Assembly: GCF_006483455.1 (NCBI RefSeq)
Contig: NZ_PPPU01000012.1
Span: forward strand, 1-64,000
Reading direction: 5' to 3'
DNA: 64,000 bases
DNA from: Methylomonas koyamae
GTDB taxonomy: Bacteria; Pseudomonadota; Gammaproteobacteria; Methylococcales; Methylomonadaceae
Below, piece after piece: positions 1 to 64,000 of this stretch. Every line of letters begins with the position of its first letter. Position 1 is the stretch's first letter. Both the position numbers and the translations under genes were made by a program. The notes under the pieces were generated by a model. It ran no database searches, was not told the DNA's origin, and saw only the letters and a list, made by a program, of their open reading frames with translations.

Positions 1-515
1 ATCGGCAATTCCAAGTGGCTAAGCCCAATCAAGTATGGACGACCGATATTACCTACGTATGGACCCTGCAAGGTTGGCTTTATGTCGCGGTAGTGATCGA
101 TCTGTTTTCCCGCCAAGTCGTGGGCTGGGCGATTGACGATCACATGCGCACCTCGCTCTGCGCACGGGCCTTGCAAATGGCCTTCTGGCGCCGTAAACCG
201 CCACCCGGCTTGCTGCATCACTCGGATCGTGGCAGTCAGTATGCGAGTCGTGAATACCGTCAACATTTGGCGGTGATGAAGATGCAACAAAGCATGAGCC
301 GCAAAGGCAACTGTTGGGACAACTCCCCAACCGAACGATTTTTTCGCAGTTTGAAGCATGAGCAACTCAACTACGAAAAATTCAAAACCCAAGAAGCGGC
401 AAAACTGAGCGTGATCGATTATTTGGCTTTTTATAACGGCCGCCGATCGCACTCAACATTGGGCTATCAATCCCCGCTTGAATTCGAGCAGGAATTTTAT
501 AGAAACGCTGCCTGA
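1..515 (+). CDS. IS3-family transposase OrfB, DDE integrase core (5' end outside window)
   Basis: This is the catalytic C-terminal part of an IS3 OrfB transposase, which cuts and joins element ends through a DDE (RNase H-fold) site. The frame is open from the window's first bases, reading RQFQVAKPNQVWTTDITYV, so the GTG at 15 is not the start. Visible catalytic blocks are the first Asp in WTTDITY, the second in HHSDRGSQY and the Glu in NSPTERFFRSLK. The C-terminal YNGRRSHSTLGYQSPLEFE block is typical of the family. The reading frame is intact to its stop, so this end of the element is not decayed. Confidence 0.9.
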   Translation, partial: RQFQVAKPNQVWTTDITYVWTLQGWLYVAVVIDLFSRQVVGWAIDDHMRTSLCARALQMAFWRRKPPPGLLHHSDRGSQYASREYRQHLAVMKMQQSMSRKGNCWDNSPTERFFRSLKHEQLNYEKFKTQEAAKLSVIDYLAFYNGRRSHSTLGYQSPLEFEQEFYRNAA

Positions 516-540
516 TGTGGTGTCCGGTTTTTGTTGACCA
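1..540 (+). mobile_element. Right end of an IS3-family insertion sequence
   Basis: The window opens inside the transposase gene of an IS3-type element. After the transposase stop codon the sequence reads GGTGTCCGGTTTTTGTTGAC followed by CA, ending at 540. Its reverse complement begins TGGTCAACAAAAACCGGACA, which has the TG...CA end form usual for IS3-family right inverted repeats. The left end, the upstream orfA and any target duplication lie outside the window, so completeness cannot be judged. Confidence 0.75.
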
Positions 541-601
541 TTACAATCCAGGTACGGGACACGTAAGGCTGCTAATCCGCCTAGAGAGTCGTTCAATTCG
601 A

Positions 602-1090
602 CTACATTGCGGCAATTCGTGCTCGCCAGTCAGCTAAATTGAATCGACCAGTCACCCGAGAAACGACATTCCTTTCCCGGCCAATCAAAAAACTGCTGGG
701 CGTCAACCATACATCCCCAAAGGCCCTCGCATGGACTCCTTCGATATCCAAGGCTACTGCATACGGCAATTTCCGCATTTCGCTCAACTGCTTTACTCGG
801 CTGGGAATGTCGTAAGGCATCGCTACCGCAATTATTTGCAAACCCTTGTTGGCGAATTGTTGGTGCAAAGCGATTAAATCCGGGATTTCTTCGATACAGG
901 CCCGGCAGTCGGTCGCCCAAAATGTGATCAATACTGGCTGACCGCCCAATTCTCGGAGCACAATTCGCTCGCCACTTAGCGTGGTGAATTCGGCATCGGG
1001 GGCTTTGGGGTCTAAATGAGTTTGTTGCCAAAAAACTATCGCCAACATGCTCACAGCGACAATTGCACCAAGTGCGGGTTTTAGTTGCAT
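602..1090 (-). CDS. TlpA-like membrane-anchored thiol-disulfide oxidoreductase
   Basis: This 162-residue protein has an N-terminal hydrophobic segment (residues about 8-22) that is either an uncleaved anchor or a signal sequence, followed by a thioredoxin fold. The redox motif is in FWATDCRACIEEIP, with CRAC in place of the usual CGPC or CxPC. The TlpA-type cis-Pro region is TPSSFLIGR. It should reside in the periplasm and reduce or isomerise disulfides or metal-binding cysteines; the substrate is unknown. It is transcribed divergently from serA with under 100 bp between them and ends about 60 bp from the IS3 end. A second TlpA-like gene lies at 57274. The family assignment is firm; no specific role can be given. 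Confidence 0.82.
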   Translation of the reverse strand: MQLKPALGAIVAVSMLAIVFWQQTHLDPKAPDAEFTTLSGERIVLRELGGQPVLITFWATDCRACIEEIPDLIALHQQFANKGLQIIAVAMPYDIPSRVKQLSEMRKLPYAVALDIEGVHARAFGDVWLTPSSFLIGRERNVVSRVTGRFNLADWRARIAAM

Positions 1091-1183
1091 AGGCGTTAAA
1101 TTCGGGACGACTTGATTGGTCTTGGGGCGATTATAACAAAGCTGCTAAAATGGCCGAATTGCCCATCAATCGTGGTTTCTGTT

Positions 1184-2767
1184 ATGAAAAAAATTCTGAT
1201 TTCCGACAAGCTCGCGGAAGACGGCGTTAATTTTTTGAATGCTCAAGAAGGCATTCAAATTCATATTCAGACCGGATTGGATGAAGATGAATTATGCGAA
1301 TTGATTGCCGAATATGATGCATTGCTGATCAGAAGCGATACCCAGGTCACGAGGCGGGTTTTACAGTGCGCGACCAAGTTAAAAGTGGTTGGACGAGCGG
1401 GCATTGGAGTCGATAACGTCGATTTAGCGGCTGCTACCGAACAGGGTGTTATCGTAATGAATACGCCGGATGCGAACGCGACCACCACGGCGGAATTGGC
1501 GATCGCCCATATCTTCTCGTTAAGCCGGAATCTGCCTGCGGCCAATCTCTCGGTTCGACAAGGAAAGTGGGAGCGGGCCAAGCTGATGGGTGCGGAGATT
1601 GCCCACAAGACGCTGTCTATTTTGGGTTTCGGTACGATCGGCCGGATCGTCGCCCAGCGAGGACATGGCTTAGGCATGCGGGTAATTGCTTACGATCCTT
1701 ATGTTGCCCCCGATGTTTTCGCTAAACACGGTGCGGAAATGGTCGATCTGGATACGTTGCTTAAACAGGCAGATTATTTGACGCTGCATTGTCCGTTATT
1801 AGAAAAAACTAAAAATATTATCGGCCACCAACAATTGGCCATGATGAAGAAGTCGGCAAGACTGATTAATTGCGCCCGTGGTGGTTTGGTCGACGAAGCG
1901 GCTTTATACGACGCGTTAAAGGAAGGGCGTATTGCCGGCGCGGCCTTGGACGTTTATGAAAACGAGCCACCGGCCGATTCCCCTTTGTTGAGTTTGGATA
2001 ATATTGTGTTTACTCCTCACCTTGGAGCGTCCACCAAAGAAGCGCAAATTGCAGTCAGCGTAGAAATTGCGCGTCAGGTTGTCAAATACCTGCAAACCGG
2101 CGAAGCGGTTAATGCCTTGAATCTACCTAGACTGTCAGCCGAAGAGCTGAACGAGGCGCAGCCATTTATGAACTTGGCGAATATTCTGGGTAAGGTTTTG
2201 GTGGGTTTAATCGACCGGCCGATCGAAAAACTGGATGTTGCCGTTTTCGGTAAAGCGGCCCAAGTCAAAATCAGGCCGATATCGGCGGAAGCCATGGTAG
2301 GTTTGTTTAAAGGTCAGCTTTCGACTCCAGTCAACCGGGTCAACGTCGAAAATATCGCCAAACGCCAGGGTGTTGCGCTGGTTGAATCACAGACCGAATA
2401 CGCTGAAGGCTATCAATCGTTGATTAAAATCACCGGGCATTGTGCGGATAAGGAAGTATCTCTGTCCGGTACCTTGCTCGGACATCAGCATCCCCGGTTG
2501 GTCGGTATCAACCACTTCGAAATCGAAGTCGTGCCGGAGGGGGCATTGTTGATTACCCGGCATGACGACAAGCCGGGTGTGATTGCGGCGATCAGTTCGA
2601 TATTGGGCACGGCCAATATCAATATCACCCGGATGCAGGTCAGTATCGCCGACCAAAACCAATTGGCGATGATGGTGATCAGCGTTTCCGACCCTTTGAA
2701 CGAACAAGTATTGAAAGCAGTATGCGAAGTGCCGGCAGTGCATACGGCGAGGCAAATCGTATTATGA
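1184..2767 (+). CDS. serA: D-3-phosphoglycerate dehydrogenase, long (ASB-ACT) type
   Basis: The enzyme oxidises 3-phosphoglycerate with NAD+ in the first step of serine synthesis, a route that methylotrophs draw on heavily. I start it at the ATG at 1184 (protein MKKILISDKLAEDG, 527 aa); the in-frame extension to 1112 encodes nothing family-like. The NAD-binding GFGTIG motif is at residues 148-153. The catalytic Arg, Glu and His are in NCARGGLVDE, YENEPP and FTPHLGAST. The C-terminal third carries the ASB-type domain and a terminal ACT domain (ITRHDDKPGVIAAISSILG), so serine feedback is plausible. The stop codon overlaps the ATG of serB, which implies translational coupling. Confidence 0.95.
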   Translation: MKKILISDKLAEDGVNFLNAQEGIQIHIQTGLDEDELCELIAEYDALLIRSDTQVTRRVLQCATKLKVVGRAGIGVDNVDLAAATEQGVIVMNTPDANATTTAELAIAHIFSLSRNLPAANLSVRQGKWERAKLMGAEIAHKTLSILGFGTIGRIVAQRGHGLGMRVIAYDPYVAPDVFAKHGAEMVDLDTLLKQADYLTLHCPLLEKTKNIIGHQQLAMMKKSARLINCARGGLVDEAALYDALKEGRIAGAALDVYENEPPADSPLLSLDNIVFTPHLGASTKEAQIAVSVEIARQVVKYLQTGEAVNALNLPRLSAEELNEAQPFMNLANILGKVLVGLIDRPIEKLDVAVFGKAAQVKIRPISAEAMVGLFKGQLSTPVNRVNVENIAKRQGVALVESQTEYAEGYQSLIKITGHCADKEVSLSGTLLGHQHPRLVGINHFEIEVVPEGALLITRHDDKPGVIAAISSILGTANINITRMQVSIADQNQLAMMVISVSDPLNEQVLKAVCEVPAVHTARQIVL

Positions 2768-3405
2768 GTTTTGACGTAGTCTGTTTTGATTGTGACAGTA
2801 CCTTGAGCCGGATCGAAGGGATAGACGAGTTGGCCCGGCGTAATGGGATATTCGATGAAGTGGCGGCGTTGACAGATGCGGCGATGAATGGCGAATTGGC
2901 GTTGGAAGAGGTTTATGCCAAACGCTTGGAATTGATCAAACCGGACAAAGCGGCGATAGATTGGTTGGCCGCCTTGTACATTTCCGAGTTGGTCGACGGC
3001 GTTGCCGAAACCGTTGCCGCGTTACAAGCGAATGCCAAACAAATCCATATTATCAGCGGAGGATTGCGGCAAGCGATTTTGCCGTTGGCGGAACGGCTGG
3101 GGATTCCGGAGCAGCACGTGCATGCGGTCGATATCGAGTTCGACGCCGACGGCGGGTATTCGGATTTTGCCCGGCATTCGCCGTTAGCCGTCAGCGGCGG
3201 CAAGGCTAGAGTCTGCAGAAGGCTTAGAATGCACCATTCAGCCTTGGTGATGATAGGTGATGGCAAGACCGATCTGGAGGCTAAGCAGGCCGGTGCTTAT
3301 ATGATTGGGTTTGGTGGCGTGGTCCGCCGGCCTTTGGTGGAAGAACAAGCGGATTGCTACGTCGCCGATGCGTCGCTAACGGCCGTTTTGCCGCACGTGC
3401 TATAA
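2764..3405 (+). CDS. serB: Phosphoserine phosphatase, HAD family
   Basis: This HAD-superfamily phosphatase of 213 aa catalyses the last step of serine biosynthesis. The start is the ATG at 2764, which overlaps the serA stop (ATGA). HAD motif I is FDCDST (nucleophile and acid/base Asp), motif II is IISGG, and motif III/IV is the Lys in SGGKARV with GDGKTDLEA. It lacks the N-terminal ACT-like extension of E. coli SerB and is a compact form. Coupling to serA leaves only serC missing from the local pathway. Other small HAD phosphatases share these motifs, so the name rests partly on the neighbour. Confidence 0.9.
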   Translation: MSFDVVCFDCDSTLSRIEGIDELARRNGIFDEVAALTDAAMNGELALEEVYAKRLELIKPDKAAIDWLAALYISELVDGVAETVAALQANAKQIHIISGGLRQAILPLAERLGIPEQHVHAVDIEFDADGGYSDFARHSPLAVSGGKARVCRRLRMHHSALVMIGDGKTDLEAKQAGAYMIGFGGVVRRPLVEEQADCYVADASLTAVLPHVL

Positions 3406-3473
3406 CGAAGCTCGATAAGCCGGGTTTGCGATGGTAAAATCGGCAAATTTTTTAGAGGATTCAGAGAGATACA

Positions 3474-4223
3474 ATGGCAGGGCATAGTAAGTGGGCGAAT
3501 ATCAAGCATCGTAAAGGTGCGCAAGACGCCAAACGGGGCAAGATTTTTACCAAACTGATCCGGGAAATTACTGTAGCGGCCAAAGGTCCGGGGGGCGGCG
3601 ACGTTGCCAATAATCCCAGCTTGCGCGCGGTTATCGACAAGGCGCTTGGTGCCAACATGAAGCGGGACACCATTGATAACACCATCAAAAAAGCCATCGG
3701 CGCACTCGACGGTGATAATTACGAACACGTGCGCTACGAGGGTTATGGCCCCGGCGGCACCGCGGTCATGGTCAATTGCCTGACCGATAATCGTAATCGC
3801 ACCGTAGCCGACGTGCGACACGCTTTTTCCAAGCATGGCGGCAACTTGGGTACGGACGGTTCCGTGGCATATCTTTTCCGTAAGGTCGGCATTATCAGTT
3901 TTTCCGACGAGGTAAACGAAGATGCGGTGATGGAAGCGGCGATGGAGGCGGGGGCCGAGGATGTCGTGAGCAACGACGACGGTTCGATCGATGTGTTTAC
4001 GGCGCCGGAGGATTATCTGAATGTCAAAGAAGCCATGGTCGCTGCTGGATTGGAGCCGGAAAGCGCGGAAGTCACAATGCATGCCGACACTAAAACCGAG
4101 TTAGACGCCGAGGCGGCTGAGAAAATGCTGAAGTTGATCGATCGCTTGGAAGATTTGGACGACGTCCAAGACGTCTATTCGAATGCCGACATCAGCGACG
4201 AAATTATGGCCGCGATCGGTTAA
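3474..4223 (+). CDS. yebC: YebC/PmpR-family transcription and translation factor
   Basis: This 249-residue protein has the invariant N-terminus [20 protein letters not shown] of the TACO1/YebC family. These proteins are DNA-binding regulators in some bacteria and promote translation through difficult polyproline stretches in others. Its length is normal. The acidic central and C-terminal domains ([19 protein letters not shown], then [12 protein letters not shown]) are complete. A purine-rich GAGAG lies just before the ATG. The gene sits directly upstream of ruvC, a conserved gammaproteobacterial arrangement. Confidence 0.95.
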
Positions 4224-4254
4224 TCTGCTTTGACATTAAGCGGCGGTTAAGCGA

Positions 4255-4752
4255 TTGGTCAGGATACTAGGCATAGACCCCGGCTCGAGAATTACCGGTT
4301 ACGGCGTGGTCGAAACCTCGCCGCGCGGCGTCAAATACTTGGCTAGCGGTTGCATTCGGGTGCAGTCCGATAATTTTCCGGAGCGGTTGCAACAAATCTT
4401 CGATGGCGTGAGCCAGATTATAGAGTTGTATAGTCCGGAGCAGATGGCGATCGAGCAGGTTTTCATGCACAAGAACGCCGATTCGGCCTTGAAGCTCGGC
4501 CAAGCCCGCGGAGCGGCAATTTGCGCGACGATGAACAGGCAGCTACCGGTGTTTGAATATGCCGCTCGGCAAGTCAAACAGGCGCTGGTCGGCAAAGGCA
4601 ACGCAGACAAGTTGCAAGTGCAGCATATGGTGAAAATTTTGTTGAATATTCAAGGCGAGCTACAAATCGATGCCAGCGATGCGTTGGCGGTCAGTCTGTG
4701 CCATAGCCATTACCAGGAAACCGCGAAACGCCTGCAGCAGGTGGGGGCGTGA
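4255..4752 (+). CDS. ruvC: Holliday junction resolvase RuvC
   Basis: The endonuclease makes paired symmetrical nicks in Holliday junctions bound by RuvAB. It is 165 aa, starting with a rare TTG codon at 4255 (TTGGTCAGGATACTAGGC); no ATG or GTG fits the family's N-terminus. Acidic catalytic residues are visible in [22 protein letters not shown] and the C-terminal [14 protein letters not shown]. Its stop overlaps the GTG start of ruvA. The rare start codon may lower the resolvase level relative to RuvAB (inference). Confidence 0.95.
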
Positions 4753-5351
4753 TCGGTTTTTTGCGTGGCAAGCTGATCCACAAGGCGCCGCCGCAGTTAT
4801 TGCTGGACGTGCAGGGCGTTGGCTATGAAGTCGAAGCACCGATGAATACCTTTTACGATTTACCGGCGCTGGGCGAGGAAGTCCGCTTACATACCCATTT
4901 GATCGTACGGGAAGACGCGCATATTTTGTTCGGTTTTGTCAGCGAAGGCGAGAGAAGTTTGTTTCGGGCGCTGATCAAACTTAACGGGATAGGACCCAAA
5001 TTGGCGTTGACCATATTGTCCGGACAGACGACAGAGGCGTTTTACCGCTGTATCGACGACAATGACGTCAAGGCCTTGGTGCGCTTGCCTGGCGTCGGCC
5101 AAAAGACCGCCGAACGTTTGATCGTGGAGATGCGCGGGCGCTTGCCGGACCTAAACAAATTTAGCGCGCGCGATTCAGGTAGTGGCCAAACCTATGTCGC
5201 CAAAGAGTCTGCAAAACAGGAGGCCATCAGCGCGTTGTGCGCGTTGGGCTACAAACCGCAGGATGCGGCGCGGATGGCCCAGGCCGTTGCCAGCGACGAT
5301 AGCAGTTGTGAAGATATCATTCGCGCGGCACTGCGCGGAGCGGTTAAATGA
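4749..5351 (+). CDS. ruvA: Holliday junction DNA helicase subunit RuvA
   Basis: RuvA forms the tetramer that recognises the four-way junction and loads the RuvB motor. The 200-aa protein starts with GTG at 4749, inside the ruvC stop (GTGA). It shows the N-terminal OB fold ([12 protein letters not shown]), two helix-hairpin-helix motifs ([14 protein letters not shown] and [17 protein letters not shown]) and the C-terminal RuvB-contacting domain ([19 protein letters not shown]). The order ruvC-ruvA-ruvB, with overlaps at every junction, indicates one transcript. Confidence 0.96.
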
Positions 5352-6385
5352 TAGAAAGCGACCGTTTGGTCACTGCGCTGGGTAGTAACGACGAGGAAAG
5401 AGTCGATCGGGCGATTCGGCCGAAACGCTTGAAAGATTACGTCGGCCAGCGCGAATTGCGCCAACAAATGGAAATCTTCATTCAGGCTGCAGTCAGCCGT
5501 GCCGAAGCGTTGGATCATGTGCTGATATTCGGACCGCCCGGACTGGGTAAAACTACGTTGGCCAATATCGTAGCCACCGAAATGAACGTCAATATTCGGC
5601 AGACCTCCGGGCCGGTGCTGGATAAAGCCGGAGATTTGGCGGCTTTATTGACCAATTTGCAGGCGCACGATGTCTTGTTCATCGACGAGATCCACAGGCT
5701 GAATCCTGCGGTGGAGGAGGTGCTGTATCCGGCTATGGAAGACTACCAGATTGATATTATAATAGGCGAAGGCCCTGCCGCGCGCTCGATCAAGCTGGAT
5801 TTGCCGCCGTTTACATTGATCGGTGCCACTACTCGTGCTGGATTATTGACTTCGCCATTGCGCGATCGCTTCGGTATCGTCCAGCGCTTGGAGTTCTACA
5901 CTGTCGAGGAGCTGTCCAGTATCGTCAAGCGGTCCGCACAAATGTTAGGTATCGGCATGGATGGCGGCGGTGCAGATGAAATTGCCTGCCGTTCACGCGG
6001 CACGCCGCGCATTGCCAATCGTTTGTTGCGCCGGGTGCGTGATTTTGCCGAGGTGAAAGGGAGCGGCGTGGTGACGCGCGAAATTGCCTCTCAGGCTCTG
6101 GAAATGCTCAAAATTGATCCGCAAGGCTTCGATATGCTGGACCGCAAATTGCTGCTGGCGATGATCGAAAATTTCCAGGGTGGTCCAGTGGGTTTGGATA
6201 CATTGGCAGCGGCTATCAGCGAAGAGCGTGGTACGGTTGAGGATGTATTAGAGCCGTATTTGCTGCAGCAGGGATTCATCATGCGCACGCCGCGAGGCCG
6301 TGTCGCCACGCACAAGGCTTACAGCCATTTCGGATTGCCTCAGCCCAAAAGCGCGCCAGGTAGCGACGATATTTTTAGCCTATGA
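5348..6385 (+). CDS. ruvB: Holliday junction branch-migration ATPase RuvB
   Basis: This hexameric AAA+ motor drives branch migration at RuvA-bound junctions. At 345 aa it has the normal length. It starts at an ATG that overlaps the ruvA stop. The Walker A motif is GPPGLGKTT, Walker B is LFIDEIHRL, and the sensor 1 region is LIGATTRAG. The C-terminal winged-helix domain ([18 protein letters not shown], then RTPRGR) is complete. Its own stop overlaps ybgC, linking the recombination operon to the Tol-Pal operon. Confidence 0.97.
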
Positions 6386-6798
6386 CGTTAGGACTGTTCA
6401 ATGCGGCGGAATTCAACTGGCCGGTCAGGGTGTATTACGAGGATACCGATGCCGGCGGTGTCGTATTCTACGCAAACTACCTTAAATTTTTCGAACGGGC
6501 CCGAACCGAATTTTTGCGCAGTTACGGATTCGAACAAGACGCATTGATTGCCGAGCAAGGCGTTATTTTTGTAGTGCGCTCGGTCAAGATTGAGTATCTG
6601 AAACCGGCCCGATTTAACGAACAATTGGCGGTCAGCGCCAAAGTCATTGAAATCAAAAAAACCAACCTTACTTTTGAACAGGCCGTTACCCGCCAACAAC
6701 AAATTCTGTGTGCCGGGGAGGTCAGGATCGCCTGTCTCGATGCGCAAACCATGAAACCCAAACCAATTCCCACCGTTATTTTGGAACAATTAAGCTGA
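6382..6798 (+). CDS. ybgC: Tol-Pal-associated acyl-CoA thioesterase YbgC
   Basis: This hot-dog-fold thioesterase of 138 aa is the standard first gene of tol-pal operons. The signature [20 protein letters not shown] carries the catalytic Asp and the conserved [15 protein letters not shown] helix. It hydrolyses acyl-CoA or acyl-ACP thioesters and has been linked to phospholipid metabolism at the membrane in enterobacteria. The ATG overlaps the ruvB stop, and its TGA overlaps the tolQ ATG by one base (TGATG). Confidence 0.93.
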
Positions 6799-7475
6799 TG
6801 AATACCGATTTATCCATTCTGACACTGGTCAAAGAAGCCAGTTTTGTCGTGCAGTTTGTCATGTTCATACTGCTGTCGGCGTCGATTGCTTCGTGGACTT
6901 TCATTTTCTCCAAACGGAAAGAGTTGAAACAGGCTATCGAGATCACCGACGATTTCGAGGACGAGTTCTGGTCCGGCGTCGGTCTGGCGGAGTTGTACAA
7001 AAAAATGTCCAGCGACCGTTTCGAGCCGGAAGGGATCGAAAAAATCTTTCTGGCCGGCTATCGCGAATTTGCCAGAATGCGCCAAAAAGGTGACGTCGAG
7101 CCGGTGGTTCAGGTCGAAAGCGCGCAGCGGGCGATGCGTATCGAGCTGGCCCGCGAATTGGACCGGTTGGACGAAACCCTGCCGTTCCTGGCAACGGTCG
7201 GCTCGACCAGTCCTTACATCGGCTTGTTCGGTACCGTATGGGGCATCATGAATTCGTTCCGGGCTTTGGGCGAAATTAAAAATGCCACCCTAGCAAACGT
7301 CGCACCTGGCATTTCCGAAGCGCTGATCGCGACCGCAATCGGTTTGTTTGCCGCGATTCCGGCTGTTATCGCCTACAACCGCTTCTCGACCCGGCTGGAC
7401 CGTTTGGCCGGCCGTTACGAGTTGTTTATCGACGAATTCGTCGTCCTTCTGCAAAGACAGGCGCACAGCAAATGA
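6798..7475 (+). CDS. tolQ: Tol-Pal system inner-membrane motor subunit TolQ
   Basis: TolQ forms the proton-driven stator with TolR that energises TolA. I start it at the ATG at 6798 ([18 protein letters not shown], 225 aa), because the longer open frame runs back through ybgC. There are three membrane segments: residues about 12-35, then two closely spaced ones in the C-terminal half (LATVGSTSPYIGLFGTVWGI and ALIATAIGLFAAIPAVIAYN). The conserved TSPYIGLFGTVWGIM block of the TolQ/ExbB/MotA family is intact. The context with tolR-tolA-tolB-pal separates it from ExbB. Confidence 0.96.
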   Translation: MNTDLSILTLVKEASFVVQFVMFILLSASIASWTFIFSKRKELKQAIEITDDFEDEFWSGVGLAELYKKMSSDRFEPEGIEKIFLAGYREFARMRQKGDVEPVVQVESAQRAMRIELARELDRLDETLPFLATVGSTSPYIGLFGTVWGIMNSFRALGEIKNATLANVAPGISEALIATAIGLFAAIPAVIAYNRFSTRLDRLAGRYELFIDEFVVLLQRQAHSK

Positions 7476-7930
7476 ACGTAGGCGGCAGCAACCGTAAATC
7501 GCGCAAACGGCGCGGACCGATGGCGGAAATTAACGTCGTGCCTTATATCGACGTTACTTTCGTGTTGTTGATGATATTCATGATCACGGCGCCGCTGGTG
7601 CAAACCGGGGTCGATGTCGACTTGCCGCAAGCCGAAGCCGAATCGGTCGACTTGCAAGACCAGGCCCCGGTCATCGTCTCGATTAAAAAAGACGGCAGTC
7701 TGTATGTCGACATCGGTAACGGCGATGAAGAAGCGGATACCCCGGTCGATGTCGACACCGTCAAAACCAGGGTGGCAGCGGTGTTCCGGAACAACCCGAA
7801 GGCGCAGCTTTACGTGCGCGGTGACCATGAAGTCGACTACGGCAGTATTGTCAAGGTCATGGTGGAACTGAAAAAAACCGGTGCGCCGAAAGTGGGCTTG
7901 ATGACTTCGCCGCCGCCTGAGAGCAAATAA
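7472..7930 (+). CDS. tolR: Tol-Pal system inner-membrane subunit TolR
   Basis: This 152-aa protein has one membrane helix. Its N-terminal block EINVVPYIDVTFVLLMIFMI carries the pore Asp, needed for proton flow in the TolQR/ExbBD family. The periplasmic remainder is the compact TolR domain, ending with KVMVELKKTGAPKVGLMT. The ATG overlaps the end of tolQ. It has a short acidic insertion (GNGDEEADTPVDVD) that I do not recall from the E. coli protein. Confidence 0.95.
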   Translation: MNVGGSNRKSRKRRGPMAEINVVPYIDVTFVLLMIFMITAPLVQTGVDVDLPQAEAESVDLQDQAPVIVSIKKDGSLYVDIGNGDEEADTPVDVDTVKTRVAAVFRNNPKAQLYVRGDHEVDYGSIVKVMVELKKTGAPKVGLMTSPPPESK

Positions 7931-7940
7931 CGTCAGAATC

Positions 7941-9374
7941 ATGAGAAATTTCAAACCTTCGTTTGTTTTGGCGGTGGCACTGCACATATTGATTGTGCTG
8001 CTGTTCAGTATCAGCTTCCTGACCGATAGCGATAATGCTCAAACTGCGCCGCCGGCCGAAATTATCGAGGCTACCGTACTCGATGGTGCGGCAATCGATG
8101 CCGAAGCCGAGCGTCTGAAGCAAAACGAAGAAAATAAACGGCAGGCTGAAGTCGAGCGCCAGCAGCATTTGGAAGAAGCGCGCAAGGTCGAGGAACAAGC
8201 CCTGCAGCAGGCAAAAAAGCAGCGGGTATTGGAAGAGCAGAAAGCCTTGGAAGCCGCCGAAAAGCGTAAGCAGGAGGCCCAGGCTGAACAAAAGCGCCAG
8301 GAGGCGCTAGAAACCAAGCGCAGGGAAGAGGAAAAAAAGTTGGAGGAGGCCAAGGAACGGCGGGCTCTGGAGGAAAGAAAAGCCAGGGAAGCCGCGGAAA
8401 AACAGAAGCAGGCCGAATTGGACAAGCAAAAGGAAGTAGCCGAAAAGCAGAAACAGGCCGAGCTGGAAAGGCAAAAGGAAGCCGAGAAACAAAAGCAGTT
8501 GGAAAAACAAAAGCAACAGGAAGCCGAACGGGAAGCCAAAGTCAAGGAACAAAAACTGGCGGAAGAAGCCAAGCTGAAACAACAGGAAGCCGAAGCAAAA
8601 AAATTGGAGCAGGAAAAGAAGCTTCAGGAACAAAAGGCTCTGGAACAGAAAAAGCTGCAGCAACAAAAAGCCGAGGAAGCCAAACGCGAGGAACAGGCGC
8701 AACAAGCCAAGGCGGAAAAAGAAAAGCAGTTAGCTGAAGAAAAAGCCCGGGCCGAGAAGGAAAAACAGGCGGCATTGGCGGCTGAGAAGGCGAAGCAAGC
8801 GGCGGAAGCCGAAGCCAAGGCAAAAGCGGATAAGGCCGAAAAGGATCGCCAGGCTAAATTAGCGGCGGAAAAGGCCGAGAAAGAACGACTTGCCGCAGAA
8901 GCGGAAGCCAAAGCCAAGGCCGAAAAAGAACGCCAAGCCAAATTAGCCGCGGAAGCTGCAGCAAAGGCGAAAGCCGAGCAAGAACGCCAAGCGGCAATAG
9001 CCGCCGCCGAAAAGGCCGAGAAAGAACGCCAAGCCGCCGAGGCCGCTGCCGCTGCTGCGAAAGCCGAACAGGAGCGCTTGGCTGCTGCGGCGGCCGAGGA
9101 AGCCCGCTTGAATGGGTTAATCAAAAGCAAAACCGAAGGCGCGTGGATTCGGCCGATGGGGGCCGCACAAGGCTTGAAATGTACAATTCAGGTAAAATTG
9201 CTGCCCAGCGGCGACGTGATGGATGCGGTGGTTGTCGGCAGCAGTGGCGACCCGATATTCGACCGTTCGGCGGAAAATGCGGTCAGAAAAGCCTCGCCGC
9301 TGCCGGTGCCACAAGACAAAATACTATTCAACCAAAAGTACCGAGTTTTCAATTTATCGTTTAAACCGGAATAA
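7941..9374 (+). CDS. tolA: Tol-Pal system protein TolA, long periplasmic coiled helix
   Basis: TolA links the TolQR motor to TolB-Pal at the outer membrane. It is 477 aa. An N-terminal membrane helix (residues about 8-28, [19 protein letters not shown]) is followed by a very long Lys/Glu/Ala/Gln-rich helical region (about 50-390) and a C-terminal domain of about 90 residues that starts near [15 protein letters not shown]. The helical spacer has two compositional halves: K/E/Q-rich first, then A/K/E-rich. Internal near-repeats such as [12 protein letters not shown] are visible in the second half and are prone to length change. The spacer is longer than in E. coli TolA (about 421 aa in total). 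Confidence 0.93.
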
Positions 9375-9391
9375 ACCACGGAACCCATAGA

Positions 9392-10675
9392 ATGATGCTA
9401 ATCAACAGAATTTTAATCGGCGGCTTCATTGCCTCATTGCTATCGGTGGCCCAGGCGGCCGGTTTGACTATCGAAATCACCAAGGGCTCGCAAACCGCCG
9501 TGCCTATCGCTATTGTCCCATTTGCCCAACAAGGCTCTATCGGCAACGTAAAACTGTCCGATGTGGTCAGTTCCGACTTGGCCGGTAGCGGTTTTTTCAA
9601 AACCCTGGCCGAAGACGATATGTTGACCAAGCCCAGCGAGCCGGAAAAGGTAAATTTCCGGGACTGGCAGGTGTTGGGCCAGGACTACATGACCATTGGC
9701 CAAGTCGTCGGTAACGGCAATAGCTTCAATATCCAGTTTTACTTGTTCAACGTGCACAACGGCCAATTGCTGATGGGTTACCGGCTGACTGCCGGAGCCA
9801 ACGAATTGCGCCGCGCCGCGCACCACATCAGTGATTTGATTTACGAAAAACTGACCGGACGCAAGGGCGCGTTCAATACCCGTATCGCTTACGTTACCAG
9901 CGTATCTCGCGGAAGCGGCAAACAGTACATGCTGCAAGTCGCCGATGCCGACGGCTACAACCCGCGCACGATAGCGGAATCTCCCGAGCCGATCATGGCA
10001 CCGGCTTGGTCGCCGGACGGCAGCAAAATCGCCTACGTTTCGTTCCATACCAAGCGTTCCGAGATTTGGGTGCAGACCTTGGCTACTGGTCAACGTGAGA
10101 GTGTTGCCGCCTACCCTGGCATTAACGGCGCGCCGGCGTTTTCGCCGGACGGCAGCCGGTTGGCGGTTACCTTGTCCAAAGACGGAAGTCCCGATGTTTA
10201 CGTGCTGACTTTGGCTAGCCGGGCCTTGACCCGCTTGACCAGCGGCTTGTCGATCGACACCGAACCGACTTGGTCTCCGGACGGTTCGACGATCGTGTTT
10301 ACCTCGGACATGGGCGGCAAGCCGCAACTCTACAGCATGCCTGCGTCCGGCGGTAAAGCCAGCCGTTTGACCTTTCAAGGCGATTACAACGCCAGAGGCC
10401 GATTCTCGGCGGATGGCAGAAGTTTGGCCATGGTCACCGCCAATGGCGGCAGTTACCGGATCGCAGTAATGGATATGGCGTCGCGTACCGTAAACGTGTT
10501 GAGCGAAGGCAATCTCGACGAATCGCCCAGTTTTGCCCCAAACGGCAGCATGATTCTGTTTGCGGCGACCCGTGGCGGCAAATCGGCGTTATCGGTGGTG
10601 TCGACCGACGGCGCGATGCAACAAAAATTGGCATTCGAGAGTGGCGGCGTGCGCGAACCGGCTTGGGCGCCTTGA
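9392..10675 (+). CDS. tolB: Tol-Pal system periplasmic beta-propeller TolB
   Basis: TolB is the periplasmic partner that releases Pal during outer-membrane constriction. At 427 aa it has a cleavable signal peptide ([19 protein letters not shown], with cleavage after AQA). The N-terminal domain contains the [16 protein letters not shown] region. A six-bladed propeller follows, with repeated WSPDGS-type blades (for example [45 protein letters not shown]). It starts 17 bases after tolA. Two adjacent ATG codons (9392 and 9395) are equally possible starts. Confidence 0.96.
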
Positions 10676-10705
10676 TTGCAAGGCCGATAACCCTCAAACT
10701 ATAGC
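10676..10705 (+). promoter_or_regulatory. Possible promoter in front of pal
   Basis: TTGCAA (10676-10681) is followed, after 18 bases, by TATAGC (10700-10705) in the only sizeable gap of the tol-pal run (about 60 bp between tolB and pal). It would give extra transcription of the abundant lipoprotein Pal. Both boxes are imperfect, so this is a suggestion only. Confidence 0.35.
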
Positions 10706-10738
10706 TACCTGATTTTTATTTATTTTTGGAGAGACTTG

Positions 10739-11302
10739 ATGAGATTCAATAAAACCTATTTGGCTTTGGCGATGAGCGCCGTGTTGATTGCCAGCGGTTG
10801 CAGTTCAACCGACGAAGAAGGCAGCTTGGCCGATTCCACCCAAGGTACCGACGCTTCGACCAGCGGTTATAACGACGGCTCGATGTCCGGCAGCCAGTTT
10901 GGTTCCGGCAACGGCTTCGGTTCCGGCTCAGGTTCGAATTTGGGCCCGGAGTTCAGCGACCCGAATAATCCGTTGTCCAAACAGATCATTTATTTCGAGT
11001 TGGACAGCAGCCAAGTCAAACAGGATTACGTGCCGATTGTCGCCGCCCATGCCCGTTATCTGGCCTCGCATCCGAACCAACACGTCATTCTGTCCGGCCA
11101 TGCCGACGAGCGCGGTTCCAGCGAATACAACATCGCCTTGGGCGAGCAACGTGCCAAATCGGTGGAAAGAATGATGCGCTCGCAGGGCGTCACCGCGTCG
11201 CAATTGGAAGTCGTCAGTTACGGTGAAGAAAAACCGGCGGTATCGGGCCACGACGAATCCGCTTGGCAAATGAACCGCCGGGTCGAAGTCGGTTACCAGT
11301 AA
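10739..11302 (+). CDS. pal: Peptidoglycan-associated lipoprotein Pal
   Basis: Pal is the outer-membrane lipoprotein that binds peptidoglycan. It is 187 aa from the ATG at 10739, preceded by a GGAGAG ribosome site; the TTG three bases upstream is less likely. The signal peptide ends in the lipobox IASGCSS. A Gly/Ser-rich linker (about 30-70) leads to the OmpA-like peptidoglycan-binding domain with IIYFELDSSQV and LSGHADERGSSEYNIALGEQ. The stop overlaps the cpoB start by one base (TAATG). Confidence 0.96.
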   Translation: MRFNKTYLALAMSAVLIASGCSSTDEEGSLADSTQGTDASTSGYNDGSMSGSQFGSGNGFGSGSGSNLGPEFSDPNNPLSKQIIYFELDSSQVKQDYVPIVAAHARYLASHPNQHVILSGHADERGSSEYNIALGEQRAKSVERMMRSQGVTASQLEVVSYGEEKPAVSGHDESAWQMNRRVEVGYQ

Positions 11303-12150
11303 TGGCTAAGCGCGCACTTCTGGCAATCGGATTGAGCCTGGGGTTGGCCGTCTCGGCATCGGCAGCGCCGGTCAACAATGCCGGTGCCTATCCGGCCGCA
11401 CCCAGCGATAACGCGATATTCGAAGTCCTGGGACGGCTCGAGCAGTTACAGTCGGAAGTGCAGCAATTGCGCGGCATGGTTGAAGAGCAGTCGCAAACCA
11501 TCGCCGATTTGCAACGCAAACAAAACAATATGTATTCCGATCTGGACGAGCGGATGCAGGCTTTATCGACCGCTGGTCAGCCGGCTGCGACCCAACCTGC
11601 GGTCGGTCAGCCGGACGCAGCGGCGGCACCTGCGGCTGCTGTGCAAACGGCGGCTCCGTCTGTCGCTGCAACTGTTCCGGCCGCTTCCGCGACGCCTGCT
11701 GCTCCCGCGGCAACGCCCGCGGTTCAGCCGGCGCCGGTAGCTGATACCAAGCCCGTTGCAACAACGGTTTCCGGCAACGAAAAAGAGCGCTACCAAACGG
11801 CCTACGACACGTTGCGTAACGGTCACAATGCCCAAGCCGTAAAAATGTTTCAGGAGCTGCTGAAAGATTTTCCGGCCGGCGAGTTCGCCGATAATTCCCA
11901 GTATTGGCTGGCAGAGGCTTATAAGATCAATCGCGAATTCGATGCCGCCCGAGCTGCGTTCAACAAAGTGGTCAGCCAATATCCCAACAGTTCGAAAGTG
12001 CCTGACGCCTTGTTGAAATTGGGCTATATCGAATTCGATCTGCAAAACACCGCAAAAGCCCGCGATTATTTGACCCGAGTAACCACCAGTTATCCGGGAA
12101 CCACCGCTGCGCATTTGGCCGAGAAAAAGCTGGCGCAAATGTCGCAATAG
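11302..12150 (+). CDS. cpoB: Cell division coordinator CpoB (YbgF)
   Basis: This periplasmic protein couples Tol-Pal constriction with septal peptidoglycan synthesis in E. coli. I start it at the ATG at 11302 (MAKRALLAIGLSLGLAVS, 282 aa), overlapping the pal stop. After a signal peptide (cleavage near ASA) comes the trimerising coiled coil (residues about 35-85), a long Ala/Pro-rich linker (about 90-155) and C-terminal TPR repeats (ERYQTAYDTLRNGHNAQAVK and AYKINREFDAARAAFNKVV). The linker is long and of low complexity compared with E. coli. Confidence 0.94.
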   Translation: MAKRALLAIGLSLGLAVSASAAPVNNAGAYPAAPSDNAIFEVLGRLEQLQSEVQQLRGMVEEQSQTIADLQRKQNNMYSDLDERMQALSTAGQPAATQPAVGQPDAAAAPAAAVQTAAPSVAATVPAASATPAAPAATPAVQPAPVADTKPVATTVSGNEKERYQTAYDTLRNGHNAQAVKMFQELLKDFPAGEFADNSQYWLAEAYKINREFDAARAAFNKVVSQYPNSSKVPDALLKLGYIEFDLQNTAKARDYLTRVTTSYPGTTAAHLAEKKLAQMSQ

Positions 12151-12161
12151 CCCGTCGGCGG

Positions 12162-12806
12162 ATGGACCAACAGTTACGCATCACCGAGATTTTTTATTCG
12201 TTGCAAGGGGAAACCAATACGGTTGGTATCCCCACGGTATTCGTGCGCCTGACCGGATGTCCGTTGCGCTGTTCCTACTGCGATACCGCTTACGCCTTCA
12301 GCGGCGGCGAGAAACTCGCTATTGCGGATATCCTCGCCGAAATAACGCGCTATAACACCCGTTACGTGACCGTGACCGGCGGCGAGCCGCTGGCTCAACC
12401 CGGATGTCAGTTGTTGTTGGTACAACTGGCGGACGCCGGTTATTTGGTCTCTCTGGAGACCAGTGGTGCTTTGGATGTGGCGGCGGTCGACTCCAGAGTC
12501 GTCAAGGTTATTGATTTGAAAACGCCCAGTTCCGGCGAAATGCAGCGCAACCTTTACCGCAATCTCGATTTTCTGTTGCCGCACGATCAAGTGAAATTCG
12601 TTATTGCCGATGCTGCCGATTATGAATGGTCCAAACAACAAGTGGCGCATTTCCGATTGGCGCAGCGTTGCGAAGTATTGTTTTCGCCGGTGATGGGGGT
12701 AATGCCGCCGACCGAATTGGCTGAGCGAATTCTGGCCGACCAGTTAACGGTCAGATTTCAAATTCAATTGCATAAATATTTGTGGAATGATGCGCGAGGA
12801 AAATAA
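12162..12806 (+). CDS. queE: 7-carboxy-7-deazaguanine synthase QueE
   Basis: This radical-SAM enzyme makes the 7-deazaguanine ring from 6-carboxy-tetrahydropterin in the queuosine pathway. It is 214 aa. The [4Fe-4S] motif is in [18 protein letters not shown] (CxxxCxxC), preceded by the substrate-binding [10 protein letters not shown]. The SAM-binding GGE motif is TVTGGEPL. It overlaps queC by 20 bases. It follows the tol-pal genes, a common gammaproteobacterial order. Confidence 0.95.
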
Positions 12807-13488
12807 TTTCAGCGGCAAGCCGGCGGTGATTTTGTTGTCCGGCGGATTGGATTCGATCACGGTGTTGGCGCTGGCTCAGCGGCAAGGCTTTGTCTGTCAT
12901 GCGTTGAGTTTCGATTACGGCCAACGCCACAACGCGGAACTGGAAGCGGCAAGAAACATTGCCGGCCACTATCAAGTCGCGGCCCATAAAATCATCAATT
13001 TGGGATTGAGTTCGATCGGCGGCTCGGCACTGACCGACGCCAATATCGATGTGCCGACTTCGCCTCAAGCCGGTATTCCGGTGACCTACGTTCCGGCCAG
13101 AAACACTATTTTCCTGGCCTTTGCCTTGGGTTGGGCCGAGGTGTTGAACGCACACGATGTGTTTATCGGCGTCAATGCCGTGGATTATTCCGGTTATCCC
13201 GATTGTCGGCCGGAATTCATCAAGGCGTTCCAGGATATGGCCAACCTCGGCACCAAGTCCGGCGTCGAAGGCCATAAAATTCAGATCCACACGCCGTTGA
13301 TTGCGTTGAGCAAGGCCGAGATTATCCGGCAAGGTATGGTCTTGGGCGTCGATTATGCCGCTACCGTTTCCTGTTATTCTGCCGACAGCGAAGGCCGGGC
13401 CTGCGGCGTATGCGACGCCTGTCGGCTGCGTGCGGCTGGGTTTGAGGCGGCCGGCGTCCTTGATCCGACCCGTTATCAGTCCCGCTAA
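12787..13488 (+). CDS. queC: 7-cyano-7-deazaguanine (preQ0) synthase QueC
   Basis: This ATP-dependent enzyme converts 7-carboxy-7-deazaguanine to preQ0. It is 233 aa. The PP-loop is [15 protein letters not shown], and the adjoining [11 protein letters not shown] is characteristic of QueC. The C-terminal zinc site is [18 protein letters not shown], with four cysteines. Two ATGs stand in tandem at 12787 and 12790; either could start. No other queuosine genes are local. Confidence 0.95.
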
Positions 13489-13591
13489 ATTCGTATCGGC
13501 GCGCATTTATCGAAACTGAAATTCGCGCGCTGGAATTTGTCGGCTAAGCTTTGCAGGGTCAGACGGAGTCAGTCGCAAGAGGTTTCGCCAC

Positions 13592-14206
13592 ATGCAAGTC
13601 AAACAAACCAAATCCCAGTTCGTGGCGGTGGCGTCCATCGCCGCCGAATTGAGTGCCGTGATGGAGGTGGCTAAGGAAATATCGTTGGCTGCGGCCAACG
13701 CCAAAGCCATCGCCTTTCGCGCCGGAGAAAAAGCCAAAGGCTTTCAGCCCATCACCGATTTTATTAACGAATTGGCCAAGGGCACCATTGAGTTGGTCAA
13801 CAATATCAACGATTACGCTTTTGTTCTGTACCGGCTGACGGTCAACGAACAGCGTTTGGCAGAAGCCTGCGAGCGTTTCGAAAAAGTCGAACGACTGGCC
13901 GTGGGGGCTCGCTACGCCGAATCCTTGAAGGGACCGTTGCAGCAGGCCAGACAAAGAGCTCAGGCCGGACGTCGCGAGTTCACAATTCATGTCGAAGAAT
14001 TGCTGGTTAAGCTGGCCGAAGTGATGCATCCGGCTCGCGCGGCGCGGGTGATCGCCGCCAATTCCCGAATCGAAGCGTCGCAAGCCGGCGAATATCTGCA
14101 GAGCTTGCAAGCGGTTGCCGAGAGCGTCGATAACGCGGCCCAGATCATTAACGACAAAGTTCATCGCTGTCGCAGCGCATTGACCGTTATCAATCTCGCC
14201 GATTAG
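13592..14206 (+). CDS. Short cytosolic protein resembling an MCP signalling hairpin
   Basis: This 204-aa all-helical protein has no signal peptide or membrane segment. Residues about 28-62 (EISLAAANAKAIAFRAGEKA, then KGFQPITDFINELA) resemble the tip of chemoreceptor signalling hairpins, whose consensus is NAAIEAARAGE.GRGFAVVA.EVR.LA. The N-terminal arm before the tip is only about 30 residues, so it is not an ordinary chemoreceptor. The C-terminal half is a long helical region. An AGAGG ribosome site precedes the ATG. The next gene, 28 bp away on the same strand, encodes an ODP-type diiron protein. My reading is an adaptor or miniature receptor for that sensor; a divergent coiled-coil protein of other function remains possible. 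Confidence 0.6.
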   Translation: MQVKQTKSQFVAVASIAAELSAVMEVAKEISLAAANAKAIAFRAGEKAKGFQPITDFINELAKGTIELVNNINDYAFVLYRLTVNEQRLAEACERFEKVERLAVGARYAESLKGPLQQARQRAQAGRREFTIHVEELLVKLAEVMHPARAARVIAANSRIEASQAGEYLQSLQAVAESVDNAAQIINDKVHRCRSALTVINLAD

Positions 14207-14234
14207 CACAGTTCGGCAGCACGAGGTATATCGC

Positions 14235-14963
14235 ATGAAAATGACCAAAATTTACGAAGGCGCACATCAATGGATAATGTTCGGCCGCGATCCGCACCGG
14301 CCGGAGAAGATCATTGATACCAACCAATACATGGTGCGCACTGCCGATCGTTGTTTATTGATGGACCCCGGCGGCATCGAGCTGTTCGCGCCGATGCTGG
14401 CGGCGGTTTTGCACCACGCGCCGGTCGAAGAAATAACCGATTTATTCGCCTCGCACCAGGACCCGGACATTATTTCCTCTTTGGGTTTGTGGGACCAAGC
14501 CTTGCCGAACGCCAAATTGCATGCGGCCCAGTTGTGGGAGGGCTTTTTACGCCATTTCGGTTGCGAAACAATCGAGTACGTGCCGATTCCCGACCATGGC
14601 GGCACGATCAATCTCGGCAGCGTCGAGCTGCAAATCGTGCCGGCACACTATCTGCACTCGTCGGCCAACTTTCATATTTACGATCCGCAGGCCAAGATTT
14701 TGATGTCGGGCGATGTCGGCGCGGCACTGGAGGCTTCCGATGCGCCGGTTTTCGTCGATAATTTCGATGCCCATATCGAGAAAATGCGCTTTTTCCACCA
14801 GCGTTGGATGCCGTCCAACCAAGCCAAACGGGTCTGGTTGGAGCGGGTCAGAAAACTGGATGTGCAAATTCTGGCGCCGCAACACGGCCGGATGTTCAAG
14901 GGCGACGATGTCAAACGTTTCCTGGATTGGTTCGAGGCGTTACAGGTGGGTATTGCCGTATAA
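14235..14963 (+). CDS. Metallo-beta-lactamase-fold diiron protein, ODP/FprA-like, without flavodoxin domain
   Basis: This 242-aa protein has the fold of the diiron domain of flavodiiron proteins but no flavodoxin domain. Metal-site motifs are SHQDPDIISS (where classical flavodiiron proteins have HxExDH), PAHYLHSSANF, MSGDVGAAL and APQHGRMF. The HxDxDI form and the missing flavodoxin point to the ODP (oxygen-binding diiron protein) group. A Treponema denticola member of that group has been described as an oxygen/iron sensor feeding a cytosolic chemoreceptor. The preceding gene encodes an MCP-hairpin-like protein, which fits such a role. An enzymatic hydrolase or NO/O2 reductase role is less likely without a flavin partner. 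A terminator follows at 15011. Confidence 0.7.
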   Translation: MKMTKIYEGAHQWIMFGRDPHRPEKIIDTNQYMVRTADRCLLMDPGGIELFAPMLAAVLHHAPVEEITDLFASHQDPDIISSLGLWDQALPNAKLHAAQLWEGFLRHFGCETIEYVPIPDHGGTINLGSVELQIVPAHYLHSSANFHIYDPQAKILMSGDVGAALEASDAPVFVDNFDAHIEKMRFFHQRWMPSNQAKRVWLERVRKLDVQILAPQHGRMFKGDDVKRFLDWFEALQVGIAV

Positions 14964-15010
14964 AACAAGCATTTGCCGACAATTGGGTTTATAATCCAGC
15001 CGTTATCAAG

Positions 15011-15036
15011 CCCCTGTCGCGAGACGGGGGTTTTTT
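15011..15036 (+). terminator. Rho-independent terminator after the ODP gene
   Basis: The stem CCCCTGTC / GACGGGGG (8 bp with one G-T pair, loop GCGA) is followed by TTTTTT. It lies 48 bases after the ODP stop and 34 bases before miaB. A TATAAT at 14990-14995 just upstream could be a -10 box, in which case the hairpin would sit in the miaB leader instead. Confidence 0.8.
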
Positions 15037-15069
15037 GTTAGTGAGAGGAGCTGGAGTATCTCATCAAGC

Positions 15070-16425
15070 ATGGCGCAAAAACTTTATATACAGACTAACG
15101 GCTGTCAAATGAACGAGTACGATTCCGACAAAATGCGGGACGTACTGCAAGCATCGCACGGTTTGGAATTGACCGATATCCCCGAACAGGCTGACGTGTT
15201 GTTGCTGAATACCTGTTCCATCCGGGAAAAAGCCCAGGAGAAAGTATTTTCCGCGGTGGGGCGTTGGAAAAAAATCAAAGACAAGCGCCCTGACGTGATT
15301 ATCGGCGTCGGCGGTTGTGTCGCCAGTCAGGAGGGGGCGGCGATACAGAAGCGTGCGCCCTACGTCGACATCGTGTTCGGTCCGCAAACCCTGCATCGTC
15401 TGCCGGAGCTGTTGAATCAGGCGCGCAGCGGCGACAAACATGTGGTCGATATCTCCTTCCCGGAAATCGAAAAATTCGACAACCTGCCGGAGCCGCGCGC
15501 CGAAGGTCCGAAAGCCTTTGTGTCGGTGATGGAAGGGTGCAGCAAATATTGCACTTATTGCGTCGTACCCTACACCCGCGGCGAGGAAGTCAGCCGGCCG
15601 CTCAACGATGTGATTGCCGAAATCGAAACGCTGGCCAAGCAAGGCGTGCGCGAGATCAATCTGCTGGGCCAGAACGTCAACGCTTATCGTGGCGCAATGG
15701 AAGACGGCGACATCGCCAGCTTCGCGTTGTTGCTGCACTGTGTCGCCGCCGTCGACGGCATCGACCGTATTCGCTTTACCACCTCGCATCCGTTGGAATT
15801 CACCGACGACATCATCGAAGCTTTCGCCGAGATCCCGCAGCTGGTCAATCATTTGCATTTGCCGGTGCAAAGCGGCAGCAACCGGATTCTGGCCGAAATG
15901 AAACGCGGCCACCGGCGCGAGGATTACCTGGAAATCATGCGCAAGATCAAAGCCGTGCGGCCGGGAATCAGTTTGTCGTCGGATTTCATCATCGGTTTTC
16001 CCGGCGAAACCGACCAGGATTTCGAAGATACGATGGCTCTGATCGAGGAAGTCGGCTTCGACTTTTCCTACAGTTTCATATTTAGCGCCAGACCCGGCAC
16101 GCCGGCCGCGAATTTTGCCGACGACGTCAGCATGGAAGTCAAGGAGCAGCGCCTGCAACGCCTGAAAGAACGCTTGAACCAGATGTTCATGGCGATCTCG
16201 GAATCGATGGTCGGCACGGTGCAAAGCGTGTTGGTGGAAGGCGTTTCCAAGAAAAATCCGTTGCATCTGACCGGGCGTACCGAGAATAACCGGGTGGTCA
16301 ATTTTGCCGCCCATCCGCGCCTGATCGGACAATTCGTCGACGTCCTGATCACCGAAGCGTTGCCGAATTCTTTGCGCGGCCGCGTGTCGGAATCTTCCAT
16401 CGAAAAAGTCAGACAGACCGCCTAG
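15070..16425 (+). CDS. miaB: tRNA-2-methylthio-N6-isopentenyladenosine synthase MiaB
   Basis: This radical-SAM methylthiotransferase adds the ms2 group to i6A37 of tRNAs. It is 451 aa. The N-terminal MTTase domain ([17 protein letters not shown]) carries cysteines for the auxiliary cluster, with further cysteines in NTCSIREKA and GGCVASQEG. The radical-SAM motif is in [21 protein letters not shown]-terminal TRAM domain (about 375-440) contains [20 protein letters not shown]. The last base of its stop codon is the first base of the ybeZ GTG. Confidence 0.96.
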
Positions 16426-17411
16426 TGTTGAATACCTCGCATTTTTCCCAAGAAATCACGCTGTTGCCGGACGACGCCCAGCGCCTGTCCAATTTCTGCG
16501 GTCAACTCGATAGCCATATCCGCCAGATCGAGCAGCGCCTGCATGTGGATATTGCCAACCGTAGCAATCATTTTCGGGTCACCGGCGTCGATGCCGCAGT
16601 CAAAGCGGCTTGCGCGGTGATTCAAAAGCTGTTCGAAATGACCGAGCGCGAAGAAATTACCCCGGAGCAGGTACATCTTAGTTTGCAGGATGCCAGCATC
16701 GACCAACTGTTGCAGCCGGCGGCCAATCACGAGCCGGTGGCGATCCGGACCAAGCGCGGCGTGATTAAAGGCCGCGGCCATAATCAGCAGGATTATTTGC
16801 GCAAGATTCTCAGCCACGACATCAATTTCGGCGTCGGTCCGGCCGGCACCGGCAAAACCTATCTGGCGGTAGCTTGTGCCGTGGAAGCCTTGCAAAACGA
16901 GACTGTACGGCGAATTGTTCTGGTGCGGCCGGCGGTGGAGGCCGGCGAGAAGTTGGGTTTCCTGCCCGGCGACATGGCGCAGAAGGTCGATCCTTATTTA
17001 CGGCCGTTGTACGACGCTTTATACGACATGCTCGGTTTTGAACGGGTCGAGAAGCTGCTGGAAAAAAACGTCATTGAAGTTGCGCCGTTGGCCTTCATGC
17101 GCGGCAGAACTCTGAACGATTCCTTCATTATTCTCGACGAAGCCCAAAATACCACGGTAGAGCAGATCAAGATGTTTCTGACTCGGGTCGGTTTCGGCTC
17201 GACGGCGGTGATTACCGGTGACGTAACCCAGATCGACTTGCCCAGCGAAAAAATGTCCGGCCTGAAGCATGTGTTGAAAGTGTTGAAAGACGTAGAAGGG
17301 ATCAGTTTTACCTTTTTCGGCGTGCGCGACGTGGTCAGGCATCCTTTGGTGCAGCGCATCGTTGCCGCTTACGACCGCTACGAACTGGAACAGGGCAACA
17401 ATAAGCCGTGA
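16425..17411 (+). CDS. ybeZ: PhoH-like ATPase YbeZ
   Basis: This 328-aa PhoH-family P-loop ATPase is linked with YbeY in rRNA processing and stress survival. It starts with GTG at 16425, or the adjoining TTG at 16428. Walker A is GVGPAGTGKTYLAVA and Walker B is SFIILDEAQNTTVEQIKMFL. The order miaB-ybeZ-ybeY-corC is the conserved gammaproteobacterial cluster. Its stop overlaps the ybeY start (GTGA). Confidence 0.94.
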   Translation: MLNTSHFSQEITLLPDDAQRLSNFCGQLDSHIRQIEQRLHVDIANRSNHFRVTGVDAAVKAACAVIQKLFEMTEREEITPEQVHLSLQDASIDQLLQPAANHEPVAIRTKRGVIKGRGHNQQDYLRKILSHDINFGVGPAGTGKTYLAVACAVEALQNETVRRIVLVRPAVEAGEKLGFLPGDMAQKVDPYLRPLYDALYDMLGFERVEKLLEKNVIEVAPLAFMRGRTLNDSFIILDEAQNTTVEQIKMFLTRVGFGSTAVITGDVTQIDLPSEKMSGLKHVLKVLKDVEGISFTFFGVRDVVRHPLVQRIVAAYDRYELEQGNNKP

Positions 17412-17866
17412 ACTATATCGATCTACAGATTGCCACCGAATCGGTCCACCCCGACGCGGGGCAATTCCAAACCTGGGTCGATGCCGCCTTGTCCGGTTTC
17501 GAACGCGACAGCGAAGTGACGATTCGCCTGGTAGACATAGCCGAAAGCGCCGAATTGAACGGCCAATACCGGCACAAATCCGGCCCGACCAATATCCTCA
17601 GCTTTCCGTTCGAAGCGCCGCCGGGCGTGGAGCTCGATTTGCTGGGCGACCTGGTGATCTGCGCGCCGGTGATCGCGCACGAGGCGGCGGAACAGGGTAA
17701 ATTACCCGACCACCATTGGGCGCATATCACTGTACACGGCGTATTGCATTTGCTAGGGTATGACCACATCGAAGAGCAAGACGCGGAACAAATGGAAGCG
17801 CTGGAAATTGACATTCTAAGCCGATTAAACATAGCCAATCCCTATCTGGAGGATAGTAAGCAATGA
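17408..17866 (+). CDS. ybeY: Endoribonuclease / rRNA maturation factor YbeY
   Basis: This zinc-dependent protein is needed for 16S rRNA 3'-end maturation and 70S quality control in E. coli. It is 152 aa, starting GTG at 17408 within the ybeZ stop. The three-histidine zinc motif is complete in VHGVLHLLGYDHIEEQDA. The upstream NILSFPFE and LLGDLVICAPV blocks are typical of the family. Confidence 0.95.
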   Translation: MNYIDLQIATESVHPDAGQFQTWVDAALSGFERDSEVTIRLVDIAESAELNGQYRHKSGPTNILSFPFEAPPGVELDLLGDLVICAPVIAHEAAEQGKLPDHHWAHITVHGVLHLLGYDHIEEQDAEQMEALEIDILSRLNIANPYLEDSKQ

Positions 17867-18702
17867 GCGATGGTAACCCCCCGAGTAGCCAGCCCCATCA
17901 GAAAAGCCTGATCGAACGCATCGGCCATTTTCTGAGTGGGGAGCCCCAAGATCAGGAAGACTTGCTGGAGATATTAAGAGAGTCGCAAGAAAAACATTTA
18001 CTCGATTCCGACGCGCTGTCCATGATGGAAGGCGTCATGCATGTGGCGGAGATGCGGGTCAGAGACATCATGATCCCCCGGTCGCAGATGGTGGTAGTGC
18101 CGCGCGAGGCCGAACTGGAAACCATCTTTCCGCTCGTCGTCGAATTTGCCCATTCTCGTTTTCCCGTCATCGAAGAAGACCGCAGCAAAGTGGTCGGTAT
18201 TCTGTTAGCCAAGGATCTGTTGGCTCATGCCTTGCGCGATAAATCTCTGAAAGTGGAAGACGTGATGCGACCGGTTAACCTGGTGCCGGAGAGCAAACGC
18301 CTGAACGTGCTATTGAAAGAATTTCGTACCGAGCGCAACCACATGGCGATCGTGGTCGACGAATACGGCAACGCCGCCGGCTTGGTCACCATTGAAGATG
18401 TGCTGGAACAAATCGTTGGCAAAATCGAGGACGAGCACGACGATGACGAGGTTCAGGAATTTATTTCTCAGCGGGGCGAAAAAGAATTCATTCTGAACGC
18501 GTTGACGCCGATCGAAGAATTCAATGATTATTTTTCCGCCGATTTGGCCGATGACGAATACGACACCATCGGCGGTTTGATCGTGCAACGCCTGGAGCAT
18601 TTTCCGAAGAAAGGAGAAAAAGTCGAAATCGGCGATTTTTGTTTCGAGGTCTTGCGCGCCGATAACCGCCGCGTGCATCTGTTGAAACTAAAAATCAAAT
18701 AA
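17863..18702 (+). CDS. corC: CorC/HlyC-family CBS-domain protein (YbeX)
   Basis: This 279-aa cytosolic protein has an N-terminal segment with [20 protein letters not shown], a CBS pair (about 66-190, starting [14 protein letters not shown]) and a C-terminal CorC_HlyC domain (about 205-279). Members are associated with Mg2+/Co2+ efflux and ribosome metabolism. The ATG overlaps the ybeY stop. The apolipoprotein N-acyltransferase gene lnt, which usually follows in enterobacteria, is absent. The next gene is convergent and ends 4 bases away. Confidence 0.92.
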
Positions 18703-18706
18703 GCGT

Positions 18707-21700
18707 TCAATCCGGCCTTGCGGCCGCACTCAAATAACCCTCGAAATCCTCGGCCGGCAACGGCTGCGAAAAGTGGTAGCCCTGGCCGTAGTCGCAGCCG
18801 GATTCGAGCAGCAAACGGAGTTGGTTTTCGGTTTCCAGACCTTCGGCGACGACTTGCATGCCCAGCTTATGCGCCATGACGATGATGGCTTCGCATAACG
18901 CCATGTCGCTCGAGTCCGGGGCTAAATTGGCGACGAAGGAGCGGTCGATTTTCAAATAATCGATATCGAATTTTTTCAGATAAGCCAATGCCGAATAACC
19001 GGTGCCGAAGTCGTCGAGCGCTATCTGCATGCCGGCCTCGCGAAATGCTTGCAGGCTATTGCGGACCACGTTGCTGGCATCCAGTAGTAGACCCTCGGTA
19101 ATTTCCACGACCAGGCCTTGCCCGGCCAATCCCAAAGCCCGCAGTTGGCTTAACCATTCGTCATGTATTTGGCTACCGTAAAATTGCGCAGGCGACTTGT
19201 TGATACTGATTTGAAACTCGGGATGGTAAAGCTCCCGCCAGCGCTTGGCCTGCCGCGCCGCCTGCTCGAACACCCAGTTCCCGATCTCGACGATCAAGCC
19301 GTTATCCTCCGCGATCGGGATGAATTCGGTGGGATTGATTTGCCCGCGCTCGGGATGGTGCCAACGCAATAGAGCTTCGGCTTTCAATATTCTGCCGGAA
19401 GCCAGTTCGACGATAGGCTGGTAATACAGCTGGAATTGTCCAGTTGCCAGTGCGCTCCGTAAATCGCCGGCAATCAACATCCGTTTTTGGGCCGCGGCAT
19501 GCATCGCCGGCGTGAAATAACAGTAGCGGTTGCGGCCTTGCTGCTTGGCGGCATACATGGCCTGGTCGGCGTTTTTGATTAACGCATCGATCTTCTCGGC
19601 GTCCCGCGGATACAGAGTAATGCCGACGCTGGCCGACAAATAAGCGACTTTGTTTTTGAGTTGAAAAGGGGCTGCCAGAGTGCGCAGCACGCTTTGTGCG
19701 ACGCGTTCGGCGCTGGCAATATCATCCAGTTCCGACAGTATCATCGTGAATTCGTCGCCGCCGAGACGCGCCACCGTATCCGATTCTCGTACGCAGCGGC
19801 TCAAGCGTAAGGCGGCGTCTTTCAACAGCATGTCGCCCATGTCGTGGCCCAAGCTGTCGTTGACTTCCTTGAAACGGTCCAGATCGATAAAAATCAGTGC
19901 CAACGGCAGGCCGTTGCGTTGGCATTTTTTGGTTTCCTGTTCCAGTCGGTCATGGAACATGCGGCGGTTGGGCAACCCGGTCAACGGATCGAAATTGGCC
20001 TGAGTCCAAATCAATTCTTCGGATTGTTTTTTCTGCGTAATATCGGAGAACATCGCCACTCGTCGGTGCGGGCTGCCGTCGGCATTGAAAATGGTATTGA
20101 TGGTCAGCAGTTCGGCAAAGATCTCGCCGTTCTTGCGCCGATTCCACAGTTCGCCTTTCCAGTGGCCGCTACTGCCAATCGCTTGCAGCATGGCTTGGTA
20201 AAATTGTTCGCTCTGCCGATTCGAATTTAGGATCGCATGGCTCCGGCCCGCGACCTCGGCCAGCGTGTATCCGGTCAATTCGGTAAAGGCCGGATTTACC
20301 GTGATGATGGCGCAGTCGGCATCCATCACGGCCATTGCTTCGCTACTGTTCTGGTACACCAGCGACGCCAATTGCAAGGCTTCGTTGCTGCGGCTGCGGT
20401 CCACGGCGATTCCGGCCAGATTGGCAGCTTGTTCTATGGCCAGCAAATCATCGGCACTCGGTGCCCCCGGCTTATGTTGATAAATAGCCAGACAGCCCAA
20501 CAATTTGCCAGCGGTGTCGTGAATCGGTTCGGACCAACAGGCGCCCAGTCCGGCTTGAGCGGCCAATTCGCGAAAAGGTGCCCAGTAGGGATGTTGCTGA
20601 ATGTCTTCAACGATAATGCGCTCGCCTGAGTAGGCCCCGGAATCGCTATGTCCGACGCCGTTTTCGACCGGCATGCCATCGATAGTCCGATGGTAAAAAG
20701 CCGGCAGATGAGGGGCGGCGGCAATATGCAATTGTTTGCCGTCGTTATCCAGCAATAGTATCGAGCACAGCAGATCGGGATTCTGGGTTTCGACGGCTAG
20801 AACCACGGCTTCCAGGATGCCGGCCAGTGGTGCGCCTTTGGCGATCAACTCCAGGACGTGATTATGGGCGCGTTCCCGGTCCGCCGCCTGCTGGCGGTCG
20901 GAAATGTCCATGGCGATACCGATCACTCCGGCCGGCTTGCCGTCGATATCTTGCAGACGGGCGCGGGTGATTTGCAGCACCCGGCGTTTGCCGTCCGCGA
21001 ATGTCATGCGTTCCAACGACTGGTGAACCGGTTCTGCTCCGTTCAGGCAGTCCTGGTCGGCGGCGTTAAACCGCGATGCCAATTCCTCGCCTAGCGACTC
21101 AGCCAAATCCGGGTTGGCAATGACTTGGTTTTCCGCCAATCCGAGGTGGTCGCAAAAGGTTTTATTGGCGAAGGAAAATTGCCGGTTTGCGTCAATCAAC
21201 CAAATTCCGACCGGTGCATTATCCAAAATGGCGTGCAACTTAGCTTCGGACGCATATAGCTCGGCCACCTGGTTGTTCAGTTGCCCGGTCATGGCGACGA
21301 AATTTTTCGCCAGATAACCGATTTCGTCGTGGCGGTCGATTGGAACGGCTTCCAAGCGTTGGCCAAGCCGAAACCGACTGACGGCCTGGGTCATCTGATC
21401 TAGCGGTTTGGCCAGTATTCTGGCCAATACCAACGAAATTGCGCTGGCCAACAGGCTGAAGATCGCGGTGATCTCCACCACTTTCCAGCCCAGCAAGTGG
21501 CTGCCGGTCAATACCTCGGCCAAGGGGGTGTAAATACCCAGTAGCGCGAAGCGTCGGTTATACGGGTCTAGCGGTAATTTGACGAAGGCCGCTAACGACG
21601 ACGGCGCCAAGGTTCGCTCGGCGCCGGTCGCGAACACCGCCAAATTCCGCTCGCCGTGCAACACGCCTTCGATTTCGGGAATATCGTTCTGAATCTGGAA

Positions 21701-22450
21701 ACGACGGCCGTTCTCGAAGCCGAAGGTCTTGGTTTTGTCGGGGTGGATCAGATAATCGCCGTTGCCGTTGCTCAGTAGCAATTGGGTGTGAGGTGGCAGC
21801 CGGCGGCTAATCAGCGCAAATAAGCCGTCGAGGTCGACATTGATAACCAGCAACGCGATGTGAGTGCCTGCCGGCGATGAAATCGGTAGCGCGATGCGTA
21901 CCGTGGGCTTGCCGAAACCTTGGTGGGAGCCAAGTTCCTGGTTTAAATTGATCTCGGAGACGTAAATTTCATCGGCGCTGGCTAAATGCAAGGTTTCGAA
22001 CACGTACGGAAAATGGTTCTTTTCCTGCAACTGCGCCTCCGGAACGATCTGTACGCCGTCTTGGTCCCGGTCGACGCGGACCAGTTCCTTGCCGTAACGC
22101 TGGGCATGGATCAGCCGGACTTGGCTGTATTCCGGGTGACTTTTCAGCAATGCCGAAAACAGGTCGGCTAATTCGGCTTTCGCGGCGTCGAGCTGGCTGG
22201 CGGGATTTGCCAAGGCGATTTCTCGGCATAGCTTGAGGTTCGCCAGCGTTTTGGCGTCTTTTGCGGTGGCGGCCAACGCATCGCCGAAGCGGAACGATAA
22301 GCCCTGGACGGTGCTTAGCAACTGTGTTTGCGCGGTGCCGACCAGCAGCTGGCGGCTGCGGTCGTAGACGTAATAACCGGTCAGGCCGGTGGAAACGGTA
22401 CCCAGCAAGGCTAGCCAGAATCCTAGTTTGATCCCGACGCTTGCCTTCAT
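18707..22450 (-). CDS. Membrane sensor with Cache-HAMP-PAS-GAF-PAS-GGDEF-EAL domains
   Basis: This large cyclic-di-GMP enzyme has 1247 aa from the ATG at 22450 (MKASVGIKLGFWLALLGTVS); the longer open frame upstream runs through the preceding gene. In order: a membrane helix (about 8-28), a periplasmic Cache-like sensor (about 30-310), a second helix (about 320-345), HAMP, PAS (about 400-520, DNAPVGIWLIDANRQFSFAN), GAF (about 530-680), PAS (about 690-805), GGDEF and EAL. The cyclase signature RLGGDEF is intact at about 895-901, and EALLRW begins at 1025, with ITEGLL and DDFGTGYSAL later. Both activities look possible. The start overlaps the stop of the binding-protein gene, so the two are translationally coupled and may form a ligand-responsive pair. 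Confidence 0.9.
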   Translation of the reverse strand: MKASVGIKLGFWLALLGTVSTGLTGYYVYDRSRQLLVGTAQTQLLSTVQGLSFRFGDALAATAKDAKTLANLKLCREIALANPASQLDAAKAELADLFSALLKSHPEYSQVRLIHAQRYGKELVRVDRDQDGVQIVPEAQLQEKNHFPYVFETLHLASADEIYVSEINLNQELGSHQGFGKPTVRIALPISSPAGTHIALLVINVDLDGLFALISRRLPPHTQLLLSNGNGDYLIHPDKTKTFGFENGRRFQIQNDIPEIEGVLHGERNLAVFATGAERTLAPSSLAAFVKLPLDPYNRRFALLGIYTPLAEVLTGSHLLGWKVVEITAIFSLLASAISLVLARILAKPLDQMTQAVSRFRLGQRLEAVPIDRHDEIGYLAKNFVAMTGQLNNQVAELYASEAKLHAILDNAPVGIWLIDANRQFSFANKTFCDHLGLAENQVIANPDLAESLGEELASRFNAADQDCLNGAEPVHQSLERMTFADGKRRVLQITRARLQDIDGKPAGVIGIAMDISDRQQAADRERAHNHVLELIAKGAPLAGILEAVVLAVETQNPDLLCSILLLDNDGKQLHIAAAPHLPAFYHRTIDGMPVENGVGHSDSGAYSGERIIVEDIQQHPYWAPFRELAAQAGLGACWSEPIHDTAGKLLGCLAIYQHKPGAPSADDLLAIEQAANLAGIAVDRSRSNEALQLASLVYQNSSEAMAVMDADCAIITVNPAFTELTGYTLAEVAGRSHAILNSNRQSEQFYQAMLQAIGSSGHWKGELWNRRKNGEIFAELLTINTIFNADGSPHRRVAMFSDITQKKQSEELIWTQANFDPLTGLPNRRMFHDRLEQETKKCQRNGLPLALIFIDLDRFKEVNDSLGHDMGDMLLKDAALRLSRCVRESDTVARLGGDEFTMILSELDDIASAERVAQSVLRTLAAPFQLKNKVAYLSASVGITLYPRDAEKIDALIKNADQAMYAAKQQGRNRYCYFTPAMHAAAQKRMLIAGDLRSALATGQFQLYYQPIVELASGRILKAEALLRWHHPERGQINPTEFIPIAEDNGLIVEIGNWVFEQAARQAKRWRELYHPEFQISINKSPAQFYGSQIHDEWLSQLRALGLAGQGLVVEITEGLLLDASNVVRNSLQAFREAGMQIALDDFGTGYSALAYLKKFDIDYLKIDRSFVANLAPDSSDMALCEAIIVMAHKLGMQVVAEGLETENQLRLLLESGCDYGQGYHFSQPLPAEDFEGYLSAAARPD

Positions 22451-23487
22451 CAAAACGCCTCGGGCGGTTCGCCGGAAATAACGCGATCCCACAGCTGTTT
22501 TTGCAGGTCCGGATTGGCGACGGGTTCCAGCCAAATCAGTTTTTGCCCGGATTCGGTGTCGGGGTGGGCGGAGATGGTGTTTGCCAAGCCGTGACGGGCA
22601 CTGAGGCGTTCGCTGACGGCAGGTTCCAGCGTGTAATCAATCCATTGTTCGGCCAATGCCGGGTTGGGTGCGTTGCGGGTAATCGCCCAGCAATCCAGCC
22701 AAGCCAGCGCGCCTTCTTGCGGAATCAGATAGCCGACATCGGCGCCGGCGTCGCGCAAGGCTTTCAGTTGCTGGCTGCCGTAATTGCCGAACACCAGTGC
22801 GACATCGTGGCGCATAAACAGCTGGACCGCTTGTTCCGCCGTCGAATAAAAGGTCAGCACGTTGCGGCGTAATTTCGCCAGTTCGCGCGCGGCTTCGGTC
22901 AGATTGCCATCTGAGAGTCGAAACGGATTGGCGGCGCCCAGCAATAGTCCGACCAACGAGAAATTATGGTCGCTGGTGTTAAATGCCAGGACCCGGCCAC
23001 GGTAGGCAGGGTCCCACATTGCGGCCATCGATTGTGGTGGTTCGGCAATGATCTTGCGGTTGTAGATCAAGCCCATTTCCGCATAGGTGTAGGGAATTGC
23101 GAACACCTGCCCCTGCCGAACCAAACCTGGAATTGCCGCCAGATCGCGAAAACGCGGCAGTTGCCGGGCATGATTGGCGAGCCGGCTGGGATCGAGCCCT
23201 TGCACTAAATTCCGGTCGATATAGCGCTGCAGTTCGGCCGTGTTGACTGCAAACACGTCGTAGGCGGCATGGTTGATCTTGTACCACAGGTCGTCGTCGG
23301 AATTGGCGTAAGTCACTTCCACCTTGGCGGCGTAGCGGTATTCGAATTCGCGGACAGTATCGGCGTCGGCATAACCGTCCCAGGCCAACACTCGCAAGAC
23401 TTCCGTTGCCGCTACCGTCGCGGGGCAGAGCGCACAAATAATCGCCAGTACAGCGATGGTGGCGGCGAATCGAAAGCGTGGTGCCAT
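22450..23487 (-). CDS. Polyamine-type extracytoplasmic solute-binding protein (PotD/PotF-like), orphan
   Basis: This 345-aa protein has a signal peptide (MAPRFRFAATIAVLAIICAL, cleavage near VAA). The binding-protein fold opens with VLRVLAWDGYADADTVREFE, as in spermidine/putrescine binders. Other family stretches are TYANSDDDLWYKINHAAYDV, IPYTYAEMGLIYN, VLTFYSTAEQAVQLFMRHDV and WIDYTLEPAVSE. No permease or ATPase genes adjoin it. Instead its TGA overlaps the ATG of the GGDEF-EAL sensor, so it more likely presents a ligand to that sensor's periplasmic domain than works in transport (inference from context). Confidence 0.82.
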   Translation of the reverse strand: MAPRFRFAATIAVLAIICALCPATVAATEVLRVLAWDGYADADTVREFEYRYAAKVEVTYANSDDDLWYKINHAAYDVFAVNTAELQRYIDRNLVQGLDPSRLANHARQLPRFRDLAAIPGLVRQGQVFAIPYTYAEMGLIYNRKIIAEPPQSMAAMWDPAYRGRVLAFNTSDHNFSLVGLLLGAANPFRLSDGNLTEAARELAKLRRNVLTFYSTAEQAVQLFMRHDVALVFGNYGSQQLKALRDAGADVGYLIPQEGALAWLDCWAITRNAPNPALAEQWIDYTLEPAVSERLSARHGLANTISAHPDTESGQKLIWLEPVANPDLQKQLWDRVISGEPPEAF

Positions 23488-23609
23488 AAAGAGTGCCGGG
23501 GCTTATGCTCGATTGACGAAGATGCCTAAGTATATTGGCAGATGGGGCAGAGTGTGGGCCGCTAAACGCTGGAAACGTCGCCGCCGCGGCATTTGCCGAC
23601 TAAAGCGTG

Positions 23610-24398
23610 TCAGTCGGTCGTTTCCACTTTGACCAGAATCCGCAGCTGGTTGTGCCGCGTGGCGTCGTTGAAACTGTTGAATCCGCTATGCCGGCTGTTT
23701 TCGTCATCGACGTTGCCGGCAATTTCGACCCATTCGCCCAGATTGGCGCGTATCGAGGTCTGTGCCGACTGGGTGTCGAGTTGGCCATTCTGGCGAAAGC
23801 GATCGGACCAGGGGGCAACGTCGATGATTACTTGCCGGCCGACCAGGCGCGGCGTGACGGCGAATCCGGTCGTCGCTTCGACCATTTGGGTGTTGCTGTA
23901 AACGCTGGCGCCGTAGCCGTATTGGTAAGCATTGTATTGATGCACCGGCCTTACCTCGCCGGTTCTGATGATGGCCGGCTGGCCTTCCAAGGTGCGCAAT
24001 TGTTGGTGTTGTTGCCGGTTTTCCAAATCGGCCGTGTTGCCGACCATGCCGCGCATCCGAATCGCGTCCGGCGACACTGCGATTGCCGCTTCGGCGTTGA
24101 GTTCGGCGGCGGTTTTGCTGCTGCTTTGCAAGACGCTGATCACCAGGTTGCTGAGGCGGGCGTCCAGTTTGCGCACCAGGGACTGAATGGCCTCCAGCCG
24201 GTCCGGATGGGTTCTGACGATCAGGCTGCTGCCGTTGTCTACCACCCGATCGTTGGCGTCCAGTAATGGCGCCAACAAGGGCAGGATTTCTGAGGCTGGG
24301 CGGTTGGCGAGCGGAATCACTTCCATCACCGGTTCGTCGGCCAGGGCGGCTTGCCCGGCCAAGATTGCCAGCGCCAGCCCAGCGGCCTTAAATTTCAT
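23610..24398 (-). CDS. Exported protein with a secretin N1 (NolW-like) domain, lacking the secretin pore
   Basis: This 262-aa protein starts at the ATG at 24398 (MKFKAAGLALAILAGQAALA). That start lies inside the 3' end of glgA, with an overlap of 11 bases. After the signal peptide, residues about 24-90 match the secretin short domain: VIPLANRPASEILPLLAPLL, then NGSSLIVRTHPDRLEAIQ and LVRKLDARLSNL. The rest (about 95-262) has an SVLQSSSKTAAELNAEA stretch and a beta-rich segment, but no secretin pore domain. Its role is unknown; coupling to glgA is odd for a periplasmic protein. It could be a partner of a type II or IV system encoded elsewhere. Confidence 0.65.
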   Translation of the reverse strand: MKFKAAGLALAILAGQAALADEPVMEVIPLANRPASEILPLLAPLLDANDRVVDNGSSLIVRTHPDRLEAIQSLVRKLDARLSNLVISVLQSSSKTAAELNAEAAIAVSPDAIRMRGMVGNTADLENRQQHQQLRTLEGQPAIIRTGEVRPVHQYNAYQYGYGASVYSNTQMVEATTGFAVTPRLVGRQVIIDVAPWSDRFRQNGQLDTQSAQTSIRANLGEWVEIAGNVDDENSRHSGFNSFNDATRHNQLRILVKVETTD

Positions 24399-25821
24399 CG
24401 TACAAGGCCATGTATTGTGCGGCGCTGTTTTTCCACGAGAAATCCTTGGCCATCGCATTGCGTTGAATCTGATGCCAGATCTTCGGATTATGGTATAGAA
24501 CCAAACTGCGCTTGATGGCTTCGATCAATGCCGCCGCCGAGGCATCGTTGAAGGCAATCCCGCTGGCGGTACCGTTGGCGATGCTTTCCGGCAAGGCGTC
24601 GACCACGGTGTCGGCCAGACCGCCGGTCTTTCTGACGATCGGGATGGTGCCGTAACGTTGGCTGTACATCTGATTTAGTCCGCACGGCTCGAACCGCGAC
24701 GGCATCAGGAAAATGTCGGCCCCGGCTTCGATTTGGTGCGCCAGACGTTCGTCGTAGCCTATCGTTACGGCCACCTTTTCCGGGTAGAGCCGAGCGAACT
24801 CCTGCAAGCGGTACTCTATGCTTTTGTCGCCGCTGCCCAGCAAGGCGAATTGCAGCGGTAAGCTCGTCATTTCCGCCAGACAGTTCAATACCAAGTCTAT
24901 GCCTTTTTGCTCCACCAGTCGGCCGATGAGGCCGAACAAAGGTACATCGGCCGCGACCGGCAGGCCCAGTTGCTGTTGCAATGCGGCTTTGTTGGCCTGC
25001 TTGCCTTCCAGGTTGTCAGCACTGTAATTGTGCGCCAAATAACTGTCGCTGCTCGGGTTCCAAACGGCTGTATCGATGCCGTTGATGATGCCGCTGAGCT
25101 GCTGTTGCTTGTGCGCCAGCAAGCCTTCCAGGCCGTAGCCGAATTCCGGCGTTTGGATTTCCTGGGCGTAGGTGGGGCTGACCGTGGTGATGCGGTCGGC
25201 GTAGGCCAGGCCGCCCTTGATGAACGACAGCATGCCGTGAAATTCGAGTCCTTCCGGGTGCAGCAATTGCCCTGGCAAATTCAGTTGCGAATAGGCGCTA
25301 CCCGGAAACAGGCCTTGGTAAGCCATGTTGTGGATCGTGAACACGGTCGCCGGCGGTTCTTGCTCCAACGACAACAAGGCCGGCGCCAGCCCGGTTTGCC
25401 AGTCGTTGCAATGTAAAATGTCGGCGCGCCAGTCCAGGTAAGCCCGATTCATCGCGACTTCGACGATGATGCGGCAGAACAGTGCAAAGCGCTCGCCGAT
25501 ATTGGCCCAGGGCCGGCCGGCTTCGTCCAGGTAGGGATTGCCGGGGACGTTGAAGAACGGGGGGTAATCGACCAGCCAGACGATGACGCTGCTGTCCGGC
25601 AGTCGGGTTTCCAGCAAATTGACGTCGCAATTATTCACCCGCACCGTGCACAGGTAGCGGCCCGGCTCGCAGTTTTTGATGGCCTGGTAATTGGGCATGA
25701 TGATACGCACGTCCTGACCCAATTCGGCCAAGGCTTGCGGCAAGCTGCCGGCGACATCGGCCAAGCCGCCGGTTTTGATCAGAGGATGGGTTTCGCTGCT
25801 AGCGAACAGGATTTTTTTCAT
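24388..25821 (-). CDS. glgA: Glycogen synthase (ADP-glucose), GT5
   Basis: The enzyme extends alpha-1,4-glucan chains from ADP-glucose. It is 477 aa. The N-terminal ADP-glucose-binding KTGGLADVAGSLPQAL motif lies at residues about 16-31. The catalytic GT-B elements include VFTIHNMAYQGLFPG and the C-terminal MPSRFEPCGLNQMYSQRYG followed by RKTGGLADTV. It lies 9 bases downstream of glgB on the same strand, so both are probably on one transcript divergent from glgC. Confidence 0.97.
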   Translation of the reverse strand: MKKILFASSETHPLIKTGGLADVAGSLPQALAELGQDVRIIMPNYQAIKNCEPGRYLCTVRVNNCDVNLLETRLPDSSVIVWLVDYPPFFNVPGNPYLDEAGRPWANIGERFALFCRIIVEVAMNRAYLDWRADILHCNDWQTGLAPALLSLEQEPPATVFTIHNMAYQGLFPGSAYSQLNLPGQLLHPEGLEFHGMLSFIKGGLAYADRITTVSPTYAQEIQTPEFGYGLEGLLAHKQQQLSGIINGIDTAVWNPSSDSYLAHNYSADNLEGKQANKAALQQQLGLPVAADVPLFGLIGRLVEQKGIDLVLNCLAEMTSLPLQFALLGSGDKSIEYRLQEFARLYPEKVAVTIGYDERLAHQIEAGADIFLMPSRFEPCGLNQMYSQRYGTIPIVRKTGGLADTVVDALPESIANGTASGIAFNDASAAALIEAIKRSLVLYHNPKIWHQIQRNAMAKDFSWKNSAAQYMALYDEI

Positions 25822-25830
25822 ATCGGAGAA

Positions 25831-28008
25831 CTACATTTTCAAAATGATGCCGGCTAAGGGCGGTAAGGTGACGGCAATCGAATGTTGCTGGCCCATCCAC
25901 GGTTGCGGTTCGGACAATACCGTCCCGTTGCCGACGTTGCTGCCGTCGTAATATTGCGAGTCGGAGTTGAAAATTTCGAAGTAGGTGCCCGGTTGCGGCA
26001 CGCCGATCCGATAGCTTTCCCGCGGCACCGGTGTGAAATTCAGGATGACGATCAAATCTTCGTGCGCCGATTTGCGCCGGTAGCTGATGATGGACTGCTG
26101 GTAGTCGTGGCAATCGATCCATTCGAAGCCTTGATGTTCGAAATCGTACCGGTGTAACGCGGCATGGCTGCTGTATAGCTTGTTCAGATCCTTGACCAAT
26201 GTCTGCAAGCCGCGATGGTGGGGATAGTCCAACACGTACCAATCCAAGGTACGGTTACAACTCCACTCGGTGCCCTGGCCGAATTCGCAGCCCATGAACA
26301 ACAGCTTCTTGCCGGGATAGGTGAACATCATGGTATAGAGCAGGCGCAGGTTCGCGAAACGCTGCCATTCGTCGCCGGGCATTTTGTTCAGCAGGGAGCC
26401 TTTGCCGTGCACCACTTCGTCGTGCGAAAACGGTAGCACGAAGTTTTCGGTGAAGGCGTACAACAGGCCGAAGGTCAGCGAATCGTGATGGTAGGAGCGG
26501 TGAATCGGCTGCTCTTGCATGTAATGCAGAATGTCGTGCATCCAGCCCATATTCCATTTCATCGAGAAGCCCAAGCCACCGGTCCAGGTCGGCCGGGTCA
26601 CTTGCGGCCAGGAGGTGGATTCTTCGGCCATGATCACGGTGCCGGGGTGCTGCTCGTGGGTCACCGTATTCATATGGCGCAGGAAGTCGATCGCTTCCAG
26701 GTTTTCGTTGCCGCCGTACATATTGGGAATCCAGTCGTTGGCGTCGCGCGAGTAATCCAGATACAGCATCGAGGCGACCGCATCGACGCGCAGACCGTCC
26801 AGATGGAATTCCTCCAGCCAGAAGAAGGCGCTGGACAGCAGGAAGTTTTTCACTTCATTGCGGCTGTAGTTGTAGATCAATGTGCCCCAATCGCGATGTT
26901 CGCCTTTGCGCGGGTCTTCGTGCTCGTAAAGCGGGGTGCCGTCGAAGCGACCCAGCGCGAAGCTGTCCTTCGGAAAATGTGCCGGCACCCAGTCCAGGAT
27001 CACACCGATGCCGTTTTGGTGGCAGTGATCGACGAAAAAACGGAAGTCGTCCGGCGTGCCGTGGCGGCTGGTCGGCGCAAAATAACCGGTGGTCTGGTAG
27101 CCCCAGGAAATGTCCAGCGGGTGTTCGGTGACCGGTAACAGTTCGATGTGGGTAAAGCCCATTTCCTTGACGTAATCGACCAATTGCGCGGCCAGATCGC
27201 GGTAGTTCAGAAAATTGCCGCGGTGGTCGCGCCGCCAAGAGCCGAGGTGTACTTCGTAGATCGACATCGGCCGGTGGAGCCAGTCGTGTTGTGGCCGTTG
27301 CTCCATCCAGGCGCCGTCGCGCCAGATGTAGGCATCCTCGTCGACCACGATTGCCGCAGTGGATGGACGAAACTCGAACTGCTGGCCGTAAGGGTCGGTT
27401 TTGACCAGCACCTGGCCGCTGTGGCGGTTCAGGATTTCGAACTTGTACAGGTTGCCTACCGTCAGGCCCGGAATAAAGATCTCCCAAATGCCGCTGTTGC
27501 CCAGATTGCGCATCGAATGGCAACGGCCATCCCAGCGATTGAAGTCGCCGATGGCGCTGACTCGTTGCGCGTTGGGAGCCCAGACGGCGAAATGCACGCC
27601 TTCAATGCCGTCGACCGTCATCAAATGGGCGCCGAGCTTTTGGTAAATGTGCCAATGCCTGCCTTCGCCGAACAGATGTTGGTCGAATTCCGGCAGTATC
27701 GGCCCGAAGCTATAAGGATCGTACTGGCAGTGGCTGCCGCCGTCTTTGTCCAGCCAGATTAACTGGTAGTGGGCCGGAACGCCGGTTTTGCCGGGGCGGT
27801 ATTCGAAGAAATCGCTGTCCGGGATGCGTTGGAATTCGCCGCCGTCGGCTGCCAGTTTGACGGATTCGGCGTAGGGCAAAAAGGCGCGGAGAATGGTGTC
27901 GCCGCCTACGGTATGGCGGCCCAAAACCGAGAACGGATCGTGATGTTTGGCATCTTTAATTTTGACGAGTTCTGAATCAAGCGAATGTAACGGGCTTGGC
28001 TTGTTCAT
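25831..28008 (-). CDS. glgB: 1,4-alpha-glucan branching enzyme GlgB, GH13
   Basis: This enzyme introduces alpha-1,6 branches into glycogen. It is 725 aa with N-terminal N1 and CBM48 modules (about 110-200), a TIM barrel and a C-terminal beta domain. Catalytic blocks are [20 protein letters not shown] (nucleophile Asp), [13 protein letters not shown] (acid Glu) and [15 protein letters not shown] (third acid). It precedes glgA. A second, unrelated branching enzyme of family GH57 is encoded at 45435. Confidence 0.97.
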
Positions 28009-28224
28009 CTTGCAGGGCCTCAGTATAGTTAGGGTTAAGCGTTGGGCGGGGACGGCGATTTTGCTAAAAGACCGGCGTTAATAGTAGCAATGCGTATGGG
28101 TTTTTACTTTTCCGTGAAGAGTAACGATAATGGCTCAGCGCGGCAAGTGCCAGCTCGAGAAATCTGCATCGGCCGGCCGCCGCCCGTATTTGCAGTAAAG
28201 CTTATCAATTGAACGAGGAAATAC
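28009..28224. promoter_or_regulatory. Divergent control region between glgB and glgC
   Basis: These 216 bases separate the leftward glgBA genes from the rightward glgC-GH57-malQ genes, so they must hold promoters for both. The glgC ribosome site GAGGAAAT is clear just before its ATG. I found no convincing -35/-10 pair or operator by eye. Confidence 0.5.
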
Positions 28225-29505
28225 ATGTCAGTCGTCGATACACATCAGCAGGAGAGACGGGTAAACGATTTAACCCGCAATACCATCGCTTTAATTTTGG
28301 CTGGCGGACGCGGCTCGCGGTTGAAGAACATGACGGACTGGCGGGCTAAGCCGGCGGTACCTTTCGGCGGCAAGTTTCGGATTATCGATTTTCCATTATC
28401 GAATTGCATCAACTCGGATATTCGCAAGATCGGAATCCTGACCCAATACAAAGCCGATTCCTTGATTCGGCACATTCAGCAAGGCTGGGGCTTCCTGCGC
28501 GGCGAATTCGGCGAATACGTCGATCTGATGCCGGCGCAGCAGCGCCACGACGAACACTCCTGGTATCAGGGCACAGCCGATGCAATCTACCAAAACATCG
28601 ATATTTTACGGGCGCGCAATCCGGAGTTCGTGTTGGTCTTGGCCGGCGACCACATTTACAAAATGGATTACTCGGTGATGTTGGCCGACCATGTCGCGAA
28701 CAAGGCCGACCTGACCATCGGCTGTATCGAAGTGTCGCTGGAAGATGCTAAGGCGTTCGGGGTAATGCACGTCGACGACAACCGTCGGGTCAAGGCCTTC
28801 GTCGAAAAGCCGGAAAATCCGCCGGTCATGCCGGGCCGGGAGAACACCGCGCTGGCGTCTATGGGGATTTACATTTTTAACGCCGGGTTTTTGTTCGAGC
28901 AACTGATCAAAGATGCGGACACCAAGGGGTCCAGCCGCGATTTCGGCAAAGACATCATTCCGGCGGTAATCGACAAGTACCGGGTCAACGCCTATCCGTT
29001 TTTGGATCTGCAAAGCGGCCAGCAAAGCTACTGGCGCGACGTCGGAACCATCGACGCTTACTGGACCGCCAACATGGAGCTGGTCGGCGTCAAACCGGAC
29101 CTGAATCTGTACGACAACACTTGGCCGATCTGGACCTACCAAGCGCAGACGCCGCCGGCTAAATTCGTGTTCGACGACGACGACCGCCGCGGTCAAGCCA
29201 TCGACTCGATGGTCTCCGGCGGCTGTGTGATATCCGGCGCGACGGTCAGGCACTCGCTGTTGTTCTCGCAAGTCAGGGTCAATTCCTATAGCATCGTAGA
29301 GGATTCGGTGGTGCTGCCGGAAGTCAATATCGGCCGGCATTGCCGGATCAAGAAAGCGATCATCGAAAAAGGCTGCCAAGTGCCGGAAGGCACCGTGATC
29401 GGCGAAAACCGGGCTGAAGACGAAAAGCGCTTTCATGTCAGCGAGGGCGGCGTCGTGCTGGTGACCTCCGACATGTTGGGGCAACGCCGGAATTATGTCC
29501 GCTAA
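28225..29505 (+). CDS. glgC: Glucose-1-phosphate adenylyltransferase
   Basis: The enzyme makes ADP-glucose, the committed and allosterically controlled step of bacterial glycogen synthesis. It is 426 aa. The nucleotide-binding start is [20 protein letters not shown], followed by [19 protein letters not shown]. The catalytic [12 protein letters not shown] and the substrate-binding FVEKPENPP stretch are present, and the C-terminal left-handed beta-helix is complete. A good ribosome site (GAGGAAAT) precedes the ATG. Its end overlaps the next gene by 11 bases. Confidence 0.97.
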
Positions 29506-31186
29506 AAAATTGAAGCTGGTGCTGTGCTGGCACATGCACCAGCCGGAATACCGCGATATGCAGAGCGGGGAGTTCAAATTACCTTGGACTTATCTGCATG
29601 TCATAAAAGACTACGTCGATATGGTGGCTCACCTGGAGGCCACTCCGGCGGCGAAAGCGGTGGTGAACTTTGCGCCCATCCTGCTGGAGCAGATCGAAGA
29701 CTATTCAAACCAAGTCAATGGCTATTTGCACGATAGAATCGCGATCAAGGATCCGCTGCTCGCGGCCTTGGTTGAGCCGGCTGTTTCGGCTGATCCGGAG
29801 CGGCGACTGAAATTGTTGCACGATTGCCGTAAGGCGAACCGCGAGCGACAGATCGAGCGCTATCCCGCCTTCCGCAAGCTAATCGATATGGCGGATTGGA
29901 TCCAGTCCCATCAGGATTCGGTCAACTACGTTAACGCACAGTTCATTTCCGACATATTGGTCTGGTACCATTTGGTATGGATGGGCGAGACCGTCAAACT
30001 CGGCGACGGCCGCGTGCAGCGTCTGATCGACAAAGGCAGCGGCTTCAGTCTGCACGACAGGATCGAGATTGTCGAAATTATCGGCGACCTGTTATCGCGA
30101 GTCATCTACCGTTATAAATCGCTGGCCAGAAAAGGCCGTATCGAATTATCCGTTACCCCTTACGCCCATCCGATCATGCCGCTGATGCTGCAAATCGATT
30201 GTGCCCGCGAGGCGATGCCTGGCGTCGAATTGCCAGGACTGGAGAACTATCCGGGCGGCGAGGAGCGGGTACGTTGGCATCTGCAGAAGGGCGTGGCGAC
30301 GTTTCGGCATTTCTTCGGCTTCGAGCCGCAAGGTTGCTGGCCGTCGGAGGGTAGTGTCAGCGAGCGGACGCTGCAGATTCTCGCGGATAACGGTTTCCGT
30401 TGGGCTGCCAGTGGCGGCAACGTGCTGCACAATAGTTTGCACGCCTCAGGTGTGGCCGGAAGTTGCAGCCCGCACCAGCCGTTTAAACTGCATTCAGCGG
30501 ATATCGCCTGTTTTTTCCGGGACGATGGCTTGTCAGACCTGATAGGTTTTGAATATTCCAAATGGCATGCCGATGATGCCGTGGCCGATTTGATCAAACA
30601 TTTGGAGAATATCGCCGATTTCGATAGCGAGGAGCCTCTGGTTTCGATCATTATGGACGGCGAAAATGCGTGGGAATATTTTCCGGATAACGGCTATCAT
30701 TTTCTTAGCGCTTTGTATCGACGGTTGAGCGAGCATCCGCGTATCGAGTTGACCACCTTTTCCGAATATCTGGATAGCAACGGAAATCGCAGAGGAAAAT
30801 TGCCGCAATTGGTGGCTGGAAGTTGGGTCTACGGTACCTTTTCGACCTGGATTGGCGATGCTGATAAGAATTACGGCTGGGATATGCTGGGCGATGTCAA
30901 GACGGCGTTCGATCGGGCTGTGGCGAACGGTAAGCTCGGCGAGCAACAGCTGCTGCGTGCCCAAACCCAGCTGGGTGTTTGCGAAGGATCGGACTGGTTC
31001 TGGTGGTTTGGCGACTATAACCCCGGCGAAGCGGTTAGCGACTTCGAAAAGCAGTATAGGCTCAATCTGACCAACCTTTACCGGTTGTTGGGGGAAGAGC
31101 CGCCGGCGTACTTGGCCTTGTCGTTTACGCAAGGTAGCGGTAGTCCGGCGATGGGCGGTGCTATGCGCCGCGGTAATCAAATATAA
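29495..31186 (+). CDS. Glycoside hydrolase family 57, alpha-amylase-like
   Basis: This 563-aa GH57 enzyme has the N-terminal family block [14 protein letters not shown]. The nucleophile Glu lies in [14 protein letters not shown] and the acid Asp in [20 protein letters not shown]. The catalytic barrel is followed by a helical C-terminal region with [20 protein letters not shown]. Members cleave or transfer alpha-1,4-glucans in the cytosol. Overlap with glgC and the following malQ place it in glycogen turnover. It differs from the GH57 branching enzyme at 45435. Amylase versus glucanotransferase activity cannot be told from sequence alone. Confidence 0.88.
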
Positions 31187-31203
31187 GAAAACGGAACTAG
31201 TTC

Positions 31204-32679
31204 ATGGGTGCTCTCTTGGATAAACGCCGCGCGGGCGTTTTGCTACACATTACATCCTTGCCGGGGCGCGGAGAGTGTGGCGATTTGGGAAGGGAAGCGT
31301 TTCATTTTGTCAATTTTCTGCACGATACCGGTGCCACGGTTTGGCAGACCTTGCCACTCGGCATGCCGCACGGCGACGGGTCGCCGTACCAGTGTTTGTC
31401 TGCCCATGCCGGCAATCCGGCGCTGATCAATCTCGAATGGTTGTCGGACAAGGGTTGGCTGCAGGCCGTCGACCGTTGCGGCGATTGTCATACCAATACT
31501 GAAATTACCAAAAGTTGCCTGATAACCAAGGCGTTCTACGGCTTCCAAAATTTGGCCGATGCCGAACAGCAGGCTGATTTTCAACGGTTTTGTCAGGAAA
31601 AAGCCGATTGGCTCGATGACTTCGCTTTGTTTATCGCATTGCGTAACGTATTCGGGCACAAATGTTGGAACGAGTGGCCGGAAGCGTTGCGGCAACGTGA
31701 GCCGAAAGCGCTGAGCGAGTCGCGGCAGTTATTGAAAGCGGTGATCGATTCGATCAAATTCGAACAGTACGTATTCTTCAGACAGTGGCACGAGTTGAAG
31801 GATTATGCGGCTCGGCACGGCGTGCTGATGTTCGGCGACATTCCGATTTTTGTTTCCTATGATAGTGCCGACGTTTGGGCTAACCGCGACGTGTTCAAAC
31901 TGAATGCGGCCGGCGAGATGGAAGTCGTGGCCGGGGTGCCGCCGGATTATTTCTCCGAATTCGGTCAGCGCTGGGGTAATCCGCATTATGACTGGGAGTA
32001 TTTGCGCAAAACCGGTTTCAAGTGGTGGCTGGAGCGGATCAAATCCCAATACGAGATGTTTGATATTCTCCGCATTGACCATTTTCGCGGGCTGGAGGCG
32101 GCCTGGGAGATTCCGGCCAACGAGGACACCGCGATCAATGGCCGCTGGGTCGTGGCGCCCGGCGCCGAGCTGTTGGCCGAGATTCAACGCCATTTCGGCT
32201 CGCTGTCGCTGGTTGCCGAAGACTTGGGCATCATTACCGCCGAAGTCGAGGCCTTGCGCGACGACTTTGAATTGCCCGGCATGAAGATTTTGCAATTTGC
32301 TTTCGGCGACGATAGTCGCAATCCCTATTTGCCGTGTAACTACCATCGAAACTGTGTGGTGTATACCGGTACCCACGACAACGACACCACGTTAGGCTGG
32401 TTCGACGGGCTTAACGACAGCGAAAAACAGCGGATTTATGACTATTTAGGCTGGTCCAGTTTGCCGATGCCGAGCGCGCTGATTCATGCCGCGATGGGAT
32501 CGGTTGCCAATCTGGCAATGATTCCAATGCAGGATATCTTAAAGCTCGGGTCGCCGGATCGGATGAATACGCCCGGAACCACTGAAGGTAACTGGCGCTG
32601 GCGTTTCGATTGGTCGCAATTGTCCGACGATAAAGCCGGACATTTTGCGCATTTAGTCCGCTTGTTCGGCCGCTGCTGA
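31204..32679 (+). CDS. malQ: 4-alpha-glucanotransferase (amylomaltase), GH77
   Basis: This 491-aa GH77 enzyme transfers maltodextrin segments. Family blocks are GVLLHITSLPGRGECGDLG, DSIKFEQYVFFRQW, FDILRIDHFRGLEAAW (nucleophile Asp), SLVAEDLGIITAEVE (acid Glu) and VVYTGTHDNDTTLGWF (third acid). It starts 17 bases after the GH57 gene, giving glgC-GH57-malQ as one unit that couples synthesis with chain remodelling. The stop codon lies in the loop of a hairpin (32666-32688). Confidence 0.96.
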   Translation: MGALLDKRRAGVLLHITSLPGRGECGDLGREAFHFVNFLHDTGATVWQTLPLGMPHGDGSPYQCLSAHAGNPALINLEWLSDKGWLQAVDRCGDCHTNTEITKSCLITKAFYGFQNLADAEQQADFQRFCQEKADWLDDFALFIALRNVFGHKCWNEWPEALRQREPKALSESRQLLKAVIDSIKFEQYVFFRQWHELKDYAARHGVLMFGDIPIFVSYDSADVWANRDVFKLNAAGEMEVVAGVPPDYFSEFGQRWGNPHYDWEYLRKTGFKWWLERIKSQYEMFDILRIDHFRGLEAAWEIPANEDTAINGRWVVAPGAELLAEIQRHFGSLSLVAEDLGIITAEVEALRDDFELPGMKILQFAFGDDSRNPYLPCNYHRNCVVYTGTHDNDTTLGWFDGLNDSEKQRIYDYLGWSSLPMPSALIHAAMGSVANLAMIPMQDILKLGSPDRMNTPGTTEGNWRWRFDWSQLSDDKAGHFAHLVRLFGRC

Positions 32680-32688
32680 AGCGGCCGA
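32666..32688. terminator. Hairpin between convergent malQ and xoxJ
   Basis: TCGGCCGCT / AGCGGCCGA form a perfect 9-bp stem around the loop GCTGA, which contains the malQ stop codon. No run of T follows on either strand, so it may slow or end transcription from both sides only weakly. Confidence 0.5.
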
Positions 32689-32697
32689 GTTCAGCTG

Positions 32698-33555
32698 TCA
32701 ATCGTCGTCTTGCTTGGCCGGTTTTTCCGGTATCGGTAGCGACGGAATTTTGTAGTCGGCAATAATCGCCTGGATTTTTGCCCGATTCTTGTCGATCAAG
32801 TCGTTAAGCTGTTGCTTGCGCTGATTGTCGCCTTGGCGAATGCCCATCGCAATCGAGAAATCGAAGCGCGTCCCCGGTGCCGATTGCATCGGGATTGCGA
32901 TATAGCCGTTCTTGGTGTTCTGATTTTGCACGTACGCCGCCATCGGGCCCCATAAAATCACCATGTCGATTTTTCCGGCGCTCAGATCCTTCTCGATCTG
33001 CATTGCCACGTTGTGTTCGCTGTCGCCGGTCATGCTTTGGTAAGGAACGCCGTAATCCAGCAGGCCGTTCTGTTGCAGCCAGTCGGTGCCGGGGCCGCGG
33101 TCGAACATGGCGATTTTCAGTTTCTGCTGTCGCTGCTCGGGCAATTGCACCAATTGATTGGGATCTTTGATATCGTCCCAGCCCCGGCCTTTTGCAATCA
33201 ATAAAACGTAGGTGGAATGCAGGTAGGGTTTGGTGGTTTCGGTCAATTCGAAGCCGGCCGGCACGCCCATTACGACATCGCACTTGAAGCCTTCGCCATT
33301 GTCGTTTTCCGCTTTCAAGGTATTGCGGATGAAGCCGATGCGGTCTGGCAACCAGGTGTATTCGAGTTCCTGGCCCAATTGGTCGGCAAACAGCGCGGCG
33401 ATTTTATTCTCGTAGCCGGTCAGTTCCTTAGTGGAATAGGGCGGGTTTACCGGATCTGCGCAGACTTTGAACTTGTCCTGGGCTTGGCTGTTGGCGATTG
33501 GCGCGGTCAAGGCTAGAGATAGGGCCCAGGTGGTGAAGGTCGAATTGGCTTTCAT
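32698..33555 (-). CDS. xoxJ: XoxJ: periplasmic binding-protein-like partner of the lanthanide methanol dehydrogenase
   Basis: This 285-aa exported protein of the MxaJ/XoxJ family is periplasmic-binding-protein-like and is thought to help activate methanol dehydrogenase. The signal peptide is followed by FKVCADPVNPPYSTKELTGY, the usual start of the family (KVCADPxxxPxS). It also has WLPDRIGFIRNTL, CDVVMGVPAGFE and IDMVILWGPMAAYVQNQ. The tail is charged (EKPAKQDDD). It lies 92 bases downstream of xoxF on the same strand but behind a strong terminator, so it is probably expressed at a fraction of the xoxF level. No cytochrome gene xoxG is present in the window. Confidence 0.88.
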   Translation of the reverse strand: MKANSTFTTWALSLALTAPIANSQAQDKFKVCADPVNPPYSTKELTGYENKIAALFADQLGQELEYTWLPDRIGFIRNTLKAENDNGEGFKCDVVMGVPAGFELTETTKPYLHSTYVLLIAKGRGWDDIKDPNQLVQLPEQRQQKLKIAMFDRGPGTDWLQQNGLLDYGVPYQSMTGDSEHNVAMQIEKDLSAGKIDMVILWGPMAAYVQNQNTKNGYIAIPMQSAPGTRFDFSIAMGIRQGDNQRKQQLNDLIDKNRAKIQAIIADYKIPSLPIPEKPAKQDDD

Positions 33556-33584
33556 GATAATTCCTGTACTGGTTTTCTTGGCAT

Positions 33585-33618
33585 AAAAAAGCCTTGGCCG
33601 ATTGCTCGGCCAAGGCTT
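33585..33618 (-). terminator. Strong Rho-independent terminator between xoxF and xoxJ
   Basis: A perfect 13-bp inverted repeat (33589-33601 with 33606-33618, loop of 4) is followed on the minus strand by a run of T (A run at 33585-33590). It lies 30 bases after the xoxF stop and 30 bases before the xoxJ start, so it can set the ratio of the two products by partial read-through. Confidence 0.92.
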
Positions 33619-33647
33619 GCTTCACTGCGAATCTAAAGAATTATATC

Positions 33648-35501
33648 TTAGTTAGGCAGAGCGAATACAGTCAGTGTACCACCCAGTTTGGTGTATGCGC
33701 CTAAGCTTCTGTACGCGCCAACCGCACCCAAACCTTCTGAGTTGGTCGATGACGAACCGTCGTCCAGACCGGCCGCGATACCGATACCTGCCCAACCGCC
33801 GATACCTGACAGAACGCCGACGTATTGTTTGCCTTCGAATTCCCAAGTGTTGACGTTACCGATGATGCCGGATGGGGTTTTGAATTTGTACAATTCTTTA
33901 CCGGTTTTGGCGTCAACTGCTTTCAGGTAACCTTCCAGGGTGCCGTAGAACACAACGCCACCAGCGGTTGCAACAGAGCCTGACCATACAGAGAATTGTT
34001 CTTTGTTAGACCAAGCGATTTTGCCGGTTTTAGCATCCCACGCGGTGAACTGGCCCAGGTTGGTGGTGCCGTCTTTTTTACCGGTCAAAACATCGGCGCC
34101 AGCAGGCATCATGTTCAGGGTTGCACCAACGTAAGGTTGGCCGGCGGTGTAGCTAACTTCAAACGGTTCGTACTCCATGCACAAGTGGTTGCCGGAGATG
34201 TAGAACAGGCCGGTTTGTGGAGAGTAAGAAACCGGTTGTTGGTTTTTCGCACCCAGCGCTGCAGGGCAGGTACCAACGGTGTTGACGTCTTCGCCGTTAT
34301 GTTCGGTAGAGAATTCAGGCACGACTTGTGGGCGGCCGGATTTCATGTCGACGTGAGTCAGCCAGTTGACTGATTTGTCGAAGGTTTCTGCAACCAGCAA
34401 TTCGCCAGTTTCACGGTCCAGGGTGTAGCCCACGCCGTTACGGTCGAAGTGGACGATGGTTTTGTGCATTTTGCCTTTCACTTCTTGGTCAACCAGCACG
34501 GTTTCGTTGATACCGTCATAGTCCCATTCGTCGTGAGGCGTCATTTGGTAAACCCATTTAACTTCACCGGTATCGGCGTCACGGGCCCACAATGACATAG
34601 ACCATTTGTTGTCACCTGGACGTTGTACAGGATTCCAGGTTGAAGGGTTGCCTGAACCGTAGTAGACCAAGTTCAGTTTAGGATCGTAAGAGTACCAACC
34701 CCAAGTCGTACCGCCGCCGATTTTCCATTGGTCGCCTTTCCAGGTCGCCAAGCTGGACTCAGGTCCCAGCGGGGTGACTTTACCGTCTTGCCAGGTGGTG
34801 GATTTGCCCGGTTTGATCAGGGTGTCCTTGTCTGGACCCATGCTGTACCCTTTCCACGCCAGATGGCCGGTTTTGATATCGTAAGCAGCCAAAAAGCCGC
34901 GAACACCGAATTCGCCGCCGGAAATGCCGGTGATGACCTTGTCTTTAACAACGATCGGCGCGTTGGTGTTGGTCATACCCAGTTTCGGGTCGCCGTTTTG
35001 TACGCTCCATACGCGTTTGCCGGTTTTGGCATCCAGCGCAGTCAGCACGGTGTCTGATTGTTGCAGGAAGATTTTACCGTCGCCGTAAGCCAAGCCGCGG
35101 TTAACGGTATCGCAGCACATGACCGGGATGGTTACGTCGGCATCCATGGTCGGGGTGAATTCCCAGATGACGGCTTTGGTTTTTTGGTCGATAGCGTAAA
35201 CCGTGTTTGGGAACGGAGTGTGAACATACAGAACGCCGTTAACAACCAGAGGACCACCTTCGTGACCACGCAACACACCGGTAGAGAAAGACCAGGCAGG
35301 TTGCAGGTTTTTAACGTTCTGAGTGTTGATTTGGGACAATTTGCTGTAGCGGGTACCAGCGTAGTCGCCACCCCAAGAAGCCCAGTTAGCAGGGTTTTGA
35401 GTTAATTTTTCTAAGTCGTCGTTGGCGGTAGATACGGTTGGTGCAGCAAGGATCGTCGCTACAGTCGAAGCAAGCAGCCAGTTGTGTACAGGCTTCTTCA
35501 T
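33648..35501 (-). CDS. xoxF: Lanthanide-dependent PQQ methanol dehydrogenase XoxF
   Basis: This periplasmic quinoprotein oxidises methanol (and often formaldehyde) using PQQ and a lanthanide. I start it at the ATG at 35501, which has an ideal AGGAGG site six bases upstream (617 aa); the longer frame is spurious. A signal peptide ends near VSTA. An eight-bladed propeller carries the adjacent-cysteine ring [12 protein letters not shown], with a disulfide next to PQQ. The key test is [12 protein letters not shown]: catalytic Asp327 is followed two residues later by Asp329 (precursor numbering). That extra Asp coordinates lanthanides and is Ala in calcium MxaF, so this is XoxF. Codon use is strongly biased (many GTT/GCA/ACC codons), consistent with very high expression. 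Confidence 0.95.
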
Positions 35502-35556
35502 ATGTTTCCTCCTGGTAATCTGTTGATGAGACAGAGTACGGTTTTGTGTTGTTAAG

Positions 35557-35568
35557 ACTAATATTAGT
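35557..35568. promoter_or_regulatory. Palindrome ACTAATATTAGT upstream of xoxF
   Basis: This perfect 12-bp palindrome lies 56 bases upstream of the xoxF start. Its position in the 5' untranslated region or at the promoter would suit an operator. It is AT-rich and a chance occurrence is possible. Confidence 0.4.
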
Positions 35569-35591
35569 TTTAAAGCTCTGTTTGGATGACT

Positions 35592-35624
35592 GACCTGTTC
35601 AGGTCGTTCGCACATCGTCGAACG
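35592..35624. promoter_or_regulatory. Two abutting inverted repeats upstream of xoxF
   Basis: GACCTG-TT-CAGGTC (35592-35605) is immediately followed by CGTTCG-N8-CGAACG (35605-35624), about 90-125 bases upstream of the xoxF ATG. Together with the palindrome at 35557 they make a cluster of dyad symmetry that could bind the lanthanide-switch regulators or form leader hairpins. A TTGACT that could be a -35 box lies farther upstream (35679-35674, minus strand) but lacks a good -10. Confidence 0.45.
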
Positions 35625-35757
35625 CAGAGGTAGAGCCACACCAGACGTGTAAATTGAAGGATTTTTTCCTAAAAGTCAACCGGAAAAACTCTGCCGGGAG
35701 CGCCCGCAAACGATAAAGCCAAGACTTATAATGCCTTAGCATTTGGCGCTGATTTGC

Positions 35758-36393
35758 TCAACGCGGCAAACAAATGCCCAGGCCGCCGAGGCCGCAATAA
35801 CCGTCGGGATTTTTGGCCAGATACTGCTGGTGGTCCTGCTCGGCGTAGTAAAACGGCGGTGCAATGCGGATTTCGGTCGTGATTGGCGGAAATCCGGCTT
35901 TCGATAGTTCAGCTTGGTATGCGTGTTGGCTGGCGGTGGCTGCGGCGAGTTGTTCGTCACCGTAGCAGTAAATTGCCGAACGGTACTGCGTGCCGATGTC
36001 GTTGCCCTGACGCATGCCTTGGGTCGGGTTGTGCGATTCCCAAAACACCGCCAACAACGACGCGTAGCTAACGGTTTGCGGGTCGAAAACTACCAGCACC
36101 ACTTCGGTGTGGCCGGTCATGCCGCTGCAGACTTCCTGATAGCTTGGATTGGGCGTAAAGCCGCCGGCATAGCCGACTGCAGTAGTATAGACGCCGGCTT
36201 GCTGCCAGAACTTGCGTTCGGCGCCCCAAAAACAACCCATGCCGAATACCGCTTGCTGCATCTGCTCCGGAAACGGCGGGTGGTAAGGATGGCCGTGTAC
36301 GGCATGCGCCAAGCCGCTGGCGATAGGCGACGAGCGGCCCGCTAACGCTTGTTCCGCAACAGGCATGGCAATTTTTTTGGAAAGAAAAGACAT
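35758..36393 (-). CDS. msrA: Peptide methionine sulfoxide reductase MsrA
   Basis: The enzyme repairs methionine-S-sulfoxide in proteins. It is 211 aa, with the E. coli-type N-terminal extension. The catalytic motif is [15 protein letters not shown] with the nucleophilic Cys. The region [12 protein letters not shown] and the C-terminal [16 protein letters not shown] with resolving cysteines complete the family pattern. No signal peptide is seen, so it is cytosolic. It is transcribed towards xoxF but separated from it by 256 bases. Confidence 0.95.
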
Positions 36394-36469
36394 AACCGCC
36401 TTCCCCCTAGTCGAATGATGGGACGCTGGGGATTATAATCCCCGACCTTTCGATAAAGTTAATCAAATC

Positions 36470-37351
36470 ATGAAACAACAGGATTGCTTACGCCGCTTTA
36501 TCTTCGAAGAGCACGGTGTGCGCGGCGAATGGGTGCGGCTACAGACCAGCTTGGTCGAAGCCAAGCAACACCAGCGGATAGCGGACGACGCAGTCGACGC
36601 CCAAATGGGACAGGCGCTGGCCGCGGTGGTATTACTGTCGGCGACGATCAAATTTAAAGGCGCAATGATTATGCAGATTCAGGGCGGCGGCGATTTGACC
36701 GCTTTGGTCGCCCAGGCCAGCAACGACCGTAACATTCGGGGACTGGTGCGTAGCGCGGACAACGTCAGCGGCGCCAACCTGCGCGAAATGGTCGGTGCTG
36801 GCGGGCGATTGGTGCTGACCGTCGAATCCGAGAATGCCGAACCTTACCAAGGTATCGTCGGGATCGAGGCCGATACGCTGGCCGAAGTGTTGGAAGTGTA
36901 TTTCAAACAATCGGAACAACTGAACACCCGATTGTGGTTGTTCGCCGACCGCAACGCCGCGGCCGGATTGTTGATTCAAGAGTTGCCGGGTGAACACAAA
37001 GACCCGACCGACTGGGAGCGCCTGGAAATGTTGGCTGCTACCGTCACCGCCCAGGAAATCTTCTCGCTGGATTGCGAAGATTTGCTGTATCGGCTATTCC
37101 ATCAGGAAAAGGTCAGAATCTTCGATCCGGAAGCGGTGGAATTCAAATGCACTTGTTCCCGGCAAAAAATCGCCGGCACTTTATTGATGTTGGGGCGGTC
37201 CGAACTGCATGCGATTTTGCAAGAGCGCGACGACATCGAAATCGACTGCCAGTTCTGCGGTGCACAATACCGCTTCGATCAAATCGACGTAGAAAATTTG
37301 CTGACCAATCCGGCGGCAGAAACCGAGACCAACCCGCCGACCCGGCATTGA
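36470..37351 (+). CDS. hslO: Redox-regulated chaperone Hsp33
   Basis: This holdase is activated by oxidation and unfolding. It is 293 aa. The C-terminal zinc switch is present: CxC in EFKCTCSRQKIAGTLL and CxxC in IEIDCQFCGAQYRF. The N-terminal substrate-binding domain has LLSATIKFKGAMIMQIQGGG. It stands divergent from msrA, another oxidative-damage gene. Its stop overlaps the GAGGAGG ribosome site of the next gene. Confidence 0.95.
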   Translation: MKQQDCLRRFIFEEHGVRGEWVRLQTSLVEAKQHQRIADDAVDAQMGQALAAVVLLSATIKFKGAMIMQIQGGGDLTALVAQASNDRNIRGLVRSADNVSGANLREMVGAGGRLVLTVESENAEPYQGIVGIEADTLAEVLEVYFKQSEQLNTRLWLFADRNAAAGLLIQELPGEHKDPTDWERLEMLAATVTAQEIFSLDCEDLLYRLFHQEKVRIFDPEAVEFKCTCSRQKIAGTLLMLGRSELHAILQERDDIEIDCQFCGAQYRFDQIDVENLLTNPAAETETNPPTRH

Positions 37352-37358
37352 GGAGGCT

Positions 37359-38126
37359 ATGAAAACATTTTCCCGAGTTTTACGCTGGTTGCTGGCTTTT
37401 ACCTTGCTCAGCACGATGACTGGTTGTCTGCATTGGTTGCACGCCTATCAGACCTATTTGCAGATGGACGAATTCGACCGCTATTTCTCGGTGGTGTCGA
37501 AAGACGATTTCACCGTACATTTCAAAAAGCCGAAGTTGTTCAGTGAAGATTTCGTTTCCTTGGCCAAACTGCATGCCAGTAGCGAGGAGCTGACCGCCGA
37601 CGGCAAACGTTGGCGTTACTGGTTCCGGAAAATCGACAAGGACGGCAAGCAGGTCGCCCCGGAAATCAGCTTTTACCTGGATCTGGCCTTCAACAAGGAG
37701 GACAAGATCACCGACTGGACCTTTTCCAACCTGTTTCTGCAAATCGCGCCGCCGGAGTTTTTGGAGGCTTCGTTCCGTTCGTTGGGCGGTGCCGAAATCA
37801 ATGAAGAGAAGAAGCAGTTAAAAGCCAAAGCCGACCAACTCGAAAAAATTGCCGCGCTGCTGCCGAAAAAATCGGTAGTGGTCAAGCAGTTAGGCGAGCC
37901 GTTGGAGATCACTCAGGAAGACAAGCAGGAAGTTTATCTGTACCACTTCCGTCTGGAAGCGAAGGAGATCGAAGAAGGTTACGAGGATAGGGCTTTGAGC
38001 GAAGTCAGGCTGATGTTCGACAAGCAAACAGCGGAGATGGTGAAAATGTCCGGCCGTTTCGCCGGCCTGAAGATTTCGATCAACTACCGGGATTACCAAG
38101 AAGATAAGACCGTCGCCGGTTTGTAG
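37359..38126 (+). CDS. Predicted lipoprotein of unknown function
   Basis: This 255-aa protein has a signal peptide ending in a lipobox-like STMTGCLHW (Cys at about 23), so it is probably anchored to a membrane on the periplasmic side. The mature part is acidic and charged, with a predicted mixed fold (HFKKPKLFSEDFVSLAKLHA, then WRYWFRKIDKDGKQV), a short Lys/Glu helical stretch and a closing beta segment. I do not recognise a named domain. It begins 8 bases after hslO and is probably co-transcribed with it. Confidence 0.7.
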   Translation: MKTFSRVLRWLLAFTLLSTMTGCLHWLHAYQTYLQMDEFDRYFSVVSKDDFTVHFKKPKLFSEDFVSLAKLHASSEELTADGKRWRYWFRKIDKDGKQVAPEISFYLDLAFNKEDKITDWTFSNLFLQIAPPEFLEASFRSLGGAEINEEKKQLKAKADQLEKIAALLPKKSVVVKQLGEPLEITQEDKQEVYLYHFRLEAKEIEEGYEDRALSEVRLMFDKQTAEMVKMSGRFAGLKISINYRDYQEDKTVAGL

Positions 38127-38132
38127 GCTGAT

Positions 38133-38159
38133 TGGGCCGGCTGCATGGCCGCCGGCCCA
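38133..38159. terminator. Hairpin between convergent lipoprotein gene and pgk
   Basis: TGGGCCGGC / GCCGGCCCA form a perfect 9-bp GC-rich stem with a 9-base loop, centred between the two convergent stop codons. There is only a weak T run (ATTTG) on the plus side. A bidirectional terminator is the simplest reading. Confidence 0.6.
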
Positions 38160-38176
38160 TTTGCTCGACTGCTTGA

Positions 38177-39349
38177 TTAGCTGCGGGCTTTCAATACTGC
38201 AACGGCAGGCAGTTCCTTACCTTCCAGGAATTCCAGGAAGGCGCCGCCGCCGGTGGAGGTGTAGGACACTTTATCGGCGATACCGTATTTGTCGATCGCC
38301 GCCAAAGTGTCGCCGCCGCCGGCAATCGAGAATGCCGGGCTGTCGGCGATCGCCATCGACATGGATTTGGTGCCTTCGCCGAACTGGTCGATTTCGAATA
38401 CACCGACCGGGCCGTTCCAGACGATGGTGCCGGCCGTTTTCAAGATTTCCGCATATTGCTTTGCGGTTTCCGGGCCGATGTCCAGAATCAGATCGTCTTC
38501 AGCTACGTCGGCCACGTTTTTCACGGTGGCGGCTGCGGATTCCGAAAATTCTTTGGCAGTGACCACGTCAACCGGCACCGGAATGTCCGCACCGCGTTGT
38601 TTCGCCGCTGCAATCAATTTTTTCGCTTCCGGAAGCAGATCGGCTTCGTACAAGGACTTGCCGACGCCATAGCCAGCCGCGGCAATGAAAGTATTCGCGA
38701 TGCCGCCGCCGACGATCAACTGATCGACTTTGGTCGACAATGATTCCAGCACGGTCAATTTAGTCGAAACCTTGGAACCGCCGACGATTGCCACCAACGG
38801 CCGGGCCGGGGTTTCCAGGGCCTTGCCCAATGCATCCAATTCCGCGGCCAGCAGCGGACCGGCGCAGGCGACTGCAGCGTGCTCGGCCACAGCATGGGTC
38901 GAGGCTTCGGCGCGGTGGGCGGTGCCGAAGGCGTCCATCACGAAGATGTCGCACAGCGCGGCCATTTTTTGGCCCAGCTCGGCGCTGTTTTTCTTTTCGC
39001 CCTTATTGAAACGCACGTTCTCGCATAATACGACTTCGCCGCGTTTGACTTCGACGCCGTCCAGCCAGTCTTTGACCAGACGTACCGGCTGGCCCAGCAA
39101 TTGGGAAAAACGCTCGGCAACGGGTTTCAAACTGGAGGCTTCGTCGTATTCGCCTTCGGTCGGGCGGCCCAGGTGAGACATCAAAATCACCGCGGCGCCG
39201 CCGGCCAAGGCTGCTTCAACGGTCGGAACGCTGGCCTGGATGCGCAAATCGCTGGTGACTTTGCCGTCCTTGACCGGTACGTTTAAATCCTGGCGGATCA
39301 GGACGCGTTTGCCTGCCAGATCCAGATCGACCATTCGTTTGATAGACAT
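38177..39349 (-). CDS. pgk: Phosphoglycerate kinase
   Basis: This glycolytic enzyme interconverts 1,3-bisphosphoglycerate and 3-phosphoglycerate. It is 390 aa from the ATG at 39349, which has an AGGAGA site; the frame upstream is spurious. Family blocks are [68 protein letters not shown] and the nucleotide-binding [13 protein letters not shown]. It stands alone here, without the gap, pyk or fba genes that often neighbour it. Confidence 0.97.
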
Positions 39350-39479
39350 AAGTTCTCCTATGGTTGAAATAAAAACATTATAGGGTAACACCGGTCGCGG
39401 CCCGAATTAAAAATCGGCAACACTCCGACCCATTAGACTATATTTTTTAACCATTACCTTAACTCTCCCGGACGGAGTC

Positions 39480-41276
39480 ATGTGCAGATTACTGATGGCG
39501 GTCGCGGCATGCGTTTTTGCTTTTGCCGGTACTGTGGCCCGAGCGCAACCCTCGCCGGCAACGGGCGGAGACGAGATTCAGGTGCTGATCGACGTCTCCG
39601 GCAGCATGAAGCAAAACGATCCGGACAATCTGCGCGTCGAAGCCGGCCGCTTGCTGGTCGAATTGCTGCCGGACGGCAGCCGGACCGGATTGTGGTTGTT
39701 TGCCGAAAAGACCGTGCCGCTAATCGCCAGCGATAAGGTCAATGCGGCCTGGAAACAGCAAGCCGGTAAAGCGCTGGCCAACATTCATTCCCGCGGCCTG
39801 TACACCCATATCGAAGACGCGATCCGTACCGTTCTCAGCCAAGGCTTCAAAGGCCCCGGCCGCAAGCACTTGATCCTATTGACCGACGGCTTCGTCGATA
39901 TCTCCAAGGACATCATGCAGAGTGCCGATTCGCGGGAGCGCATTCTCAGCGAATGGATTCCGCAGTTGCAGCAACAAGATATCCAGGTGCAGACTGTCGC
40001 GCTGTCCGACCAAGCCGACCAGGAGTTGCTGGATAAACTGGCGTTCGAGACCGGCGGTTGGGCTGAGGTCGCCCAATCCGCCGACCAATTGCAACGTTCG
40101 TTTTTGAAGATGGCACAAAAAGCCGCGCCGAAAACCACGCTGCCGTTGCGCGACAATAAATTCAGCGTCGACAGCGGCATTCAGGAGTTTTCGATTCTGG
40201 TGTTCAAGACCGCGCATGCGGCGCCGACCCAATTGGCCCTGCCGGACGGCAAAACATTGGCGAAGCAGACCATGGCCGCCAATGTGTCGTGGCTGGAAAG
40301 CCAGAATTACGATTTGATCACGGTCAGGCAGCCGGCGGTGGGTGAGTGGCGTTTGCTGGCCGAAGTCGATCCGGATAATCAGGTCATGATCGTGACCGAC
40401 CTCAAGCTACAGCTCAGCCAAATTCCGAATTTTATCGGCGAGCACGACACATTGGCGGTGGAGGCCCACTTTACCGACCGCGATCAGTTGATTACTCGGG
40501 CCGATTTTCTCGGCATGTTGAGTTTGGAGTTGGGATTGGACCAATCTGCGCCGCAGAAAATGGCGGCGGCCGGCAACCCCGGTTTTTTTCAGCAAAGTTT
40601 GAGCGGGCTGGCGGTTGGTAAGCACACCCTGAAATTCCTCGCCGACGGCAAGACCTTCAAACGCGAAATCATCAGCGAGATCCAAGTGGTAGCGACGCCG
40701 ATTACTGTGGAGAGGCAGATCGATGCCGGACAGCGGCGGGTACGCCTGTTGTTGAAACCCGATTTGGCGCTGTTGGAGCCGGCCGGCATGGTGATTAACG
40801 CCCAAATCAGCCGCGACGACAAACCGCCTGAAACGCGTGCAGCGACCGCAAAAGATGGGCTCTGGGAGTTGGATTTAACCGAATTGCCGCCGGCAAGCGT
40901 CACCAAGGTCAGTTTCAACGTAATGGCCAAGGATCGCCATGGCAACCCGGTGTCTCCGGCCGTCAAGCCTGTAGCGATAGACGATAGCTGGTTTCATGCG
41001 GCGCCGGCCGCTGCCGAGGAACCACCGCAACATGGCGAGCCTGCGGTCCCGGCTGCCGAGGCAGGCCATGTTGCGGCCAAGGAAGCTGCGCATCCGGACA
41101 CGCATCCCGAGCCCGAGTCGGAGCCCGAGCTGCTGCCGGCGGCCAATTGGTGGCTGGTCGGCGGCGTTTTGCTGGCGATTAATCTGTTATTCGGGCTGGC
41201 CGGCTTTTTTATCTACCGCTATTTGAAAAAATCCGAAGCGGAACAGCATCAACGCTTGTTGGAGAAATTGTCATGA
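39480..41276 (+). CDS. Exported VWA-domain protein with C-terminal membrane anchor
   Basis: This 598-aa protein has a signal peptide (cleavage near ARA, residue 22). A von Willebrand A domain (about 33-215) follows, with a complete metal site: DVSGSM (DxSxS), the Thr in SRGLYTHIEDAI and LLTDGFVD. The middle (about 230-500) looks like repeated beta-sandwich modules with a CARDB or invasin-like flavour. An Ala/Pro/Glu-rich stretch leads to a membrane helix (about 560-582, WWLVGGVLLAINLLFGLAGF) and a basic cytosolic tail. The bulk is therefore periplasmic. It is the first of three overlapping genes; I know no described function for the set. Confidence 0.78.
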   Translation: MCRLLMAVAACVFAFAGTVARAQPSPATGGDEIQVLIDVSGSMKQNDPDNLRVEAGRLLVELLPDGSRTGLWLFAEKTVPLIASDKVNAAWKQQAGKALANIHSRGLYTHIEDAIRTVLSQGFKGPGRKHLILLTDGFVDISKDIMQSADSRERILSEWIPQLQQQDIQVQTVALSDQADQELLDKLAFETGGWAEVAQSADQLQRSFLKMAQKAAPKTTLPLRDNKFSVDSGIQEFSILVFKTAHAAPTQLALPDGKTLAKQTMAANVSWLESQNYDLITVRQPAVGEWRLLAEVDPDNQVMIVTDLKLQLSQIPNFIGEHDTLAVEAHFTDRDQLITRADFLGMLSLELGLDQSAPQKMAAAGNPGFFQQSLSGLAVGKHTLKFLADGKTFKREIISEIQVVATPITVERQIDAGQRRVRLLLKPDLALLEPAGMVINAQISRDDKPPETRAATAKDGLWELDLTELPPASVTKVSFNVMAKDRHGNPVSPAVKPVAIDDSWFHAAPAAAEEPPQHGEPAVPAAEAGHVAAKEAAHPDTHPEPESEPELLPAANWWLVGGVLLAINLLFGLAGFFIYRYLKKSEAEQHQRLLEKLS

Positions 41277-41914
41277 GTTCGTTCGATTCGGTAGTCGTGG
41301 TATTGGCGGCGGAAGCCTTTGCCGTTTTGTTGTTGTTGGTTATCGCGCTGTTCTACTTGTCCCGGAATAGAAAAGGCAAGGAAATGGCCGAAATCGAGCG
41401 CTTCATCGGCGATTTGGAAGGCCATTCCTTCGAAAAAGGCGAACGTTTGCAGCAGTTCATCAGCGAACACTGCAGTTTGAGCGAAGCGGAAATCGAAACG
41501 GTGCTGCAGCAAGTCAACGCCTCGGAACGCGCCTTGTTTCAGGATGTAATCCGCTTGTTCCTGAAGCGGGAATTGGTGCTGTTGCAGGAGATAGAGCAAC
41601 GCATCGAGCAATTGGCCGAGCCTTACCAAAATCTGGTCACCAGCGCCGGTTCGGTTCAGCACGGGCCAGCCGGAGGCGCTGATGCGGAGCAGGTGCAAAA
41701 GCAGGTCGGCTTGGAGCGGGTGAATCAGCAATTGGTGCGGCAGCTCGATACGGCGATGAAAACCATAGACGAGATGTCCGCCGAATATACCCGGGTGTTC
41801 AGCGGCAACCAAACCGCTTTGGAATTGGAAAACAGCAGCAAAAAGATGTTGCAGATATTTCTCGACGCCGAGTTGGCGTTGCGGCATGACCTTGAGGAGT
41901 TGGCGCAGCGATGA
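41273..41914 (+). CDS. Membrane-anchored coiled-coil protein, second gene of the VWA operon
   Basis: This 213-aa protein has one N-terminal membrane helix (about 7-29, VVVVLAAEAFAVLLLLVIALF) followed by RNRKGK, so the rest should be cytosolic. The remainder is almost entirely charged helix with two coiled-coil regions (about 35-125 and 140-213), the latter starting QVQKQVGLERVNQQLVRQLD. No catalytic motif is seen. The ATG overlaps the VWA gene's stop, and its own stop overlaps the next ATG. A structural or signalling partner of the VWA protein is likely (inference). Confidence 0.7.
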   Translation: MSSFDSVVVVLAAEAFAVLLLLVIALFYLSRNRKGKEMAEIERFIGDLEGHSFEKGERLQQFISEHCSLSEAEIETVLQQVNASERALFQDVIRLFLKRELVLLQEIEQRIEQLAEPYQNLVTSAGSVQHGPAGGADAEQVQKQVGLERVNQQLVRQLDTAMKTIDEMSAEYTRVFSGNQTALELENSSKKMLQIFLDAELALRHDLEELAQR

Positions 41915-42393
41915 GTCAGACGTGGACGATCATCATTCTGGCCAATCTATTCGCCGTCAGCGTGTTGGGATTGGCGGTGCTGTGGCTGGTTGGCAGACGG
42001 GAGAAAAAACGCCATCAGGCCGAAATCGAGGCGTTGTTGGCTGAAATCGAAGACCGGCAAGGGCAGCGTGCAGATCGTATCCTGCTGGCGCTGGTCGAAA
42101 AATACGGCTTCGGCGAGGAGGCAGGGCATAGCGTGTCGGAGGTGCTGATGCTGGCGGAAAAGCAGTTCCTATACCAGTGTGTCGAGCAATTGCTGGGTCG
42201 GCAACCGCTATCCGGTTTTTACGAGAGTCTGTGCGGCTTGCTCGACAGTTATCTGAACGCCACGCTGACGGCAAAAACCGTTGCGCCGCCGATTGCAGAA
42301 CCAGCGGACGGCGATGGCGATGCGGAGCCTGCGGAAGCCGGTGCGGAGCAAACCGAAACGCCGCCGCCGGATTGGGGGGATGTGTTCGATTGA
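41911..42393 (+). CDS. Small membrane-anchored protein, third gene of the VWA operon
   Basis: This 160-aa protein has an N-terminal membrane helix (about 6-27, TIIILANLFAVSVLGLAVLW) with GRREKKR on its inner side. A helical cytosolic domain (about 30-120) is followed by a disordered acidic Glu/Ala/Pro tail ending DWGDVFD. Its membrane topology matches the preceding protein. It has no recognised domain. It is convergent with glgX, which ends 3 bases away. Confidence 0.68.
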   Translation: MSQTWTIIILANLFAVSVLGLAVLWLVGRREKKRHQAEIEALLAEIEDRQGQRADRILLALVEKYGFGEEAGHSVSEVLMLAEKQFLYQCVEQLLGRQPLSGFYESLCGLLDSYLNATLTAKTVAPPIAEPADGDGDAEPAEAGAEQTETPPPDWGDVFD

Positions 42394-42396
42394 CGC

Positions 42397-44574
42397 TCAG
42401 GCCGCAGTATCGGCCAGTTTAATACCGGTGAATTTGCTGAAAAGTTGGGCGGAGCGTTTAGACAGGCTATCGCCGTCGCCCGGTTCCGGTTGGCCGTTTT
42501 CGAATACGACCACCGAGTCGCTGTCTACCCAGTAACGGTTGCCTGCGACCGGTTTTTGTTCGGCCGGTTCGAAAATGTCGCGCCCCGGTTTTTGCGCGGT
42601 GTCCACCGCCAGCCGCCAAGTCCGTTCCGGAATGGACGGTAACTCCATCGCCAGCCGTTGATCCGACATGTTCAGTATCACGTGCAAGTCGGACTCATCC
42701 TTAGCCAAAGCCGTTAACGTAAATGCCAGCACACGCGCTTCCCGATCGTCCCAACGCGGAGGCTGGCCAACCTCCAGGCCGTGCCAGACGATATCGGGCA
42801 TACCGCGTTCTTCCAAAATCTCCCCGCTCAGAAACCGCCGGCGCATCAGCGAAACGTGGCGTTTGCGCAAGCGAATCATCAACTGTACGAAATGCAGAAT
42901 GTCGGCATTTTCCTTGGCTTTCTCCCAATTCAGCCAGCTGAGTTCGTTGTCCTGGCAATAGCAGTTGTTGTTGCCCTGTTGCGTGTGCAGGATTTCGTCG
43001 CCGGCCAGCAGCATCGGTACGCCGTGGCTCAACAGCAGAATGGCAAAGGTGTTTTTTACGCGTTTGCGGCGCAGCGCCAGGATAGCCGGATCGCGGGTTG
43101 GGCCTTCGGTGCCGCAATTGCTGCTCAAATTGTTATTGCAGCCGTCGCGGTTGTTTTCGCCGTTGGCGGCATTGTGTTTTTCGTTGTAACTGAACAGGTC
43201 GTTCAGCGTAAAACCGTCGTGGCAGGTGACGAAATTAATCCCGCTGATCGGCAACCGGTGTTGGTGCTGGTAAAGGTCGCTGCTGCCGCAAATGCGGGTG
43301 GCGACCTCGCTGATGATGCCGGTGTCGCCGCGCACGAAACGGCGGATCACGTCGCGGTAACGGCCGTTCCATTCGCCCCAGCGGTAACCGGGGAAGTTGC
43401 CGACCTGGTACAGGCCGGAGGCGTCCCAGGCTTCGGCGATCAGTTTGGTTCTGGCCAATTGTTCCGACAATTCGATGCCCCAGACCAGCGGCGGGTCCTG
43501 CAATACGCTGCCATCTTCGCCGCGGGCCAGTGCGCTGGCGAGGTCGAAGCGGAAGCCGTCCACGTGCATTTCTCTGACCCAATACTCCAGGCAACTGATA
43601 ATGAAGTTGGTGACCAGCGGATGGTTGGCGTTGACGGTGTTGCCGCAGCCGGTGTAATCGTGAAAAATGCGTTTGTCGTGCTTGTCGGTCAGATAAAAGC
43701 TGTTACCGGTGATGCCTTTGAAGTTGATCACCGGTCCATCGGCGCCGGCTTCCGAGGTGTGGTTGAACACAACGTCCATGATCACGCCGATGCCGGCTTT
43801 GTGTAAAGCCTTGACCAAGTCGCGGAACTCGCGGATGTGCGTGCCCTGTTCCGGCGTTACGCAGTAGCCGGGATGCGGGCTGAAAAAACTGTGGGTGCTG
43901 TAACCCCAGTAGTTTTTCAGGCCCAAATCCGAGGTGTGCGGCGGAACGTCCTGCTCGTCAAAGGCCATCACCGGCAGCAACTCGACGTGGGTGATGCCCA
44001 GTTTGGACAAGTAAGGGATTTTTTCGATCAGGCCGGCAAAGCTGCCCGGATGCTTGACTTTGGCGGACGGATGGCGAGTGAAACCGCCGACGTGCAATTC
44101 GTAAATGATGGCTTTCTCGCTGCGGATCGCCAGCGGGGTATCGCCTTCCCAGTCGTAGCGGTCGTCCACCACCACCGCGCGCATCGCATGGGCGCTGTTG
44201 TCGCCGGGCAGGCAGGCGGCGGCGCGTTGCCAGAGTTTGTCGCTAACCGCGCGTGCCCAAGGGTCCAGCAACAACTTGTCCTTGTCGAAGCGCAAGCCGG
44301 ACTCGCGAGTATTGCTCGGCCCGTCGATACGCCAAGCGTACCAAGTGCCGGTCGGCAAGCCTTCGACGAATACGTGCCAGGAAAAAAAAGTGTGGTGTTT
44401 GTCTTTGTGTAGCGCAATGACTTGAAACGGTTCCGGACTATCGTTGCTGGCGAACAGCAACAATTCGACCTCTGTGGCATGCCGGCTGGAGATGGAAAAA
44501 TTCACGCCGCCTTCGCTGACTTTGGCGCCGTGCGGATAGGGACTCCCTGACTTTAAACTGTATGATTCGCGCAT
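42397..44574 (-). CDS. glgX: Glycogen debranching enzyme GlgX / isoamylase-type, GH13
   Basis: The enzyme hydrolyses alpha-1,6 branches of glycogen. I start it at the ATG at 44574 (MRESYSLKSGSPYPHGAKVS, 725 aa), because the upstream extension is not family-like. It has an N-terminal CBM48 module (GVNFSISSRHATEVELLLF). The barrel's catalytic blocks are GFRFDLASALARGEDGS (nucleophile), KLIAEAWDASGLYQVGNFPG (acid) and NFVTCHDGFTLNDLFSYNEK. It is divergent from the DUF4912-GH57 genes across about 180 bases. Confidence 0.94.
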   Translation of the reverse strand: MRESYSLKSGSPYPHGAKVSEGGVNFSISSRHATEVELLLFASNDSPEPFQVIALHKDKHHTFFSWHVFVEGLPTGTWYAWRIDGPSNTRESGLRFDKDKLLLDPWARAVSDKLWQRAAACLPGDNSAHAMRAVVVDDRYDWEGDTPLAIRSEKAIIYELHVGGFTRHPSAKVKHPGSFAGLIEKIPYLSKLGITHVELLPVMAFDEQDVPPHTSDLGLKNYWGYSTHSFFSPHPGYCVTPEQGTHIREFRDLVKALHKAGIGVIMDVVFNHTSEAGADGPVINFKGITGNSFYLTDKHDKRIFHDYTGCGNTVNANHPLVTNFIISCLEYWVREMHVDGFRFDLASALARGEDGSVLQDPPLVWGIELSEQLARTKLIAEAWDASGLYQVGNFPGYRWGEWNGRYRDVIRRFVRGDTGIISEVATRICGSSDLYQHQHRLPISGINFVTCHDGFTLNDLFSYNEKHNAANGENNRDGCNNNLSSNCGTEGPTRDPAILALRRKRVKNTFAILLLSHGVPMLLAGDEILHTQQGNNNCYCQDNELSWLNWEKAKENADILHFVQLMIRLRKRHVSLMRRRFLSGEILEERGMPDIVWHGLEVGQPPRWDDREARVLAFTLTALAKDESDLHVILNMSDQRLAMELPSIPERTWRLAVDTAQKPGRDIFEPAEQKPVAGNRYWVDSDSVVVFENGQPEPGDGDSLSKRSAQLFSKFTGIKLADTAA

Positions 44575-44755
44575 GCCCTTTGCCGAAAAACTTGGATGCC
44601 TTGATTTTACTGCATATCGTAGGCACAGGCCTACGCCTTGCGTAAATAATCGACAACGGGTAGAGTCTATTAGCGTGCCATTGCGGAGGGCTGAATCAGC
44701 CGGCAGCATCGGCCTGCGCTTAACCTTCCGCCAAACCATATCTTTAACATTGCCA

Positions 44756-45442
44756 ATGGCTTCTTCCCGGTCCACATCCCAGTCTCGCTTGCAGCTATCT
44801 GCCGAGGAGATGCGGGATATCAGCCTGGAGATCAGCCGCACTTTTGCCCCGCGGCGGTTCAGGGCCGGCGGTCGGGCCGCCACCTCCGGGTTTTCGCCGC
44901 AAGAGCTGTTTGGCATCAGCCAGCAAATCAGCCGCGAATTCGCGCCGCGGGCCGATATGCGCGCACCGGGGGCGCCCAGCTTGGTGCTGTTGCCGGTGGA
45001 TCCGCGCCGGCTGCACGCCTATTGGCAATTGCCGGAACCCGCGCGGCAAGCCCGGACCGATGCTCAGCCGCAACTGCCGGCAACGAGCGAAACCGGATTG
45101 ACCCTACGGATTTACCGGCAACCGGAAGCGAAGGCTGATTTGCCGGAGCAAACCGAAAACCGGCCCGAGTGGTTCGACCTGCCGGTGTCCGGCCAGAGCA
45201 GTCAGCAGCAAATCGCGTTACCCGAGCCATTGTCGAATTCCGCCGGCTATTACCAGGCGGCTATCGGTCATCTGGACCAGTATAAGGAGTTTACCGCCTT
45301 GGCCTATTCCAATCCGGCGGCTGTCGCCGAAACCGCGAGTGCGGCGACCTGGCTGGCGCCGGTCATCGCCCAGTTCGTGTTGCCGGTCTCCGCCGGTTCG
45401 CCTGCCGGATCGGCGGCATTGGCGGGTTGCGACCATGAATAA
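44756..45442 (+). CDS. DUF4912 protein with a duplicated N-terminal motif
   Basis: This 228-aa protein starts at the ATG at 44756 (MASSRSTSQSRLQLSAEEMR). The N-terminal part holds two copies of one motif: LSAEEMRDISLEISRTFAPR and, about 40 residues on, FSPQELFGISQQISREFAPR. Then comes a DUF4912 domain, recognisable by SLVLLPVDPRRLHAYWQLPE and TGLTLRIYRQ. DUF4912 proteins often neighbour GH57 branching enzymes, as here, where the stop overlaps the GH57 start by 8 bases. The domain may be a carbohydrate-binding-like sandwich, and the N-terminal repeats possible docking helices. No enzyme motif is visible. Confidence 0.72.
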   Translation: MASSRSTSQSRLQLSAEEMRDISLEISRTFAPRRFRAGGRAATSGFSPQELFGISQQISREFAPRADMRAPGAPSLVLLPVDPRRLHAYWQLPEPARQARTDAQPQLPATSETGLTLRIYRQPEAKADLPEQTENRPEWFDLPVSGQSSQQQIALPEPLSNSAGYYQAAIGHLDQYKEFTALAYSNPAAVAETASAATWLAPVIAQFVLPVSAGSPAGSAALAGCDHE

Positions 45443-47021
45443 CGGCTATCTGGCAATTGTTCTGCACGCGCATTTGCCGTACGTGCACCACCCCGAGCAC
45501 GACAGTTTTTTTGAAGAAAACTGGCTGTTCGAGGCGATCAGCGAGTGTTATCTGCCGCTATTGGCCATGTTCGAGCGGTTGCGTTACGACCGGGTAGCCT
45601 ACCGGCTGACCCTGTCGTTATCGCCGACGCTGATGGCGATGTTGCGCGATCCGTTGTTGCAAAACCGGTTTTTGCGTTATCTGCGGGGACGGGTGGAGCT
45701 GGCCGAGCGCGAGGTGGAGCGTACCCGGCGCTTGCCGCAGTTTCATGCGCTGGCGCAACATTACCTGCAACTGTTTCACGACAATCTGTACGATTACCAG
45801 CAGCGCTACCACTGCGATCTGCTGGCTGCATTTCAGCGCCACCAAAGCAGCGGCCGGCTGGAGTTGATCACTACCGCGGCGACCCACGGCTATCTGCCGT
45901 TGTTGGACGTCAATCCCGTCTCGGTCCGCAATCAAATCGGCGTCGGCATCGACAGCTTTCAGGCTCAATTCGGTTTTGCCCCGCGCGGATTTTGGCTGCC
46001 GGAGTGCGGCTATTACCCCGGTCTGGAGCAGACCCTGAAGGCCGCCGGTATCGAGTATTTTTTTCTGGAAAGCCATGCGCTGCTCAATGCCGATCGTCGG
46101 CCGCCGTTCGGCGTGTATGCGCCGATCGATTGCGGCGGAGTGGCCGGATTCGGCCGCGACCCGGCCGCGTCGCACCAGGTTTGGAGCGCCGAGTCCGGCT
46201 ATCCTGGCGACGGCGACTACCGCGAATATTACCGGGACATCGGTTTCGATCTGCCATTGGAATATATCGCGCCCTACATCCTGGACGGCGAGACCCGGAT
46301 CAATACCGGCATCAAATACTACCGGATCACCGGCGGCAAACAGCCCAAACAGGCTTATCAGCCGGAATTGGCCAAGTTGAAACTACGCCGCCACGCCGAA
46401 GATTTCATCGCCAGCCGCCGGCGGCAGATCGACGCCTTGGCCGCGGAAATGCAACAAGCGCCTATCGTTGTCGCGCCTTACGATGCCGAATTGTTCGGCC
46501 ATTGGTGGTTCGAGGGGCCGTTGTGGCTGGAACAGGTATTGCGTTTGGCAGCCGGCGCGGACAGCGGTTTGCAAACCGTCGGTTGCAGCGATTATCTGCA
46601 ATTGGGCTTGCCGTGCCAGCCGGCGGTACCTGCCGCATCGAGTTGGGGCGAGCACGGCTATTCGGAATTCTGGTTGAACGAAAGCAACGATTGGATTTAT
46701 CCGTTGTTGCATAAGGCGGCCGCCGAAATGGAAAAGTTGGCGGGCGACTTGCGCGGCTTGCAGGTCAGCGACTTGCAACGCCGGGCGCTGAACCAGGCCG
46801 CGCGCTCCTTGTTGCTGGCGCAGGCTTCGGATTGGCCGTTCATCATGAAAGCCGGTACCACCATCGATTACGCGCGGAAACGCATCACCGACCATCTGGC
46901 GCGCTTCAATTATCTGCACGACTCGATTCGTAAAAACCGGATCGACGAACGCTATTTGACAGCGCTGGAGATCATGGACGATATTTTTCCGGAGATCGAT
47001 TTTCGCCAGTATGCCGCCTAG
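45435..47021 (+). CDS. GH57 1,4-alpha-glucan branching enzyme (DUF1957 type)
   Basis: This 528-aa GH57 enzyme starts at the ATG at 45435 (MNNGYLAIVLHAHLPYVHHP). The HAHLPYVHHPEHDSFFEENW block is typical of the DUF1957 branching-enzyme subgroup. The nucleophile Glu lies in GFWLPECGYYPGLEQ, and the acid Asp in VVAPYDAELFGHWWFEGPLW. The C-terminal helical domain (AARSLLLAQASDWPFIMKAG) is complete. It would duplicate GlgB function with a different branching pattern. It belongs to the DUF4912-GH57 pair and may be transcribed with the CBM-EEP and PLD genes downstream (65-base gap). Confidence 0.92.
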   Translation: MNNGYLAIVLHAHLPYVHHPEHDSFFEENWLFEAISECYLPLLAMFERLRYDRVAYRLTLSLSPTLMAMLRDPLLQNRFLRYLRGRVELAEREVERTRRLPQFHALAQHYLQLFHDNLYDYQQRYHCDLLAAFQRHQSSGRLELITTAATHGYLPLLDVNPVSVRNQIGVGIDSFQAQFGFAPRGFWLPECGYYPGLEQTLKAAGIEYFFLESHALLNADRRPPFGVYAPIDCGGVAGFGRDPAASHQVWSAESGYPGDGDYREYYRDIGFDLPLEYIAPYILDGETRINTGIKYYRITGGKQPKQAYQPELAKLKLRRHAEDFIASRRRQIDALAAEMQQAPIVVAPYDAELFGHWWFEGPLWLEQVLRLAAGADSGLQTVGCSDYLQLGLPCQPAVPAASSWGEHGYSEFWLNESNDWIYPLLHKAAAEMEKLAGDLRGLQVSDLQRRALNQAARSLLLAQASDWPFIMKAGTTIDYARKRITDHLARFNYLHDSIRKNRIDERYLTALEIMDDIFPEIDFRQYAA

Positions 47022-47086
47022 GCGGCCGGCCACCAAGCCAAACCGGTGCGTGCTATTGCCGTGCCGTTCAGCTCACGGGAGGGATC

Positions 47087-48586
47087 ATGGATAACATCCA
47101 GTTACTGTATGTCGGCAACATCGTTAGCGGTAAAGCCGCTGCCAGCAGCCAGATCTTGCAGTTTTTCATGCGGGTGGCCAATCTCGGTTACGGTAAGACC
47201 GTCGAAGTGCATTGGGCCGGCGAAGACGGCGTGCGGCGCACGGTGTTGGCTGACTATTGCATCACTGCCGGCGACGGTAGCGAATACTGGCGCGCCGAGC
47301 TGAGGTTTCAGTGTCAGGCCAAGGCCGATTTGCCCGGCGATATCCGTTTCTCCTTACGCTTACAGCATGAGGGCCGCGAATATTGGGACAACAACGACGG
47401 CTGTCAGGGTTATTTTTGCGCAGCCGGCAGCGGTGGACGCACGACCGGTCTGGTGCCGGTACTGAATTTGAGCCCGTTGCAGGGACTTAGCGCGTCGCAA
47501 CGCAGCATTCCGCTTAAATTGGCCGTCGATGCCGGTTTGGCGGCAGAAAAGGTGACGGTCCATTGGACGCTGGACGATTGGCACCACGTCCACAAAACCA
47601 GCTGCCGGCTGCAATCCGGCAGGCGCTCCGCCACCCGTAGCGGTTATGCCGGGCTGCATCCGGTACAGCATTGGAGCACCAATCTCAAACTCGACGGCGC
47701 GTTCCGGGTGCAGTACAGCATCTGCTGCGAAGGTAAGGAGCAGACCTTCTGGGATAACAATGCCGGACAAAACTACCGGCTGAGCCGGGCGCCGCTGAAA
47801 GTGATGATTCTGAATCTGCACTGTTACCAGGAGGACGATCAGGATCGGAAGTTCTGGCAAATCGCGAAAGCGGTGGACGAACTGGGCGCCGACCTGGTGT
47901 GTTTGCAGGAAGTGGCGGAACATTGGAACGACGGTCGCGGCGACTGGGCCTCCAATTCCGCCAATATCATCAACCGGCGTTTGAAGCAGCCGTTTCATTT
48001 GTATAGCGATTGGTCCCATCTGGGGTTCGACAAATACCGGGAGGGCGTGGCGATCCTGAGCCGCTATCCGTTCGAGCGCCAGGAGGCGCGCTACGTTTCC
48101 GACAGCAGCGATGCCTATAGCATCCATTCCCGCAAAGTGGTGGCGGCCAGCATCGACGTACCTTACATCGGCACCATCGACGTGTTCTCCGCCCATTTGA
48201 GCTGGTGGGAAGACGGTTTTCGCGACCAATTTCAACGCTTGTCGGAATGGGCCGACGGCCGGCGCGGCGCCGAGGTGGCGGCCACTTTGTTATGCGGCGA
48301 TTTCAATATCGCGGCGGGTTCGTTAGGCTATGGCTTGGTCGTCGACGGCCACCGCTACGAAGACCAATATCTGGCGGCCAACGCACCGGCCTTGTTTCAA
48401 CAGATCTTCCGGGTGGACGATGCCCACTGGCGCGACCGGCTGGCGGACGACTACCGGATCGATTATGTGTTTATGAACAAAGATAGCGGATTGCGGGCGA
48501 CTTCGGCGCGGGTAGTCTTCACCGAGCAGGATTACGGCCGGGTTTCCGACCATTGCGGCTATCTGCTGGAGTTCGAGCCGCTGTAA
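47087..48586 (+). CDS. Two CBM21-like starch-binding modules fused to an endonuclease/exonuclease/phosphatase domain
   Basis: This 499-aa cytosolic protein (no signal peptide) has an unusual architecture. Residues about 1-112 and 120-235 each look like CBM21/CBM53 starch- or glycogen-binding modules, with the diagnostic YWDNNDG (Trp100) and FWDNNAGQNYRLS (Trp222). Residues about 238-499 are an EEP-fold hydrolase with all core blocks: MILNLHCYQ, DLVCLQEV (Glu275), FSAHLSWW, LLCGDFNIA (Asp405, Asn407), RIDYVFMNK and VSDHCGYL (Asp488, His489). The EEP fold cuts phosphodiesters or phosphomonoesters (DNA, inositol phosphates, sphingomyelin). The modules suggest that the substrate or location is glycogen. 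I know no described equivalent. Confidence 0.78.
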   Translation: MDNIQLLYVGNIVSGKAAASSQILQFFMRVANLGYGKTVEVHWAGEDGVRRTVLADYCITAGDGSEYWRAELRFQCQAKADLPGDIRFSLRLQHEGREYWDNNDGCQGYFCAAGSGGRTTGLVPVLNLSPLQGLSASQRSIPLKLAVDAGLAAEKVTVHWTLDDWHHVHKTSCRLQSGRRSATRSGYAGLHPVQHWSTNLKLDGAFRVQYSICCEGKEQTFWDNNAGQNYRLSRAPLKVMILNLHCYQEDDQDRKFWQIAKAVDELGADLVCLQEVAEHWNDGRGDWASNSANIINRRLKQPFHLYSDWSHLGFDKYREGVAILSRYPFERQEARYVSDSSDAYSIHSRKVVAASIDVPYIGTIDVFSAHLSWWEDGFRDQFQRLSEWADGRRGAEVAATLLCGDFNIAAGSLGYGLVVDGHRYEDQYLAANAPALFQQIFRVDDAHWRDRLADDYRIDYVFMNKDSGLRATSARVVFTEQDYGRVSDHCGYLLEFEPL

Positions 48587-48638
48587 CCGGTTCCAGGCTC
48601 GAGTATGGATTTTAACCTGTGCGATTAGGCGAGCGAAT

Positions 48639-50231
48639 ATGCAAGTAGCAGAACATTACGCCAAGCCGGTATTCGGCAAATTGGGGGGCTGTTTTCAACG
48701 CAGCAACGATTTTAGGGAAATCTTCGACGTTCGTTGGGGCAAGATCGATTTCGAGTTGAACCATGGCGTCACCGCCAACCTGAAGGTGGTGCTGAAGGTA
48801 TTCCGCGATGCGATCTGCGAAACTTACGTGGTCGACACCGATGCCTACGACGTCGAGTGGGATCGGCACAAGCGTTCGACCCGCGACTTTTACGTGATGC
48901 CGTATTCGGCCCAGTTCGGCCGGATCCATTGCATCAAGTTTGCGTTCATCGTCCACCTTGGCGAACATTCTATAGCGTCTCGGCACGAGTACATCTTCAT
49001 GGACGCGCCGCAATTGCAGGACAATCAGCCGGCGCAACGGCATATCGGCGAACAATGGGCGACTGCCAACCACTACCGCACGCATGAGGTCGATCCCGGC
49101 AAATTGCAGGCCGACGTGGACTGGTACAACCGCCATTTCGACTCGCTGCACCTGACGCCAAAATTCACCAAGGGTCAGCAGCACCATCCCTACCACCCGA
49201 AGCGCTTCATCCACGACCATATCGACAAAACCATCGCCGCCAAACGGGCACAACCCGATCGCCTGTGCACGATCAAGGTCAGCGTGGACTGCATCGACGA
49301 CAACGACTTCATCAATCACCTGATCCATGCCAGCCACCAGGGCGTACTGGTGCAATGCATCGTCGACTGGCGCAAGATGACCTTGACCAACAGCCAGAAC
49401 TACGCCCGGTTGAAACGTTCCGGCATCGAGTTGGTTGGCGTGTTCTGCACGCCGAAGCACCACTTGATCGAAGTCGAGCCGGACATGCATACCAAATTCG
49501 TCATCTTTAACGACGAGGACGCGATCATCGGTTCGTTCAACATTACCTTCGACCGCTGGTGGGCCAACTGGGAATCGGGCATGAGCTTCCATTCCCAGGG
49601 CGTGTGCCGCTTGCTGGACAACATCTTCCAAAGCCAGCGCGGCGGTGTGATCCAGAAATACGGTATCGATCCGCTCAGCCCGTTCAACCTGCTCTACACC
49701 TTCGGCCGGCAAACCATGGCTAACGGCAAGGTGTATAGGCCGCATCATGCGATTTTGGCCGAAATTCACCGCGCCCGCCGCTCGTTGAAGCTGTGCCTGT
49801 TTTTGATCGGCGATCTGCTCGGCGACCACAACGATAGCGTCATTACCGCCTTGATCCAGGCCCGCGACCGCGGGGTGGACGTGCAGTTGCTGTTCAACGG
49901 CCATTTGGCGCGGCAGGGCAAGATCGGGGTCGAACGGCCGATGGCGGAGGAACTGGCGCGGCCCTTGCTGCCGGCGATTCAACGCCTGAAAGACGCCGGC
50001 ATCCGCGTCGGCCTGGTCTACGGCCAAGACGATTTACCGGTGCCGTACTCGCCGATCCATTGCAAGTATTGCGTGATCGACGAATACATCGTCATCGAAG
50101 GCAGCTTCAACTGGTACAACACCTCGGTGTTCTCCCACGATCTGGTCGTCGTCGCCGCCAACCGCGACGTGGCGCGGCCTTACTTGTACGAGTTCGAGCA
50201 GATTCAGCGCTTGTTCCGGGTGTTCTACTGA
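48639..50231 (+). CDS. Phospholipase-D-superfamily protein beside the CBM-EEP gene
   Basis: This 530-aa cytosolic protein (no signal peptide) has an N-terminal domain (about 1-145, predicted mostly beta) that I do not recognise, with possible module-like features such as WGKIDFELNHGVTANLKVVL. Two PLD halves follow. The second motif is canonical: HCKYCVID (His474, Lys476, Asp481) with GSFNW. The first is HTKFVIFND (His284, Lys286), where the canonical Asp position is Asn291, followed by GSFNIT. It should have phosphodiesterase or nuclease or phosphatidyl-type chemistry. It begins 52 bases after the CBM-EEP gene, so the two probably act together. Cardiolipin-synthase or nuclease roles cannot be excluded. 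Confidence 0.75.
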   Translation: MQVAEHYAKPVFGKLGGCFQRSNDFREIFDVRWGKIDFELNHGVTANLKVVLKVFRDAICETYVVDTDAYDVEWDRHKRSTRDFYVMPYSAQFGRIHCIKFAFIVHLGEHSIASRHEYIFMDAPQLQDNQPAQRHIGEQWATANHYRTHEVDPGKLQADVDWYNRHFDSLHLTPKFTKGQQHHPYHPKRFIHDHIDKTIAAKRAQPDRLCTIKVSVDCIDDNDFINHLIHASHQGVLVQCIVDWRKMTLTNSQNYARLKRSGIELVGVFCTPKHHLIEVEPDMHTKFVIFNDEDAIIGSFNITFDRWWANWESGMSFHSQGVCRLLDNIFQSQRGGVIQKYGIDPLSPFNLLYTFGRQTMANGKVYRPHHAILAEIHRARRSLKLCLFLIGDLLGDHNDSVITALIQARDRGVDVQLLFNGHLARQGKIGVERPMAEELARPLLPAIQRLKDAGIRVGLVYGQDDLPVPYSPIHCKYCVIDEYIVIEGSFNWYNTSVFSHDLVVVAANRDVARPYLYEFEQIQRLFRVFY

Positions 50232-50247
50232 TTCGAGTCGATACGGC

Positions 50248-51615
50248 ATGGCAAAAAAACAAAAGTCGGCGTACGTCTGTACCGAATGCGGCGCGGATTA
50301 TCCGGGGTGGTCGGGGCAATGCAACCAATGCGGCGCCTGGAATACGATCAAAGAGGTCAAACTGGGCGGCGGTAAAACGGAGCGGGAGCGTTCCGGTTAC
50401 GCCGGCAGCCGCAGTGCGGTGCAGTTGCTGTCGGAGGTCAATCTGGCTCAGGCCGAGCGCATTTCTACCGGCTTGGCCGAGTTCGACCGGGTATTGGGCG
50501 GCGGTATCGTCAAGGGCAGCGTGGTGTTGATCGGCGGTGCACCGGGCGCCGGCAAGAGTACGATTTTGTTGCAGGCCATCGCCCATATCGCCCGGCAATT
50601 GCCGGTTCTTTATGTTTCCGGCGAGGAATCCTTACAGCAGATTGCCGAGCGCGCCCACCGCCTGCAATTGAATACGGCCGGCATCAAGATGCTGGCCGAA
50701 ACCTCGGTGCAGCAGATTTGCCAGCTGCTCGATGAAGAGCAGCCGCAAGTCGTCATCATCGATTCGATCCAAGTCATGTACACGGCGGATTCCGATTCGG
50801 CGCCGGGTTCGGTGTCGCAGGTGCGGGAGTCGGCCAGTTTTTTGACTCAGTACGCCAAGCGCACCGGCGTGTCGTTTTTTATGGTCGGCCACGTCACCAA
50901 GGACCAGTCGCTGGCCGGGCCGATGACCTTGAGCCACATCGTCGACGCCCAGGTGGTGCTGTCTTCGACCGACGATTCGCGGTTTCGGGTGTTGCGCGCC
51001 GACAAGAATCGCTTCGGCAGCGTCGGCGAGCTGGGTTTTTTCGCGATGGAAAGCAGCGGCTTGAAGGAAGTGAAAAACCCGTCGGCGATGTTTTTGTCGC
51101 GCGCGGAAAAGCCGTCGCCGGGTAGCGTGGTGACGGTGTTGTGGGAAGGCACCCGGCCCTTGCTGGTGGAAATCCAGGCTCTGGTCACCGAAAGCCAGTA
51201 CGGCAATCCGCGCCGGTTGGCGGTGGGTCTGGATCAAAACCGGCTGGCGATGCTGCTGGCGGTGTTATCGCGCCACGGCGGTATCTTCACCGGCAACGAC
51301 GAGATTTACGCCAACGTGGTCGGCGGTATCAAAGTCAGCGAAACCAGTACCGATCTGGCCATCCTGGTCGGTGTCGTATCCAGTCTTAGAGACCGGATCA
51401 TTCCTTACGATACGGTGTTTTTCGGCGAAGTGGGCTTGAACGGCGAGATTCGCCCGGTCGCCAACGGCCATGCCCGTCTCAATGAAGCTGCCAAACACGG
51501 TTTCAAAAAAGCCATCATTCCGAAAAGCAATAAGCCGAAGGATGGCGTCAAACATCTGGAAATCCATGCGGTGAGCAACATTCAGGACGCGCTGGCGGTA
51601 TTGGCTGATTTGTGA
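50248..51615 (+). CDS. radA: DNA repair protein RadA
   Basis: This RecA-like branch-migration helicase acts in recombination. It is 455 aa. The N-terminal zinc finger is YVCTECGADYPGWSGQCNQC. Walker A is IGGAPGAGKSTILLQ and Walker B is QVVIIDSIQVMY. The RadA-specific KNRFGSVGELGFFAM block is present, and the C-terminal Lon-like domain ends with EIHAVSNIQDALAVL. It starts 16 bases after the PLD gene on the same strand, probably by shared transcription rather than function. Confidence 0.97.
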   Translation: MAKKQKSAYVCTECGADYPGWSGQCNQCGAWNTIKEVKLGGGKTERERSGYAGSRSAVQLLSEVNLAQAERISTGLAEFDRVLGGGIVKGSVVLIGGAPGAGKSTILLQAIAHIARQLPVLYVSGEESLQQIAERAHRLQLNTAGIKMLAETSVQQICQLLDEEQPQVVIIDSIQVMYTADSDSAPGSVSQVRESASFLTQYAKRTGVSFFMVGHVTKDQSLAGPMTLSHIVDAQVVLSSTDDSRFRVLRADKNRFGSVGELGFFAMESSGLKEVKNPSAMFLSRAEKPSPGSVVTVLWEGTRPLLVEIQALVTESQYGNPRRLAVGLDQNRLAMLLAVLSRHGGIFTGNDEIYANVVGGIKVSETSTDLAILVGVVSSLRDRIIPYDTVFFGEVGLNGEIRPVANGHARLNEAAKHGFKKAIIPKSNKPKDGVKHLEIHAVSNIQDALAVLADL

Positions 51616-51764
51616 ACGGCGGCCGGTTGTCGGTAGCGGTGATCTTTAAACCGTCTGGGGGGCAGAGATACGGTTAACGCTAGCTACTTCCCGGAATCTC
51701 GGGGTGTCGCGGAACGTTAAGTTGTCAGGTAGCCGTGTCCGAGGCGTTACGGATAGGCGATGCG

Positions 51765-51837
51765 GCCGCACAGAAGCGGCAGAGGAGAGATGCGGAGCGT
51801 CCTTGCTCCGTTGGCTCGACGCAATCCGGCGTCGAGC
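51765..51837. terminator. Three tandem GC-rich hairpins after the PEP-CTERM gene
   Basis: Three consecutive inverted repeats are visible: GCTCGACGC/GCGTCGAGC (51814-51822 with 51829-51837), CGGAGC/GCTCCG (51793-51798 with 51805-51810) and GCCGC/GCGGC (51765-51769 with 51776-51780). They lie between the convergent ends of radA and the exported-protein gene at 51850. None has a long T run, so they may be a composite terminator or an RNA-stabilising 3' structure. The remaining 150 bases up to radA show nothing else. Confidence 0.5.
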
Positions 51838-51849
51838 GTCCAGCTTAGT

Positions 51850-53166
51850 TTAAGCCAGTTGTTGTTTGCGACGGCTGGCGCCAATCAGGCCGGCCATGGC
51901 GCTGCCGAACAACCAGACTGCGCCCGGTACCGGCACCGCAGCGACGGTGGTTTCGATGGTGAAGCCGTAAGGACTACGCAATGTAGCCACCAAGTTTTCG
52001 TATTTTGTAACGTTAGTCCGTGCTACGTTGTAAGCATCTTTTAAAGCAACTGCGGCCGGATCAGCTGCTAAAGCGGCGTCCAGTGCGGCTTTAGCGGCTG
52101 CTTTTTCAGCGGCTGTTGTCGTATGGCTTGCGATAGCCGCGTCGTAAGCTGCTTGTGCTGCTACGATGGCTGGAGCAGTCGATATGTAGTTTGTATAAGC
52201 GGTGTTTGCCGCAGCGATTGCGGCATCGTCCGCGGTATGCGCTGCCTGTAGGCCTTGGTAGTTGGCTTGTTGTTCAAGGGCATGTGCTGCGTTGGTGCCG
52301 CCTACCCAAAGACTGTAGTCACCGGGGCCTAAGATGCCGCTCCATGTGACCGTATGGCTGCCAGCGGCTGACGCCGCAGAGTCGATATATTTCAAGGTTG
52401 AGACATTACCTTCGCCGAGCACTTGTGACGTGCCAATCGACTTGCCATTACCGTATGTTGCGGTCGCGCTAATATCTCTTCCGCCAGTCCAGTCGGCGTT
52501 TGAACGATATGCACCCCATGTGCCGGAACCGGTATAAGTATTGCCGGTTGTTGTTTCATAGGTAGCATCCGTTGCCGCGGTATAGGGCTGAACTGATGCG
52601 TAGGGCCCCCATGCAACATATCCTGGAAGACGCTGGGCCAGTGCGGTGTTGCCAATCCCGCCTTCGTGAGATGACTGCGGAGCCAAGCCTTTAAAAATGG
52701 AAAATGCCGGGTTCCAGTCTTGACCGCTCAAGGTGGTCACTGTGCTGCCGCCTGTAGCTTGAGTTTGTACGGTGCTAGCGGCTGTACCCAGCGTTGTCAC
52801 AGTGAATGTAACGCGAGAGGTATTGGCTAGAGAAAACGCCAAGCCTTTGTTGTCGTGGCTATTGGCCCACAGGCTATTGTCTTGGCCTTGGATCCAGCCG
52901 TAGTCGGAAGAAACCGCGCGAGTTTGGGTATAGGTGCCGTAGCTGGTGCCGGTAGCGGTATTGGTACCGAAAGTGCCGGCTGCATTGGCGCCGGTACCGT
53001 TGTTTGCTACGCCGGCGGCCAAGTTGCTATTAGCCAGATTCATTGGGTTGGTGCCGGCATCGTTATACAGGAAAGGGCCGGAACTCCAGTGAGCGAACGC
53101 TTGGCCGGAAATACCCGCCATGCCGCCGGTTAACAGTGCTACTACCAGTTTTTTTTGCAATACCAT
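51850..53166 (-). CDS. Exported VPxPx/PEP-CTERM protein with alanine-rich insertion and mature N-terminal His
   Basis: This 438-aa protein has a signal peptide ending AFA before HWSSGPF, so the mature protein begins with His. Residues about 26-310 form a beta-rich Thr/Gly/Asn domain. A stretch of about 100 residues, very rich in Ala and predicted helical, follows (about 310-405, for example TTAAEKAAAKAALDAALAAD). The C-terminal anchor is VPVPGAVWLFGSAMAGLIG plus RRKQQ, a PEP-CTERM-type exosortase signal. The beta domain is paralogous to the protein at 53990: FSIFKGLAPQSSHEGG against FSLYRGLVPDEAHDGA, and GPGDYSLWVGG against TPGDYTLAIGG. Function unknown; surface or extracellular location likely. 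Exosortase is not encoded here. Confidence 0.8.
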   Translation of the reverse strand: MVLQKKLVVALLTGGMAGISGQAFAHWSSGPFLYNDAGTNPMNLANSNLAAGVANNGTGANAAGTFGTNTATGTSYGTYTQTRAVSSDYGWIQGQDNSLWANSHDNKGLAFSLANTSRVTFTVTTLGTAASTVQTQATGGSTVTTLSGQDWNPAFSIFKGLAPQSSHEGGIGNTALAQRLPGYVAWGPYASVQPYTAATDATYETTTGNTYTGSGTWGAYRSNADWTGGRDISATATYGNGKSIGTSQVLGEGNVSTLKYIDSAASAAGSHTVTWSGILGPGDYSLWVGGTNAAHALEQQANYQGLQAAHTADDAAIAAANTAYTNYISTAPAIVAAQAAYDAAIASHTTTAAEKAAAKAALDAALAADPAAVALKDAYNVARTNVTKYENLVATLRSPYGFTIETTVAAVPVPGAVWLFGSAMAGLIGASRRKQQLA

Positions 53167-53989
53167 TTTCTGTCCTCAGAATTATCGTTTTTGTAAAGAC
53201 GGTGCTAACGAAGCGGCCTCCCCCATAGCCCGGCGATCACCCTTACTGCGGCAATTAGCCAAGCTCGATCCGATTCAATAACTTCCTGCTGTTGTGTCCG
53301 TCGCTCAGCTTCGGACGTGTTGTCTTCGAGTCGGGACTATCTGTTCGGAAATCCCGAGTGTTGCCGACATCGACGAGCAAAAGCCCATCAACAATATTCG
53401 TGCCAGCTCGATTTGCAATGTTGACAACGCCTTTATAAATCAAATGGTTGGCGGTATAGATGGCTGGTCGGGTCGGCTAGACGAGTTTGAGGCGGCTGCT
53501 GCGTACCGGCCGAAAAGTGTGTGATTTGGCGCAATTTTTTATAACTTATTGAAATCAATTTGATATTTTTTGCGCAGATTGCGGATTGCTTCCCGGTTTT
53601 GCGGATAAAGCTGAGTTTTTTCGGCGGACAGCCAGGAATTCCGGGGCGAGACCTGGAAATTAAATAGTGTTATTTCACAAAAACAATGATTTATATAACA
53701 TAGTTTAATTTTTAAATCGTGAAATTCCTTCCTAATCCTAAGGTTGGACTAGAGGTGTTTGGCGGCTGATTAAACGCGGCGCGGTTTAACGTTCGACGGG
53801 ATGGTGGCGCCGCAACGCTTGGTTTTAGCGGCTTCGGCGGATTGCGTGGTGTCGGCTGAGTATGGCCGTTCGATATGTCGGCGGCGTAGTTCCAGATTGT
53901 GGCGCGGGTTTTGCTGTAATCCATTGGATTCTGCAGGCCGGTGGTCGAGGCTTGTCTGTAACCGTTCTACTAAACGTTTGAGGATTGCT
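53167..53989. other. 824-base intergenic stretch between two divergent exported-protein genes
   Basis: No credible gene is seen. Short open frames (for example 53294-53524, plus strand) have no ribosome site or family character. The part from about 53530 to 53740 is strikingly AT-rich for this genome (runs such as TTTTTTATAACTTATTG and ATTTATATAACATAG) and probably holds the promoters for both flanking paralogues. A GAGG ribosome site precedes the gene at 53990. Confidence 0.5.
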
Positions 53990-54796
53990 ATGAAGCACCA
54001 GTTATTCAAGGTCGTACCCGTTATTGCTACCGTCATGCTGCCGTTCCAATCGGCATCGGCTCATGTGAATTATTACGATTTGTTCAATAACGTGACTACC
54101 CAAGTCACCAGCACTGCGACATCAACGACCTACAGCGGCGGCGACGTCCTGAAAGGCAATTTTGGTTGGGGTGACGCTACCGATGTGGACTGGGGTGACA
54201 GTCATATGGGTTCTTGGATTCGCTTCAGCGTTAGCCAGCCGGCAGGTGTTTGGGTAAGTATTAACGTCGCCAGCGACGGCATCAACCAATACGTCAATAA
54301 CGATCCGAACAACCCGTCGCGCTTGGGCGACTTAAAGCCGGGGTTTTCTTTATACCGCGGCTTAGTGCCCGACGAAGCTCACGATGGTGCTACTGCCGGT
54401 GTGCAGCCCGGCGATCCGCAATTCGGTAAGGAAGGGGCTTGGCGAGCGCTGGCGGATACAACCATGGGCAATGACAACGGCGATGTCGCTACCATCGAAT
54501 ACTTGGCTCATGCCGGTTCCGTCAATGGTTCCGCAGCCAGCGTCTCGTTGCTCAATTTCTTTTTGACGCCTGGCGATTACACGCTGGCAATCGGCGGCAG
54601 CTGTTACGACCAAAACCAATGCGTTGGCGCGTTCAATATCTTCGATCCGAACGCCGACGAAACTGCCCGCGGCTATAAAGTCAGCGTTACCGTGTCTTCG
54701 GTTGCGCCGGTACCGCTGCCGGCAGCCGCTTGGCTGATGATCAGTGGCCTGATCGGTGTATTGGGTTTAAACAAACGCCGCTTGCCCGCGGCTTAA
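53990..54796 (+). CDS. Exported VPLPA-CTERM protein, paralogue of the gene at 51850
   Basis: This 268-aa protein starts at the ATG at 53990 (MKHQLFKVVPVIATVMLPFQ), with the signal peptide ending ASA before HVNYYDL, so the mature N-terminus is His. A compact beta domain carries two further histidines at positions also occupied in the paralogue: (N/D)SH (GDSHMGSW) and AH(D/E)G. The C-terminus is APVPLPAAAWLMISGLIGVL plus NKRR, a VPLPA-type PEP-CTERM anchor. A disulfide is possible between the cysteines in GSCYDQNQCVG, a segment that is replaced by the Ala-rich insert in the 51850 protein. Function unknown; the shared histidines suggest metal binding. Confidence 0.78.
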   Translation: MKHQLFKVVPVIATVMLPFQSASAHVNYYDLFNNVTTQVTSTATSTTYSGGDVLKGNFGWGDATDVDWGDSHMGSWIRFSVSQPAGVWVSINVASDGINQYVNNDPNNPSRLGDLKPGFSLYRGLVPDEAHDGATAGVQPGDPQFGKEGAWRALADTTMGNDNGDVATIEYLAHAGSVNGSAASVSLLNFFLTPGDYTLAIGGSCYDQNQCVGAFNIFDPNADETARGYKVSVTVSSVAPVPLPAAAWLMISGLIGVLGLNKRRLPAA

Positions 54797-54891
54797 CCTA
54801 AGAATTTTTGGCCGTGGTGGCAGAGCGCCGCGGATCAAAGAGCTGGCGCCGGTTCGGCGTTTCCATCAATGCAATTAAGGAGATCAACATC

Positions 54892-55638
54892 ATGGGTTTT
54901 ACCAATAGCTTGAAGATATCGGCGCTCGCGCTGGGTTTGGCGGCCGGAACGGCCAATGCGCACGGATTGCCGACTCCGGTGTCCGGCGACCCTTACATCG
55001 CCACCGAAACCGACCTGAGTTGGAGCGGCGGTGTCGGTACAGCCACCGACGGTGTGCTGATTAACAACACCATTTTGGCTTACCACTTCGACGTCACTAC
55101 GGCGGGATCTTTGGATGTGTATACCGACGACGGCGATGATGCGGCCGGGATTGCTTCTCTATACATCTACAAAAAAGATGACGTAGGCGCGGATTGGACC
55201 CTGACCCATTTCAATTACTTCGGCGACGGCCCCGTTACCGGTCCGACCGATCCGAACAATATCTTCGGGGTGCCTCGTACCGGTTATCTCGATCAGAACA
55301 ATGTTGGTCTATCTGATGCTGGTCTCCGCGAGCATTTCGATTTGGGATCCTATATCGCATTTGTGGTCGGCAGTTCCGGCGATATCTTCGGACATCTTGG
55401 TGCCCCGCTGGGGGCTAAACTGTCCGAGGGCTTTACATGGTCTTGGACTGGCGACAAGGACGATTTGTATACCAATGTACAAGCTTTGAGCGATTTGACG
55501 ATCAAAGCGTCGCCGGGTTCGTTGGCCGTGGCCGGTCCTGCGGTCGAGCCGGTGCCTGTGCCTGGCGCCATTTGGCTGATGGGTAGCGTGTTGGCCGGCT
55601 TCGGCGCATTCGGCCGCAAAAAAACCATCGTCGCTTAA
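54892..55638 (+). CDS. Exported VPxPx-CTERM protein
   Basis: This 248-aa protein starts at the ATG at 54892, which has an AAGGAGA ribosome site. The signal peptide ends ANA before HGLPTPVSG, again leaving an N-terminal His. The body is acidic and beta-rich (FDVTTAGSLDVYTDDGDDAA), like choice-of-anchor or DVUA-type secreted domains, and is not clearly homologous to the neighbouring pair. The C-terminus EPVPVPGAIWLMGSVLAGFG plus GRKK is the exosortase-type anchor. It lies in the same direction as the gene at 53990, 95 bases downstream. Role unknown. Confidence 0.78.
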   Translation: MGFTNSLKISALALGLAAGTANAHGLPTPVSGDPYIATETDLSWSGGVGTATDGVLINNTILAYHFDVTTAGSLDVYTDDGDDAAGIASLYIYKKDDVGADWTLTHFNYFGDGPVTGPTDPNNIFGVPRTGYLDQNNVGLSDAGLREHFDLGSYIAFVVGSSGDIFGHLGAPLGAKLSEGFTWSWTGDKDDLYTNVQALSDLTIKASPGSLAVAGPAVEPVPVPGAIWLMGSVLAGFGAFGRKKTIVA

Positions 55639-55669
55639 ATCGCGGTTTTGCCGGTATACCGATTCGGGG

Positions 55670-56563
55670 ATGAAGCGCATAGTTGCACTAAATCGGCGGT
55701 ACGGCCGCGTGTTCCGGCATTTGCCGACACCGCATTTGTCTAGCCTTGTGAAAACTTGGCATTGTTGGTTTGCCGTGTGGGCAATCATTGAGTGTGGCAA
55801 TCCGGTTCATGCGGCGACTGACAGCGGCGTTGTCGTCGAGCGTATCGCAGGCCAATGGCATCTGGATGCGCGGCATGCCGACTTGCCGCGCTTGTTGGAT
55901 ATGGTTGCCGAACGTACCGGCAGCAAGCTGCATTACTCCTGGTTGCCGGCGCCCGAGGTGACCGCGACTTGCGTGGCTGTCGATGCGGCGGGGCTGTTGA
56001 AATGCCTGTTCGGCAATTCCGTGAACATGGCGGTGCGCGATCTCCCGCTCGCGACCGGCAAAACGGCGGCGGCCAGCGAGATCTGGATTATGGGCTCTAC
56101 GTTGGGCGCGGCGAAACAGGCCGCGACGAGCCAATGCCAGTCGAGCGTTAGTGCCGCGGCGGCCGAAGCGCCGGCCAAGGAGCTGGCTATCGCCACCTGG
56201 TTGCAGCAGGCGCGGAGCAAAAACACCGGCGAAAGGCTGCAGGCGGTTAGCGAACTGGCCCGATTGAACGCCTCAAGCGACGACGCTGCGATCCGGACCG
56301 CTTTGCAAAACGCCTTGGCCGACAGCGACAGCCGGGTCAAGTTGCAGGCCATTGGCGGTATCGCCAGCCGCGACGGCGAAGAAGCGGTAATGCAACCGCT
56401 GGCGCAGATCCTGCGTAACGGGAACGCCGAACTGCGGCTGATGGCGCTGGACTACATCGAAACCGACCAGACTTTGTTGCAAATGGCGGCACGGGATGCG
56501 GATCAGGCAGTGCGCGATTTGGCTTCGGTCAAACTGGAACAGTTGGCGCAGCCGGATAGGTAA
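55670..56563 (+). CDS. Exported STN-like plus HEAT-repeat protein
   Basis: This 297-aa protein has an N-terminal hydrophobic segment (about 32-48) that serves as signal or anchor, with cleavage near VHA. Residues about 55-145 resemble the STN (secretin/TonB short N-terminal) domain: WHLDARHADLPRLLDMVAER, then TGSKLHYSW and a closing EIWIMGS. Residues about 165-297 are HEAT-type helical repeats: ERLQAVSELARLNASSDDAA, VKLQAIGGIASRDGEEAVMQ and RLMALDYIETDQTLLQMAAR. This suits a periplasmic protein-protein scaffold. It is unlike a pore and has no known partner here. Confidence 0.68.
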   Translation: MKRIVALNRRYGRVFRHLPTPHLSSLVKTWHCWFAVWAIIECGNPVHAATDSGVVVERIAGQWHLDARHADLPRLLDMVAERTGSKLHYSWLPAPEVTATCVAVDAAGLLKCLFGNSVNMAVRDLPLATGKTAAASEIWIMGSTLGAAKQAATSQCQSSVSAAAAEAPAKELAIATWLQQARSKNTGERLQAVSELARLNASSDDAAIRTALQNALADSDSRVKLQAIGGIASRDGEEAVMQPLAQILRNGNAELRLMALDYIETDQTLLQMAARDADQAVRDLASVKLEQLAQPDR

Positions 56564-56670
56564 AGCGGGTTATTAATTTTCACAAAAAATCCCAAATTGC
56601 CGCGGGCTTCGACGACAGTCCGATGTTGGCATCGCGGTTTGTTTGGCTATAAATATCATCAGGAATTCTT

Positions 56671-57150
56671 ATGCAAAAAATCACGAGTAAAAAAACCTGG
56701 CAAATGGGTTTGGTGTTGGTCTGTGCTGTCGCAACGGAGCAGGCGTTTGCCCACACCCAGAACGGCAGCTTGACCTTGACATCCGGCCTCAGCGCGACCG
56801 ACTATTACCAAGTCACTTGTTCCAGTGCGACGGATGGCACGGCGACCGCCAACCTGTTTTTCCAGATTCGCGATCTTAGCTCTGGAGGTAACTTGGTAGG
56901 TATGTCGGTGGTCAAAGCCGATGCACCGGCCAATAAAGCCGCTTACACGACCATCGATCCGGTCGGCGGTAGTGCCAATACGGTTTATAGTCCGGGCATC
57001 ACTATGCCGGGCGGCAACGGGGTGTATAACGTCCTGGTTTGGCATACCGGTGTGGCCGCGACCGAGAGTTATAGCTTTGAATACCATTGCCAAAACGCGG
57101 ATGGTAGCGTACACACCCCCACTTCTATTTTGCGTATCTCCAATCAATAG
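56671..57150 (+). CDS. Small exported protein, mature N-terminal His, unknown function
   Basis: This 159-aa protein has a signal peptide ending AFA before HTQNGSLTL, so its mature N-terminus is His. The mature domain (about 130 residues) is beta-rich with two cysteines (QVTCSSA and EYHCQNA) that could form a disulfide. It has histidines in VWHTGV, YHCQ and VHTP near the end. There is no PEP-CTERM anchor, so it is probably soluble or secreted. I do not recognise the family. The size, N-terminal His and C-terminal histidines are compatible with a copper-binding beta-sandwich; this is inference. Confidence 0.65.
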   Translation: MQKITSKKTWQMGLVLVCAVATEQAFAHTQNGSLTLTSGLSATDYYQVTCSSATDGTATANLFFQIRDLSSGGNLVGMSVVKADAPANKAAYTTIDPVGGSANTVYSPGITMPGGNGVYNVLVWHTGVAATESYSFEYHCQNADGSVHTPTSILRISNQ

Positions 57151-57273
57151 TTCGCGTTACCGGGCGTTTGCCGGCTCCGGCCGGCAAATTTGCCGGTAAT
57201 TCTGTTGTTCGCCGCGCGGCTATTCGAGTTCGGATTGCTGCGCGGTAGATCGGTCAATCTTCTGTTCCTAGAT

Positions 57274-57780
57274 ATGAAATCCGCATTAATCCCTTTCCTA
57301 ATTTGCTTGTTCGCTGTTTCCGGTTCAGCCGTGGCGGCGGACGAGGCGGTCTTGGCGCCCGATTGCAGATTCGCCGGCTTCGAGTCGGCTCCCGAGCGGA
57401 GCTTGAGCCAGTACCGCGGCAAAGTGGTTTATCTGGATTTCTGGGCTTCCTGGTGCGGGCCTTGTCTGGAATCGTTTCCGTTCATGAACCGATTGCACAG
57501 CCAGTTGCAAGATAAAGGTTTGGTGGTATTGGCGGTGAATCTGGACGAAAACCTGGAGGACGGCGCCCAATTTTTGGCGCAGCATCGGGTCGATTTTGCC
57601 GTGGCAGTGGATAGCGGGCAGGCGTGCGCCAAACAACTCCAATTGAAGGCCATGCCTTCTTCCTATTTGATCGATCGGAACGGGCGGATCCGGGCTCGGC
57701 ATTTGGGGTTTCGCGTCGGCGAGGCCGAGCAATTCGGTAAGCAAGTCGAGCAACTGCTCGACGAGCCGACCGCGCCCTGA
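57274..57780 (+). CDS. TlpA-family periplasmic thioredoxin
   Basis: This 168-aa exported thioredoxin starts at the ATG at 57274 (MKSALIPFLICLFAVSGSAV); the frame upstream is not protein-like. The motif FWASWCGPCLESFP holds the CGPC redox pair, and the cis-Pro region is MPSSYLIDRNG. It begins the TlpA-DUF4266-DUF3570 series that is found as a unit in many Proteobacteria, so it probably maintains cysteines of the DUF4266 protein or of the exported proteins next to it. Confidence 0.88.
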   Translation: MKSALIPFLICLFAVSGSAVAADEAVLAPDCRFAGFESAPERSLSQYRGKVVYLDFWASWCGPCLESFPFMNRLHSQLQDKGLVVLAVNLDENLEDGAQFLAQHRVDFAVAVDSGQACAKQLQLKAMPSSYLIDRNGRIRARHLGFRVGEAEQFGKQVEQLLDEPTAP

Positions 57781-57865
57781 TGCTAAGCGGTATCGGATGC
57801 TTTGGCTTGGGTTTCGGCGGCGGAATCAAAAGCGGTTAGAATGCGCGCCGGTTTAATCGTGGTAA

Positions 57866-58081
57866 ATGCCTATGAAAATGTCCCTGTCTCTATTAGCAAT
57901 CGTCATTAACCTGACTGCTTGCGCCGAGGTGCAGCCGTGGGAGCGCGGCAATCTGGCCAAACCGCAGATGGCGTTGGATCCTTATCCGGTGCAATCCGAA
58001 TTGCGCGGCCATAGTTACGGTGCCCGCGAAGCGGCAGGGGCAGGAAATACCGGTAGCGGAGGCGGTTGTGGCTGTTATTAA
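57866..58081 (+). CDS. DUF4266 small lipoprotein with Cys-rich C-terminus
   Basis: This 71-aa protein has the DUF4266 pattern EVQPWERGNLAKPQMALDPY, then HSYGAREAAGAG and a terminal GGGCGCY. A lipobox-like LTACAE at the end of the signal peptide predicts a lipoprotein. ATGs at 57866 and 57872 are both possible starts. The C-terminal GCGC pair is probably a substrate of the neighbouring TlpA protein. The ribosome site (GGAGG) of the DUF3570 gene lies inside its 3' end. Function unknown. Confidence 0.85.
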   Translation: MPMKMSLSLLAIVINLTACAEVQPWERGNLAKPQMALDPYPVQSELRGHSYGAREAAGAGNTGSGGGCGCY

Positions 58082-60698
58082 TCCGGAAAAAAAATCTAAT
58101 CCCGGTTTGCAGGCTCTGACGGCCGCGGCCTTGATGTTGCCGGGGCTGGTCGGCTCCGCGGCGAATGCCGCCGACGGCGACGAGTTCAGCTTTCAGTACG
58201 GCCGCTATGAAGAAAGCGCGCGCGATTTGAATGGCGTCAAAAGCCAGTACCAGCCGATCACGGTGGATAGCCTGCATGGCGGCGGCAACGTCAAACTCAC
58301 CGACAGAATCAAATTTGCCTTCAATTTCGTGCAGGACACTTGGTCCGGCGCGACGCCGATCACGACCGCGCCTTCGGGTCGTCATGGTAATAAAGTCTAT
58401 GAGCAATTCGGTACCGTCGCCGGTGCTTCTCCCTACATCAAGGATAGTGACAATATCGTTTATTTCGATAACAAGCTTCAGCCGCTATTGGTGGACCCGG
58501 ATTCGGTTGCGAATGGGGATGTGGTGGGCTTGGGCGCCGACCGGAAACTGGTGCACACGATGTCGACCGCTTCTCCGGAGACGCGGAAGGAGGGCAACTT
58601 CAAACTGGGCTACGAATGGGACGAAGCGGCGGTGGATGTCGGTGGCGGCATCTCGGTCGAGAACGACTACGAGTCGCGCTTCGGCAATGCTGGGATCAGG
58701 CTGGATTTCAATCAAAAGCGCACTACCGTGAATGCCGGCTTGAGCTATACCAATAGCGATTCGTTTGCGCGCCTGAGCGGCCATTTTACCGAGCCCTACA
58801 TCAATTACGTCGCCTACGCGAATCAGTTAAAGAGAGTAACCAGCGATCGGAGCGGGGATCAGATGATCATGGGCAAACGCGACGACTGGAGCGGAAGCTT
58901 GGGGTTGACTCAGGTCGTGAATAAGGACGCTTTGTTCAAATTGGGTGTCGGTTTTACCCACAGCCAGGGCTATCTGGAAAATCCGTATAAAGGGGTGACG
59001 GCATTTTTTATTCAGCCGGCTGACGGCAGCTTGGGCGAGTTTTCGTCGACGCTTCCTTATGTCGGCGTCGCCAAAGTGTTTTTGGAGCAGCGGCCGGATT
59101 ACCGGAACCAGTGGAACTTCACTACCGGCTGGGTGCAGCATGTCGGCTGGCTGGATGCGGCGTTTCATTTCGATTACAAGTTTTTCCATGACGATTGGGG
59201 GATCAACGCCCATACCTTCGAGAGCGATTGGGTGCAGCCGCTCGGAGCGGGATGGTCGGTCACGCCGCGGGTGCGCTATTACTCGCAAAGCGCGGCGGAT
59301 TTTTATCACCCGTATTTGATTGCCGGGCCTTCGGCCAATCCGGGGGAATCCAATTTAGCCAGCGATAACGCCAAGCTGCCGGCCGCATTTTCCAGTGACC
59401 ATCGTTTGTCGGGCTATGGCGCCTTGAGCGGTGGTATCGTGTTGAGTAAGCAATTCAGTAAAGGCATCCGTTTCGATGCCGGCTTCGAGTATTACACCCA
59501 CCAGGGCGATTTGAAACTGGGCGGCGGCGGCGAAGCCGGCTATGCCGATTTCAACTATTACCTGGCCAGCGGGACGCTCAACGTCAATTTGAGCGCGATG
59601 GGGCGCAGTTTGGCGGATGATCCGCATGCGCAGCATCGGCACCATGGCCACCATCACGGGTCACCGTTGCCGGCCGGCGTGATGTTCGGCCACGTGATGT
59701 CGACGCCGGGCGAGGTGATGGTTGGATACCGCTATATGTACAGCCGCCAGGACGGTGACATGCTGTATGCCGGTAAAACCGTGACCGATCGCGCCATCAT
59801 CAATAACGGCTGTACCGAAAACGGCGAAACCTGCCGCACCGTGCCCGAGTTCATGAATATGCACATGCACATGCTCGATATCATGTATGCGGCGACCGAC
59901 TGGCTGAATTTGATGGTGATGCCGCAGTTCATGGATATGGATATGAATTCGCGCTCCTTGGCCGGGATTTCCCCCGCGGCGTCGCCGGCCGCCGATCACT
60001 TGCACGGCGGTCACGACACCGGCAGTGTCGGCGATACCGGGATATATGCGTTGGTCGATGTGTTTAAAACGGAAGGGCATCAGGTCAACATGGGGCTGGG
60101 CGTCACCGCCCCCACCGGCAAGGTGGATGTCAAACTGAACCGAAACCATCAATTCGACAGCGGTTATATCCATTATGGGATGCAACTCGGCAGTGGTACC
60201 TGGGACTTTAAGCCGAGTTTGACCTATACCGGCCAGGCCGGCGCTTGGTCCTGGGGCGGCCAGGTCAATGCTACCAAACGGCTGGAGGACAGAAATTCGG
60301 CCGGTTTTGCCTTGGGCGACGCGGTGCAGGGTACGGCATGGGGGAGCTACAATGTGCTGGATTGGTTGGCGGCCTCGGTGCGCGGGATTTACACGGCGCA
60401 GGGCGCCATCAAAGGCCGTTTTTCAGCGATCCCCGGCGAGTGCGCCGTGAATTACAATCCACTTATTCGGACAGAGTGCGCCGACGTCAACCCGAAAGGC
60501 GGATCGATGGATAACCCGAAGAACTACGGCGGCCATTATTGGGATGTCGGTTTCGGCTTGAATGCGACGGTGCCGGACGGCGCTTTTGCCGGTCACAATT
60601 TTAGTGTGGAATGGCTGCAACCGGTAGAGGATAATGTCAACGGCTACCAATTGGAGCGCAGCGGCACTTTGAATGCGACCTGGATGTACGCGTTTTAA
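58068..60698 (+). CDS. DUF3570 beta-barrel protein fused to a His/Met-rich second barrel
   Basis: This 876-aa protein most likely starts at the GTG at 58068, inside the DUF4266 gene, with GGAGG six bases upstream. An exported N-terminus (signal near GSAANA) leads to EFSFQYGRYEESARDLNGVK, the usual start of DUF3570. The beta-barrel portion runs to about residue 510. A His-rich linker (about 520-531, HAQHRHHGHHHG) then leads to a second barrel-like region (about 535-876) loaded with Met and His, such as EFMNMHMHMLDIMY and MPQFMDMDMNSRS. DUF3570 proteins are normally about half this length, so it reads as a fusion. Outer-membrane location is likely, and the Met/His clusters suggest copper or another soft metal. 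No transport activity is proven. Confidence 0.75.
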   Translation: MAVINPEKKSNPGLQALTAAALMLPGLVGSAANAADGDEFSFQYGRYEESARDLNGVKSQYQPITVDSLHGGGNVKLTDRIKFAFNFVQDTWSGATPITTAPSGRHGNKVYEQFGTVAGASPYIKDSDNIVYFDNKLQPLLVDPDSVANGDVVGLGADRKLVHTMSTASPETRKEGNFKLGYEWDEAAVDVGGGISVENDYESRFGNAGIRLDFNQKRTTVNAGLSYTNSDSFARLSGHFTEPYINYVAYANQLKRVTSDRSGDQMIMGKRDDWSGSLGLTQVVNKDALFKLGVGFTHSQGYLENPYKGVTAFFIQPADGSLGEFSSTLPYVGVAKVFLEQRPDYRNQWNFTTGWVQHVGWLDAAFHFDYKFFHDDWGINAHTFESDWVQPLGAGWSVTPRVRYYSQSAADFYHPYLIAGPSANPGESNLASDNAKLPAAFSSDHRLSGYGALSGGIVLSKQFSKGIRFDAGFEYYTHQGDLKLGGGGEAGYADFNYYLASGTLNVNLSAMGRSLADDPHAQHRHHGHHHGSPLPAGVMFGHVMSTPGEVMVGYRYMYSRQDGDMLYAGKTVTDRAIINNGCTENGETCRTVPEFMNMHMHMLDIMYAATDWLNLMVMPQFMDMDMNSRSLAGISPAASPAADHLHGGHDTGSVGDTGIYALVDVFKTEGHQVNMGLGVTAPTGKVDVKLNRNHQFDSGYIHYGMQLGSGTWDFKPSLTYTGQAGAWSWGGQVNATKRLEDRNSAGFALGDAVQGTAWGSYNVLDWLAASVRGIYTAQGAIKGRFSAIPGECAVNYNPLIRTECADVNPKGGSMDNPKNYGGHYWDVGFGLNATVPDGAFAGHNFSVEWLQPVEDNVNGYQLERSGTLNATWMYAF

Positions 60699-60733
60699 TA
60701 ACCGATCATTTAAACCTTTCAACCGAAAAATTT

Positions 60734-61009
60734 ATGCAAAAAACCGACAAGACGCCGTTATGGGTTTTCCTGGCCTTATCCAGTATCGAAACCCGCCGAG
60801 GCGCGTTGCTGCTGATTTGGAGCAGTATCGTGTTTACTCTGTATTGCCTGCCCTGGAGCACGTTTTTTGTCGGCAACGAGTGGGTGGCGAAGTTATTCCT
60901 GATTTCGGATTGGGAGTGGTTTGCGATGATGCTGCCGATGACACTCTGGTACTGGGCGAGCATGCGCTGGGTGGATAAAAACGGCGGATGGCGGGTTGCC
61001 GGAGTCTGA
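60734..61009 (+). CDS. Small two-helix inner-membrane protein, unknown function
   Basis: This 91-aa protein has two hydrophobic, Trp-rich segments (about 23-45, ALLLIWSSIVFTLYCLPWST, and about 62-80, WFAMMLPMTLWYWASMRWVD), predicting a hairpin in the inner membrane with both ends on one side. It starts 36 bases after the DUF3570 gene. I do not recognise the family. A role with the DUF3570 locus or with the following kinase is possible from position only. Confidence 0.68.
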   Translation: MQKTDKTPLWVFLALSSIETRRGALLLIWSSIVFTLYCLPWSTFFVGNEWVAKLFLISDWEWFAMMLPMTLWYWASMRWVDKNGGWRVAGV

Positions 61010-61197
61010 TCCGGCTTTTGTCGGGAGCGGTGGCGGTAACGGCTCGGTTTTCGGCGATTCTTTCGCGTACAGTTTCTGACCGGTTGTGCCGGTCAAATTT
61101 TGGTTGCGCCTGGTCTGCCGCTGGATTTTTCCGAATCCGGCCTTATTATTGCGTTTGCCGCGGCTTGCCGTCTTGTCCTCTCTGAGTTTTTCTATCC

Positions 61198-62571
61198 ATG
61201 CTTTCCCACATACTGCCTAAAGCCGAAATTTCGATTCGGGAAAATCTTCGCTGGTTGTATATCCTGCGAAATCTGATGTTATTCGCTGTGACTTTTGCCG
61301 TGTTCATCGCCGTGAACGGGCTGGGTATCAATCTGCCGCAAAATCAGCTATGGCTGGCGATATTCGCGATCTCGATACTGAATTTATACACTTGGCTGCG
61401 GTTGCGTACGCCGGAAGAAGTCACCGAGCACGAGATTTTTTCGCAAATCTGCATGGACGTGTTGGCGCTGGCTTATCTGCTCTATCTAACCGGCGGAGCC
61501 TCCAATCCGATCATTTGGGTGTTTCTGTTGCCGTTGATCGTAACGGCGATCATGTTGCCGCAAGCTTATGCCTGGAATATGGTGATCATTACGTCCTGTG
61601 TTTACACCGTGTTGATCGCCTACAACGTGCCGCTTCCGGCCATCGAGCCGCATTTGGCCCATCCGGCCATGACCGAATTGACGCCGGAAATGAGTCTGCA
61701 AATGCATTTGATCAACGACCGGCGCTATTTCAATTTACATGTGTTCGGCATGTGGTTCGGCTTTGTGTTCAGTGCCGGCTTGGTTGCGTTTTTTGTGGTG
61801 GAGCTGTCGAAAACGCTGAAAGAGCGCGAACGCAATCTAGCCGACGCCCGCGAGAGTGCGTTGCGGGATGAACGGGTGGTGTCGCTGGGTACGTTGGCAG
61901 CCAGCGCCGCTCACGACATGGGCACGCCGCTGGGTACGATCGCGATCCTGACGCATGAGATGGTTGAGGATTTGCCCGAACACCGTTACCCCGAGCTTTA
62001 CCAGAAACTGATGATCGTGCAGCAGCAAATCGACCGTTGCAAACAGGCCTTGTCGGTGATGTCGGCGTCTGCCGGCGAGATGCGGGCCGAGTCGGGCAAG
62101 GTCATGCTGGTCAGCGAATATATCGACGAGGTGCTGAACCAGTGGCGGGCGCATAAGTCCGCTACCCGGATGAAGCTGTTCGTCTCGCCGAATGTGGATA
62201 TGGCGGCGAAAATCATTGCCGAGCGCACGGTGACCCATTCCATTATCAATATCCTGAACAATGCGGCCGAAGCCTCGCCGGTCGATGCCGGTATCGAATT
62301 CCATGCCGAGTGGAGCGATGAGAATTTGTTTTTGCGGATACGGGATTTTGGCCCCGGTTTACCAGCCGAGTTTATCGATTTCGCCGGGCATCAGCCGGTG
62401 AAAAGCAACAAGCAGGGCATGGGGGTGGGATTGTTTTTGACCTATACCACGATAAAACGCCTGGGAGGTACAATACAGTTCAGTAATCTCGACAGCGGCG
62501 GAGCTTGCGTGGAGATCAGTTTGCCGTTATTAGCTAAGGAGAGTACCCATGACCAATTTGCCTATGGATAA
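61198..62571 (+). CDS. regB: RegB/PrrB-type redox-sensing histidine kinase
   Basis: This 457-aa membrane kinase has about six membrane segments in the N-terminal 210 residues. The quinone-site motif GGxxNP is intact in YLTGGASNPIIWVFLLP. The H-box is ASAAHDMGTPLGTIAIL, and IDRCKQALSVMSAS keeps the conserved Cys corresponding to the redox-active Cys of Rhodobacter RegB. The ATP-binding end is NILNNAAEASPVDAG with NKQGMGVGLFLTYTTIKRLG. It would report on the ubiquinone pool and adjust energy or redox genes. It overlaps the regulator gene that follows by 23 bases. Confidence 0.92.
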   Translation: MLSHILPKAEISIRENLRWLYILRNLMLFAVTFAVFIAVNGLGINLPQNQLWLAIFAISILNLYTWLRLRTPEEVTEHEIFSQICMDVLALAYLLYLTGGASNPIIWVFLLPLIVTAIMLPQAYAWNMVIITSCVYTVLIAYNVPLPAIEPHLAHPAMTELTPEMSLQMHLINDRRYFNLHVFGMWFGFVFSAGLVAFFVVELSKTLKERERNLADARESALRDERVVSLGTLAASAAHDMGTPLGTIAILTHEMVEDLPEHRYPELYQKLMIVQQQIDRCKQALSVMSASAGEMRAESGKVMLVSEYIDEVLNQWRAHKSATRMKLFVSPNVDMAAKIIAERTVTHSIINILNNAAEASPVDAGIEFHAEWSDENLFLRIRDFGPGLPAEFIDFAGHQPVKSNKQGMGVGLFLTYTTIKRLGGTIQFSNLDSGGACVEISLPLLAKESTHDQFAYG

Positions 62572-63097
62572 GCCGAATTTACTTTTGGTTGACGATGATG
62601 TCACCTACTGCTCGGTGTTGAAACCGGCACTGGAGAAACGCAATTTTCAGGTGACCGTAGCTAACGATGTGGCGACGGCAATGAAGCTGGCGGAGCAGAC
62701 CGAGCCGGAATATGCGGTCATCGATTTGCGGATTGGTTTCGATTCCGGCTTGGAGATGGTCAAGAAGCTGATCTCGCTCGACGACAATACCCAGATCGTC
62801 ATGTTGACCGGTTTTGCCAGCATCGCGACCGCGGTGGAAGCGATCAAATTGGGTGCAATCCATTATCTGACCAAACCGGCGAATGCCGACGAAATTGTCA
62901 GCGCGTTGTACAAGAACGAGGGCGACGCCTCGGTGGCTATCAGCGATAGTCCGCTATCGGTAAAGCGCCTGGAATGGGAGCATCTGCAAAAAGTGCTAAT
63001 GCAGCACGACGGCAACATTTCGGCCGCCGCGCGCGCACTGAATATGCACAGAAGGACTTTGCAAAGAAAGCTGGAAAAGAAGCCGGTCAAGGAATAG
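62549..63097 (+). CDS. regA: RegA/PrrA/ActR-type response regulator
   Basis: This 182-aa regulator is partnered with the kinase just upstream. An AAGGAGAG ribosome site precedes the ATG. The receiver is LLVDDDVTYCSVLKPALEKR, with the phospho-acceptor Asp in YAVIDLRIG and the Lys in YLTKPA. A linker leads to the Fis-type helix-turn-helix GNISAAARALNMHRRTLQRK, diagnostic of the RegA family. The proline-rich linker usual in alphaproteobacterial RegA is missing. Targets cannot be told from the window; the copper/exported-protein genes upstream are candidates. Confidence 0.93.
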   Translation: MTNLPMDKPNLLLVDDDVTYCSVLKPALEKRNFQVTVANDVATAMKLAEQTEPEYAVIDLRIGFDSGLEMVKKLISLDDNTQIVMLTGFASIATAVEAIKLGAIHYLTKPANADEIVSALYKNEGDASVAISDSPLSVKRLEWEHLQKVLMQHDGNISAAARALNMHRRTLQRKLEKKPVKE

Positions 63098-63273
63098 ATT
63101 GCAACAAGGTTTTAGATTGTTCTTGCCGATTGCGTTGATTCATAAGCAATAGTTCGAATCAGTTAAGGCCACTCTTAGCTTTGGATGTCTTGGCGTTATG
63201 CTAAACAAGCGTTCTTTGACGATGGTGTGGTTGGTGCGGGCTTATCGGTTTTGTAATATTTTGGTTATATCTG

Positions 63274-63301
63274 TTGCAAAATTAAAAAACATAGGTATAA
63301 T
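63274..63301 (+). promoter_or_regulatory. Promoter of tRNA-Lys
   Basis: TTGCAA (63274-63279) and TATAAT (63296-63301), spaced by 16 bases, lie 16 bases before the tRNA. The -10 is a perfect match to the sigma-70 consensus. Confidence 0.7.
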
Positions 63302-63317
63302 GGGTAATTCATTCAGG

Positions 63318-63393
63318 GGGTCGTTAGCTCAGCCGGTAGAGCACCGCACTTTTAATGCGATGGTCGTGCGTTCGAATCGCACACGACCCACCA
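63318..63393 (+). tRNA. tRNA-Lys (anticodon UUU)
   Basis: This 76-base tRNA with an encoded CCA end folds as a standard cloverleaf: acceptor GGGTCGT/ACGACCC, D-stem GCTC/GAGC, anticodon loop CTTTTAA and T-loop GTTCGAATC. The loop sequence gives UUU, so it carries lysine. One anticodon-stem base pair (position 27 with 43) appears mismatched, a C-A. The 3' half is directly followed by the remains of an integrase, consistent with use as an integration site. Confidence 0.96.
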
Positions 63394-63404
63394 TCAAATT
63401 CAAA

Positions 63405-63434
63405 GGCTTACAGCAAAAACTGTAGGCCTTTTTT
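63405..63434 (+). terminator. Terminator after tRNA-Lys
   Basis: GGCTTACAG / CTGTAGGCC form a 9-bp stem (one G-T pair) around CAAAAA, followed by TTTTTTGTTTTT. It starts 12 bases after the tRNA end. Confidence 0.85.
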
Positions 63435-63488
63435 GTTTTTAGGCGTTTTTCGTTCACAAATCGTTCTCAGTGAACAGGAAAAGCGCTT

Positions 63489-63691
63489 ATGGCAGCTATC
63501 GGAAAGTTACCAACCGGTTCTTGGCAAGTTCAAGTAAGACGCAAAGGCGAATCGCCGATAAGCAAAAGTTTTTCATCAAAAAAAACTTGCTGAACAAATG
63601 GTCAAGATCAATTGAGGGCCAAGCTGATTGAGGTCTCTTTGTAGATCGTAGTGAAGCAGAAAAGACAGCTCTCGGAGGTTTGATAGATATG
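63489..63691 (+). pseudogene. Decayed tyrosine-type integrase fragment next to tRNA-Lys
   Basis: The first frame reads MAAIGKLPTGSWQVQVRRKG followed by ESPISKSFSSKK, a close match to the arm-binding N-terminus of phage-type tyrosine integrases. A run of eight A (about 63578-63585) then shifts the frame. LAEQ is in a second frame, and WSRSIEGQAD with GLFVDRSEAEKTALGGLID in a third, separated by one TGA where an Arg is expected. The homology then stops, and no catalytic core is present. So it is a remnant with at least two frameshifts, one nonsense codon and a 3' deletion. It lies 96 bases behind the tRNA. Confidence 0.82.
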
Positions 63692-63770
63692 CCTGGCGGT
63701 CTAAGTTGCGGCGTAGGATCGGTACGCAGCCAGCGCCCGTCAAAGCAAAGTCATTGATCGGGCGGGCTCG

Positions 63771-64000
63771 TTATTTTACGACGCGCAATTGCGGTTTTTG
63801 CGGCGGTTTGGGTTCTGTGGGTGTTGGCGGTGTTTCGTCGTCGGTTTCGTCCGGGTCGAATATCATACCTTTGCCGTTTTCCTTGGCGTAAATCGCCAGT
63901 ACGGCTTTGCAGGGGGCGACTATACGCATGGCTTTGCCGGCAAAGCGGGCATTGAACTGGATCTCATCGTTACCGAGGTGCAGGCCTTGAATGGCTTCCG
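63771..64000 (-). CDS. sspB: ClpXP specificity-enhancing factor SspB (C-terminal part; continues beyond window)
   Basis: The last 76 codons of sspB run off the window edge on the minus strand. The reading includes GNDEIQFNARFAGKAMRI and VLAIYAKENGKGMIFDPDE, both matching the SspB substrate-binding fold. A Pro/Thr/Glu-rich linker leads to the terminal LRVVK, the ClpX-binding motif. SspB delivers ssrA-tagged proteins to ClpXP. The 80 bases between its stop and the integrase remnant hold only a weak CGCCCG/CGGGCG repeat. Confidence 0.9.
   Translation of the reverse strand, partial: EAIQGLHLGNDEIQFNARFAGKAMRIVAPCKAVLAIYAKENGKGMIFDPDETDDETPPTPTEPKPPQKPQLRVVK

Follow-up and report, generated by a model that had tools for sequence, protein, structure and literature searches.

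Gene organization of the locus

The window, i.e. the whole stretch of 64,000 nucleotides from Methylomonas koyamae analysed here, carries at positions 47087–48586 of the forward strand a gene for a 499 aa protein in which two CBM21 modules precede an EEP domain. It is followed on the same strand, at 48639–50231, by the gene for a 530 aa partner protein of the PLD fold. Both assignments are based on Pfam matches, AlphaFold2 models and conservation, the first one additionally on PDB profiles, and for the CBM21-CBM21-EEP protein we propose a function as alpha-glucan (glycogen) 6-phosphate phosphatase. Directly upstream of the EEP gene, with a gap of 65 bp, lies the gene of a GH57 branching enzyme (45429–47021, forward strand; Pfam Glyco_hydro_57 and BE_C), the open reading frame of which is listed from 45339 and for which the ATG at 45429 was taken as start. 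Ahead of the GH57 gene a DUF4912 protein is encoded (44573–45442, forward strand; Pfam E 7.2e-9) and, in divergent orientation, a GlgX-type debranching enzyme (open reading frame 42397–44916, reverse strand; Pfam CBM_48, Alpha-amylase and ISOA1-3_C). Since the latter reading frame overlaps that of the DUF4912 protein, the true start of GlgX is probably located inside it. The original prediction, made from the sequence without database searches, had placed the pair behind a DUF4912-GH57 gene pair and a divergent glgX, and all three are borne out by Pfam. A scan of positions 44400–51900 for promoters and terminators gave no signal higher than in shuffled sequences, therefore the operon structure is deduced from the spacing of the genes alone.

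Two CBM21 modules and a MapP-like catalytic domain

The CBM_21 model (PF03370) matches the EEP protein in two stretches (E 5.4e-17; 62.5 bits compared with a gathering score of 28.9) and the PDB profile matches agree with this, so that the two CBM21-like modules postulated originally are well founded. The first module (aa 1–118; 47087–47440, forward strand) contains W43, W68 and W100 and matches the starch-binding domain of glucoamylase, 2djm, with an E value of 2.9e-6 for the whole profile. The sequence of the window has an Arg at position 50, a column in which 49 of 51 rows of the alignment have Trp and which aligns with Trp47 of 2djm. The second module (aa 119–235; 47441–47791, forward strand), with W160, W165, W196 and W222, matches the PP1 subunits R3B (2eef, E 2.9e-7) and R3C (7qf7, E 6e-7). 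Trp100 and Trp222, which had been noticed within WDNN motifs, are indeed Trp in 49 and 48 of the 51 rows, respectively. From the motif Trp residues, kept in 48–51 of 51 rows, binding of glycogen or starch by these modules is predicted.

The remaining part of the protein (aa 236–499; 47792–48583, forward strand) constitutes the EEP catalytic domain, matched by Exo_endo_phos (PF03372) with an E value of 1.1e-16, above the curated cut-off. The catalytic set of the EEP superfamily consists of N, E, H, D, N, D and DH. None of the 51 rows deviates at N243, E275, H370, D405, N407, D459, D488 or H489, hence the claim of a complete catalytic set holds for all of them. The domain is acidic in every row as well (51/51, pI 4.5–5.8), and the AlphaFold2 model of the entire protein reached a pLDDT of 88.6 and a pTM of 0.84.

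Several results characterize the domain as MapP-like. The best solved relative was 3teb from Leptotrichia buccalis (E 8.3e-31), a 266-residue chain which is matched over the EEP domain only and whose title names no function. A profile built from the 51 EEP domains gave 101–118 bits for six MapP-type plasmid proteins, 39.6 bits for E. coli YbhP and 32.6 bits for another EEP protein, L064, and did not report XthA and YafD. H311, Y317, E319, W373 and G491 (the last one giving SDHxG in place of SDHxP) belong to the residues which the EEP rows share with those of MapP and which YbhP, XthA and YafD lack; as L064 also possesses H311, W373 and G491, these are not exclusive to MapP. In a phylogenetic tree the rows of MapP, together with L063, and those of the CBM21-EEP proteins were split from four generic EEP rows (97/91), a thin and long-branched outgroup sample. 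The CBM21-EEP rows were not nested inside the MapP group, and the identity of the domain to MapP is only 27%. Judged by scores, common residues and tree, the domain groups with MapP and not with the generic EEP proteins.

The relatives of the domain are found behind a PTS IIBC gene in all six annotated surroundings read, with pgmB, GH65 or alpha-glucosidase genes in the same stretch, and one of the 60 records listed, from Enterococcus faecalis, is annotated as maltose 6'-phosphate phosphatase. We take MapP to be a tested maltose 6'-phosphate phosphatase, a function that appears in this analysis as record annotation alone. In the window, the position before the EEP gene is occupied by GH57 and not by a PTS IIBC gene. 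As its hydrolysis of maltose 6'-phosphate is putative, we class the CBM21-EEP protein as a relative of MapP and not as MapP. The annotated relative next to a PTS gene might suggest that the substrates of the EEP enzyme are sugar phosphates from glycogen turnover, such as soluble phosphorylated maltodextrins, and that CBM21 merely parks the enzyme near their source. Yet a tandem of CBM21 modules would then be superfluous, and it is the branching enzyme gene instead of a PTS gene that precedes EEP here, which makes a soluble substrate rather unlikely.

The PLD-fold partner

The partner of the putative glycogen phosphatase is matched by PLDc_2 (PF13091) in two stretches, with an E value of 2.7e-34 and above the curated cut-off. 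Its two halves carry the HxK motifs and GSxN of the PLD superfamily: H284-x-K286-x4-N291 ... G298-S299-x-N301 in the first half (49488–49541, forward strand) and H474-x-K476-x4-D481 ... G488-S489-x-N491 in the second (50058–50111, forward strand). Both motifs are invariant in 53 of 53 rows. This confirms the earlier description of one canonical half and one with Asn at the Asp position, and as the Asn for Asp is itself invariant (53/53), it is a fixed feature and not a sign of decay. In front of the halves, predicted strands indicate an all-beta domain (aa 1–145; 48639–49073, forward strand) for which no family was found. A third CBM21 at this place was considered and rejected, as no profile match to either module was obtained (probability about 1%) and the model shows it to be all-beta only. 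The AlphaFold2 model of the PLD protein had a pLDDT of 74.7 and a pTM of 0.73. Matches to the models of DrmC (NF038319; 42.1 bits, cut-off 133) and of bacterial cardiolipin synthase (bac_cardiolipin, TIGR04265; 22.5 bits, cut-off 290) stayed below the cut-offs, and no glycan precedent for the two halves was found in this analysis. In neither protein of the pair does a 19-residue Kyte-Doolittle window exceed 1.4, a crude check which is in agreement with the cytosolic location assumed for both.

The first PLD half also matches PP_kinase_C, with an E value of 1.3e-6 over 55 residues, PPK1 is among the Foldseek matches, and one group of hosts, Accumulibacter, is known for polyphosphate. These observations could point to a phosphate transfer onto glycogen by the PLD protein, in the manner of the polyphosphate kinase of the PLD fold; the pair would then form a write-and-erase switch. 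However, there is only a partial, domain-level match to PP_kinase_C, and no nucleotide- or polyphosphate-binding part is apparent in the PLD protein; we consider such a phosphorylating arm improbable.

Occurrence of the gene pair

Co-occurrence of the two genes had been set as a test beforehand, and it was found: among 201 genomes of the family both genes are present in 126, in contrast to nine with one of them only (three EEP, six PLD); 66 have neither. In 112 of the 126 genomes with both, the genes are adjacent and on one strand. The resulting count of 129 for EEP omits five of 134 genomes with the EEP domain alone or with weak matches, that of 132 for PLD omits four of 136 genomes with short matches only, and some of the counted rows are partial (e.g. 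G133 and G145 for EEP; G068, G123, G134 and G197 for PLD). In G133 the EEP domain alone precedes the PLD gene. A long open frame in G027 looked like an EEP-PLD fusion, which was discarded because of 80 intervening bases, not a multiple of three.

The idea that the pair is confined to one family was dropped once the locus L198 led to Accumulibacter, where PLD is present in 17 of 28 genomes, in 16 of them with EEP beside it. Among 249 sampled genomes of the family of Accumulibacter there were eight full-length matches, all from Accumulibacter genomes already counted above, and two short ones. The class (321 genomes) and phylum (299 genomes) samples yielded no full-length PLD homologue outside the genome of the window. 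The PLD protein had no match on plasmids, which carry the EEP domain only (25–30% identity), and pattern-based scans revealed no relatives of either protein on viral contigs. Within the scope of these plasmid and viral-contig searches, carriage of the pair by plasmids or phages was rejected. A literature search found neither a CBM21-EEP protein nor the EEP-PLD pair in titles and the beginnings of abstracts, subscription papers being mostly outside its coverage.

Genomic context of glycogen metabolism

From the genome-contig search the best 80 of 166 relatives were examined, so the pair may have further groups of hosts. Among these 80 loci the gene before EEP codes for a GH57 branching enzyme in 37, for GlgA in 16 and for another protein in 13, thus the gene order GH57–EEP of the window recurs elsewhere. 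Gene names were assigned by similarity to clusters named by eye, and ten of them, from L085, L082, L078 and L137, were checked. This bore out MalQ, GlgC, GlgB, GlgA, GlgX, DUF4912 and the GH57 family; the "GlgC" of L137 turned out to be RmlA, and the loci with glycogen genes around the pair were therefore set at 60 of the best 80 and at 39 of the 45 with at least 17 kb of sequence. The other six of these 45 have no glycogen gene, and in Accumulibacter none was called near the pair. Where glycogen genes surround the pair, two gene orders recur, in which it follows either the GH57 branching enzyme or GlgA. Glycogen synthase does not discriminate between genomes with and without the pair and was dropped in this role: GlgA occurs in 38 of 40 pair-positive versus 35 of 40 pair-negative genomes. 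With GlgA about equally common in its absence, the pair is not required for glycogen synthesis in many relatives. The kept neighbourhoods in two arrangements together with the kinship of CBM21 to the glycogen-targeting subunits of PP1 lend strong support to the suggested link of the pair to glycogen.

This placing also bears on the suggestion of an EEP-PLD pair that cleaves nucleic acid at glycogen granules or in their vicinity, in defence or stress. Nucleases do occur in both folds, Tdp2 and PLD3/PLD4 are among the Foldseek matches, and the models of DrmC, a DISARM component sharing the PLD fold, and NucT partially match the PLD halves, but below cut-off. Against it, the EEP domain is far nearer to MapP than to XthA and is acidic, at an E value of 0.01 neither PADLOC nor PHROG gave a match for the EEP protein and both gave only partial ones for the PLD protein, the scans found no relative on viral contigs, and the adjacency to storage genes is repeated. 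A nuclease pair thus has a low probability. The original prediction had left open phosphate removal and a nuclease in defence; of these, the kinship with MapP speaks for the former in the case of the EEP protein, and the latter has become less likely.

A possible function in the removal of phosphate from glycogen

The architecture, the conserved active sites, the kinship with MapP, the near-constant pairing and the repeated placing in glycogen gene sets were all observed here. On this basis we regard it as probable, on balance, that the tandem-CBM21 EEP protein works on glycogen and removes phosphate monoesters from the alpha-glucan, with the PLD partner active on the same polymer or granule. 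The two CBM21 modules would hold the protein on glycogen, where it would split off monoester phosphate from alpha-1,4-glucan chains, most likely at the 6-position, by the metal-dependent EEP chemistry of its kin MapP. Its likely use would be to clear phosphate that enters glycogen by side reactions, for instance by a hexose 6-phosphate serving as acceptor or chain end, or by errors of GlgA. Such phosphate would hinder branching and debranching enzymes; for branching enzymes, a lowered affinity through glucan-bound phosphate is described (PMC13011383). As a guess, the PLD partner may cleave phosphodiester substituents or cross-links to monoesters, which the EEP enzyme would then remove. The substrate of the EEP enzyme, the phosphorylation of methanotroph glycogen and the whole PLD step are what we infer here.

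It is conceivable, but less than an even chance, that a MapP-related, CBM21-anchored phosphatase and a dedicated PLD-fold partner for phosphodiester cleavage or phosphotransfer represent the first bacterial glycogen phosphatase system. If so, bacterial glycogen would carry regulated or damaging phosphate esters, and glucan phosphatases would have arisen at least twice from unrelated folds. A survey from 2009 judged a glucan phosphatase in bacteria unlikely. A possible phosphorylation of bacterial glycogen and the removal of such phosphate seem hardly studied, as our literature search found no such work. Since a conserved bacterial protein encoded among glycogen genes combines CBM21 with a MapP-related domain, the question of phosphate can be tested directly with two genes, and this in Methylomonas, for which a glgA deletion has been made before (PMC11934524).

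Comparison with known systems

An EEP gene adjoins a PLD gene also in E. coli, where ybhP, clsB and ybhN are consecutive, and Foldseek also lists phospholipases D and a phosphatidylserine synthase; but ClsB is a cardiolipin synthase, YbhP is a much more distant EEP protein (only 39.6 bits) and neither protein of the window has a strongly hydrophobic segment, hence a lipid role, considered earlier and here taken as making or trimming a phosphatidyl-glucan or anchoring glycogen to the membrane, is very improbable.

For the proposed glycogen phosphatase, MapP is the closer counterpart, as it shares the EEP catalytic domain, several non-generic residues and the context of an alpha-1,4-glucose substrate. 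It differs in having 274 aa without CBM21, a location after a PTS gene and 27% identity only, and the surroundings read contain no PLD gene. At rank 33 of the Foldseek matches to the EEP model, Bt3783 (4c1r), a mannosyl-6-phosphatase, is according to its entry title a glycan phosphatase and shares the EEP fold, but this is a structural match only and the substrate is mannan, not an alpha-glucan. The glycogen-targeting subunits R3A, R3B and R3C of PP1 have a CBM21 with WDNN-x-x-x-NY or close variants as well; unlike the CBM21-EEP protein, they lack a catalytic domain and instead recruit a protein phosphatase.

The eukaryotic glucan phosphatases laforin and SEX4 join a carbohydrate-binding module and a phosphatase-type catalytic domain in one chain, and an action on glycogen is what we propose here. 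Their catalytic domain is a dual-specificity Cys phosphatase and not an EEP domain, whereas the present protein is bacterial and has tandem CBM21 and a PLD partner; only CBM_21 and Exo_endo_phos pass the cut-offs in it, and no Cx5R dual-specificity domain is found. Thus, the EEP protein is not a member of the laforin/SEX4 glucan phosphatases but, by analogy of its domain architecture, may work like one.

Domain structure and conservation

The two genes predicted from the sequence, coding for a CBM21-CBM21-EEP protein (47087–48586, + strand, 499 aa) and a PLD-fold protein (48639–50231, + strand, 530 aa), were recovered at these positions by an ORF check. As the original prediction had it, the first protein carries two CBM21 modules and an EEP domain (Pfam CBM_21, E 5.4e-17, two stretches; Exo_endo_phos, E 1.1e-16) and the second two PLD halves (PLDc_2, E 2.7e-34, two stretches). 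Alignments of the window's proteins with relatives from genome contigs comprised 51 rows for the EEP protein and 53 for the PLD protein and were also used for AlphaFold2. All residues of the EEP catalytic set, which had been read as complete, are invariant (51/51 rows). In the PLD protein the HxK and GSxN residues are invariant in 53 of 53 rows, and the Asn noticed in place of Asp in one half (Asn291) is equally fixed (53/53); judged from the alignment, both half-sites look conserved. The PLD protein is better conserved than its partner, with a mean column identity of 83% versus 62%.

The model of the CBM21-EEP protein consists of two beta-rich modules and the EEP domain (mean pLDDT 88.6, pTM 0.84). 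That of the PLD protein has an all-beta N-terminal domain followed by two PLD halves (pLDDT 74.7, pTM 0.73), with several loops below 50 and a spread over the five models from 74.7 to 55.0.

In a profile of the first protein, the second CBM21 module matches glycogen-targeting subunits of PP1 (2eef, 2.9e-7; 7qf7, 6e-7) and the first matches 2djm (2.9e-6), a glucoamylase starch-binding domain from Rhizopus. A WDNN-x-x-x-NY motif or close variant is common to the CBM21 modules, the PP1 subunits and the glucoamylase domain. Such domains of PP1 subunits and glucoamylase bind alpha-glucan. The first module of the window's protein may bind glucan less well, because Arg50 replaces the Trp found in 49 of 51 rows.

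Kinship of the EEP domain

When the EEP domain was searched against plasmids, 62 records matched, 60 of which were listed at 25–30% identity; one of these, from E. faecalis, is annotated as maltose 6'-phosphate phosphatase (MapP). Six annotated surroundings were inspected (Lactococcus, two Enterococcus, Cetobacterium, Leclercia, Priestia); in every one a PTS IIBC gene precedes the EEP gene, and a pgmB, GH65 or alpha-glucosidase gene lies within the stretch. A seventh stretch, from Niallia, has no annotation at the EEP site. Scored with a profile built from the 51 EEP domains, the MapP-type proteins of the six annotated stretches reached 101–118 bits, comparison row L063 114, the genome's own CBM-less paralogue 200 and locus L062 212; E. 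coli YbhP reached 39.6 and comparison row L064 32.6, and XthA and YafD were not reported. Among the residues shared with the MapP rows but absent from YbhP, XthA and YafD are H311, Y317, E319, W373 and G491; L064 has three of these five. In a tree with long branches, unsettled bootstrap and a small outgroup, a 97/91 split sets four generic EEP rows apart from a MapP group including L063 (100/99) and a CBM21-EEP group (93/99). The EEP domain is acidic throughout the 51 rows; this is a rather poor fit for a nuclease, yet would still allow one.

In the class sample, L062 scored highest of all matches from beyond the window's family (44% over the domain). This EEP protein of the same group comes from another gammaproteobacterial family (L062:1294-2280), and its N-terminus looks by eye like that of a lipoprotein. 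The window's genome also has a further MapP-like EEP gene that lacks a CBM, at 39% identity (G000:C2:72144-72974; L002, L240); it adjoins genes that by eye look like ethanolamine ammonia-lyase subunits.

Association with glycogen genes

The proposed co-occurrence was borne out in the 201 genomes examined from the family: the CBM21-EEP gene is present in 129 and the PLD gene in 132, with 126 genomes having both and 66 neither, counted without EEP-only paralogues and short PLD matches. The two genes are adjacent on the same strand, 17–498 bp apart, in 112 of these 126 genomes; in two the gaps are 636 and 719 bp, in four the genes lie apart on one contig and in eight on different contigs. A GH57 branching enzyme is present in 120 of 135 genomes with either gene versus 10 of 66 with neither, kinship between genomes being ignored, and directly precedes EEP in 66 of the 117 genomes having both. 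GlgA does not discriminate (35/40 pair-negative, 38/40 pair-positive genomes).

For the window, Pfam agrees with the neighbours originally named (DUF4912, GH57 with BE_C, a GlgX-type domain set). Gene maps were drawn for the window, 40 fetched stretches and the best 80 of 166 genome-contig relatives; representatives of the neighbour names score above Pfam or NCBIfam cut-offs. Two arrangements occur, GlgX / DUF4912-GH57-EEP-PLD and MalQ / GH57 amylase / GlgC / GlgB-GlgA-EEP-PLD, and in some loci both flank the pair on either side. Within the best 80 of 166, EEP is preceded by GH57 in 37, GlgA in 16 and another gene in 13 (off contig 5, no EEP called 9). For 60 of these 80 loci a glycogen gene was called; among the loci with 17 kb or more of sequence the figure is 39 of 45. 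L137 is not counted as positive in either.

Two strong GlgA matches exist in some genomes (G018, G023, G039, G099, G133); in the first four a GlgA copy adjoins the pair, so these genomes may have a second glycogen module. Before the PLD gene of G133 only an EEP domain was matched (G133:C36:76078-76926; query 205–498, open frame 286 aa); the CBM21 part is either absent or lies in a different frame. Loci L097, L098, L100 and L105, a subgroup within the window's genus, have the PLD gene separated from EEP or shifted by a few hundred bases, and a small conserved ORF (86–100 aa) lies just upstream on the opposite strand. Between Pgk and glgX of the window (39480–42393) lie a von Willebrand-type protein, read by eye, and two small proteins, all kept in the nearest Methylomonas loci. 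PEP-CTERM sorting signals consist of a VPxPGAxWL-like stretch, a hydrophobic segment and a basic tail; three neighbouring proteins at 51850–55638 have such PEP-CTERM-like C-termini.

Occurrence in Accumulibacter

One of the best 80 of 166 relatives, L198, is labelled Candidatus Accumulibacter, a group that cycles glycogen and polyphosphate. The PLD gene occurs in 17 of 28 Accumulibacter genomes (71–74% identity), directly preceded by EEP in 16; the contig of the 17th starts at the PLD gene. Pfam gives a carbamoyltransferase before and PGK after the pair in L198, and none of the neighbours in the Accumulibacter loci, which differ from those in the window's family, was called as glycogen-related. 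Quick trees of the two proteins place Accumulibacter alone on one side of a branch, and the correlation between EEP and PLD distances is 0.89 (55 loci), so the genes seem to have moved together. No full-length PLD protein was found in 321 class and 299 phylum genomes (the window's own apart), in 249 genomes of the Accumulibacter family (Accumulibacter apart), or among plasmids or viral contigs.

Possible function and comparison with known systems

The tandem CBM21 modules would put a MapP-like phosphatase on glycogen, and the simplest reaction would be hydrolysis of 6-phosphate esters on alpha-1,4-glucan. In Methylomonas, methane is converted via the RuMP cycle to fructose 6-phosphate and on to glucose 1-phosphate (PMC11934524). 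By this route hexose 6-phosphates should be abundant and accidental 6-phosphoglucosyl ends plausible. Glucan phosphate reduces the affinity of branching enzyme (PMC13011383), which would explain the branching-enzyme neighbours of the pair.

The PLD protein partly resembles DrmC, NucT and polyphosphate kinase, but these matches do not fix its reaction. Proteins of this fold act on phosphodiesters or transfer phosphoryl groups. The first PLD half (aa 188–242 of 48639–50231) resembles the polyphosphate kinase domain PF13090 (E 1.3e-6).

The titles and abstract openings searched, in which subscription journals are poorly covered, held no description of the pair or of the CBM21-EEP protein. By cut-off the PLD protein is a member of neither DISARM nor cardiolipin synthase. 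The CBM21-EEP protein differs from MapP in gene context; it has no DSP domain and is not kin to laforin by descent. It would act like a glucan phosphatase.
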